This document shows positions 1-64,000 of a stretch of DNA of 64,000 bases, piece by piece. A model generated the notes under the pieces. That model worked only from the letters and a program-made list of their open reading frames with translations. It had not been told where the DNA came from and searched no databases. The position numbers and the translations under genes were made by a program. Position 1 is the first letter of the stretch. Each line of letters begins with the position of its first letter. This stretch comes from Xestospongia bergquistia (Eukaryota > Porifera > Demospongiae > Haplosclerida > Petrosiidae): positions 3,953,001 through 4,017,000 of the forward strand of contig OZ014411.1 of NCBI GenBank assembly GCA_963965975.1. Reading direction: 5' to 3'.

Positions 1-84
1 AAAACACGAGAAATCTTCCAAATAAGATCTCACAAACTGCCTACTATCAGCTTCATCGTCATGTCTTGCTCGTTTGGACGACAT
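1..84 (-). CDS. Possible 5' end of a transposon-encoded protein (partial)
   Basis: On the minus strand an ATG at 84-82 opens a 28-codon frame running off the window edge. It begins MSSKRARHDDEADSRQFVRS and is basic then acidic. It lies about 180 bp inside the putative hAT terminus, the right place for a transposase N-terminus. No domain is recognisable in so short a stretch, and a chance ORF is possible. Confidence 0.25.
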   Translation of the reverse strand, partial: MSSKRARHDDEADSRQFVRSYLEDFSCF

Positions 85-267
85 AGTAGCTGTTTGGGGC
101 TGCTTTACTCCTGGCAGATATTCCCACATGTAAATTATTATGGGTGTGGCTATGTTTGTCCGTTTCTGCTGTGGCTAAAGGGTTAAAAATCGGACACACT
201 GTCATAGTTAGATATTTTGCGAAAAAACGGACAATGTCCACCATGACCGGCTATTTCCACATCACTG
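1..267 (-). mobile_element. Possible terminus of a hAT-like DNA transposon
   Basis: Homology between the UPF1-1 upstream region and the other UPF1 copies begins abruptly just after position 267 (compare 268 onward with 12715 onward). On the minus strand the terminus reads CAGTGATGTGGAAATAGCC, which resembles hAT-type inverted-repeat ends that begin CAGTG. A short ORF starts inward at 84. The element would lie in the intron between the zinc-finger exons and exon RCFLPWL of UPF1-1, which explains why that copy shows no zinc-finger exons here. Only one end is visible, so the class is tentative. Confidence 0.4.
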
Positions 268-1034
268 ATTAACTGTAACTAAAACTAAAAGTACTTTGAT
301 TGTTTTCACTATTAGTTAACTAACTACAACTAATATAAACTAATAATATTACTAGTACCTAGTCTAAACAGACCAGCTTTCCCAAACATTATAGTACACC
401 TGTTGTAAACATTGTAACTCATTTGGCTGAGGAACCAACTTTATCTTACTAGCCATCTACTATCTACAACATTGGAATATGCTAATATAAATTTGTATTC
501 ACTTGTCTGAGGAATGAAATCTGACCAGCCAAGACTACAATTAACTTAGTTCACATACAAATGCACAAAGCACACACTTGATGACAATTTGACACTTTGA
601 TACTTTTGAAGTTGACTAACTAATACTAATTCTTGAAAATTGCAACTGGGAGACCAAGGGCTAGGTCCAGTTTGGATACATTTAACTGTAATGACAATCT
701 TAAGGAAAATGTTTGTTGTATTGAGAAAAGCTGAAAGAACTTCTGGAACTAAGATCAATGGTAAGAACAATAAAGCTAAGCGTTAAAAGAAAAAACATCA
801 TTAGCAAACGTTAAAGCTTGAGAAGCATCCATTAACAACATTACAATACTTTCCTACCTATTATTAACTATTGTGTGCATTACAACTAACTAAAACTAGT
901 AGTAAAGAATGCTAAAACTAAAAATTTTCCTAAACCAAAAAATTAGCTGTAACTAAACAAAAAGTAAATGCTGTGAGTAAAACAACACTACCACATGTTT
1001 ACACACACATATACCAGAATGTATTCACACATAG

Positions 1035-4000
1035 ATGTTTTTTGCCGTGGTTAGTTAAGATCCCATCTGATGAAGATCAAGCCAGAGCTCGTCAGATCAG
1101 TGCTCAACAGATTCAAAAGCTAGAGGAGTTATGGAATGTCAGTCCATCTTTCTTATTAATAGTACATGACATAACACTATAGGATAATCCTGATGCTCTT
1201 TTAGAAGATTTGCAAAATTCAGGAGTTGACAATCAACCAGCTCCTATTCAATTACAGTAATTAGTTACTCATTATAACTACTACTGATACTCAATGTTCA
1301 TTAATTTTATTAGATATACTGATGCCTATCAATATCAAAATATTCTTGGACCTCTGGTTAAATTAGAAGCAGATTATGAAAAGAATCTCAAACAGTGTCT
1401 GACATATGATAATATCACTGTACGTTGGGATGTTGGTCTGAAACAAAAGAGAATTGCTTATTTCAACTTTCCAAGACGAGATGGAGGCAAGTTAGTCTAG
1501 CTAATCATTACAATATATATACTTCTCCATGCATGTACACACATATTCACACAGCAGAAATACATTTTATAAAGGGAGATGAGTTACGTCTCAGGTATGT
1601 AGGCAAAAGTCATTTAGCATGGGATGGGATAGGTCATGTGACCAAAGTACCTAACAGTAAGTGAACAATCTTCACATATAATGTGTTACACATGTAATAT
1701 TACAGGTTTTGGGGATGAGGTGGGGCTTCAATTACATAGCAATGTTGGTATACCTGTTGATTGTACTCAAGACTTTTGTGTTGACTTTGTTTGGAAGTCT
1801 ACATCATTTGATAAAATGCAGAATGTACTGAAAATGATAGCTGTTGATGAGAACAGTGTATCTACATATCTATATCATCGTCTGTTAGGACATGAAGTAA
1901 CAGAAGAACCACAAATTAACATTCAAAAACGATTACCAAAACAGTAAGTACATTGTATATGTACCAAGTGCAGTTATCTCGCTTTTCTTTGCTCTCCACT
2001 TCAGTCTTTCAGCTCCTAATCTTCCCAAGTTAAACAGTTCTCAGATCTATGCTGTTAAAACTATCCTTCAAAAACCTCTAGGTTTAATCCAAGGTCCTCC
2101 TGGTACTGGAAAGACCATCACTTCTGCTACTATTGTCTATCACTTAGCTAAGATGGGCATTGGGTAAGAAAAATGTAATTAATAAATAATTAATAAGGGT
2201 CTTCCTCTTTTAGTCAAGTTCTAGTATGTGCTCCTAGTAATGTAGCAGTTGATCAGTTGACAGAAAACATTCATAATACTGGACTCAAAGTTGTTAGTGT
2301 TTGTGCTAAATCACGTGAGGCCATTGATTCTCTAGTCTCCTTCTTAGCATTACATAATCAAGTATTCCAACTGGCTAAAGATTGGTTAGATATTACAAAA
2401 TCATTTCGATGCCATTGTTGTTGCAACATTTAGTAATCCTGAGTTTAAAAAGCTGCAACAATTGAAAGATGAAAAAGGCGAGCTCTCAAGTTCTGATTGG
2501 AAAAGATACTCAACTTTAAAGAGACAACTTGAAAGAGAACTCCTCAATAATGCCGATGTAATTTGTTGTACTTGTGTAAGTGCTGGTGATCCACGACTAG
2601 CTAAATTCAGATTTAAAATGGTTCTTATTGACGAGAGTACACAGGTAGAATGTATTGCTTGAACTGAATAGCACTCTTTCTCTTGTTCTTTCTCTCAGGC
2701 CACAGAGCCAGAATGTATGGTGCCTATTGCAAAAGGAAGTAAGCAAGTGATATTAGTAGGAGATCACTGTCAACTGGGACCAGTTATTATGTGTAAGAAA
2801 GCTGCAGAGTAAGTCCATTGCCATCAGTACAATAATTATCTCTTGGTTAGTGCTGGTTTCTCTCAATCTTTATTTCAGAGATTGGTTCTCCTGGGTGTAA
2901 AACCAATACAACTAATTGTTCAGTATCGTATGCATCCATCATTGACAGAATTTCCCTCTAATACTTTCTATGAAGGTAAAGTACAAAATGGTGTGTCACA
3001 TGCTGACAGAGTATTGGAAAGTAAGTGTTTATGTACTATCATGGGTTTTTATAAGTGATTGTTTTTTAGCTGTCCAAGTACATTTCCCTTGGCCTAATCC
3101 TAAAAAACCAATGTTCTTTTGGTGTTCTACTGGTCAGGAAGAAATCTCTAATAGTGGTACCTCTTACCTCAATAGGTTTTGTTGTAAAAATGAGTAAAGG
3201 TTATCATTTTTCACTATAGGACTGAGGCTGCTAATGTGGAGAAAGTAGTGACTAAACTCATGAAAACTGGTGTCAAGGCTTGTCAAATTGGAGTCATTAC
3301 TCCTTACGAGGGACAGCGTGCTTATATAGTCCAGTATATGCAATTTAATAAGGAAATGTCTCAGAAATTGTATGAAGAGTTAGAGGTAGCAAATGTTGAT
3401 GCCTTTCAAGGACGAGAGAAAGATTTTATTATTTTATCTTGTGTTCGTTCTAATGAACGTCAAGGTATTGGATTTTTAAAAGATGCCTGTCGTCTCAATG
3501 TGGCATTAACACGTGCTAAATATGGAGTGATCATCATTGGTAATGCTAAAGTACTTTCTAGAGTAAGTTAGTAATACTCCATAATCCATATAATGTAAGT
3601 ATCTCTGTCTATCTCAGAATAAATTGTGGCGTCGTCTTATTAAGGAGTACCAGGATCAATATCCAAGCCTCCTTGTAGAGGGACCCCTTAATAATCTTCG
3701 TAAAAATGAGATGCACTTCAATAAACCCATCAAGATGAAGGGCAAACTTGTATGTAGTTGGTATGATCTTATTATTGTTTAACTGAACATATCTAATGGC
3801 AGGGTGATCCTCTAATTCCTTGTACTACACACAATGCTGAAGGGGCTCTCCTTCCATTATCACCATCATCAGTTCTTGAACCCTATCAGATGTGTGACCC
3901 ACATTGTTAGTTTATTACTAATAAAACTAAATTTGTGTTATTATTGTATCTCCTTAGATGATGAGTACTATAGATCACATGATCACATGAGTTATATTGG

Positions 4001-5468
4001 TCCTGATCATAATGCTGCTATTGCAGCTGCTTCAATGAACTTACAACACAGTCTGTTTATGCCACCTGTACCACCTCCACAACATTATTATAATAATCAG
4101 GTAGTTAATGATCAGGGATTTACTCTCTTATTTTTATTACATATATCATCAGGTACCTAATGTACCTAGACCAGATTCCTTTGTCTATCAACTTATCAAT
4201 AGTCAAGTTAGTATTAGTATCAGCTACCACCATATGTGTGTTAACTATATAGGACTCTAATCAACAGCCAAGTCAACCATTAACTCAACAAAACTTGACA
4301 ATGAGTCAACCTACATTGCCTCTTTCTCAATCAGAATTTTCTCAAGTTAGACATGTTGTCCGTATTAACACTTAGATTTAGTCACTTCTCTCTTCTTTTA
4401 GGATGTATGCGATGAAGAGTTTTGTAATGAACAAGATGGTGATTTTCATCAGGGCTCTATCTATTATGGTGACAATAGTGCCATTAACCAAAGAACCATT
4501 ACTAGCTATGATCATCCCATCTATCAATTCAGTCATTACAATAAAGTTAGTACTACTACATGTATCTGTGTTTATACCAATACTTGTCATGATTTTATAG
4601 GACCTCACAGATAGTCAACCTTCACAACATCTCCCTCAATCAGAACCTAATGTTTATCACTCAAATGATGATAATGTCAATTGTCCGGTATATACTGTAA
4701 CATACATATAATATATAAATATCATTGTTGTTGATTTGTTCATTTGTATTGATTACATATTATTTGTATATCAGACTGCATTAGAGGCTCGCCAACTTAA
4801 TATCGCTAAAACTCGAGATTTGGAAGAAACAATTTCTAAATTTGCTGAAGAAAATAGACACCTTAAACACATGTAAATTATTAAACATATCATTATTAAA
4901 ATATCATTTCAAGCATAATAGAATGACATATATATTGAAGGTTCTTTTATTTCATGTATCAGTAAATGCTTAGTCTATTGACATCATCATGCATTTTCTA
5001 ATGAACATGTACCATAATTAAGTTTATACTACATATACAATCATGTACATGTGTATAGTATTATATTGGTATTTACAAATATACAATTAGTACTCCTATT
5101 AATTATTAGAACATATGATTAGGTTGATTTTGTTTAAATATTTACTGTACACAAACATAGTGAGTTTTGACATTATTCTGTATAGGTTAGAGATACGAGG
5201 AACACAGCATTCCTCTCTCAGAGAGAGGAATACCTCTTGTGACAGAACTAAAAGAGAGCTAGTTATGGAGCAACAGAGGAGAGCTACATTACAAGTGGGT
5301 AATAAACTATACAATATTTACAATCATACCAGTGTATTTTCATAGAAGGAGTTACAAGATGCAAATGATAAAATTATGGAATTGACTACCTCTAATGACA
5401 AGAAAATTAATGTCATTATGTTATTATGCCTCATGCTAATAATTATTCTTTTTATTATTGCAATATGA
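1035..5468 (+). CDS. UPF1: UPF1-like RNA helicase with C-terminal tail anchor (UPF1-1), 5' exons outside window
   Basis: Superfamily 1 ATP-dependent RNA helicase of nonsense-mediated decay. I joined 22 exons, all in phase: 1035-1137, 1183-1256, 1314-1486, 1558-1656, 1706-1943, 2005-2163, 2214-2384, 2434-2644, 2699-2808, 2851-3020, 3070-3175, 3220-3562, 3618-3749, 3803-3893, 3958-4100, 4153-4206, 4253-4345, 4402-4545, 4601-4687, 4775-4872, 5186-5294, 5346-5468. This gives about 1009 residues. Visible motifs are Walker A GPPGTGKT, Walker [32 protein letters not shown] and [11 protein letters not shown]. The stalk/1B region (TDAYQYQN onward) is also present. The CH zinc-finger exons would lie upstream, beyond the putative transposon. 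An SQ-rich tail follows the helicase core. The last three exons add a heptad-like charged stretch and end [22 protein letters not shown], a predicted tail anchor not known in UPF1. The intron at 1487-1557 is GC-AG; the one at 2385-2433 is 49 nt. No internal stop was found. Confidence 0.88.
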
Positions 5469-7278
5469 GTTTAAATTAACAGAGATACTTACATTACATT
5501 ATATTTAACAATTAAAAATTTTAAATGTAAGTAGAAACATCTCTATTATTTTTGAGTTTTTATTATTTTGCTATATTTGTGTGTAGTTTTAAATTGATAA
5601 TAGCAAATACTTAAGTCAACAGTATTCCAGTTAAAATCTTAAAATAATACAAACACTTTGGTGCAAAAGTGTTTGAGCAAATAATGGTACAAACAATACT
5701 GAAAGTACATATTCATATTGATTGTTACTAATCATGTCAAAGCTCACATTTTAGTATTAATCAGTATTTGTAGATTCATTTTAAAAAATGACAATACATT
5801 GATGATATTACAGATGGTAATAATATATTTTAGATAGCCATAAGGTGTTTTTAATTAGACAATAGTATTAGATATGTTATAGTAATGTGGGCCAATAGAT
5901 ATATAATTAAACTTTCAACAGTTGTCATATGCAACTTATAATTCAAACAGAGACACAAACAAATCAGAATAAAAGTAGATACTCTGTTTTATATTTTGAC
6001 AATTTTCAACTATCAAAAATAAATTATTATGACATTAACAGCAGGTCTGCATATTATTTGTGAACACATTCATGTATGTACAAACAACAACAAGATTTTT
6101 TTATGATACTCAACACAAAATTAACATCACTCTTACAGAGATTATTAAAAACATCAGCAAACAAATCAACATTCTTTAATATTGATTCTATCAGTTAATA
6201 TTATGTGTAATTATATTGAAACACTCTTATATCATTAGCTTTCTATATTACCAGTATATTATTTCTACATCCACAAAAAAGAATTTTGCACCACTGTTGT
6301 CATTAATTTCTAATCATTGATATTAGCAACAAGTCTTGTTGGTTATAGCAATGTAATCACAATGAAGAAAACACACTTGTCCTCAAAGCACATACATAAT
6401 GTCATTAAAACATTGTTAAGAAGGATAATTTAGTCACAGAGAAATTAGGTAGTCAAATAAATAACAAAAAACTATAATCATTCAGTAAGACACCACTTTT
6501 GGTACATGCTCAAATAGTGATGCCAGATAAAAGTCCAAAGGTAGTGTTTGTGGTGTGTTGCAAGGAGGTAATTATTATTTCATGATTGTGAGATAAAACG
6601 TAATGTTAGCTAGTAAATGTTTGCGATATATATTATTATGTAAACATTAATGAGAAAGACTACAAGGCAGTCGTAGTATTGCATACTCTAAAATTAAGCA
6701 ATTCAAGAAACTAAATGATAACCTTTAATGTTCTTATTCCAAGAACAAAGCTAAATAGTAAAACATTAGAAAAGTGTTTTTTTTCCAATAACTAGAGCCA
6801 TGATAAAAGGTGAACAATACAATGTGTACATAACTTATTGAAGTATGTTCACTTTAATTTCAACCTTTTTATTATGAATTTATCCATTTGTTTTAATAAT
6901 ACAAAAATAGTTTCAGTAGGTTTCCCGTTTATGTAGAGAAACTTTGTGGTCAATACCAATAACAGTTCCAAGGTTACCTTTCTTGGTTATTGCTTATAAG
7001 CAAAGTATGGTCGTATAGTCATATAAAAAGAAGCACTTAGGAAGTCCTTACAAGAATGAAATAATTGTTAATAAATTTTAAAAGTCATGTATTTGCCAAC
7101 TAGTATATAACATCAAATATTACTAAACAAATCAGGAACAAGCATTTGATATTGATCATACTATGATAGCCAGTGACTTACCACTTTCAAAGCATTTCCT
7201 TCAAATGAAAATGTCAACACATAAAAGATTAGGAATAATTATAAGGAATAGCATTAACAGTAATTTCCAACATGTTGG
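5469..7278. other. Convergent intergenic spacer between UPF1-1 and GGT-1
   Basis: AT-rich and without a convincing ORF. It is nearly identical to 34824-36726 (after UPF1-3), and diverged and shortened relative to 16952-18272 (after UPF1-2). The two genes converge, so both 3' ends lie here. Confidence 0.6.
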
Positions 7279-9485
7279 CTAGTAACCTGCTGGTTGACCA
7301 TCTCTTCTTTTATCACTTACAGCATAAATCACTCCATTATTTTTATAAATTGCCTGCACAACCCCTATGGGTTTATTATAGAACACATTAACATCATGGT
7401 GCAACTCTCTTAGCCTTTTGACATAAGATTCAGGAAAATCTTTTTCAACTCTCACAACGTTTGGCATAAGTTCGTGATGCAATCGTGGACTTGATACTGA
7501 TTCATTCAATGACATACCGAACTTGAAAACATTTAATATAACCTGTAGAGTATTAATAGAAGTAGTTTAATGGCACAATGTCAGTTAAGAGTTAGACAAT
7601 TATAATGTGTATCAGCTTGCTCACATGTATATCAGTATGAATGATATACAAGTAAATAGGTTTTAATACTATATTGGACTTGAAACAGACCATAATTTGC
7701 TAAGATATGCTAACAAGTAATAGTGATGCATTTAATTTCTCATTCATATATACCTGTGCAATTGATGTTACTATTCTTTTAGATCCTGTAGCTCCGATAA
7801 TCATGACTATCTTTCCATTCTTAGCAATTATGGTAGGGACTGCTGATGAAAGAGGCCTATGACCACCTTTTAAGTAATTACTTACAGCAGAAGGATAACC
7901 ATATGAGTTATGTCTTCCTGGTATGTTGAAGACATGCATTTGATTATTAAAGAGAACACCATTTAATAGCATGAAACTACCAAAACTAAAAAAAACATTA
8001 TTAATAAATCTTTTTTTTCTTACTAGTAATTTATGGTACTAGTAATTGCCACTCCATCACCATGTTCATCCAGAACACAAACATGAGTAGTTCCAAGGGA
8101 AGGTGAATTATATTGTAGGTTTTTTAAGTAGTGAGTGACATCATAAGTGGTTGTATCATTAATTTTTCCCTGCATCAGTTTCGACGTTTTAACATCCATC
8201 ATATCTTTCACAACCTATTAATATACAGATTACGTTTGATAAAAGTAATGTATCTTACTTCATTGATAGTATCATTAAAGTCAGGATCTCCTAAAAATAT
8301 ACGCTGACCATAGCCAAATTTGAATGCCTCAACAATACGATGATATGCCTCTGCTCTTAAATTAACTTCAGTCTGAAGGTAACCTGAAAAAAATTGAAGT
8401 AAACTTTTTAATGATCAATTAGCTTTTACCATTATCTAGTATATTCAATATTAGAGCTAACACTGCACCACTAGCTGGGGGAGGAAAACTATGAATTGTC
8501 ATGTCATTGTCAAAAAGACTCATTAACACAGGTCGAGTAACTGCAGAGTAATTTTTGAAATCTTCAAATGTTAATATGCTATTGTATCGTTCACGCAAAT
8601 CTTTTACCAACTTTTTAGTGAAGTTACTGTTATAAAAATAGTCTGCTCCTTCTTCAGCTATAGCTCTTAAAGTTAATGCTAACTCAGGTTGCTTCAAAGT
8701 GTTACCCTCAGTTAATACTTCACCATTAGGACTTATTAATAATTGTCTGCATAAAGAAGTCATTGTATTTAAAACTACTAAACTACACTAACTAACTTTA
8801 AATTTCCATAATCTCCATTCATTAAATCACTGTAAACAATCTTCTTTTTAATATATTTTGGTATTGATGGTAAAATTTTAACACCTTTTTCAGCTAATTC
8901 AATAGATGGCTGAATGAGCTCTGACCAAGATAAACGACCAAACTGTTGATGAGCTTCATACAATCCTTTGACTTGTCCTGGTACACAAATAGATAATCCA
9001 CCTATTGTAAATAAAACAATAATTAAGAAACAAATATATAAGATACCTCTTTTTGTAGAGTTCCTATCATTTTTAAATATCTTCATCACTTTTTCAGGAA
9101 TTTCTTGAGGAGCTTTTTCACGAAAATCAATAGCAAAAGTTTGTTTTATAGATTCATTATAGTACATAAGAAAACCACCACCTCCAATGCCAGCCAAGTG
9201 AAAATTGTGTACCCCTATACAGAACAAAGTTGCTATTGCTGAGTCAACAGCTGATCCATTTTTCTTTAATATTTCTACTCCTATTTTAGAGCAAATAGGA
9301 GAATCACTGGCTACAGCTGCATGTTGATAACCATTTTTCAATGTCTCATTACAGGAATAATTATCCAATAGTGTGAACCAAAAAGGAACGAATGTTGAAG
9401 TGATCATCATCAAGACATTGACAATAGAACAAAACTTTCCACAAAAAATTCCTGCATATACTTTCTTGCTTTTCAATTGTTCCAT
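7279..9485 (-). CDS. Gamma-glutamyltransferase, copy 1 (GGT-1)
   Basis: Ntn-hydrolase that cleaves gamma-glutamyl bonds of glutathione-type substrates, normally a type II membrane ectoenzyme. Seven exons: 9485-9047, 9001-8797, 8746-8430, 8383-8259, 8214-8024, 7985-7754, 7542-7279. Together they give 1773 nt (590 aa) in one open frame; human GGT1 is 569 aa. The start at MEQLK is chosen because it is shared by all copies. A signal anchor lies at about residues 18-41. IGGGGF and DFREKAP (substrate arginine) are followed by the autocleavage site GTTH with its threonine nucleophile, then TSTIN, RPLSSAVPTI and the C-terminal PAGY. At the human GGT1 E420/D422/D423 positions it reads NNQMHVF, so the catalytic-pocket D423 is Val. 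Closest to GGT-4 in the array. Confidence 0.92.
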
Positions 9486-10741
9486 GACTAAGTGAATTGA
9501 ACCTAAAGCCAAAAAAGAGGTAGAGCAGAGACAACAGGAAAATTTAGCTTCAGGTAAATTCTGTTTATGTAGCAAGAACACATGTATTAAAATGAATTAG
9601 TTGACTAAATGATCATTTATGGCACACATAATACATGATCAGCTACTTGGAACGACGTAATAAACATCACTCTGTTCTTATTACTAATATATTAATGTTG
9701 CCTACTGATATTACAAGGTGCAAACATTAGACACCAATAAAGACTATGAAGAGGAAGAAACAAATGCCCTACCCTTATTAAAGTGCAAACAGACTAGAAT
9801 AGGATAGACTATATCGCACATATAGAAGGTAGACATTACCTAACTAATATAGCTCTAACAAGTAATCAACTACAACTACAAAAAGTAATTGTCATTAGTT
9901 TATTATTAATAAGAACAGCGTTATGTTTACTATTGCTCATTACAAGACCTTCCTCTTTGAAAGATAAATCTCTCAATCACAAAAGCTTTTTTACCTATTA
10001 GTATGTAAACACGGAAGTTAAAACATTGGTTAAAATGTATTAGTGACGAATATGTCCTATGTAGAGTAGTTTGTTAATTGTCTTCAAGATGAACCTGATG
10101 ACAAATCTACAATGTCTGTTTTAAAAGCTTCCTTTATGTACTTTTTAAACAATTTTTAAAATCAATGTACATTGTGTCTATGTTAATGAAAATAAAAGAA
10201 GAGAAGGTGCTACACTCTGAAAATTAGAAGGCCGAGTGGAATCATAGGGATAAAGTGAAAAAATTAAAGATAAGTATAAAGAATTGAAAGACTTATAAAT
10301 TAATAAACAAGTGAAGATGAAGGTATTCAAGTACATTAATGTAATCTGTTTGTCAATAGACTTTAAATTCTATCAATGAGCTATGTGCATTTATTTAAAG
10401 TATGATCTATTGTTAATACATATGCTCTCTAAACATTACACTCTACAAAGTGATTGGTTGATTTATCCAATCTATAGTCATTATTGGCACATATAATAAT
10501 GTGATGAAATACTGAGAAGTAATCAACATCACACTGTTCTATTTACGAATATACTATTGTCACCTTCTGATAGGTGTTGACAGGTAGTCAGCAATATAGA
10601 CTTCCCTATCAGAAGAAAGCAACAGATGGCCTACCCTTGTATATATCTAAACTACAAACAGACTAGAATAAGGAAATACAATACATTGTATATATATATA
10701 TTAAACCTTTAGCCGACCATATGGATGTGGAGAGTGTACTG
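9486..10741. promoter_or_regulatory. Shared 5' region of GGT-1 and membrane-protein copy 1, with two copies of a conserved motif block
   Basis: No gene. The spacer recurs after GGT-3 (26,452-27,690) and GGT-6 (53,259-54,465). It holds two related blocks built around GCCCTACCCTT plus AAACAGACTAGAATA, at about 9762-9830 and 10623-10672. The first is about 280 bp upstream of the GGT start and the second about 70-100 bp upstream of the membrane-protein remnant. A related block appears inverted upstream of GGT-2, -4 and -5. A promoter role is inferred from position and conservation only. Confidence 0.4.
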
Positions 10742-11893
10742 ACTATTGCTTAGCTCTTATCATTCCATTTTGCTGTGGCTGGTATAGCACTGGTAGCTTT
10801 TGTTATTGTTTTAAATCTAACTGTGCCTGTGGGTACCATCAATGGACTAATATTTTACGCTAATAATATCAAAATATATGAGCCAATTTTTTCCCCACAT
10901 GCATGGTCCGGTACCTTTTCTTACTCAGTTTATCTCCTGGCTTAATATAGATCTGGGTATTGAAATTTGTTTTTATAATGGCATGAATTCTTGTATTAAG
11001 ATGAGGTTGTAGTTCCAAACTATGTCTGGTTTCTTCTCATAGTTATCATATTACAAAATATTCTAACAAAGTTGTTCAACTTGTTGGAAGACGTGTTGTT
11101 CCAGTACTAGTACTAGCCACTATGATCTTACTCTCCTATACAAAAATAATACTAACTGTTTTTCAAGTCTTCTGTTACACTAATATTCAGTGTACTGATG
11201 AGAATGATGTCATTTTCTTAAGGAAGGTGTGGAAAATTGATGCTAACGTTCAATATATGAAAGATCATCACCTTTCATTATATGTGCTACTAATTATTCC
11301 TTACACCTGTTTTCTTTTCATTATATCACTATTTGAACGACAGCTATCAAATTTAAGTGTTGCTAAATGGTTTCAGTATAAATGAAACCTTTCTTTGATT
11401 CATACAGAGGTCCATGCATATAAAGACAAATGTCCTTTTTGGACTGGATTTTACTACTTGTTCGTGTTGTCTTAGCTCTACTTGTTTCTCTAGACATCAA
11501 AGCTACTGTATGTGCTAAAATGTGTTTTAACTTGTATTGCATTGATGCATATCACTTTAAGGGGAACATATGCTCATTATTCATTAGCTGTCCTTGAAGT
11601 ATTTGGCTCACCTAAATAATAAAATTTGTATCTAAATTTTACTTTCAGTTGTGTTTCTAGTGTTTTGTGGTATTATTATCTATCATGTCTGGAATCGATT
11701 ATTGAAGTCTCAATTACAACAGACAATCAAGAAAGTTAAAAAGGTCTTTAAAATCCTGAAACACCTTCTAATTCTATAATAACATGGAACTTCCACCCAC
11801 GATGTCTTCAACCTCCATTTTTGTTACTAGTACAACTGTAGCAGTGGTAATGAAACAAGAGTCACTAATACAAGGTGAAGATGACAATCTATA
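10742..11893 (+). pseudogene. Decayed C-terminal part of a multipass membrane protein, copy 1
   Basis: Fragments in several frames match the conserved membrane region of a large sponge/metazoan family of receptor-like proteins with repetitive ectodomains. In order: VGTINGLIFYAN, FISWLNIDLGIEICFYNGM, LVGRRVVPVLVLATMILLSY, PFFDSYRGP, and a C-terminal KQESLIQGEDDNL. Compared with copy 2 there is an extra T near 10890 (frameshift) and a TAG where copy 2 has CAA near 11008. Further frame changes are needed to follow the family. Only the 3' region is present; no ectodomain repeats are visible upstream. The family assignment comes from memory of recurring motifs. Confidence 0.6.
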
Positions 11894-12089
11894 AAAGTGC
11901 TAGGCCCTTTTTTATATATTAATTATAATATTTCATATCAATAGTGTAGCTGCATAATGTATCGACTTAAATGATTATTATTACCACTTTCTTGTTATAT
12001 GTTTTATATTGATATTAACCTTGATTTAAATAAATTACACATTAATACAAATCTAAAGATTTTGTATATTAATAATGTTATAAGATACT

Positions 12090-15000
12090 TTGAATGTTCC
12101 TTCCTCAACAAAAAATAAGGTGGACAACAGTTAATATAAGGAACAGTTGTGTAGGTCACGTTACTCATGCTACATGTCATAGATATTGTGGTATACATGA
12201 TCCAGCAGCTGTTGTAATGTGTACCTCTACTAAAAAATGGTTTTGTAATGGAAGAGGCAACACATCAGAAAAGTCTCCGACTCTCCTCGATCTTCGATTT
12301 TTAACCATTTTACTCCCAATAGCCATATCATAAATCATCTTGTTCGTACACGTTGTCATGAGGTTATACTTCATAAGGAAGGACTACTAGGAAAGACAAT
12401 ACTAGAATGTTATAACTGTGGTTGTAAGAATGTATTTAAGTTAGGATTTGTACCAGCTAAAGTTGACTCTGTTGTCATGTTGCTACGCAGGCAAGGAAAT
12501 TTAAGAGTGACCATCTACATGTATATGAATGAGATTCTTTTTGTGTCTCTAGACATCCTTGTTCACAATCTAACAGTCTCGATTGGAATCTAGCAAATTG
12601 GCAACCACTAATTGTTGAAAGGTCAGTCTTGAATATCATGTATGTCTATTCACCTTGTCTCTTTACAAATAGTATGTGTACAATTTGTACATATACACAT
12701 CAGTTTTGTTTCAATTAACTGTAACTAAAACTAAAAGTACTTTGATTGTTTTCAGAATTAGTTAAGTACAACTAACTAAAGGTGGTTTTTGTCAATATAT
12801 ACCAAACGTATCTGTACCTAACTAAAAAAATCTTTCTTGTTAATAGTACATGACATAACACTATATAGGATAATCCTGATGCTCTTTTAAAAGATTTGCA
12901 AAATTCAGGAGTTGGCAATGAACCAGTTCCTATTCAATTGCAGTAATTAGTTACTCATTATAACAACTACTGATACTCAATATTCATTAATTTTATTGGA
13001 TACACTGATGCCTATCAATATCAAAATATTCTTGGACCTCTGGTTAAATTAGAAGCAGATTATGAAAAGAATCTCAAACAGTGTCTGACATATGATAATA
13101 TCACTGTATGCTGGGATATTGGTCTGAAACAAAAGAGAATTGCTTGTTTCAACGTTCCAAGACGAGATGGAGGCAAGTTAGTCTAGCAAATCATTACAAT
13201 ATATATATGCACATACACACATACTTGCACAGCAGAAATGTATTTTATACAGGGAGATGAGTTACGTTACGTCTCAGGTATGTAGGCAAAAATCATTTAG
13301 CATAGAAAGGGATAGGTCATGTGACCAAAGTACTTAACAGTAAGTGAACAATCTTCACATATAATGTGTTACACATGTAATATTACAGGTTTTGGTGAGG
13401 AGGTGGGGCTTCAATTACATAGCAATATTGGTATACCTGTTGATTGTACTCAAGACTTTTGTGTTGACATTGTTTGGAAGTCTACATCATTTGATAAAAT
13501 GCAGAATGCACTGAAAATGATAGCTTTGAATGTGAACAGTGTATCTACATATCTATATCATCGTCTGTTAGGACATGAAGAACCACAAATTAACATTCAA
13601 AAACAATTACCGAAACAGTAAGTACATTGTATATGTATCAAGTACAGTTGTCTCACTTTTCTTTGCTCTCCACTTCAGTCTTTCAGCTCCTAATCTTCCC
13701 AAGTTAAACAGTTCTCAAATCTATGCTGTTAAAAATATCCTTCAAAAACCTCTAGGTTTGATACAAGGTCCTCCTGGTACTGGAAAAACAGTCAATTCTG
13801 CCACTATTGTCTATCATTTGGCTAAGATGAGCATTGGGTAAGAATAATATAATTAATAAATAATTAATAAGGTCTTCCTCTTTTAGTCAAGTTCTAGTAT
13901 GTGCTCCTAGTAATATAGCAGTTGATCAGTTGACAGAAAAAAGTCATAAGATTGGACTCAAAGTTGTTAGTGTTTGTGCTAAATAACGTGAAGCCATTGA
14001 CTCTCCAGTCTCCTTCTTAGCATTACATAATCAACTGGCTAAAGATTGGTTAGATATTACAAAATCATTTCGATGTCATTGTTGTTGCAACATTTAGTAA
14101 TCCTGAGTTAAAAAGGCTGCAACAATTGAAAGATGAAAAGGCGAGCTCTCAAGTTCTGATGGGAAATGATACTCAAATTTAAAGAGACAACTTGAGAGAG
14201 AACTCCTCATTAATGACGATGTAATTTGTTGTACTTGTGTAAGTGCTGGTGATCCACGACTAGCTAAATTCAGATTTAAAATGGTTCTTATTGATGAATG
14301 TGCACAGGTAGAATGTATTGCTTGAACTGAAAAGCACTCTCTCTCTCTCTCTTTCTCTCAGACCACAGAGCCAGAATGTATGGTGCTTATTGCAAAAGGA
14401 AGTAAGCAAGTGATATTATAGTAGGGGATCACTGTCAACTGGGACAAGTTATTATGTGTAAGAAAGCTGCAAAGTAAGTCCATTGCCATCAGTACAATAA
14501 TTATCTCTTAGTTAGTGCTGGTCTCTCTCAATCTTTATTTCAGAGATAGATTGGTTCTCCTGGGTGTTAAACCATTACAACTAATTGTTCAGTATCGTAT
14601 GCATCCATCATTGACAGTATATCCCTCTAATACTTTCTATGAAGGTAAAGTACAAAATGGTGTGTCACACTCTGAGAGAGTATTGGAAAGTGAGTGTTTA
14701 TGTACTGTCTCATGTTATTATAAGCGATTGTTTTTCAGCTGTCCAAGTACATTTCCCTTGCCCTAATCCTAAAAAAACAATGTTCTTTTGGTGTTCTACT
14801 GGTCAGGAAGAAATCTCTAATAGTGGTACCTCTTACCTCAATAGGTTTTGTTGTAAAAATGAGTAAAGGTTATCATTTTTCACTATAGAATTGAGGTTGC
14901 TAATGTAGAGAAGATAGTGATTAAACTCATAAAAACTGGTGTCAAGGCTTGTCAAAATGGGGTCATTACTCCTTACGAGGGACAGCATGCTTATATAGTC

Positions 15001-16951
15001 CAGTACATGCAATTTAATAAAGAAATGTCTCAGAAATTGTATGAAGAGTTAGAGGTAGCAAATGTTGATGCCTTTCAAGGACAAGAGAAAGATTTTATTA
15101 TTTCATCTTGAGTTTGTTCTAATGAACGTCAAGGTATTGGATTTTTAAAAGATGCCTGTCGTCTCAATGTGGCATAAACATGTGCTAAATATAGAATGAT
15201 CATCATTGGTAATTCTAAAGTAGTGTCTAGAGTAAGTTAGTAATACTCCATATAATATAGCATGATCTTATTATTATTTAACTGAACATATCTAACTACA
15301 GGATGATCCTCTAATTCCTTGTACTACACACAATGGTAAAGAGGCTCTCCTTTCATTATCACCATCATCAGTTCTTGAACCCTATCAGATGTATGACCAA
15401 CATTGTTAGTTTATTTCTAATAAAACTAAATTTGTGTTATTATTGTATCTCCTTAGATGATGAGTACTATAGATCACATGATCACATCAGTTATATTGGT
15501 CCTAATCGTAATGCTGCTATTGCAGCTGCTTCAATGAACTTACCACACAGTTTGTTTATGCCACCTCTACCTCCTCCACATTGTTATAATAATCAGGTAG
15601 TTAATGATCATGAACTTACTCTCTTATCTTTACTACATATATCACCAGGTACCTAATGTACCTAGACCAGATTCCTTTGTCTATCAACTTATCAATAGTC
15701 AAGTTAGTATTAGTATCAGCTACTAGCATATGTGTGTTAACGATATAGGACTCTAATCAACAACCAAGTCAACCATTAACTCAACAAAACTTGACAGTGA
15801 GTCAAGCTACATTGCCTCTTTCTCAATCAGAATTTTCTCAAGTTAGACATGTTGTCTGTATTAATGCTTAGATTTAGTCACTTCTCTCTTTTCATTAGGA
15901 TGTATATGATGAAGAATTTTGTAATGAACAAGATGGTGATTTTCATCAATACTCTATCTATCATGGTGAAAATAATGGCGTTAACCAAAGACCCATTACC
16001 AGCTATGATCATCCCATCTATCAATTCAGTCATTACAATGAAGTTAGCACTACTACATGTATCTGTGTTTATAAACCAATACTTGTCATGATTTTATAGG
16101 ACCTCACAGATAGTCAACCTTCACAACGTCTCCCTCAATCAGAACCTAATGTTAATGACTCAAATGAAGATAATGTCAATTGTCCGGTATATACTGATTC
16201 ATACATATAATGTATAAATATCATTGTTGTTGATTTGGTCATTTGTATTGATTAAAATTACTTGTATACCAGACTGCATTAGAGGCTCGCCAAATTAATA
16301 TCGCTAAAACTCGAGATTTAGAAGTAAGAATTTCTAAATTTACTAAAGAAAATAGACACCTTAAACACATGTTAAAATATTACTTCAAATATAATAGAAT
16401 GACATATATATTGAAGGTTCTTTTATTTCATGTATCAGTAAATGCTTAGACTATTGACATCATCATGCATTTCCTAATGAACATGTACCATTATTAAGTT
16501 TATACTACATAGACTATCATGTACATGTGTATAGTATTATATTGGTATTTACAAATATACAATTAGTACTCCTATTAATTATTAGAACATATGATTAGGT
16601 TGATATAATGATTTAGTTTAAATATTTACTGTCACAGACATAGTGAGCTTTGACATTATTCTGCATAGGTTAGAGATACAAGGAACACAGCATTCCTCTC
16701 TCGGAGAGAGGAACACCTCTAGTGACAGAACTGAAAGAGAGTTAGTTATGAAGCAAAAGAGGAGAGCTACATTACAAGTGGTGCTTAAACTATACAATGT
16801 TTACAATCATACCAGTGTATTTTCATAGAAGGAGTTACAAGATGCAAATGATAAAATTATGGAGTTGACTACCTCTAATGACAAGAAATTTAAAGTCATT
16901 ATGTTATTATGTTCTGTGCTAATAATTATTCTTTTTATTATTGCAATATGA
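12090..16951 (+). pseudogene. UPF1: UPF1-like helicase pseudogene, copy 2 (UPF1-2)
   Basis: Contains the CH zinc-finger exons missing from the visible part of UPF1-1: [24 protein letters not shown], then NHLVRTRC and [11 protein letters not shown] after a roughly 50-nt intron. The exon encoding [11 protein letters not shown] is deleted between about 12780 and 12840. Other lesions against UPF1-1 are a 5-bp repeat in GATGAGTTACGTTACGTC near 13255, TCA to TAA near 13981 (AKS to AK-stop), and loss of one A in the GATGAAAAGGCG run near 14140. There are also TAG codons in the inserted ATTATAGTAGGG near 14415, TGA near 15110, and a TAA near 15174. The NKLWRR exon is missing. The tail-anchor exon is still readable, ending at 16951. 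Confidence 0.85.
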
Positions 16952-18272
16952 GTTTAAATTAACAGAGATACTTACATTATATTTAACAATTATAAATTTA
17001 AAATGTAAGTAGAAACATCCTTACTATTTTTTGAGTTTTAATTATTTCACTGTATTTGTGTGTAGTTTTTTTAGTTGATAATAGTAAATACTTAAGTTAA
17101 CAGTACTCCAGTTAAAATCTTAAGATAATACAAACACTTTGGTGCAAAAGTGTTTGAGCAAATAATGGTACAAACAATACTGAAAGTACATATTCATATT
17201 TATCGTTACTAATCATGTCAAAGCTCACATTTTAGTATTAATCAGTATTTGTAGATTCATTTTAAAAATGACAATACATTGATGATAGTACACATGGTAA
17301 TATATTAGATGTTAAAGTAATGTGGGCCAATAGATATATAATTAAACTTTACACAGTTGTCATATGCAACTTATAGTGAAATAATTAAAGCAAAGACACA
17401 AACAAATCAGAATAAAAGTAGATACTCTGTTTTATACTTTGACAAAAATTTTCAATTATTATGACATTAAAATTTTCTGCTGGCAATTGTATTCAGTGTG
17501 TGTGAATGAAATTATAATTACTGATTTTAAATAAATTTACTATTCTACACAGACAGATAATTAATAAATCAATATCTATGATTTTGTTAATTAAAACAAT
17601 GTGTGTATCCACTGTATAGTCATTTTGTGTAGAAGTAGCAAACAGCAATACATACAACTGCTACTATTCTTTTATAATAACACGTAAGACATAATTTACT
17701 AAAATTAATGATAATCTTTAAGGTTCTTATTCCAAGAACAAAGCTAAATAGTAAAACATTAGAAAAGTGTGTTTTCCAATAACTAGGGTCATGAAGAAAG
17801 TTGAACAATACAATGTGTATATAACTTATTGAAGTATGTTTACTTTAACTTCAACCTTTTTTATTATAAATTTATCTTTTTGTTTTAATAATACAAAATA
17901 GTTTCAGTAGATTTCCCGTTTATGTAGAGAAACGTTGTAGTCAATACCAATAACAGTTCCAAGGTTACCTTTCTTACTTATTGCTTATAAACAAAATATG
18001 GCTGTATAGTCATATAAAAAAATTTTAAATGAAGCACTTAAGAAGTCCTTACAAGAATGAAATGATTGTCAATAAATTTTAATAGTCATGTATTTGCCAA
18101 CTAGTATATAACAATAAAATAATACTGGACAAATCAGGAACAAGTATTTGATATTGATCATACTATGATAGCACATGAATTATCACTTTCAAAGCATTTC
18201 TTTTAAATGAAAACGTAAACACATAAAAAATAAGGAATAATTATAGATTAACAGTAATTATCATCATGTGGA
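16952..18272. other. Convergent spacer between UPF1-2 and GGT-2
   Basis: AT-rich and no supported gene. It is a shortened, diverged relative of 5469-7278: blocks such as CAAACACTTTGGTGCAAAAG are shared, but about 500 bp of internal sequence is missing. Confidence 0.5.
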
Positions 18273-20483
18273 CTAGTAACCTGCTGGTTGACCGTCTCCT
18301 CTTATATCACTCACAGCATAAATCACTCCATTATTTTTATAAATAGCCTGCACAAACCCTAGTGTTGTATTGTGGGACACATTAACATCATGGTGCCACT
18401 CTCTTAGCCTTTTGACATAAGATTCAGGAAAATATTTTTCAACTCTCAAAACGTTTGGGATAAGTCCATGATGCAATCGTGGACTTGATACTGACTCATT
18501 TAATGACATACCAAACTTGAAAACATTTAATATAACCTGCAGAGTATTAATAGAAGTAGTTTAATGGCATAATGTCATGTGACTGTTAAGAGTTGGACAA
18601 TTATAATGTGTATCAGCTAGCTCACTTGTATATCAGTACAAATAATATACAAGTAAATAGGTATTAATACTATATTGGACTGAGACAGACCATAATTTGC
18701 TAAGATATGCTAACAAGTAATAGTGATGCACTTCTCATTCATATATACCTGTGCAATTGATGTTGCTATTCTTTTACCTCCTGAAGCTCCAATAATCATG
18801 ACAATCTTTCCATTTTTAGTAATTATGGTAGGTGATGCTGATGAAAGAGGTCTGTCACCACCTTTTAAGTAATTACTTCTATTGGGAGGATAACCATATG
18901 AGTTATGTCTTCCTGGTATGTTAATGACACGTATGTGATTATTAAAGAGAACACCATTTAATAGCACGAAACTACCAAAACTAACAAAAACGTTATTAAT
19001 AAATCTTTTTTTTTCTTACTAATAATTTATGCTACTAGTAATTGCCACTCCATCACCATGTTCATCCAGAACACAAACATGAGTAGTTCCAAGGGATGGT
19101 GGATTATATTGTAGGTTTTCCAAGTAGTAAGTCTCATCATAAGTGGTTGTATCATTAATTTTTCCCTGCATTAGTTTCGATGTTTTAACATCCATCATAT
19201 ATTTGACAACCTATTAAATATAAATACTGTGTTCGATAAAAGTAATGTATCTTACTTCATTGATAGTATCATTGAAGTCAGGATCTCCTAAAAACATACG
19301 CTGGCCATAGCCAAATTTGAATGCCTCAACAATACGATGATATGCTTCTGCTCTTAAATTAACTTCAGTCTGAAGGTAACCTGAAAAAAAATTTTTGTAA
19401 GCTTTTTAATGATCAATTAGCTTTTACCATTATCTAGTATGTTCAATATTAGAGCTAACACTGCACCAGTAGCTGGGGGAGGAAAACTATGAATTGTCAT
19501 GTCATCATCAAACCGGCTCATTAACACAGGTCGAGTAACTGCAGAGTAATTTCTGAAATCTTCAAATGTTAAGATGCTATTGTATTGTTCACGCAAATCT
19601 TTTACCAACTTTTTAGTAAAGTTACTGTTATAAAAGTAGTCTGGTCCTTCTTCAGCTATAGCTCTTAAAGTTAATGCTAACTCAGGCTGCTTCAAAGTGT
19701 TACCCTCAGTTAATACTTCACCATTAGGACTTATTAATAATTGTCTGCATAAAGAAGTCATTGTATTTAAAACTACTAAACTACACTAACTAACTTTAAA
19801 TTTCCATAATCTCCGTTCGTTAAATCACTGTAAACAATTTTCTTTTTAATGTATTTTGGTATTGATGGTAAAATCTTAACACCTTTTTCAGCTAATTCAA
19901 TAGATGGCTGAATGAGCTCTGACCAAGATAGACGACCAAACTGTTGATGAGCTTCATACAATCCTTTGACTTGTCCTGGTACACAAATAGCTAATCCTCC
20001 TATTGTAAATAAATAAATAATTAAGAAATAAATACATAAGATACCTCTTTTTGTAGAGTCCCTAACATTTTTAAATATCTGCATCACTTTTTCAGGAATT
20101 ACTTGAGGAGCTTTTTCACGAAAATCAATAGCAAAAGTTTGTTTCATAGATTCATTATAGTACATAAGAAAACCACCACCTCCAATGCCAGCCAAGTGAA
20201 AATTGTGTACCCCTATACAGAACAAAGTTGCTATTGCTGAGTCAACAGCTGATCCATTTTTCTTTAATATTTCTACTCCTATTTTAGAGCAAACAGGAGA
20301 ATCACTGGCTACAGCTGCATGTTGATAACCATTTTTCAATGTCTCATTACAGGAATAATTATCCAATAGTGTGAACCAAAAAGGAACGAATGTTGAAGTG
20401 ATAATCATCAAAACATTGACAATAGAACAAAACTTTCCACAAAAAATTCCTGCACATACTTTCTTGCTTTTCAATTGTTCCAT
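18273..20483 (-). CDS. Gamma-glutamyltransferase, copy 2 (GGT-2)
   Basis: Exons 20483-20045, 19999-19795, 19744-19428, 19380-19256, 19210-19020, 18980-18749, 18536-18273. Lengths are identical to GGT-1 (1773 nt, 590 aa) with no stop. Nucleophile context GTTH is retained. The residue equivalent to human GGT1 T399 is Ser (TSSIN). The pocket reads NNHIRVI, so both acidic positions are lost. The oxyanion region is PLSSASPTI and the glycine loop GASGG is kept. Intron 1 is 45 nt and free of in-frame stops. Its 3' neighbour is the pseudogene UPF1-2, so the GGT of this block has been kept while the helicase decayed. Confidence 0.9.
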
Positions 20484-20635
20484 GACTAAGTGAATTGAAC
20501 CTAAAACTCAAAAAAAGGTAGAGATAACAGGAAAATTTAGCTTCAGATGAATTCTGTTTATGCAGCAAGAACACATGTATTAAAATGAATTAAGTACATA
20601 TTAAACATCACTCTGTTCTTATTACTAATTATTAT

Positions 20636-20722
20636 AAATATAAACATTTTACCAAATATTCCTGTGTATGTTTTTCTACTTTTCAATTTATCCATGAATA
20701 GGTGAATTGAACCACAATGCTA
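20636..20722 (-). pseudogene. Relic of a GGT first exon, upstream of GGT-2
   Basis: The stretch AAACATTTTACCAAATATTCCTG through TCCATGAATAGGTGAATTGAACC parallels the 5' end of GGT exon 1 (20430-20500) with many substitutions. It is a fragment of a further, lost GGT copy. Similar relics lie near 38985-39020 and 47485-47550. Confidence 0.55.
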
Positions 20723-21007
20723 AAAAGAAGGAATATCAAAGAAAACAATGAGTAAAAAGTAGCATTCATATATATACATGTATATATTTATATATGCATG
20801 TATACAGGAATTATATATATAACTGGAAAAATTGATTAATTTATTTAATCAATCCATTGTTACATATAATACATGACAAGATACTGTATTAAACACAAAT
20901 CTGTTCTTATTAATAACAAACTAATGACTAGTCATGTAGTAGTTACATGTAGTTGTAACTGACTGATTGTTATAGCTATGAGATTCTATGTAATGTATGA
21001 GTTGTTA

Positions 21008-21115
21008 AGGCAAAGACACCTTCTATATGTACAATGTGGTCTATTTCCTTTCTGTGCTCTATTTATTAAACAAGGGTAGGGCATTTGTTGATTCCTCTTG
21101 ATAAGGAAGTCTATA
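21008..21115 (-). promoter_or_regulatory. Inverted copy of the conserved motif block
   Basis: Read on the minus strand, this contains AAATGCCCTACCCTTGTTTA and then a GGAAATAGACCACATTGTACATATAGAAGG-like tail. It resembles the plus-strand blocks at 9762-9830 and 10623-10672. Equivalent inverted copies lie at about 39087-39190 and 47815-47905. Function unknown. Confidence 0.4.
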
Positions 21116-21428
21116 TTGCTGTCCTTATTGTTTGCAAATTGTTACATCCTAATGGACATGTAATTGTAAGTCAATATGTTTCTACTAAAATACTTTTTTC
21201 TTGATTACACATGAGTAATTATGTTCACACTTGGTTAGTGATAATGTAAGTTTAGGTGACAGGTTTTACTTATCACTAGTCATTCCTATTGCCATTTATT
21301 TGTCCTTGTTTTTTGGTGATACTTAGAATATTCCATTATGCTCTGACCTATGATGTATATGTGTTACTAAAATAAAAAAAACAATATCACGTGCACCAAT
21401 TTCTGTAAATGGCTGCAATTAATCTTTA

Positions 21429-21431
<3 letters not shown>

Positions 21432-21494
<63 letters not shown>
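21432..21494. repeat. (TA)n microsatellite
   Basis: About 31 TA units. The same site carries about 13 units at 39510-39536 and about 24 at 48231-48279, so the locus is length-variable between duplicates. Confidence 0.95.
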
Positions 21495-21501
<7 letters not shown>

Positions 21502-21741
21502 TATTCAGTATCAATCTTACTACTAAATTATCCAGCTCGAGGACATCAAGTTATAGTGTAATCTGCCTGGTAACAATTGCAGTACCTAAGGAAATTTGGG
21601 CGACTAGATTGACCACTGCGAAAGTTCAGTTGTAGCTAAGAAGTGGGAGGAGGCAGATAATTGGTATCTTATATACATACGGTCAGGATGACTGACAGAG
21701 CGCAAATGTAGGGAGGTCGAAGGGGGCTATCGATTTATACT

Positions 21742-22015
21742 TCGTAATTTCATATTCTCCTTTGAAGTTTTCCAAAAATATTCAATTCTACTTAGCAGTT
21801 TTCCCAGAAATTCTAATTCCAATTCTATTTTCTATCCTTTGATGGAATATTTAATAACTAAAATCCTATACCCAAACCCCAAATGGAAACTGTCACTTCG
21901 CTCCATTAATTCTAAGAGGAGTATCGCGGTGCTCACATCACTTCATTGAGCGATGGAAAATAGAATTGGAATGGAATATTTTTGGAAATTTCAAGGCAGA
22001 TATGACTAGAATTGG
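21742..22015. repeat. Imperfect inverted repeat (foldback-like), copy 1
   Basis: The left arm contains TTCGTAATTTCATATTCTCC, GTTTTCCAAAAATATTC and CCAATTCTATTTTC. The right arm carries the complements GAAAATAGAATTGG, GAATATTTTTGGAAATTTC and GCAGATATGA. The arms enclose about 110 bp. Copies lie at about 39775-40057 and 48512-48800. It could be a foldback or MITE relic, or a stem in the fossil retroelement's leader. Confidence 0.5.
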
Positions 22016-22079
22016 ATGTCCGCCTTCCGCTTACGTACGTAGGAGAATCTACTGAGGAGGCGAAGGCTGACAAAGAAAT

Positions 22080-23120
22080 GTCTTCGAAAAAGATTTGAAC
22101 TACAAGTATAAAGGCAGAATATCCATTTAGACCAGTTATTTGCTTTAAATGTAGGAAAGAAAAGCACCTGGATCAAGGTTATAGAGCCACAATGCAGTAC
22201 TGTAACAAGGAACCTTCCTCACCACAGACCAAACATCCAAGGGAGGCTTTAGTATTAGTATTACACATGCAAACCCAGTACTTGCCTAAAATGTAAAGTA
22301 TATGTTAATAACCTGCCTATTAAATTTGTTATAGACATGAGAGGAAGAGTCAACCTTTTGAGAATGGATATTCATCTATATGTACATTTGGGATCAATTG
22401 GACTTCACCCTCAATGAACTGAATCCACGGACTAGCAAAGCAGCATCCAGTTGGCATTTGAAGACACACCCCTATGAATATACAACACAATGGAACTCCA
22501 ACTGAAAATAGGAGAGGAGACATTCTGACAAACGTTATGATAACATTGGTGTGACTGCTGAACTAATCCTAAGGCTAGAGTTTCTAGAACACAACTACAC
22601 TATATAAAAAAGCTAAAATTTTATTAATCATGACAGGTCAATCACCCTACAGAGGTCTGGAGGTACAACAGTTACCATAGGAATAACCAGGGGCATGACA
22701 TACAGGTTCCTACCTACAATGAGATGGAAGTAATTGTTGATATGCCAAAGTTGTGGATAATAGGAGATATAAACCCATTATGATAATTTGTTCCATTCAC
22801 TACAATTCTACAACAGAAATACCAGTATGCTCAACTATTAAACCAAACTGTGGAACCTGTTACTCTCTATAATAGAGAAAAAATTAGTGTACTACACCAA
22901 ATTGTATCTAGTATTCATACCAGAGAATGAAAGATGGACAAAGTAATGAAGAAACATAACAGATCTTATGTAAGATTGCTGAAGGTGGAGGTATCCATGA
23001 CTGACATGAAACAAAAACTATTTTGTCTATTGGAAAGACAGAATTCCCTTTTCAAAGGTCTATCTTGGCTGATGAGCAAAAGTACAGAATCATATTACCA
23101 TTGGAGATTCTCAATGTGAA
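22080..23120 (+). pseudogene. Fossil retroelement gag/protease-like sequence, copy 1
   Basis: At 22141 a frame reads CFKCRKEKHLDQGY, a CCHC zinc knuckle whose fourth ligand is Tyr. About 180 bp on, the frame reads VIDMRGRVNLLRM, like a retropepsin D-T-G-A core. The following sequence is broken by many stops; a 61-codon open stretch at 22934-23119 is unrecognised. This fits a dead LTR-type retroelement with no intact domain. Copies at 40130-40430 plus 43083-43840, and at 48870-49915. Confidence 0.45.
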
Positions 23121-24232
23121 TTGATGATACCTTTGATATTCTGGCTTGGTGTAAGTGGTTCAGAACATATGATGTCTTATTGATAGATGGATGTTAGAAC
23201 TGAGAAGAGTGCTTTCTGTAAATAAACCAGACATTGGCCTATTTAATGCATTCAGTTAATGAATACAAAACAGTCCTTACATTGTGTTATAATTGTATTT
23301 CAGTATACTTGTGTTCATTTTATGAAACTATTTGTCATTGCATTAAATCTAGGAAATTAGATGTGATTATAATCAAGCCTTCTTCATTCTAGCATTCCAC
23401 AAACATATGGTAGTATTTTGCACCATTATTATTAATTTTCTAATCTTTGATATTAACAAATCCCTTTTAGTTTTTAATTTTAGTGCAATTGAATCACCAC
23501 CACAAAATGACTGATTATTAAACCACATACATGTTCTTGTTAAGATATTGCTATGAAGAAAAAATTATTCCCTGAATAAAGATACTGTTTATTATCTTAT
23601 ACTAAAACCAATTGAGATGCCAAAAGCAATAGTAAAAAGACTACTACTACTACTTTGTGATGTGTCCTCTACTAGTAAAGCCAGTTTTAAAAGCAAAAGG
23701 GTAGGTATACTGTTTGTGGTATGTTGTAGGAATGTTGTGACTATTCAATTTGAGATAAATATAATATTCTTTAAATTTAACTAATTATCACAAATTAAAA
23801 AAAATACATAGTGGAGTAGTTTAATAGTGAAGGGAATTAGAGGCCAAAGAAACTTCTCAGCTAATGATGTAGTCAATTAAGAGGGAAGAAGGTAATCTTA
23901 GTAGTGCATATTCTAATAAAAAAATCTAATTAAACCAAAACATGGTAATCTCCAATACTAGAGCCATAAAGAAAAGTGAACAATAGCAAAGCATGTATAA
24001 ATTATTTAAGCATGTTCACTTTAACTTCAACATTTTTTTAATCATAAATTTATCTTTTTGTTATTAATTATTATTATTAAACAAATCAGGAACAAGCATT
24101 TGATATTAATCATACTATGATAACACATGAATTATCACTTTCAAAGCATTTCTTTTAAATGAAAATGTAAACACATAAAAGATTAGGAATAATTTTAAGA
24201 AATAGCATTAACAGTAATTATCATCATGTTGG
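23121..24232. other. Spacer downstream of GGT-3
   Basis: AT-rich. No gene seen. It is shared with 43840-45107 and 49915-51043, so it belongs to the duplicated repeat block. Confidence 0.5.
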
Positions 24233-26451
24233 CTAGTAACCTGCTGGTTGACCATCTCTTCGTTTTTCACACACAGCATAAGTCATTCCATTATTTTTAT
24301 AAATAGCCTGCACAACCCCTAGGGTTTTATTATAGGACACATTAACATCATGGTGCCACTCTCTTAGCCTTTTGACATAAGATTCAGGAAAATCTTTTTC
24401 AACTCTCACAATGTTTGGAATAAGTTCATGATGCAATCGTGGACTTGATACTGATTCATTTAATGACATACCGAACTTGAAAATATTTAATATAACCTGT
24501 AGAGTATTAATAGAAGTAACTTAATGGCACAATGTCATGTGATTGTTAAGAGTTGGATAATTATAATGTGCATCAGCTAGCTCACTTGTATATCAGTACA
24601 AATAATATACAAATAAATAGGTATTAATACTATATTGGACTTGAGACAGACCATAATTTGCTAAGATATGCTAACAAGTAATAGTGATGCACTTAATTTC
24701 TCATTAATATATACCTGTGCAATTGATGTTACTATTCTTTTAGCTCCTGAAGCTCCGATAATCATGACTATCTTTCCATTTTTAGTAATTATGGTAGGTG
24801 ATGCTGCTGAAAGAGGTCTGTGACCACCTTGTAAGTAATTACTTCTAGCAGGAGGATAATCATATGAGTTATGTCTTCCTGGTATGTTAAAGACATGCAT
24901 GTGATTATTAAAGAGAACACCATTTAATAGCATGAAACTACCAAAACTAACAAAAAAGTTATTAATAAATCTTTTTTTTTTCTTACTAGTAATTTATGCT
25001 ACTAGTAATTGCCACTCCATCACCATGTTCATCCAGAACACAAACATGAGTAGTTCCAAGGGATGGTGGATTATATTGTAGGTTTTCCAAGTAGTAAGTC
25101 TCATCATAAGTGGTTGTATCATTAATTTTTCCCTGCATTAGTTTCGATGTTTTAACATCCATCATATATTTGACAACCTATTAAATATAAATACTATGTT
25201 CGATAAAATTAATGTAGCTTACTTCACTAATAGTATCATTGAAGTCAGGATCTCCTAAAAACATATGCTGACCAAAGCCAAATTTGAATGCTTCCACAAT
25301 ACGATGATATGCTTCTGCTCTTAAATTAACTTCAGTCTGAAGGTAACCTGAAAAAAATTTATGTAAGCTTTTTAATAATCAATTAGCTTTTACCATTATC
25401 TAGTATGTTCAATATTAGAGCTAACACTGCACCACTAGCTGGGGGAGGAAAACTATGAATTGTCATGTCATCATCAAAATGACTCATTAACACAGGTCGA
25501 GTAACTGCAGAGTAGTTACTGAAATCTTCAAATGTTAAGATGCTATTGTATTGTTCATGCAAATCTTTTACCAACTTTTTAGTAAAGTTACTGTTATAAA
25601 AATAGTCTGCTCCTTCTTCAGCTATAGCTCTTAAGGTTAATGCTAACTCAGGCTGCTTCAAAGTGTTATCCTCAGTTAATACTTCACCATTAGGACTTAT
25701 AATTATTAATAATTGTCTGCATAATGAAGTCATTGTATTTAAAACTACTAAACTACACTAACTAACTTTAAATTTCCATAATCTCCATTCATTAAATCAC
25801 TGTAAACAATCTTTTTTTAAATATATTTTGGTATTGATGGTAAAATCTTAACACCTTTTTCAGCTAATTCAATAGATGGCTGAATGAGCTCTGACCAAGA
25901 TAAACGACCAAACTGTTGATGAGCTTCATACAATCCTTTGACTTGTCCTGGTACACAAATAGCTAATCCACCTATTGTAAATAAATAATTAAGAAATAAA
26001 TATATAAGATACCTCTTTTTGTAGAGTTCCTATTATTTTTAAATATCTGCATCACTTTTTCAGGAATTACTTGAGGAGCTTTTTCACGAAAATCAATAGC
26101 AAAAGTTTGTTTCATGGATTCATTATAGTACATAAGAAAACCACCACCTCCAATGCCAGCCAATTGCAAATTGTGTACCCCTATACAGAACAAAGTTGCT
26201 ATTGCTGAGTTGACAGCTGATCCATTTTTCTTTAATATTTCTACTCCTATTTTAGAGCAAATAGGAGAATCACTGGCTACAGTTGCATGTTGATAACCAT
26301 TTTTCAATGTCTCATTACAGGAATAATCATCCAATAGTGTGAACCAGAAAGGAACGAATGTTGAAGTGATCATCATCAAAACATTGACAATAGAACAAAA
26401 CTTTCCACAAAAAATTCCTGCACATACTTTCTTGCCTTTCAATTGTTCCAT
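24233..26451 (-). pseudogene. Gamma-glutamyltransferase, copy 3, with nonsense codon (GGT-3)
   Basis: Exons 26451-26013, 25971-25767, 25716-25394, 25347-25223, 25177-24987, 24946-24715, 24496-24233 all join in phase. Exon 3 has a 6-nt in-frame insertion (LLIIISPNG). In exon 2, AAA of PKYIKKK is TAA at 25819-25817, which would truncate before the catalytic small subunit. No other lesion was found, so loss is recent, or the base is a sequencing error or polymorphism. Pocket: TSSIN, NNHMHVF, PLSAASPTI (second serine to Ala), GASGA. Confidence 0.85.
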
Positions 26452-27690
26452 GAGTAAGTGAATTGAACCTAAAACCAAAAAAGAGGTAGAGCAGAGACAA
26501 CAGGAAAATTTAACTTTAGATGAATTCTGTTTATGCAGCAAGAACACATGTATTAAAATAAATTAGTTGACTAAATGATCATTTATGGCATGCATAATAG
26601 ATGATCAGCTACTTGGAACTACGTAATAAACATCACTCTGTTCTTATTACTAATATATTAATGTTGCCTACTGATATTACAAGGTGCAAACATTAGACAA
26701 CAATAAAGACTATGAAGAGGAAGAAACAAATGCCCTACCCTTATTAAAGTGCAAACAGACTAGAATAGGATAGACTATATCGCACATATAGAAGGTAGAT
26801 ATTTTCTAACTAACATAGCTCTAACAAGTAATCAATTACAACTACAAAAACTTATTGTCATTAGTTTATTATTAATAAGAACAGTGTTATGTTTACTATT
26901 GCTTATTACAAGACCTTCCTCTTTGAAAGATAAATCTCTCAATCACAAAAGTTGTTTTACCTATTAGTATGTAAACATGGAAGTTAAAACATTGGTTAAA
27001 ATGTATTAGTGAAGAATATGTCCTATGTAGAGCAGTTTGTTAATTGTCTTCAAGATGAACCTGATGACAAATCTACAATATCTGTTTTAAAGGCTTCCTT
27101 TATGTACTTTTTAAACAATTTTCAAAATCAATGTACATTGTGTCTATGTTAATGAAAATAAAAGAAGAGAATGTGCTACACTCTGAAAATTAGAAGGCTG
27201 AGCTGAATCATAAGGATAAAGTGACAAAACTAAAGATAAATATAAAGAATTGAAAGACTTTTGAATTAATAAACAAGTGAAGATGCAGGTATTCAAGTAC
27301 ATTAATGTAATCTGTTTGTCAATAGACTTTAAATTCTATCAATGAGCTATGTGGATTTATTAAAGTATGATCTATTGTTAATATATGTGCTCTCTAAACA
27401 TTACACTCTACAAAGTGATTGGTTGATTTATCCAATCTATAGTGATTATTGGCACATATAATAATGTGATGAAATACTGAGAAGTAATCAACATCACACT
27501 GTTCTAGTTACTAATATACTATTGTCACCTTCTGATAGGTGTTAACAAGTAGTCAGCAATATAGACTTCCCTATCAAGAGAAAGCAACAGATGACCTACC
27601 CTTGTATATATCTAAAGTACAAACAAACTAGAATAAGGAAATACAATACATTGTATATATATATTAAACCTTTAGCTGACCCTATGGATG
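26452..27690. promoter_or_regulatory. Shared 5' region of GGT-3 and membrane-protein copy 2
   Basis: Close duplicate of 9486-10741. Motif blocks at about 26730-26800 and 27588-27640. No gene. Confidence 0.35.
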
Positions 27691-28746
27691 TGGAGAATTT
27701 ACTGACTATTACTTAGCTCTTATCATTCCATTTTGCTGTGGCTGGTATAGCACTGGTAGCTTTTGCTATTGTTTTAAATCTAACTGTGCCTGTGGGTACC
27801 GTCAATGGACTAATATTTTACGCTAATACCATCAAAATATATGAGCCGTTTTTTCCCCACATGCATGGTCCGGTACCTTTTCTTACTCAGTTTATCTCCT
27901 GGCTTAATGTAGATCTGGGTATTGAAATTTGTTTTTACAACGGCATGAATTCTTGTATTAAGATGGGGTTTCAATTCCAAGCTATGTCTGGTTTCTTCTC
28001 ATAGTTATCATATTACAAAATATTCTAACAAAGTCGTTCAACTTGTTGGAAGACATGTTGTTCCAGTACTAGTACTAGCCACTATGATCTTACTCTCCTA
28101 TACAAAAATAATACGAACTGTTTTTCAAGTCTCTGTTACACTAATATTGAGTGCACTGATGAGAATGATGTTATTTTTTAAGGAAGGTGTGGAAAATTGA
28201 TGCTAACGTTCAATATATGAAAGATCATCACCTTTCATTATTTGTGCTACTAATTATTCCTTACACCTGTTTTATTTTCATTATATCACTATCTGAATGA
28301 CAGCTATAAAATTTAAGTGTTGCCAAATGGTTTCAGTATATATGAAACCTTTCTTTGATTCATACAGAGGTCCATGCATATAAAGACAAATGTCCTTTTT
28401 GGACTGGATTTTACTACTTGTTCGTGTTGTCTTAGCTCTACTTGTTTCTCTAGACATCAAAGCTACTGTATGTTTGTATGTGCTAAAATGTGTTTTAACT
28501 TGTATTGCATTGATGCATATCACTTTAAGGGGAACATATATTCATTATTCATTAGCTGTCCTTGAAGTAATCAAGACAATCAAGAAAGTTAAAGGGGTCT
28601 CTAAAAAGCCTGAAACACATTCTAATTCTAATGACATGGAACTTCCACCAACAGTGTCTTCAACCTCCATTTTTGTTACTAGTACAACTGTAGCAGTGGT
28701 AATGAAACAAGAGTCACTAATACAAGGTGAAGATGACAATCTATAA
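27691..28746 (+). pseudogene. Decayed C-terminal part of a multipass membrane protein, copy 2
   Basis: Better preserved than copy 1. An open stretch at 27738-28004 reads through VPVGTVNGLIFYAN, EPFFPHMHGPVPFLTQFISW and CFYNGMNSCIKMGFQFQ, then meets TAG. Later frames give KVVQLVGRHVVPVLVLATM and DWILLLVRVVLALLVS. The end QESLIQGEDDNL closes at 28746. A block of about 115 bp present in copy 1 (11607-11721) is missing before IKTIKKVK. Several frame changes are still required. Confidence 0.6.
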
Positions 28747-28929
28747 AAGTGCTAGCCCCTTTTTTATATATTAACTATAATATTTCATATCAATAGTGTT
28801 GCTGCATAATGTATCAACTTAAATAATTATTATTACCACTTTCTTGTTATATGTTTTATATTGATATTAACCTTGATTTAAATAAATTACACATTAATAC
28901 AAATCTAAAGATTTTGTATATTAATAATG

Positions 28930-34823
<5,894 letters not shown>

Positions 34824-36726
34824 GTTTAAATTAACAGAGATACTTACATTACATTATATTTAACAATTAAAAATTTTAAATGTAAGTAGAAACATCTCTA
34901 TTATTTTTGAGTTTTTATTATTTTGCTATATTTGTGTGTAGTTTTAAATTGATAATAACAAATACTTAAGTCAACAGTATTCCAGTTAAAATCTTAAAAT
35001 AATACAAACACTTTGGTGCAAAAGTGTTTGAGCAAATAATGGTACAAACAATACTGAAAGTACATATTCATATTGATTGTTACTAATCATGTCAAAGCTC
35101 ACATTTTAGTATTAATCAGTATTTGTAGATTCATTTTAAAAAATGACAATACATTGATGATAGTACAGATGGTAATAATATATTTTAGATAGCCATAAGG
35201 TGTTTTTAATTAGACAATAGTATTAGATATGTTATAGTAATGTGGGCCAATAGATATATAATTAAACTTTCAACAGTTTTCATATGCAACTTATAATTCA
35301 AACAGAGACACAAACAAATCAGAATAAAAGTAGATACTCTGTCTTGAACTTTGACAATTTTCAACTATCAAAAAAAAATTATTGTGACATTAACAGCAGG
35401 TCTGGGTAAAGAAGTATTATTTATAATATTACTTGTGAACACATTCATGTATGTAAAAACAACAACAAGATTTTTTATGATACTCAACACAAAATTAACA
35501 TCACTCTTACAGAGATTATTAAAAACATCAGCAAACAAATCAACATTCTTTAATATTGATTCTATCAGTTAATATTATGTGTAATTATATTGAAACACTC
35601 TTATATTATTAGCTTTCTATATTACCGGTATATTATTTCTACATCCACAAAAAAGAATTTCGCACCACTGTTGTCATTAATTTCTAATCATTGATATTAG
35701 CAACAAGTCTTGTTGGTTATAGCAATGTAATCACAATGAAGAAAACACACTTGTCCTCAAAGCACATACATAATGTCATTAAAACATTGTTAAGAAGGAT
35801 AATTTAGTCACAGAGAAATTAGGTAGTCAAATAAATAACCAAAAACTATAATCATTCAGTAAGACACCACTTTTGGTACATGCTCAAATAGTGATGCCAG
35901 ATAAAAGTCCAAAGGAAGTGTTTGTGGTGTGTTGCAAGGAGGTTATTATTATTTCATGATCGTGAGATAAAACGTAATGTTAGCTAGTAAATGTAACTAA
36001 ACCATGGTATGTAGTATAATTGTGATTAAATCAACAAGCTAAATAAAATCGTCCTCAACACTCACATTTGCGATATATATATTATTATGTAAACATTAAT
36101 GAGAAAGACTACAAGGCAGTCTTAGTATTGCATACTCTAAAATTAAGCAATTCAAGAAACTAAATGATAATCTTTAAGGTTCTTATTCCAAGAACAAAGC
36201 TAAATAGTAAAACATTAGAAAAGTGTTTTTTTCCAATAACTGGAGCCATGATAAAAGGTGAACAATACAATGTGTACATAACTTATTGAAGTATGTTCAC
36301 TTTAACTTCAACCTTTTTATTATGAATTTATCCTTTTGTTTTAATAATACAAAAATAGTTTCAGTAGGTTTCCCGTTTATGTAGAGAAACTTTGTGGTCA
36401 ATACCAATAACAGTTCCAACGTTACCTTTCTTAGTTATTGCTTATAACCAAAGTATGGTCGTATAGTCATATAAAAAGAAGCACTTAGGAAGTCCTTACA
36501 AGAATGAAATAATTGTTAATAAATTTTAATAGTCATGTAATTGCCAACTAGTATATAACATCAAATATTACTAAACAAATCAGGAACAAGCATTTGATAT
36601 TGATCATACTATGATAACAAATGAATTATCACTTTCAAAGCATTTCTTTCAAATGAAAATGTCAACACATAAAAGATTAGGAATAATTATAAGGAATAGC
36701 ATTAACAGTAATTTCCAACATGTTGG
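34824..36726. other. Convergent spacer between UPF1-3 and GGT-4
   Basis: Near-identical to 5469-7278 apart from small indels, including an extra block of about 75 bp at 35993-36070. No gene seen. Confidence 0.55.
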
Positions 36727-38947
36727 CTAGTAACCTGCTGGTTGACCATCTCTTCTTTTATCACTTACAGCATAAATCACTCCATTATTTTTATAAATTG
36801 CCTGCACAACCCCTATGGGTTTATTATAGAACACATTAACATCATGGTGCAACTCTCTTAGCCTTTTGACATAAGATTCAGGAAAATCTTTTTCAACTCT
36901 CACAACGTTTGGCATAAGTTCATGATGCAATCGTGGGCTTGATACTGATTCATTTAATGACATACCGAACTTGAAAACATTTAATATAACCTGTAGAGTA
37001 TTGATAGAAGTAGTTTAATGGCACAATGTCATGTGACTTTTAAGAGTTAGACAATTATAATGTGTATCAGCTAGCTCACTTGTATATAAGTATGAATGAT
37101 ATACAAGTAAATAGGTTTAATACTATATTGGACTTGAAACAGACCATAATTTGCTAAGATATGCTAACAAGTAATAGTGATGCATTTAATTTCTCATTCA
37201 TATATACCTGTGTAATTGATGTTACTATTCTTTTAGATCCTGTAGCTCCGATAATCATGACTATCTTTCCATTCTTAGCAATTATGGTAGGGACTGCTGA
37301 TGAAAGAGGCCTATGACCACCTTTTAAGTAATTACTTCCAGCGGAAGGATAACCATATGAGTTATGTCTTCCTGGTATGTTAAAGACATGCATTTGATTA
37401 TTAAAGAGAACACCATTTAATAGCACGAAACTACCAAAACTAAAAAAAAACGTTATTAATAAATCTTTTTTTCTTACTAGTAATTTATGGTACTAGTAAT
37501 TGCCACTCCATCACCATGTTCATCCAGAACACAAACATGAGTAGTTCCGAGGGATGGTGAATTATATTGTAGGTTTTCTAAGTAGTGAGTGACATCATAA
37601 GTGGTTGTATCATTAATTTTTCCCTGCATCAGTTTCGATGTTTTAACATCCATCATATCTTTCACAACCTATTAATATATAGATTACGTTTGATAAAAAT
37701 AATGTATGTTACTTCATTGATAGTATCATTAAAGTCAGGATCTCCTAACAACATACGCTGACCAAAGCCAAATTTGAATGCTTCCACAATACGATGATAT
37801 GACTCTGCTCTTAAATTAACTTCAGTCTGAAGGTAACCTAAAAAAAATTTAAGTACACTTTTTAATGATCATTTAGCTTTTACCATTGTCTAGTATATTC
37901 AATATTAGAGCTAACATTGCACCACTAGCTGGGGGAGGAAAACTATGAATTGTCATGTCATCATCAAAATGACTCATTAACACAGGTCGAGTAACTGCAG
38001 TGTAAGTTTTGAAATCTTCAAATGTTAATATGCTATTGTATTGTTCATGCAAATCTTTTACCAACTTTTTAGTGAAGTTACTGTTATAAAAGTAGTCTGG
38101 TCCTTCTTCAGCTATAGCTCTTAAGGTTAATGCTAACTCAGGCTGCTTCAAAGTGTTACCCTCAGTTAATACTTCACCATTAGGATTTATTAATAATTGT
38201 CTGCATAAAGAAGTCATTGTATTTAAAACTACTACACTACACTAACTAACTTTAAATTTGCATAATCTCCTTTTATTAAACCACTGTAAACAATCTTCTT
38301 TTTAATATATTTTGGTATTGATGGTAAAATCTTAACACCTTTTTCAGCTAATTCAATAGATGGCTGAATAAGCTCTGACCAAGATAAACGACCAAACTGT
38401 TGATGAGCTTCATACAATCCTTTGACTTGTCCTGGTACACCAATAGATAATCCACCTATTGTAAATAAATAAATAAATAAATAATTAAGAAACAAATAGA
38501 TAAGATACCTCTTTTTGTAGAGTTCTTAACATTTTTAAATATCTGCATCACTTTTTCAGGAATTACTTGAGGAGCTTTTTCACGAAAATCAATAGCAAAA
38601 GTTTGTTTCATGGATTCATTATAGTACATAAGAAAACCACCACCTCCAATGCCAGCCAAGTGCAAGTTGTGTACCCCTAAACAGAACATAGTTGCTATTG
38701 CTGAGTCGACAGCTGATCCATTTTTCTTTAATATTTCTACTCCTATTTTAGAGCAAATAGGAGAATCACTGGCTACAGCTGCATGTTGATAACCATTTTT
38801 CAATGTCTCATTACAGGAATAATTATCCAATAGTGTGAACCAAAAAGGAACAAATGTTGAAGTGATCATCATCAAAACATTGACAATTGAACAAAAATTT
38901 CCACAAAAAATTCCTGCACATACTTTCTTGCTTTTCAATTGTTCCAT
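36727..38947 (-). CDS. Gamma-glutamyltransferase, copy 4 (GGT-4)
   Basis: Exons 38947-38509, 38455-38251, 38200-37884, 37837-37713, 37668-37478, 37439-37208, 36990-36727; 1773 nt, 590 aa, no stop. Closest to GGT-1: it shares TSTIN, NNQMHVF, PLSSAVPTI, GATGS and the last exon's VFYNKPIGVV. Intron 1 is 53 nt, a run of AAAT repeats. Exon 4 uses a TTTTAG acceptor where other copies have TTTCAG. Upstream, the 5' flank is fused to a GGT exon-1 relic at about 38985. Confidence 0.9.
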
Positions 38948-38984
38948 GACTAAGTGAATTGAACCTAAAACCAAAAAAGAGGTA

Positions 38985-39022
38985 GAGCAATTTATCCATG
39001 AATAGGTGAATTGAACCACAAT
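38985..39022 (-). pseudogene. GGT first-exon relic fused to the GGT-4 5' flank
   Basis: AATTTATCCATGAATAGGTG follows directly on GAGGTAGAGC of the GGT-4 leader. In blocks 2 and 5 the two are separated by a longer spacer, so a deletion joined the true 5' flank to the relic. Confidence 0.45.
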
Positions 39023-39509
39023 GCACATGTAGTTGTAACTGACTGATTGTTACAGCTATGAGATTCTGTGTAATGTATGAGTTGTTAAGGCAAAGACACC
39101 TTCTATATGTACAATGTGGTCTATTTCCTTTCTGTGCTCTATTTATTAAACAAGGGTAGGGCATTTGTTGATTCCTCTTGATAGGGAAGTCTATATTACT
39201 GTCCTTATTGTTTGCAAATTGTCACATCCTAATGGACATGTAATTGTAAGTCAATATGTTTCTACTAAAATACTTTTTCTTGATTACACATGAGTAATTA
39301 TGTTCACACTTAGTTAGTGATAATGTCAGTTTAAGTGACAGGTTTTACTTATTGCTAGTCATTCCTATTGCCATTTATTTGCCCTTGTTTTTTGATGATA
39401 CTTAGAATATTCCATTATACTCTGACCTATGATGTATATGTGTTACTAAAATAAAAAAACAATATCACGTGCACCAATTTCTGTAAATGGCTGCAATTAA
39501 TCTTTAATG

Positions 39510-39536
<27 letters not shown>
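39510..39536. repeat. (TA)n microsatellite, short allele
   Basis: About 13 TA units at the position equivalent to 21432 and 48231. Confidence 0.9.
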
Positions 39537-39540
<4 letters not shown>

Positions 39541-39774
39541 TAGTATCAATCTTACTACTAAATTATCCAGCTCGATGACATCAAGTTATAGTGAAATCTG
39601 CCTGGTAACAATTGCAGTACGTAAGGAAATTTGGGCGACTAGATTGACCACTGCGAATGTTCAGTTGTGGTTAAGAAGTGGGAGGAGGCAGATAATTAGT
39701 ATCTTATATACATACGGTCAGGATGACTACAGAGCGCACATGTAGGGAAGCCAAAGGGGGCCATCGATTTATAC

Positions 39775-40057
39775 TTCGTAATTTCATATTCTGCTTTAAA
39801 GTTTTCCAAAAATGTTCAGTTCTACTTTGCAGTTTTCCCAAACATTCTAAATCCAATTCTATTTTCTATCCTTTGATGAAATATTTAACAACTAAAATTC
39901 TATACCCAAACCCCAAATGGAAACTGTCACTTTGCTCCATTAATTCTAAGAGGCGTCTCGCAGTGCTCACATCACTTCATTGAGCGATGGAAAATAGAAT
40001 TGGAATGGAATATTTTTGGAAAATTTCAAAGCAGATATGAAATTACGAACTAGAATT
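39775..40057. repeat. Imperfect inverted repeat, copy 2
   Basis: Best-preserved copy. CGTAATTTCATATTCTGCTT on the left pairs with AAAGCAGATATGAAATTACG on the right, and AATCCAATTCTATTTTC with GAAAATAGAATTGGAATGG. The left arm contains about 45 extra bases. Confidence 0.55.
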
Positions 40058-40129
40058 GGATGTCCGCCTTCCGCATACGTACAAATGGCATAGTGGAATC
40101 TACTGAAGAGGCAAAGGCTGGCACAGAAG

Positions 40130-40435
40130 TGTCTTCGAAAAAGATTTGAACTACAAATATGAAGGCAGAATACCCATTTAGACCAATTATTTGTCCTAAA
40201 AATGTAGGAAAGAAAAACACCTGGATCAAGGCTATAGAGCCACAATGCAGTACTGTAACAAGGAACCTTCCTTATGATCACCACAGACTAAACAGGCTTT
40301 AGTATTAGTATTCTCACATGCAAACCCAGTACTTGCCTATAATGTAAAGTATATTTTAATAACCTGTCTATTCAAAATGTTATAGACACGAGAGGAACAG
40401 TCAACCTTTTGAGAATGGATACTCATTTACATGTA
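40130..40435 (+). pseudogene. Fossil retroelement gag/protease-like sequence, copy 2 (split by LINE)
   Basis: The zinc-knuckle region is disrupted by an indel. The protease-like core reads VIDTRGTVNLLRM at about 40379-40417, closer to a D-T-G-A motif than copy 1. The rest resumes at 43078 after the LINE and continues to about 43840. Confidence 0.45.
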
Positions 40436-43077
40436 TATACTAAATCTACATTCTCAATCACACTTCTTCTCTCACCTACCAACATAGAACTTCTCCTATT
40501 ATCAATAAAAGCAAGGAATTTCAACCTTACTATTGGTACTTTCTATCGTCCTCCCAATTGTCCTTGTGATTTAGACGTCTTACTCGATTTTCTCTCTAGC
40601 TTGCCACCTCAGCAGCTACTCAATCTCGCTCTCTTGGGTGACTTTAATATTAATTATCTACAGGAGTCTCCTCCCACGCAGAAACTTAAACTCTTTGCAA
40701 ACTTATTTAATTTGAGTCAAAGAAACTACTCGTGTATTGTGTTCAGGTTCTTCTTCCCTGATTGATCTGGTGTTTGTCCCTTCCGATCTTATCTCCAACT
40801 CCTGTCATGTCTTACCTCCTGTCTCAACTTCTGACCATATATTAATTCTATCCTTTTTAAAATTTGTCCAAGTGTTTCTGCTGACATTGATCTTCCTGGT
40901 CCTAGTCGTAGGTGGGTGTATGATCAAGCTGACTTTGAGTCTGCTAACCTCCTCCTTTCTTCCATACCTTGGGACTCACTACTCTCTGATTCCGATGTTA
41001 ATTATATCTGGTCCATATTTAAAGAGGTTTTTCTTAATATTATGAACATAACTATTCCCACTAAAGTCAGTTATGCCACAACACATCCTCCTTGGATTAA
41101 CAAAGCTTTTCTATCCAAGGTCAAGAAACGCAACCACTTATTTGCAAGAGCGAAACACACTAGTTCTACTTCTTAATGATCTGCTTACAGAAAGCAGTGT
41201 AATAGCACCACCCTTTCACTTCTATGCCATTTAAAGAAACAATTTTTTAATCATTTATCCCTCTCACCCTCCCCTCGATCTTTTTGGTCATCTGTCAAAA
41301 AGCTTACTCAAAAGCAAAACCAAATCCCTACACTCCATCACAATGATATTTCTGCCTCCACCTCTGATGCCAAAGCCAACCTCCTTAATAATTTTTTTGC
41401 TCAGAGTTTTAATCCTTGTACAAGCTCTCCTTCATGTCTCTCTCACTCTCTTGAATTCAGTGATCCTCCTCCTTATCTACTTTGTACTCCTGAACAAGTC
41501 TTACATCTTATTCATCAACTACCAACAGACACTTCACCTGGCCCTGATGGTATTTCTTCCAAAATGTTAAAATCCACTACCTACTCTATTTCACATCCAC
41601 TTTCACTTCTATTCAATCAGTCTATCTCTTTTGGAGCCTTCCCATCTGAATGGAAATGCTCACATATAACTTCTATTTCAAAATCTACTTCACCTTTATC
41701 ACCATCGTGTTATCGTCCTATTTCTCTCTTATCTCTTGTAAGTAAGCTGTTGGAAAATATGGATGCACAACTTCTGCTCTCAAAATAACGTTCTCTCCAA
41801 TAGTCAGTTCGGTTTTCGCCCGGGCTTTAGTACTGAATCTGCTCTCATCTCCACAACTCACTTGTGGCACCACACCCTTGATTCCTCCTCTTCTATCTGT
41901 GCTGTCTTCTTTGATCTTAGCAAAGCTTTTGATTCCATTCCTCATTCTCCTTTGCTAGACTCTCTTTCTTCTCTTCATCTCCCTCTAATCCTACTTCACT
42001 GGTTTCTCTCTTACTTAAGTAATTGTTCTCAACAAGTTGTGGTAAATGGAGTTATCTCTGACAGTACTCTTGTCACTTCAGGAGTTCCTCAGGGCTCTAT
42101 TCTAGGCCCACTCTTGTTTATTTTATACATTAATGATATCTCAAAACTCACACTCTCCTCTTCTACTAAACTAATCCTCTATGCCGATGACATTCTGTTA
42201 TCACCCCATTCTCATCGAGCTCTGATTTCACCGCCATTCAAATTGACATCAACAAAACAAAATACATGCTTATTTCCAGGAAGAGTCAATAATTTCTATC
42301 CTCTTTACCTCCTCTTTTCCTGAACTTTTCTACCATTGAACATATTTACTCTTACAAGTACCTTGGAGTTGTTATCAATAGCAACCTTTCTTGGTCTCCT
42401 CACATCTCTTTTGTGTGCTCCAAGTCTTGTAAAATTCTTGGCTACATCTTTCGTAACTTTTATCGCTTCTCCTCTCCATCATCACTTTTTACATTATACT
42501 CTTCGCTAGTTCTTCCACACCTATCTTACTGTTCATCTCCTTGGGATCCTCATACTAAATCTGATATTAAATGTCTTGAAAGCATCCAAAAATTTGCACT
42601 TAGAATGTGTTCTAAACAGTGGCACTCTAACTATGACAGAAACCTTGAACTTTTCAATCTTGTCCCCTTATCCACTCGAAGAGCTATTTCTAAACTTACT
42701 CTTCTCTTTAAATTTATGAGTGGTATCACTTTTCTTCCAAATGATATTTTATCACTTCAACCTCCTCCTCCAAGACCTTCCAGATACTACCACACTAACA
42801 ACATCTCAATCCCCTTTTACCATTCATCTGCTGCCTTTTACTCTTTCATTCCTTCTTCTTCTTCTCTCTGGAATTCTCTGCCTCATGAAGTTAAATCATG
42901 TGACTCAATTTCAATTTTTAAATCAAAACTAAAAGATTATTTTCACCATTGACACCAGTATATGTATGTGTATATCTATTTATTATTTAAGACACTTTAT
43001 CTGATTATTGTTCCATATTTGTGCACTCATTCTATTAGCATATGCTATTGAGTGTTTTATTTGTGAAATAAAAAAAA
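40436..43077 (+). mobile_element. 5'-truncated non-LTR retrotransposon (CR1/L2/jockey-like LINE)
   Basis: Reading through several frameshifts, the endonuclease C-terminal half shows GTFYRPP, LLGDFNI and STSDH. The reverse transcriptase shows SPGPDGISSKML, YRPISLLS, FFDLSKAFDSIPH, GVPQGSILGPLLFILYINDI and ILYADDILL. The thumb/C-terminal region shows LGYIFRNFYR and LVLPHLSYC, ending IFKSKLKDYFHH-stop at 42952. The 3' UTR is about 125 bp and ends TGTGAAATAAAAAAAA. ATGTA flanks both ends (40431-40435 and 43078-43082), and the empty site is visible at 22386. The endonuclease N-terminus is missing and the ORF is broken, so it is dead. Clade is inferred from motif style. Confidence 0.88.
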
Positions 43078-43082
43078 ATGTA

Positions 43083-43840
43083 CATCTGGGATCAATTCAC
43101 TCTCAATGAACAGAATCCATGGACTAGCAAAGTAGCATCCAGTTGGCATTAAAGACACACTTGTATGAATATACAACACAATGGAACTTGAACTGAAAAT
43201 AGGAGAGGAGACATTTTAACAAACGTTATGATAACATTGGTGCGACTGCTAAACTAATCCTAGGGCTAGAGTTTCTAGAACACAACTACACTATATAGAA
43301 ATTAAAAAAGCTAATATTTTATTAATTATGACAGCTCAATCACACTACAGAGGTCTGGAGATACAAAAATTACCATAGGAATAACCAGGGGCATGACATA
43401 CAGGTTCCTCCTACCTACAATGAGGTGGAAGTAATTGTTGACATGACACAGACAACAATGCCTCAGTTGTGGATAATAGGAAATATAAACCCATCATGAT
43501 AATTTGTTCCATTCATGCACTACAATTCTACAACAGAAATACCAGTATGCTCAACTATTAAACCAAACTGCGGAACCTGTTACTCTCTATAAGAGAAAAA
43601 ATTAGTGTACTACAAGCTGTATCTAGTATTCATACCAGAGAATGAAAGATGGACAAAGTAATGAAGAAATATAACAGATCTCATGTAAGATTGATAAAGG
43701 TGGAGATATCCATGATTGACATGAACAAAAAACTATTTTGTCTATTGGAAAGACAGATTTCCCTTTTCAAAGGTCTATCTTGGCTGATGAGCAAAAGTGC
43801 AGGATCAAATTACCATTGGAGATTCTCAATGTGAATTGAT
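43083..43840 (+). pseudogene. Fossil retroelement, copy 2 continuation
   Basis: Resumes the sequence aligned with 22390-23120, starting CATCTGGGATCAATTC. It includes an open stretch of 61 codons at 43649-43834 that is homologous to 22934-23119 and unrecognised. No functional domain. Confidence 0.4.
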
Positions 43841-45107
43841 AATACCTTCGATATTCTGGCTTGGTGTAAGTGGTTCAGAGCATATGACGTCTTAGTGCCT
43901 ATTGATAGATGGATGAGAAGAGTGCTTTCTGTAAACCAGATATTAGCCTATTTGATGCATTCAGTTAATGAATACAAAACAGTCCTTAGATTGTATTATA
44001 ATAGTATTTGAGTATACTTGTGTTCATTTTATGAAACTATTTGTCATTGCATAAAATCTAAGATATTAGACAAGATTATAATCAAGCCTTCTTCATTCTA
44101 GCATTCCACAAAAATATGGTAGTATTTTGCACTATTATTATTAATTTTCAAAACCTTTGATATTAACAAATCCCTTTTAGTTTTTAAGTTTAGGGCAATT
44201 GAATCACCACCACAAAATGACTCATTATTAAACCACATACATGTTCTTGTTAAGAGATTCCAATGTAAAAAAAATTATTCCCTAAAAAAAGAGATAGTGT
44301 TTATTGTCTAATACTACAACCAATTGAGACGCCAAAAGCAATAGTAATAAGACTACTACTTTGTGGTGTGTCCTCTACTAGTAAAGCCAGTTAAAAAAAC
44401 AAAAGGATACTGTTTGTGATATGTTGTAGGAAGGTTGTGATTATTCAATTGGAGATAAACATAGTATTCATAAATTTAACTAATTATGACAAAACTACAA
44501 AAACCATAGTGGGTAGTTTAATAGTGAAGTGAATTAGACGTCAAAGAAATCTTCCTCAATTTGTCACATTTTTGTGTATTGTATAAACTAATGATGAACT
44601 CAATTGAGAGGGAAGAAGGTAATCTTTGTATTGCAAACCATGTATAACTTATTTAAGCATGTTCTCTTTAACTTCAACATTTTTTCTATCATAAATTTAT
44701 CTTTTTGTTTAAATTATAGTTATAACATATAAAGTTAGTTTCAATATCTTTTTCTGTTAATGTAGAACAACTTTGAGTTCAATGCCAATAACAGTTCCAA
44801 CGTTACCTTACTTACTTATTGCTTATAACCAAAGTATGGTCGTATAGTCATATAAAAAGAAGCACTTAGGAAGTCCTTACAAGAATGAAATAATTGTTAA
44901 TAAAGTTTAATAGTCATGTATTTGCCAACTAGTATATAACATCAAATATTACTAAACAAATCAGGAACAAGCATTTGAAATTGATCACAATATGATATCA
45001 CATGAATTATCACTTTCAAAGCATTTCTTTTAAATGAAATTGTCAACACATAAAAGATTAGGAATAATTATAAGAAATAGCATTAACAGTAATTATCATC
45101 ATGTTGG

Positions 45108-47327
45108 CTAGTAACCTGCTGGTTGACCATCTCTTCTTTTATCACTTACAGCATAAATCACTCCATTATTTTTGTAAATAGCCTGCACAACCCCTATGGG
45201 TTTATTATAGGAAACATTAACATCATGGTGCCACTCTCTTAGCCTTTTGACATAAGATTCAGGAAAATCTTTTTCAACTCTCACAACATTTGGAATAAGT
45301 TCATGATGCAACCGTGGACTTGATACTGACTCATTTAACGACATACCAAACTTGAAAACATTTAATATAACCTGTAGAGTATTGATAGAAGTAGTTTAAT
45401 AGCATAATGTCATGTGACGACTGTTAAGAGTTGGACAATTATAATGTGTATCAGCTAGCTCACTTGTATATCAGTATGAATGATATACAAGTAAATAGTT
45501 GTAATATTATATTGGACTTGAAACAGACCATAATTTGCTAAGATATGCTAACAAGTTATAGTGATGCATTTAATTTCTCATTCATATATACCTGTGCAAT
45601 TGATGTTACTATTCTTTTAGATCCTGAAGCTCCGATAATCATGACCATCTTTCCATTTTTAGTAATTATGGTAGGGACTGCTTCTGAAAGAGGTCTGTCA
45701 CCACCTTTTAAGTAATTACTTCTAGCAGGAGGATAATCATATGAGTTATGTCTTCCTGGTATGTTAAAGACACGCATGTGATTATTAAAAAGAACACCAT
45801 TTAATAGCACGAAACTACCAAAACTAACAAAAACATTATTAATAAATCTTTTTTTCTTACTAGTAATTTATACTACTAGTAATTGCCACTCCATCACCAT
45901 GTTCATCCAGAACACAAACATGAGTAGTTCCAAGGGAAGGTGGATTATATTGTAGGTTTTTTAAGTAGTAAGTCTCATCATAAGTGGTTGTATCATTAAT
46001 TTTTCCCTGCATCAGTTTCGATGTTTTAACATCCATCATATATTTGACAACCTATTAAATATAAATACTATGTTCGATAAAATTAATGTAGCTTACTTCA
46101 TTGATAGTATCATTGAAGTCAGGATCTCCTAACAACATACGCTGACCAAAGCCAAATTTGAATGCCTCAACAATACGATGATATGCCTCTGCTCTTAAAT
46201 TAACTTCAGTCTGAAGGTAACCTGAAAAAAATATAAGTAAACTTTTAAATGATCAATTAGCTTTTACCATTATCTAGTATATTCAATATTAGAGCTAACA
46301 CTGCACCACTAGCTGGGGGAGGAAAACTATGAATTGTCATGTCATCATCAAAACGACTCATTAACACAGGTCGAGTAACTGCAGTGTAAGTTTTGAAATC
46401 TTCAAATGTTAATATGCTATTGTATCGTTCATGCAAATCTTTTACCAACTTTTTAGTGAAGTTACTGTTATAAAAGTAGTCTGGTCCTTCTTCAGCTATA
46501 GCTCTTAAGGTTAATGCTAACTCAGGCTGCTTCAAAGTGTTACCCTCAGTTAATACTTCACCATTAGGACTTATTAATAATTGTCTGCATAAAGAAGTCA
46601 TTGTATTTAAAACTACTAAACTACACTAACTAACTTTAAATTTGCATAATCTCCATTCATTAAACCACTGTAAACAATCTTCTTTTTAATATATTTTGGT
46701 ATTGATGGTAAAATCTTAACACCTTTTTCAGCTAATTCAATAGATGGCTGAATGAGCTCTGACCAAGATAAACGACCAAACTGTTGATGAGCTTCATACA
46801 ATCCTTTGACTTGTCCTGGTACACAAATAGATAATCCACCTATTGTAAATAAATAAATAATTAATTAAGAAACAAATATATAAGATACCTCTTTTTGTAG
46901 AGTTCTTAACATTTTTAAATATCTGCATCACTTTTTCAGGAATTACTTGAGGAGCTTTTTCACGAAAATCAATAGCAAAAGTTTGTTTCATAGATTCATT
47001 ATAGTACATAAGAAAACCACCACCTCCAATGCCAGCCAAGTGAAAATTGTGTACCCCTATACAGAACAAAGTTGCTATTGCTGAGTCAACAGCTGATCCA
47101 TTTTTCTTTAATATTTCTACTCCTATTTTAGAACAAATAGGAGAATCACTGGCTACAGCTGCATGTTGATAACCATTTTTCAATGTCTCATTACAGGAAT
47201 AATTATCCAATAGTGTGAACCAAAAAGGAACGAATGTTGAAGTGATCATCATCAAAACATTGACAATAGAACAAAACTTTCCACAAAAAATTCCTGCACA
47301 TACTTTCTTGCCTTTCAATTGTTCCAT
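45108..47327 (-). CDS. Gamma-glutamyltransferase, copy 5 (GGT-5)
   Basis: The label GGT-5 is the array position, not mammalian GGT5. Exons 47327-46889, 46839-46635, 46584-46268, 46221-46097, 46051-45861, 45823-45592, 45371-45108; 590 aa, no stop. Pocket residues: TSSIN, NNHMRVF, PLSEAVPTI (second oxyanion-hole serine replaced by Glu, shared only with GGT-6), GASGS. Intron 1 is 49 nt. It sits between two repeat blocks with no helicase partner. Confidence 0.9.
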
Positions 47328-47479
47328 GAGTAAGTGAATTGAACCTAAAACCAAAAAAGAGGTAGAGCAGAGACATCAGGAAAATTTAACTTCAGGTGAA
47401 TTCTGTTTATGCAGCAAGAACACATGTATTAAAATGAATTAAGTACATATTAAACATCACTCTGTTCTTATTACTAATA

Positions 47480-47550
47480 TATTACAAATATAAACATTTT
47501 ACCAAATATTCCTGCACATGTTTTTCTACTTTTCAATTTATCCATGAAAA
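47480..47550 (-). pseudogene. GGT first-exon relic upstream of GGT-5
   Basis: AAACATTTTACCAAATATTCC and CTTTTCAATTTATCCATGAA match the relic at 20636-20722. Confidence 0.45.
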
Positions 47551-48227
47551 CAATGAGTAAAAAGTAGCATTCATATATATACATGTATATATTTATATAT
47601 GCATGCATGCAGGATTATATATAGAATTGGAAAAATTGATTAATTTATTTAATTAATCCATTGTGACATATAATACATGACAAGATACTGTATTAAACAC
47701 ACATCTGTTCTTAACAAACTATAATGACAAGTCATGTAGTAGTTACATGTAGTTGTAACCAACTGATTGTTACAGCTATGAGATTCTGTGTAATGTATCA
47801 GTTGTTAAGGCAAAGACACCTTCTATATGTACAATGTGGTCTATTTCCTTTTTGTACTTTATTTATTAAACAAGGGTAGGGCATTTGTTGATTCCTCTTG
47901 ATAAGGAAGTCTATATTGCTGTCCATATTGTTTGCAAATTGTCACATCCTAATGGACATGTAATTGTAAGTCAATATGTTTCTGCTAAAATACTTTTTCT
48001 TGATTACACATGAGTAATTATGTTCACACTTGGTTAGTGATAATGTCAGTTTAGGTGACAGGTTTTACTTATCGCTAGTCATTCCTATTGCCATTTATTT
48101 GTCCTTGTGTTTTGGTGATACTTAGAACACTCCATTATACTCTGACCTATGATGTATATGTGTTACTAAAATAAAATAAAAAATATGACGTGCACCAATT
48201 TCTGTAAATGGCTGCAATTAATCTTTA

Positions 48228-48230
<3 letters not shown>

Positions 48231-48279
<49 letters not shown>
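48231..48279. repeat. (TA)n microsatellite
   Basis: About 24 TA units, homologous in position to 21432 and 39510. Confidence 0.95.
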
Positions 48280-48283
<4 letters not shown>

Positions 48284-48511
48284 TAGTATCAATCTTACTA
48301 CTAAATTATCCAGCTCGAGGACATCAAGTTATAGTGAAATCTGCCTGGTAACAATTGCAGTACCTAAAGAAATTTGGGCGACTAGATTGACCACTGCGAA
48401 AGTTCAGTTGTGATTAAGAAGTGGGAGGAGGCAGATAATTAGTATCTTATATACATACGGTCAGGATGACTGACAGCGCACATGTAGAGAAGCCGAAGGG
48501 GGCCATCATTT

Positions 48512-48800
48512 ATACTTAGTAATTTCATATTCTGCTTTGAAGTTTTCCAAAAATATTCAATTTTACTTAGCAGTTATCCCAGAAATTCTAATTCCAATTC
48601 TATTTTCTATCCTTTGATGGAATATTTAACAACTAAAATCCTATACCCAAACCCCAAATGGAAACTGTCAATTCGCTCCATTATAACTCTAAGAGGCATC
48701 TCGCGGTGCTCACATCACTTCATTGAGCGAAGGAAAATAGAATTGGAATGGAATATTTTTGGAAATTTCAAGGCAGATATGAAATTATGAACTAGAATTG
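48512..48800. repeat. Imperfect inverted repeat, copy 3
   Basis: Same arms as copies 1 and 2, for example GTTTTCCAAAAATATTC on the left and GAATATTTTTGGAAATTTC on the right. Confidence 0.45.
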
Positions 48801-48869
48801 GATGTCCGCCTTCCGCATACGTACGTAGAAGAATCTACTGAGGAGGCGAAGGCTGACAAAAAAATGTCT

Positions 48870-49915
48870 TCGAAAAAGATTTGAACTACAAATATAAAGG
48901 CAGAATATCCATTTAGACCAGTTATTTGCTTTAAATGTAGGAAAGAAAAACACCTGGATCAAGGCTATAGAGCCACAGTGCAGTACTGTAACAAGGAACC
49001 TTCCTCTCCACAGACCAAACATCCAAGGGAGGCTTTAGTATTAGTATTCTCACGTGCAAATCCAGTACTTGACTATAATGTAAAGTAAATGTAAATAAAA
49101 AAAAAACAAATTGTTATAGACACGAGAGGAACAGTCAACCTTTTGAGAATGGATATTCATCTGGGATCAATTGGACTTCACCCTCAATGAACTGAATCCA
49201 CGGACTAGCAAAGCAGCATCCAGTTGGCATTTGAAGACACACCCTATGAATATACAACACAATGGAACTCCAACTGAAAATAGGAGAGGAGACATTCTGA
49301 CAAACATTATGATAACATTGGTGTGACTGCTGAACTAATCCTAAGGCTAGAGTTTTGAGAACACAACTACACTATATAGAAAGTAAAAAAGCTAAAATTT
49401 TATTAATTATGACAGCTCAATCATCCTACAGAGGTCTGGAGATACAACAATTACCATAGGAATAACCAGGGGCATGACATACAGGTTCCTCCTACTTACA
49501 ATGAGATGGAAGTAATTGTTGATAAGATAAAGTTGTGGATAATAAACTCATCATGATAATTTGTTCCATTCACTACAATTCTACAACAGAAATACCAGTA
49601 TGCTCAACTATTAAACCAAACTGTGGAACCTGTTACTCACTATAATAGAGAAAAAATTAGTGTACTACAAAAAGTTGTATTTAGTATTCATACCAGAGAA
49701 TGAAAGATGGACAAAGTAATGAAGAAATATAACAGATCTCATGTAAGATTGATGAAGGTGGAGATATCCATGATTGACATGAACAAAAAACTATTTTGTC
49801 TATTAGAAAGACAGATTTCCCTTTGCAAAGTCTATCTTGGCTGATGCAAAAGTGTAGGATCAAATTACCATTGGAGATTCTCAATGTGAATTGATGATAC
49901 CTTTGATATTCTGGC
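48870..49915 (+). pseudogene. Fossil retroelement gag/protease-like sequence, copy 3
   Basis: CFKCRKEKHLDQGYRATVQYC lies at about 48925-48990, with the same Cys-to-Tyr change as copy 1. VIDTRGTVNLLRM lies at about 49113. The remainder is broken. It lacks the bases TATGTACAT found at the LINE target site in copy 1. Confidence 0.45.
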
Positions 49916-51043
49916 TTGTGTAAGTGGTTCAGAACATATGATGTCTTATTGATAGATGGATGTTAGAACTGAGAAGAGTGCTTTCTATAAATAAACCAGA
50001 CATTGGCCTATTTAATGCATTCGGTTAATGAATACAAAACAGTCCTTACATTGTATTATAATTGTATTTCAATATACTTGTGTTCATTTTATGAAACTAT
50101 TTGTCATTGTATTAAATCTAGGAAATTAGATGTGATTATAATCAAGCCTTCTTCACTCTAGCATTCCACAAACATTTGGTAGTATTTTGCACCATTATTA
50201 TTAATTTTCAAAACCTTTGTTATTAACAAATCCCTTTTAGTTTTTAATTTTATTTTTTAATTAAATCACCACCACAAAATGAACTCATTATTAAACCACA
50301 TACATGTTCTTGTTAAGATATTGCTATGAAGAAAAAATTATTCCCTGAATAAAGATACTGTTTATTGTCTTATACTAAAACCAATTGAAATGTCAAAAGC
50401 AATAGTAAAAAGACTACTACTTTGTGATGTGTCCTCTACTAGTAAAGCCATTTTTAAAAGCAAAAGGGTAGGTATACTGTGTTGTAGGAAGGTTGTGACT
50501 ATTCAATTTGAGATAAATATAATATTCTTTAAATTTAACTAATTATCACAAATTAAAAAATACATAGTGGAGTAGTTTAATAGTGAAGGGAATTAGAGGC
50601 CAAAGAAACTTCTCAGCTAATGATGTAGTCAATAAAGAGGGAAGAAGGTAATCTTTGTAGTGCATTTTCTAATAAAAAAAGCTAATTAAACCAAAACAGA
50701 GTAATCTTTAGGTTTAGTACACTAACATATATAATTAGTAAAACACTAGAAAAGTGTGTTATCCAATACTAGAGCCACAAAGAAAGATGAACAATAGCAA
50801 AGCATGTATAACTTATTTAAGCATGTTCACTTTAATTTCAACATTTTTTTAATCATAAATTTATCTTCTTGTTATTAATTATTATTATTAAACAAATCAG
50901 GAACAAGCATTTGATATTGATCATACTATGATAACACATGAATTATCACTTTCAAAGCATTTCTTTTAAATGAAAACGTAAACACATAAAAGATTAGGAA
51001 TAATTATAAGAAATAGCATTAATAGTAATTATCATCATGTGGG
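49916..51043. other. Spacer downstream of GGT-6
   Basis: Shared with 23121-24232. AT-rich, no gene seen. Confidence 0.5.
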
Positions 51044-53258
51044 CTAGTAACCTGCTGGTTGACCATCTCTTCGTTTATCACACACAGCATAAATCATTCC
51101 ATTATTTTTATAAATAGCATGCACAACCCCTAGGGTTTTATTATAGGACACATTAACATCATGGTGCCACTCTCTTAGCCTTTTGATATAAGATTCAGGA
51201 AAATCTTTTTCAACTCTAACAATGTTTGGAATAAGTTCATGATGCAATCGTGGGCATGATACTGATTCATTTAATGACATACCGAACTTGAAAATATTTA
51301 ATATAACCTGTAGAGTATTAATAGAAGTAATTTAATGGTATAATGTCATGTGACTGTTAAGAGTTGGACAATTATAATGTGTATCAGCTAGCTCACTTGT
51401 ATATCAGTATGAATAATATACAAATACATAGGTGTTAATACTATATTGGACTTGAAACAGACCATAATTTGCTAAGATATGCTAACAAGTAATAGTGATG
51501 CATTTAATTTCTCATTCATATATACCTGTGCAATTGATGTTACTATTCTTTTACCTCCTGAAGCTCCGATAATCATGACTATCTTTCCATTTTTAGTAAT
51601 TATGGTAGGGACTGCTTCTGAAAGAGGTCTGTCACCACCTTTTAAGTAATTACTTCTAGCGGGATGATAACCATATGAGTTATGTCTTCCTGGTATATTA
51701 AAGACACGCATATGATTATTAAAGAGAACACCATTTAATAGCACGAAACTACCAAAACTAACAAAAACATTATTAATAAATCCTTTTTTTCTTACTAGAA
51801 ATTTATGCTACTAGTAATTGCCACTCCATCACCATGTTCATCCAGAACACAAACATGAGTAGTTCCAAGGGAAGGTGGATTATATTGTAGGTTTTTTAAG
51901 TAGTAAGTCTCATCATAAGTGGTTGTATCATTAATTTTTCCCTGCATTAGTTTCGATGTTTTAACATCCATCATATATTTGACAACCTATAAAATATAAA
52001 TACTATGTTCGATAAAATTAATGTAGCTTACTTCATTGATAGTATCATTGAAGTCAGGATCTCCTAAAAACATATGCTGACCAAAGCTAAATTTGAATGC
52101 CTCAACAATACGATGATATGCCTCTGCTCTTAAATTAATTCCAGTCTGAAGGTAACCTGAAAAAAATTTAAGCAAACTTTTTAATGATCAATTAACTTTT
52201 ACCATTATCTAGTATATTCAATATTAGAGCTAACACTGCACCACTAGCTGGGGGAGGAAAACTATGAATTGTCATGTCATCATCAAAACGACTCATTAAC
52301 ACAGGTCGAGTAACTGCAGTGTAAGTTTTGAAATCTTCAAATGTTAATATGCTATTGTATTGTTCTCGCAAATCTTTTACCAACTTTTTAGTGAAGTTAC
52401 TGTTATAAAAATAGTCTGGTCCTTCTTCAGCAATAGCTCTTAAAGTTAATGCTAACTCAGGCTGCTTCAAAGTGTTACCCTCAGTTAATACGTCACCATT
52501 AGGACTTATTAATAATTGTCTGCATAAAGAAGTCATTGTATTTAAAACTACTAAACTACACTAACTAACTTTAAATTTGCATAATCTCCATTCATTAAAC
52601 CACTGTAAACAATTTTCCTTTTAATATATTTTGGCATTGATGGTAAAATCTTAACACCTTTTTCAGCTAATTCAATAGATGGCTGAATAAGCTCTGACCA
52701 AGATAAACGACCAAACTGTTGATGAGCTTCATACAATCCTTTGACTTGTCCTGGTACACAAATAGATAATCCACCTATTTTAAATAAATAAATAATTAAG
52801 AAACAAATATATAAGATACCTCTTTTTGTAGAGTTCCTATCATTTTTAAATATCTGCATCACTTTTTCAGGAATTACTTGAGGAGCTTTTTCACGAAAAT
52901 CAATAGCAAAAGTTTGTTTCATAGATTCATTATAGTACATAAGAAAACCACCACCTCCAATGCCAGCCAAGTGAAAATTGTGTACCCCTATACAGAACAA
53001 AGTTGCTATTGCTGAGTCGACAGCTGATCCATTTTTCTTTAATATTTCTACTCCTATTTCAGAGCAAATAGGAGAATCACTGGCTACAGCTCCATGTTGA
53101 TAACCATTTTTCAATGTCTCATTACAGGAATAATTATCCAATAGTGTGAACCAAAAAGGAACGAATGTTGAAGTGATCATCATCAAAACATTGACAATAG
53201 AACAAAACTTTCCACAAAAAATTCCTGCACATATTTTCTTGCTTTTCAATTGTTCCAT
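51044..53258 (-). CDS. Gamma-glutamyltransferase, copy 6 (GGT-6)
   Basis: Array position, not mammalian GGT6. Exons 53258-52820, 52774-52570, 52519-52203, 52156-52032, 51986-51796, 51757-51526, 51307-51044; 590 aa, no stop. Pocket: TSSIN, NNHMRVF, PLSEAVPTI, GASGG. Exon 4 encodes FKFSFGQHM where GGT-1 has FKFGYGQRI. Intron 1 is 45 nt and stop-free, so exons 1 and 2 read as one frame. Last gene of the array before it breaks off at about 54465. Confidence 0.9.
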
Positions 53259-54465
53259 GACTAAGTGAATTGAACCTAAAACCAAAAAAGAGGTAGAGCA
53301 GAGACATCAGGAAAATTTAGCTTCAGGTGAATTCTGTTTATGCAGCAAGAACACATGTATTAAAATGAATTAGTTGACTAAATGATCATTTATGGCACAC
53401 ATAATACATGATCAGCTACTTGGAACTATGTAATAAACATCACTCTGTTCTTGTTACTAATATATTAATGTTGCCTACTGATATAACAAGGTGCAAACAT
53501 TAGACACCAATAAAGACTATGAAGAGGAAGAAACAGATGCCCTACCCTTCTTAAAGTGCAAACAGACTAGAATAGGATAGACTATATCGCACATATAGAA
53601 GGCAGCTACTACCTAACTAATACAGCTCTAACAAGTAATCAATCACAACTACAAAAAGTAATTGTCATTAGTTTATTATTAAGAACAGTGTTATGTTTAC
53701 TATTGCTCATTACAAGACCTTCCTCTTTGAAAGATAAATCTCAATCACAAAAGCTGTTTTACTTATTAGTATGTAAACATGGAAGTTAAAACATTGGTTA
53801 AAATGTATTAGTGACGAATATGTCCTGTGTAGAGTAGTTGTTCATTGCCTTCAAGATGAACCTGATGACAAATCTACAATGTCTGTTTTAAAGGCTTCCT
53901 TTATGTACTTTTTAAACAATTTTCAAAATCAATGTACATTGTGTCTATGTTAATGAAAATAAAAGAAGACAATGTGCTACACTCTGAAAATTAGAAGGCT
54001 GAGCTGAATCATAAGAATAAAGTGACAAAACTAAAGATAAATATAAAGAATTGAAAGACTTATAAATTAATAAACAAGTGAAGATGCAGGTATTCAAGTA
54101 CATTAATGTAATCTGTTTGTCAATAGACTTTAAATTCTATCAATGAGCTATGTGCATTTATTTAAAGTATGATCTATTGTTAATACATATGCTCTCTAAA
54201 CATTACACTCTACAAAGTGATTGGTTGATTTATCTAATCTATAGTCATTATTGGCACATATACTAATGTGATGAAATACTGAGAAGTAATCAACACCACA
54301 CTGTTCTAGTTACTAATATACTATTGTCACCTTCTGATAGGCGTTGACAGGTAGTCAGCAATATAGACTTCCCTATCAAGAGAAAACAACAGATGCCCTA
54401 CCCTTGTTTATATCTAAAGTACAAACAGACTAGAATAAAGAAATACAATACATTGTATATATTAG
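53259..54465. promoter_or_regulatory. GGT-6 5' region and truncated stub of the membrane-protein unit; array end
   Basis: Duplicate of 9486-10700 with motif blocks at about 53530-53600 and 54390-54442. Homology stops at ACATTGTATATATTAGACTA, where other copies continue into the membrane-protein remnant. The third membrane-protein copy is absent, and this marks the right edge of the segmental array. Confidence 0.5.
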
Positions 54466-54992
54466 ACTAAAGTTGAAATTAAACAATAAATTAGCATAGT
54501 AATAAGCTAGCTTTATTGATCCAAGTACATCAGTTAAACTTAATTCTATAATTGTATTATAAACTTGAATTGAAAGAAACACAAGCTAAGATTACTTTGT
54601 TGTGTAATGGAACAGTTTAAGATATGTTACAACTATAGAATTGAATGGTACATCATAAAGTCATTACCTATCTCTCACATATTTTCGTACACTAGATGAA
54701 TTTTTGTATTGACAGTAATTGTGTAATTAATGTCTTATAATAGATTCTTCATCACTACTTGCAATTGTCTTTTCCACATATAAAATTTGGTCAATCATTG
54801 AATAGTTCATAGAATAGACTGAAAACATAATATATATATATATATATATATGTCAACAGTTGACATAGTCATACAATAGCTTATATTGACATGTTAAAAT
54901 AATTTATTAACAGTTTGTTGGCAGTGTTACATATATTGTTATATCCATATATATTATTGTGTGTGTGAGTGTATGTATATACATATACATAA

Positions 54993-55036
<44 letters not shown>

Positions 55037-55059
55037 CACACATATATATATATATGTAC

Positions 55060-55104
<45 letters not shown>

Positions 55105-55187
55105 CATACATTATATGTGTGTATATGTATGATATATCTATATATACATTTACATGTGCATACATACACACAAAATATATATATATA
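54466..55187. repeat. Unique AT-rich spacer with compound TA/TG microsatellites
   Basis: 54466-54825 shows no gene and no similarity to the array. A TA run lies at 54829-54851. A compound (TA)n/(CA)n/(CATA)n tract occupies about 54957-55187. Apparent ORFs in it are low-complexity MYIYIY translations and are not genes. Confidence 0.7.
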
Positions 55188-55635
55188 GGGTTATCACTAA
55201 AAAATTAAAGTTTCTTTATATGTTCTGTTTACTCCTTACAGTTGTAGTCCACCTATGACTAATTACAGATCCAGTAAAATTTCTGCAGTTCTTCGTTTGG
55301 TTGTGAAAAAAATTAATAATAATAATTTAATCAATTTACTCATAATTGGAATTTACGGTATACCTCGAGGGCGACTATTCAACTCGACTCTAATCTACTT
55401 TACCGGCAGTTCTCGTGAAAAAAAAATTCATACCCTTCTTACTTAATCACAGGAGAGTTATTGGTAAGCAATAATAACTATATTGGCGCATTTTTATGTT
55501 TCTCGATATTTCATTTTAGAATTTTATTCCTACAAAACTTCAATCAATTGGGGGCATTTTGCACTCATAAGGAAGTACTATTAGTCACCTTACTACTACA
55601 AAGTAATTGTCTAGTATCTTGGTGATTTGTCATCT
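55188..55635 (+). repeat. Left terminal inverted repeat
   Basis: Pairs with 60107-60548. Shared blocks include CTCGAGGGCGACTATTCAAC, CACGAGAACTGCCGG (as complement) and AAGGAAGTACTATTAGTCAC. Near its inner end the left arm has TG or CA where the right arm has CG. Confidence 0.92.
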
Positions 55636-55869
55636 AAATTTGGTAATATTATTTTGATACCCCACCCACATATTATTATTAATACTTTACAGTACACAGA
55701 ATAAACAGTAACATAATATGGGTAGTAGTTAATATGAAAGTACTATCTCTATATGCCCCTGTATACGGTTTTTGGGATGTGCCTGACATAATTACACAGT
55801 CACTATACTGAATTCAGTTTTACGAGTCAATGGCAGGATATTAGAATTTATGCATTTATGTAATTATTT

Positions 55870-56844
55870 ATGAGTAGGTATACTATCATTATGATGCCTA
55901 TTGCTTTGTCGGTGTTGAGGGAAAGGAAATTGTCAGGAGAAACTAGAGGACTAGACTACTATGATCCAATGGATTTGCTAGCCTTAACACATGGTTGCAG
56001 CATTAAATTAATCAGAAATATGGGGAAACGAACACCGATTGAAAATATTGACAGTCAGCATGGATACCCTACAATAGCTAGCTTCAACATTAATTACAAG
56101 AATCGACAGAATATATCGGAAACTCCATCTCATGTTTTAGTAGCTGATAATGAAGGACCAGTAGATATATATGACATCCAAAAAAAGACTTTGTTGCGTA
56201 GCTATCTTGAACACGGGTCAAGAGTTACTGGACTTACCTGGTATGATTGGTATGAAAAACAGTCATTTATCTCCTGTTCTGCTGATGGAACTGTTCGTTT
56301 ATATGATCTTACAAACTGCCATAGTCGTCTTTGTCTTAATCTTTCTGCCAGTACATGTGGGGTCCACATCAGCCCATTTTCTCCCCACTTAATTGCATTT
56401 GGGACAACAAAAGGCAAGTTCTATATCTATGACATACGAAATACAAGTAGTCCGTTCATTGAAGCTAAGGCACATTTGAAGACAGTTAGTAATACTCTAT
56501 TTGTGTCCGAGTTCGAGTTGCTCACAATAGGCACTGATAACACAGCAAAACTATGGGATTTGAACCGAACTGTTTGTACAACTACTTTTGAAGATAATAC
56601 ACATGAATCATGTTTTGTTGGTGTTGACAGCTTCAGTGATTTCGTTGCTCTGGGTGGTGAAAATAATTTTGTTCTTATATATACAAAATATGCTTCAAAA
56701 AGTATTATCACCAAAGCGCTTCATCCATCATCAACATATGTTTGTGGTTGTGTTCTTGTACCTAAAGATGAATCAATACAGTTAATTGCAGCAGGAAATC
56801 AAGATCACCTTGTATATTTCCAACTAGACATTGTGGAACATTAG
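55870..56844 (+). CDS. COP1-like WD40 propeller protein encoded inside a transposon
   Basis: Single uninterrupted 324-codon ORF. It resembles the C-terminal seven-blade WD40 domain of COP1/RFWD2, which recruits Val-Pro degron substrates to the COP1-DET1-CUL4 E3 ligase. Diagnostic stretches: FISCSADGTVRLYDL (residues about 136-150), HLIAFGTTKGKFYIYDIRN (177-195), KTVSNTLFVSEFELLTIGTD and AKLWDLNR (205-234), SCFVGVDSFSDFVALGGENN (248-267), then LIAAGNQDH. The phrase FVG-x-x-DFVA-x-G-ENN parallels COP1's FVGL-x-x-DYIACGSENN. RING and coiled-coil parts of COP1 are absent, so by itself it would bind substrates or adaptors without E3 activity. Start at 55870 gives the longest frame; a second Met eight codons later is possible. 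It is convergent with the transposase and about 235 bp inside the left TIR. The fold is confident; COP1 kinship is from memory of that sequence. Confidence 0.82.
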   Translation: MSRYTIIMMPIALSVLRERKLSGETRGLDYYDPMDLLALTHGCSIKLIRNMGKRTPIENIDSQHGYPTIASFNINYKNRQNISETPSHVLVADNEGPVDIYDIQKKTLLRSYLEHGSRVTGLTWYDWYEKQSFISCSADGTVRLYDLTNCHSRLCLNLSASTCGVHISPFSPHLIAFGTTKGKFYIYDIRNTSSPFIEAKAHLKTVSNTLFVSEFELLTIGTDNTAKLWDLNRTVCTTTFEDNTHESCFVGVDSFSDFVALGGENNFVLIYTKYASKSIITKALHPSSTYVCGCVLVPKDESIQLIAAGNQDHLVYFQLDIVEH

Positions 56845-56904
56845 AATGTTAAATTAATGTTATATTCATTAAATTATGTAATATTAAATTAATGATAATA
56901 ATTA

Positions 56905-57172
56905 AGTTACGCAAAAAAGAAAGAGAATTGAGAAAGGGAAGAGGAGGACAAAAATGGGAGAAAGATTTCATTTATAAATTTTACTTAGAGGATTGAGAAA
57001 GGAAGAGGACAGAAAATGAGAGATATAACATGTCATTTTTAAATTTAAGTAATTAAGTTATGTAATAAAGAAAGAGGATTGAGAAAGGAAGAGGACAGAA
57101 AAAGCAATAAAGAAAGAATTGAGAAAGGAAGAAATGGAGAGAAAGATATATGTCATTTATAAATTTAAGTAA
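56905..57172. repeat. Purine-rich minisatellite between the convergent transposon genes
   Basis: About four degenerate units built on AAAGAGGATTGAGAAAGGAA plus GAGGACAGAAAA, alternating with TTTATAAATTTAAGTAATTAAGTTA. It fills the interval between the two 3' ends. Confidence 0.7.
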
Positions 57173-60123
57173 TTAAGTTAAAATTTTTAAGTCACCTTGC
57201 AAAAGGTCTTCTATTAAGTTGAAATGAAAAATTTCACTGCTATCTTCGTATTCAATATGGTGCAATTCACCATCATAGTCCGATACAAAACCACTAAACC
57301 ACTGTTCCTCTTCATCATCGACGATAAACTTATGCATGATGGTTTTACCAATAAGTGCATACGGATCACAATCAGTAGTTGAAGAGCATTGTCCTGAAAC
57401 AGGTGAGTCTCTAATTAGTCTTCGAACTTCCTCTATTAACACACTTAAAGGACGCTTACGTCCATTGCTAGTGAAGGTGATCTTAGTTTTTTGCATGAGA
57501 AGCTTCTTTCTAATTCTGACTTGCTCCTTGAGTAAATTCAAAACCTTTGACTCTCGTTTTGCTTTTGGTAAATCTTCACCTTCAATATTACTTAATGCTG
57601 TTTCATACTTAGTGAGTGAGCTGATCAAATGAAGTTTTGACAGTTGTTCTCTTTCATCTGCTTGTTTTTTTCTTAATGTGTCAATTTTTTTTCTTTTTGA
57701 GCATTCTACTTTGTCTCCTTTCAGAAATGAACTTTCGTGTTTTGTTGAAATCTTCTCTAACGTCTTTTCGTTTTTTCATAGCTAACTCAATAATTATTTT
57801 TCTTCTTTCCTCCAGTAAATCATTAAACCACTCCATTGTGTGATTTTTTTTAATTTCAAATAAATTACTTTTAGTGAGCTGCACTAAATTTGGTAACGCC
57901 ATGCAGAGGTAGTTGTTAAGACCCAATATTGATTCCGATAGATCATTGCTCAGTTCTAAATTCTTCAAAACATCTGCTGTCTTGTCATCAACATTCCAAT
58001 AGAGACCATCCGGTAAGAAATCCTTTGCATACTAAGTTTTTCCTTCATAGAAGATGCTCCAGCGACAACTTTTAATAAAATGAACCATCATCAGGTAAGC
58101 TTTGGAAGAGATGTTCTTGAAAACACTCAGAAGCAGAGCAAGTGTGCTTATGGGTTCTCTGATTAAACTTTGTATCATGATAGAGTCTACATTCTGAAGG
58201 AAAAACTTTGAAGTAGCAATTACGTACGATTTCAGGAGATTGTTCTAATTTTTCCAAAAAAATTTTTAGCTCTAAATAGTGTTCTCGCATACTGTATACA
58301 GTCTTTTTAAGTTCTCTGGACTTCGCTAATAAGACCAAGTCAGCGTACACATGATAGTATATTAAAGCATCAAGTTTCAGCAAATCTATAACACAGCTAT
58401 CAGTCAACTTACAAAATACATCTTTCTCCAATTTATTTCCATCGTTAGACTTGTTGGTAAACTCCAGAAATTCAATGGCAGCATTAGAAAGAAAGACAAT
58501 TTTAGTTGCATTGTGAGAAGTCACGAAGTACCTACTTCCAATTTGATGAGAGAGTGATATATTACGACAAGTTTGATAATAAGTTTGGTTATCATCCATT
58601 TGACTCGCACGGTAACTTAAAAAGTCCTGAAATTGAATATGGACTCCATATTCAGGACTTCCATGACTACTAAATAGTTTACAACATTCATAAACAAATG
58701 AATCAATAACTTCCTGCCATTCTATTTGTGCTGTAACAAATGCTTTACGAAGGTTAACTCCTAAATGCATTGCACAGAAACTACGTACAATATCCATACT
58801 TTCACTGCCTGCATAGGAAGTGCTTTTATGTCGTCATCTTTGCATTGTTGTATAAGATCATTCAAGCGTTTCTGCGTAGATGCTGAATCAGAAGTCGAGG
58901 CACAAATCATTGACCAATTCAACATCTTATTATTAGGAATACCTAACTTTTCAGCGAAACATCTAAGCTTCTTAAGTTGATGATCTAAATCTCCAATAAT
59001 TGAGTCAGCTGTGCCATCTGGAACTTCACTAATTGAAAGAACGACACCATTAAAAACAATAGCATTTAATTTATGTTGATTTTTTGTGGTACCATCACTG
59101 TTCAGATATAAATTATCAGCCTCCGATAGCAGTTCAACCTGATGAGCCATACAAACTGTCTTTAGCTCTTCCCTGCGCATGTAATTAGCACAAGTGCTAC
59201 CAGGTAACTGTAAAGTTTCCACGTCAATATCAGGAATAAAAGCCTTAACAACATCTTTTATTATGTTACGTATTTTTCCTGGGGGTATTTGTGAAGCCAG
59301 TAAAGAGTAATAAAGTGCTTGTACTGCAGGTAAGTACTTTTTTCCATCAAAGGTACACGGTGATTGGTCGGTCCTTGAAATGGGTATTTCTTCAGAGTCA
59401 CCATTACATAGAAAGTCTGCGTCCAATTTCTCAAAATCCAATATTGCCAGATTATACTGTTTTTGAAGCCTTTTTATTATTTTGTCCTTTTTCTCTTCAA
59501 TGGTCTTAATATCTTGTTGAAGATTATTTATAACTTCATCCTTTTTACTCACAGTCTTTTTAATGCTATTAATTCTCTTCTTAATGTTCGTATTTTAATA
59601 TGCTTACAGTTTTCACGTCTTTTTACATTTTGCGGTGCATATCGAGCACGTTGATCAATGAATGATGGTACAGCTTCACATATACCAGAAGTACACATCT
59701 CCTGAGTCTCCTCAGTTTGTGATTCGGGACTAAATCCAGGAATAGCTGAAGTGGCATGACACAATTGAAGCTTTCCTAAATGAGTGATAATTGTATCATT
59801 ACAATTTCAATACTATATGGCTTACTAAAGTTTCGAATTCGTGGCCTCCAGATCTTTTCTCGGTATAAAAGTAATGCATCCCCCTCGATTGAAATTTTCC
59901 CTTTTATAGACGGTATAGTTGGGGAAATGATTCTTTTTATGGTCTGAATGAATCGATCTTTTCTGCCAATGTACACACTAGGATATGTACTTTTCACTTC
60001 AGCAATCACTTTCAGTGAATCTCCATCATGAGCATGATAGGCATCAATGAGGAATCCATAAGGGATGCCGGCTCTGCTGGCCGCCATTTTTTTCAAAAAT
60101 CTGCTCAGATGACGAATCACCAA
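57173..60123 (-). pseudogene. Transposase-like gene of the TIR element, frame-disrupted
   Basis: ORFs in different frames line up in order: 60123-59776, 59764-59549, 59552-58761, 58797-58072, 57968-57681, 57628-57173. They match a large uncharacterised family abundant in cnidarian, sponge and echinoderm genomes: QALYYSLLASQIPPGKIRNI, STCANYMRREEL, LNSDGTTKNQHK, VPDGTADSIIGDL, STSDSASTQKRLNDLI, CAMHLGVNLRKAF, NNYLCMALPN. The C-terminus (DPYALIGKTIMHKFIVDDEE onward) looks like a small Tudor/chromo-type barrel ending LLQGDLKIL. Frame changes fall at A-runs near 59560 and 57685, around 58800-58845, and between 58072 and 57968. The first two look like 1-nt homopolymer slips. Short introns could explain some, but obvious splice pairs did not restore the frame. 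The first ORF starts inside the right TIR; its link to the rest is inferred. Catalytic residues not identified. Confidence 0.65.
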
Positions 60124-60548
60124 GATACTAGACGATTACTTCGTAGTAGTAAGGTGACTAATAGTACTTCCTTATGAGCGCAAAATACCCCCAATTAATT
60201 GAAGTTTTGTAGGAATAAAATTCTAAAATGAAATATTGAGCATCATAAAAATGCGCCAATATAGTTATTATCGCTTACCAATAACTCTCCTATGATTAAG
60301 TAAGAAGAGTATGAAGTTTTTTTTTTTCACGAGAACTGCCGGTAAAGTAGATTAGAATCGAGTTGAATAGTCGCCCTCGAGGTATACCGTAAATTCCAAT
60401 TATGAGTAAATTGATTAAATTATTATTATTAATTTTTTTCACAACCAAACGAAGAACTGCAGAAATTTTACTGGATCTGTAACTAGTCATAGGTGGACTA
60501 CAACTGTAAGGAGTAAACAGAACATATAAAGAAAGTTAGTGATAACCC
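60107..60548 (-). repeat. Right terminal inverted repeat
   Basis: Inverted partner of 55188-55635. Keeps CpG-containing forms (ACGAAGTAATCG, GATTCGTCATC in minus orientation) where the left arm has TpG or CpA. Confidence 0.92.
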
Positions 60549-61653
60549 TACTAATATATAATATGTATATATGTATATTTATGTATTATAACAATATAAC
60601 TGACTTTCTTTTCTCCAACATGTAGTTATCAATGGCACATAAATACATTAAGCTGAAAGAATATAACACTTTTTACAGCGTTATATGAATGTTTAGATAT
60701 GTCAGTAACAGTCTGTCTGTCAGGTCAAGTTATAATTCTAATATTGGGAAGATTATTGTTGATTGTGTCTCAGTATATCACTGAAAAAAGTAATTAGTAC
60801 TAATATATGATAATATAAGCTGCATGTAGAAAAATTCTTTTGATAATATTTTGATTACTACTTTACCTTTGGAATTGACTGTCTACCAAATGTTAGAACT
60901 AATTATGACTTTACTATTAGATATAATAGAAACATTTAATAGTTGTAAAAGAAAATTTTGGTAAACAGAAAATTCCAATACAATAGTAACAAAACAGTAT
61001 CAAAGAATTTTGTTACATAGAGTAAGCCACGAGTGATCGTACACAATCGATGATCGAACATGCTCGTGTGCATTCTGCTAACCTGAAGAGAACACTACTG
61101 CCACCAAAGTCTAAAGCAAAGGTCCCTCTACTACTGATATGGCTTTCATCCAATTTGAAGTTTGTATTATAATAATAATAAATTAAAAAGTAAAAATTTC
61201 GAACGCAGGTATGTTCGGTTAATTAGCATAAGTTTTCGATTCCCTCGGTTTTCTTCACACAGCAAGAGCATGAGATGGATTTATTGTAAGCCTAGACATG
61301 TTGTGTCCTTGTACTTTCTGTACAGTGAAATTCAAATGTTTCGAGCGAGTACAGTGCTGATAGCATAGCGCTACAAACGGAGAGGACACGCCCACAAAAT
61401 CAATCACCACGTGGCTGAGAAAAACGTGTTAGAAGGTGAGAGATAAACTTCGCTTTTGTGAAACAATAGAAAGAAAGTGAGTCTAGCGTTTTGTCTTGTG
61501 TCGGCACCTGTACAGCCGACCTAAACTGATAGCTAAAATTGTAGTCTGTGTTTTTCTGATGGATATTTGTCAGTATGATGATGTTATAATCATACAACCA
61601 AATCAAATGGGACAATAATAAAGTATAAGCATGGTTATGGTTGTGTAACCTTG
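60549..61653. other. Intergenic, no supported gene
   Basis: AT-rich. A minus-strand open stretch at about 61155-61020 (KLDESHISSRGTFALDFGGS) could be an exon, but nothing around it supports a gene. 61250-61500 is less AT-rich and might be promoter DNA for the downstream transposase gene. Confidence 0.35.
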
Positions 61654-61886
61654 TAGGCCCGTAGCAGGCTGGTCAGGCCATGGCCTGACCACTTTTGGGG
61701 GCAAAGTTGAACTTTGACGCTATTGCATGTAATACATTGCTAGCTAGTAACATGCAGTATAGCAGTGCATTCGTTACAATTTAAGCTACAATAATTATAT
61801 AAACCACACCCATTCAATGGACTACACCCCTTAATTTAGCTGCAACTAGTAGGCCGACCAGTCAAAATTTGCTTGCTATGGGCCTA
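61654..61886. mobile_element. 233-bp MITE with TAGGCCCRTAGCA termini
   Basis: The left end TAGGCCCGTAGCA (61654-61666) and right end TGCTATGGGCCTA (61874-61886) are inverted repeats with one mismatch. The outer TA may be the target duplication. Inside the left arm is a perfect 20-bp palindrome GGTCAGGCCATGGCCTGACC at 61671-61690, echoed by GGCCGACCAGTCA in the right arm. Non-coding. TA targeting fits a Tc1/mariner/pogo-type mover, as inference. Confidence 0.7.
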
Positions 61887-61992
61887 TGTATATGCAAGCC
61901 AAAACCCATCCCACCTTAAAATGAAATGCTATATTTTTTCTTGCCAGTTTCTTTGCTATGCTGTATTATAATTACTAAATGTCTGTGTAGGC

Positions 61993-63867
61993 ATGATTCT
62001 TAGTCTACGAAGCAGACCTCTAAGAGAGCGAGTGTACTGTCCTGGTCATAGCCTGAGTCAACTTCCTTCACACAATGTATGCAGCGGTAGACCACTGAAG
62101 TACAAGAACTATGATGAGGAAAAGCTGTTTTCTGCATATGAAGATGTAATATATAAAGGACTGTCCATTAGGAGAGCTGCCATGCAATATGGTGTTCCAA
62201 CAACCACTCTTATGGACAGGGTTTCAGGTCGTGTTCCCTTTGGGAAAAGAAGTGGTCCAGTAAAGTATCTTTCTGACGAGGAGGAAAATGAACTGATTCA
62301 TTTTGTAACCGAGTGTGCAGATGTTGGTTACAGTTACAGTAGGAGAGATGTGATTGCATTGGTTCAAGATGTCCTTACTCGTAAAGGTCTGACGGACGTT
62401 CATGTAAGTCATGGTTGGTGGGAAGGTTTTAAAAAACGACACCCTGAGCTTGTATTACGCAAACCTGAACCACTCTCTCAAGCTCGTGCTTACTGTGCTA
62501 AACCAGAAATCTTAGTAAGATACTTCCAAGAGTTAGAGTCAACTTTGCTTAACAATGATATTATGAATTGTCCATCATTAATATTTAATATGGATGAGAG
62601 TGGGTTTCCACTTGATCCTAAGTCCCCACAAATTGTATGTAAGCGAGGTCAGCAACACCCAAGTGCTATCTCTTCAGGCAACAAGTCACAGATTACAGTT
62701 CTAGCTTGCTGCAATGCAGCTGGTTATGCTATACCTCCACTTGTCATCTTTGATCGAAAAATTCTGAAAGCAGAGCTTACATTTGGAGAGGTGCCTGAAA
62801 CCATGTATGGTTTATCCAGTTCTGGGTGGATTGATAGTGAAATTTTTGACGCTTGGTTTCAGAATCATTTTTTAACCTATGCACCAGCTAGTCGACCACT
62901 TTTACTTGTACTAGATGGTCACTCATCACACTTTAATCCTGCCACCATCAGGAGGGCAGCTGAGGAGAAAGTTATATTGTTTTGCCTTCCTCCTAACACC
63001 ACTCACAAAACACAGCCACTAGACAAGGGGTGTTTTGGTCCTCTCAAGGCATACTGGAGGGAGGAATGCCACAATTACCTCACAGCGAATAGAGGAAAGG
63101 TTATTACCCGTTTTCAGTTTTCTGAGTTATTTGGGAGAGCCTGGAAGAATGGGATGATGATGAAGAACATCATTGGGGGATTTAAGACTACAGGAATATA
63201 TCCTTTCAACCCAGATGAATTAATGCCTGAAAAGCCATCATCTCCTTATAGCCCCTCTTCATTGTGTGAAAGAACTGGTTTAAAATATATTCCACTCTTT
63301 AGCCCAGCCATGTCAAGATATCGAAGAGCATATAGATCACAACCTGAATCTCCAGATTTACCTCCAACTCCTGAATTACCACCCTCAAATTCACCAATTT
63401 CTGACTCACCACCTCCTCATTTACTACCCATAGACTCACAGCTTTCTCATTTACCACCACCTCTTCCAATTAACTTCAGCAGAGAAGAATGTATTTGCTT
63501 TCAGAGAAGAAAGGATGAGGGTTATGACCTCCCTGGTGATAAGAGATACCAGTTATGGCTGAAGCAGCATATTCGTCACTCCACTCCATTAACAGAGGAG
63601 TTGTCATGTGAGTCTTCGATCCATCTTCCCCGTGCTTCAGCAATGTCAACTCTTTTGTCAGAAAAAACTCGAGAAATCAAGCTACCAAAGATGAATCAAA
63701 ACACATCAGCCCGGGTTTTAACTAGTGCTCAAAATTTGAGATTATTAGAAGAAAAGAAGAAGAAGAAGGAAGAGGATTTGAAAGCTAAAGAAAAAAGGAA
63801 GTTAGAAAGAGAAGAAAAGAAAAATCAAAAAGCTCTCTCTGGACAAAGTAAGAATCAACCTGTGTAA
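61993..63867 (+). CDS. Pogo/Tigger-type (DDE_1) transposase, intact
   Basis: 624-aa single ORF. Psq-type helix-turn-helix at about 41-80 (EKLFSAYEDVIYKGLSIRRA, QYGVPTTTL). CENP-B-type DNA-binding helix-turn-helix at about 93-165 (LSDEEENEL, SHGWWEGFKKRHPEL). DDE catalytic domain: FNMDESGF (D201), LVLDGHSSHFN (D308), TTHKTQPLDKGCFGPLKAYW (D344); the 35-residue spacing fits pogo-like DDD enzymes. A proline-rich linker follows at about 425-500, with a Lys/Glu-rich tail at 590-624. Sequence TGTCTGTGTAG just before the ATG could be a splice acceptor, so a 5' non-coding exon is possible. No inverted-repeat ends were found around it within the window. It could be a live element missing its right end here, or a domesticated gene. 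Confidence 0.9.
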   Translation: MILSLRSRPLRERVYCPGHSLSQLPSHNVCSGRPLKYKNYDEEKLFSAYEDVIYKGLSIRRAAMQYGVPTTTLMDRVSGRVPFGKRSGPVKYLSDEEENELIHFVTECADVGYSYSRRDVIALVQDVLTRKGLTDVHVSHGWWEGFKKRHPELVLRKPEPLSQARAYCAKPEILVRYFQELESTLLNNDIMNCPSLIFNMDESGFPLDPKSPQIVCKRGQQHPSAISSGNKSQITVLACCNAAGYAIPPLVIFDRKILKAELTFGEVPETMYGLSSSGWIDSEIFDAWFQNHFLTYAPASRPLLLVLDGHSSHFNPATIRRAAEEKVILFCLPPNTTHKTQPLDKGCFGPLKAYWREECHNYLTANRGKVITRFQFSELFGRAWKNGMMMKNIIGGFKTTGIYPFNPDELMPEKPSSPYSPSSLCERTGLKYIPLFSPAMSRYRRAYRSQPESPDLPPTPELPPSNSPISDSPPPHLLPIDSQLSHLPPPLPINFSREECICFQRRKDEGYDLPGDKRYQLWLKQHIRHSTPLTEELSCESSIHLPRASAMSTLLSEKTREIKLPKMNQNTSARVLTSAQNLRLLEEKKKKKEEDLKAKEKRKLEREEKKNQKALSGQSKNQPV

Positions 63868-64000
63868 ATACAGTTGGTACATGTAGGTCGTACTCTTCAC
63901 TCAGATAATGGTGGTTCTCTTTGTTTAGATAATGGTAGTACTGGACGTCTCTATAAAGTCACTAGTGGTAAGTTAGAAACTCATTCAACCTGTGTTAATA
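63868..64000 (+). other. Open tract after the transposase, unassigned
   Basis: After an AG at 63884-63885 a frame reads GRTLHSDNGGSLCLDNGSTG onward to the window edge without a stop, with a GTAAG-like donor at about 63969. It may be an exon of a neighbouring gene. Not recognised. Confidence 0.25.

What the first reader, a model, noticed from the sequence alone, without database searches (positions are those of the whole stretch)
55870..56844. DNA transposon carries a stand-alone COP1-like WD40 domain
Seen: an intact intronless 324-codon WD40 ORF lies between two terminal inverted repeats of about 445 bp, beside a transposase-like gene. Its blades match the COP1 propeller, including the FVG...ENN blade, but no RING or coiled coil is present. 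Known: the COP1 propeller binds Val-Pro degrons and Tribbles-type adaptors. Inference: the element captured the propeller, possibly as a retrocopy since it lacks introns, and may use it as a decoy that sequesters substrates or as a way to redirect the host ligase, for instance towards silencing factors.
Basis: partly seen in the sequence, partly recalled or inferred. Interest (0 to 1): 0.85.

Follow-up and report, generated by a model that had tools for sequence, protein, structure and literature searches.

The report
Transposon carrying a COP1-like propeller gene
A cut-and-paste-type DNA transposon carries, beside its damaged transposase, a heavily changed copy of the substrate-reading domain of a ubiquitin ligase (COP1); the residues COP1 uses to grip its usual targets are mostly replaced, so it looks like a real captured gene whose job is unknown rather than a demonstrated decoy.

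Summary
A 324-codon intronless WD40 ORF (55870-56844, +) lies in a 5365-bp TIR transposon (55186-60550), convergent with a transposase gene split over several frames. All 3 two-ended copies found in the 146-Mb genome carry it, with unrelated flanks; one truncated copy lacks that side. Six loci with distant transposase relatives (42-47%) show no propeller in the stretches examined, suggesting gain in one sub-lineage. The best solved-structure match is the COP1 propeller (1.6e-26), but identity is about 29% to human and 24% to host COP1, which has introns and keeps the pocket. Of six Val-Pro-pocket residues, K472, Y491, W517 and H578 are replaced, F645 is kept, S425 is not reliably alignable. 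This speaks against the VP-decoy idea. Between copies dN/dS is about 1 (0.89, 1.41, 1.00): no selection visible since insertion; but so diverged an open frame implies earlier constraint. Origin unresolved. No structure model could be obtained. Verdict: real captured cargo, new variant of a known kind, function inferred only.

The parts
55186..55640 (+). left terminal inverted repeat, begins TAGGGTTATC
55870..56844 (+). WD40 ORF, 324 aa, diverged COP1-type propeller (seven blades inferred from alignment, no model)
56845..57172 (.). spacer between the two convergent genes with short imperfect repeats (about 56896-57180) of a GGATTGAGAAAGGAAGAGGACAGAAA-like unit
   Evidence: self-matches at 1796-2080 of an excerpt that starts at 55101
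57173..60123 (-). transposase-like gene, split over several frames in this copy; holds DGTT, TSDSA and FCAMH motifs that I read as D, D and CxxH of a DDE/D transposase
   Evidence: no Pfam match above cut-off and no PDB match for the relative's frame
60107..60550 (-). right terminal inverted repeat, ends GATAACCCTA

Best explanation
Shown: this is a cut-and-paste-type TIR transposon that carries, as a second gene, a protein whose nearest described family is the substrate-binding propeller of the COP1 ubiquitin ligase, and it has been moved with the element to at least three loci. Most residues of the Val-Pro pocket are replaced in the ancestor of the copies. Inferred: a sub-lineage of the element captured the coding sequence long ago (as cDNA, or from another host), kept it under selection while it was active, and used it as an adaptor that binds a ligand other than VP motifs, the best guess being the host COP1-DET1 ligase surface or the element's own transposase. 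In this genome the copies look dead and are decaying. I put the capture-and-co-mobilisation part at about 0.9, loss of VP binding at about 0.75, and any one named ligand at no more than 0.2.
For: Same unit at three loci with unrelated flanks, propeller in 3 of 3 two-ended copies found. A 7-bp duplication (CAAAAGG) flanks the C7 copy and another (TCAATAG) flanks a relative, C12_666, whose ends also begin TAGGG. Six loci with relatives of the transposase show no propeller in 7.4-7.7 kb each; best tblastn E 1.3. In C12_666 the interval between transposase frame and TIR is about 500 bp; the present element has about 1.5 kb there with the ORF. COP1 best in PDB; a profile of four COP1 propellers gives 122 bits on residues 88-283; 37 of 80 residues invariant in four COP1 sequences and aligned are kept in the C5 copy. 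Pocket residues replaced: K472, Y491, W517, H578. Pre-insertion constraint: in 300 simulated neutral drifts of this ORF to 50% identity, 0 stayed free of stops, median 7 stops. Of ten COP1 residues named at the DET1 interfaces, E492, E511 and H512 are kept, D525 is E, T494 is P, and the five at 686-691 are changed (one) or gapped (four).
Against: dN/dS between copies is about 1, and the copy-private changes are 29 nonsynonymous (some of them stop changes in C7) to 7 synonymous, so nothing shows that the protein works today. C1 and C5 copies lack a clear 7-bp target duplication. The DET1-interface residues kept include ordinary COP1 invariants, and host COP1 also differs in the 686-691 loop. 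Host COP1 paralogue C13 also has F at Y491 and S at H578, so pocket change occurs in host genes too. No expression data, no second species, no structural model. The first 85 residues align poorly.
Confidence: 0.7

Rival explanations
1. Neutral passenger: the element picked up the reading frame by accident and it never did anything for the element; its divergence accumulated mostly in a donor gene before capture.
For: dN/dS about 1 between copies; the C7 copy has a stop and a frameshift in the ORF; low copy number, 3 two-ended copies found.
Against: Would require a donor COP1-like gene already diverged to 24-29% identity; no such gene was found in this genome outside the element, though the search goes exon by exon and could miss short exons.
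Confidence: 0.25
2. Decoy: the propeller sequesters Val-Pro substrates or Tribbles-type adaptors of host COP1.
For: COP1-type propeller with no RING or coiled coil in the ORF; COP1 partners compete through VP motifs in plants (PMC6745501, passages).
Against: Equivalents of W517, Y491, K472 and H578 are T, N, G and G (D in C5) (the K472 column is poorly aligned); Trp and Tyr are needed for VP binding in Arabidopsis, and changing K472, H578 and Y491 together abolished c-Jun binding by human COP1.
Confidence: 0.06
3. Recent retrocopy of this host's COP1.
For: No introns in the ORF; host COP1 propeller exons are split by several introns. The best of three tested trees puts the ORF beside host COP1.
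Against: Only 24% identical to host COP1 against 51% between host and human COP1; very long branch, and none of the three trees is rejected; no poly-A remnant seen after the stop (by eye).
Confidence: 0.05
4. A host gene that happens to lie between two TIRs and was spread by segmental duplication.
For: None beyond proximity.
Against: About 1.5 kb of flank on each side is unrelated between the three copies; a 7-bp duplication at one.
Confidence: 0.03

Closest known systems
COP1 (RFWD2) C-terminal WD40 propeller, PDB 5igq, 5hqg, 6qto
   Same: Best sequence match; shared RNT..P, VS, TD..KLW, E..FVG and G.ENN positions
   Different: No RING or coiled coil in the ORF, about 29% identity, most VP pocket residues replaced, intronless, inside a transposon
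DNA transposons carrying a captured TET/JBP dioxygenase in fungi (PMC12730594, abstract and section list read)
   Same: DNA transposon lineages with a captured host-type accessory gene
   Different: Cargo is an enzyme with a proposed anti-silencing role, found in many transposon lineages of fungi; here a propeller in one family of one genome
Pack-TYPE transposons of plants (PMC8903248, search listing with start of abstract only)
   Same: Elements that capture host coding DNA
   Different: Described there as non-autonomous; here the same ORF is in every two-ended copy found, beside a (broken) transposase gene
Dada superfamily (PMC3706591, passages)
   Same: 6-7 bp target duplications; DDE transposase with a DxxH motif
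   Different: The Dada-U6 and Dada-U1 families described there have no terminal inverted repeats and sit in small RNA genes; here long TIRs (flanks not searched for RNA genes)

Membership tests
COP1 ubiquitin ligase | COP1-type WD40 domain by sequence | tested here: met
   Best PDB match 1.6e-26 over residues 91-282; 122 bits against a four-sequence COP1 profile. Outer blades align weakly; PDB lacks many WD40 families.
COP1 ubiquitin ligase | N-terminal RING and coiled coil | tested here: not met
   By alignment the ORF starts only some 26 residues before the first blade; no RING pattern in the element in six frames (no positive control).
COP1 ubiquitin ligase | Val-Pro binding pocket | tested here: not met
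   K472, Y491, W517, H578 replaced; F645 kept; S425 not reliably alignable. Sequence only, no model.
TIR (cut-and-paste) DNA transposon | Terminal inverted repeats | tested here: met
   About 445-bp arms, 99% and 94% in two blocks.
TIR (cut-and-paste) DNA transposon | Target site duplication | tested here: inconclusive
   7 bp at the C7 copy and at relative C12_666; not seen at C1 (window) or C5. TA adjoins both ends of all three copies and is here counted as part of the TIR.
TIR (cut-and-paste) DNA transposon | DDE/D transposase | tested here: inconclusive
   D, D and CxxH-like motifs read by eye; no Pfam match above cut-off or PDB match.
Dada superfamily | No TIR, insertion in small RNA genes | tested here: not met
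   Long TIRs. The insertion-site half was not tested.
Pack-TYPE element | Non-autonomous, no transposase gene | tested here: not met
   Transposase gene present though broken.

The most novel reading that the evidence does not exclude
A transposon lineage evolved its own COP1-derived adaptor: a propeller with the VP pocket rebuilt for another ligand but part of the DET1-facing edge kept, which plugs into the host CRL4-DET1-COP1 ligase and redirects it, for instance towards host silencing factors or to control the element's own transposase.
Probability: 0.1. Interest if true: 0.8.

Novelty: new variant of a known kind. Interest (0 to 1): 0.45.

Why it matters
Transposons that carry host-derived accessory genes are known, and some are thought to use them against silencing (PMC12730594, abstract). 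A ubiquitin-ligase substrate receptor as cargo would point to protein degradation as another route by which a transposon could manage its host. The case is testable because the ORF is full length in two copies and makes clear predictions about the pocket. It also exposes a transposase family that I could not assign to any superfamily.

Tried and rejected
Other genomes: scans of viral contigs and of prokaryote genome contigs with the ORF found no relative; no collection of eukaryote genomes was on hand, so selection across species could not be measured. Papers: five searches aimed at transposons carrying COP1, WD40 or ligase genes listed no title on a COP1 propeller in a transposon; only part of the matching papers was listed (10 of 21, 0 of 0, 12 of 263, 0 of 0, 8 of 14), and only open-licence PMC papers are held. 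Searches had other aims (VP pocket, sponge transposons, 7-bp duplications). Transposase family: Pfam gave nothing above cut-off and PDB gave nothing; superfamily left open. Structure: structure prediction was asked for 13 times, 11 with the protein alone and 2 with alignment A1, and answered busy each time, so there is no model and no fold search. A TA target duplication was considered, since TA adjoins the GGG end in all three copies; the 7-bp repeats outside TA in C7 and C12_666 made me count TA as part of the TIR. The tree of six sequences (element protein from residue 85) did not place the ORF: three topologies were compared, best beside host COP1, none rejected (the program warned of too few replicates for the AU test). 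No poly-A remnant seen by eye. One search ended with a formatting error in its simulation part; redone as with a 50% end point instead of 45%. The species was not established.

Full report
1. What is there. The window lies in a eukaryote genome of 146,460,797 bases in 21 contigs (window = C1:3953001-4017000). I did not establish the species; that it is an animal is an impression only. The ORF at 55870-56844 (+) is 324 codons long and open. It sits between inverted arms that match at 99% and 94% in two blocks. Reading the ends of three copies side by side gives an element of 5365 bp, 55186-60550, from TAGGGTTATC to GATAACCCTA.

2. Copies. A protein search of the genome gives three places: C1 (window), C5 (95% identical, open), and C7 (two pieces, with a stop and a frame change). 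A search with the left arm gives seven arms: two each at these three places and one at C1:23243003. Thus 3 of 3 two-ended copies found hold the ORF; the fourth is a fragment with one arm and the start of the transposase, cut before the ORF side. About 1.5 kb of flank on either side has no similarity between the three places. C7 has a 7-bp repeat CAAAAGG on both sides; C1 and C5 show none. Counts are lower bounds by the tool's own note. A looser protein search (E up to 5) adds seven weak matches (best E 0.08), among them host COP1-like exons.

3. The transposase. Frames on the minus strand between 60123 and 57173 match, in four separate pieces, a 776-residue open frame of relative C12_666 (about C12:664384-666711; 36-51% identity by piece). 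The C5 and C7 copies are also split, and C7 has lost a large part. So none of the three two-ended copies shows a whole transposase frame; I take this as decay, though introns could explain some breaks. Motifs DGTT, TSDSA and FC(A/S)MH occur in both and look like D, D and CxxH; a D/CxxH motif is reported for hAT, Kolobok, P, MuDR and Dada (PMC3706591, passages). No Pfam family reached its cut-off and no PDB chain matched the relative's frame. C12_666 has arms of about 606 bp (99%), ends that begin TAGGG, and a 7-bp duplication TCAATAG.

4. The gene is probably an addition. The transposase search gave 11 rows: 4 from the element copies and the fragment, 7 from six further loci at 42-47% identity. 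In 7.4-7.7 kb at each of these six, neither the ORF nor the human COP1 fragment has a match better than E 1.3. In C12_666 about 500 bp lie between transposase frame and arm; in the present element about 1.5 kb lie there, with the ORF. C12_666 is the only one of the six whose two ends I could read, so for the other five absence holds for the stretch examined.

5. What the protein is. The best PDB matches are COP1 chains (RFWD2 1.6e-26, 6qts/6qto 1.3e-25), then RUP2 (5.7e-17), then others. In Pfam, of 31 families the 25 shown are propeller or WD40 models; only the general WD40 repeat reaches its cut-off (30.5 against 27 bits). A four-sequence COP1 profile gives 122 bits over residues 88-283. Identity over aligned columns: human 29%, Arabidopsis 28%, host COP1 24%; human to host 51%. 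Host sequences here are composites of exon frames, so these numbers are approximate. The host COP1 composite matches human COP1 over its 302 residues at 4.8e-97.

6. The pocket. From papers: Arabidopsis Trp467 to Ala disrupts VP binding, Tyr441 to Ala abolishes or greatly reduces it, while Lys422 to Ala still bound HY5 (PMC6745501, passages). In human COP1, S425, F645 and W517 form the pocket, K472 and H578 contact Trib1, and K472G/H578A/Y491G together abolished the interaction with c-Jun (PMC12808801, passages; section 7 read). My numbering of the human chain gave the named letter at all six. The element protein has G at K472, N at Y491, T at W517, G (D in C5) at H578, F at F645; S425 is L in one alignment and a gap in the other. 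The W517 and Y491 positions lie among conserved neighbours (D490, G493; E511, H512, R515); the K472 position is in a poorly aligned stretch. The host's main COP1 keeps all six; host paralogue C13 has F at 491 and S at 578. Windows and C5 copies agree on G, N and T, so the change predates their separation. This is from sequence alone; no model was obtained.

7. Selection. Between copies dN/dS is 0.89 (C1-C5), 1.41 (C1-C7), 1.00 (C5-C7); changes private to one copy are 7 synonymous and 29 nonsynonymous (C7's stop changes counted in), against a neutral expectation of about 28% synonymous, 68% nonsynonymous, 3% stop. So no constraint is visible since the copies separated (2.2-2.7% difference in the ORF). 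On the other hand, neutral drift of this ORF to 50% identity left 0 of 300 simulated frames open (substitutions only), so most of the distance from COP1 must have been travelled under constraint, inside the element or in a donor gene. The window copy has a 9-bp in-frame repeat (WYD) that C5 and C7 lack.

8. Origin. Host COP1 propeller exons are interrupted by introns; the ORF has none. The ORF is not closer to host COP1 than to human COP1. A six-sequence tree puts it on a branch of about 2.4 changes per column (1.56 + 0.84 across the midpoint); of three topologies the one beside host COP1 scores best, but none is rejected. A recent retrocopy of this host's COP1 is unlikely; an old retrocopy or a gain from another species both stand.

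9. Function. Best guess: while active, the element used the propeller as an adaptor for a ligand other than VP motifs. Three COP1 residues at the DET1 interface are kept (E492, E511, H512), one is similar (D525E), one is P (T494), and the five at 686-691 are changed or gapped; host COP1 also differs in that loop. This is thin. A passenger role is the main rival.

10. Comparison. DNA transposons with captured TET/JBP genes are described in fungi (PMC12730594, abstract) and Pack-TYPE elements in plants (PMC8903248, listing). Five searches of open papers aimed at this question, whose lists were partial, showed no title on a COP1 propeller in a transposon. Hence: new variant of a known kind.

Noticed in passing
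host genome C1:15276296, 15357192, 15732574; C4:5814969, 6084839 (L021, L022, L024, L025, L026); also C13:4989189 (L023) and C7:5498914 (L027): COP1-like propeller genes with introns occur as dispersed, similar blocks (91-98% by piece among five, about 78-86% to two more). The block shared by two of them spans 3.8-4.9 kb with abrupt ends and no inverted repeats at the ends. Mobile spread of the host COP1 gene by another route is possible.
   Followed up: partly
L038, L032, L044 (C12:663280-668242) and five other loci: Transposase family matching no Pfam family above cut-off; in C12_666 with long TIRs beginning TAGGG, a 7-bp target duplication and a CxxH-like motif. Superfamily not assigned.
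   Followed up: partly
window 8778-9581, 19776-20483, 25972-26547, 38456-39028, 46794-47354, 52551-53285 (-): Six very similar ORFs in a row; the last is a gamma-glutamyltranspeptidase by Pfam, the others look the same by eye: a tandem gene array beside the transposon.
   Followed up: no
window 61993-63867 (+): Open 624-aa transposase with DDE_1, Psq and Tc5-type DNA-binding domains, next to the element.
   Followed up: no
window 41763-42952 (+): Two ORFs that look like pieces of a non-LTR reverse transcriptase (YADD by eye, not searched).
   Followed up: no
window 56239-56256: 9-bp in-frame duplication in the WD40 ORF (WYD WYE) in this copy, absent from the C5 and C7 copies.
   Followed up: yes
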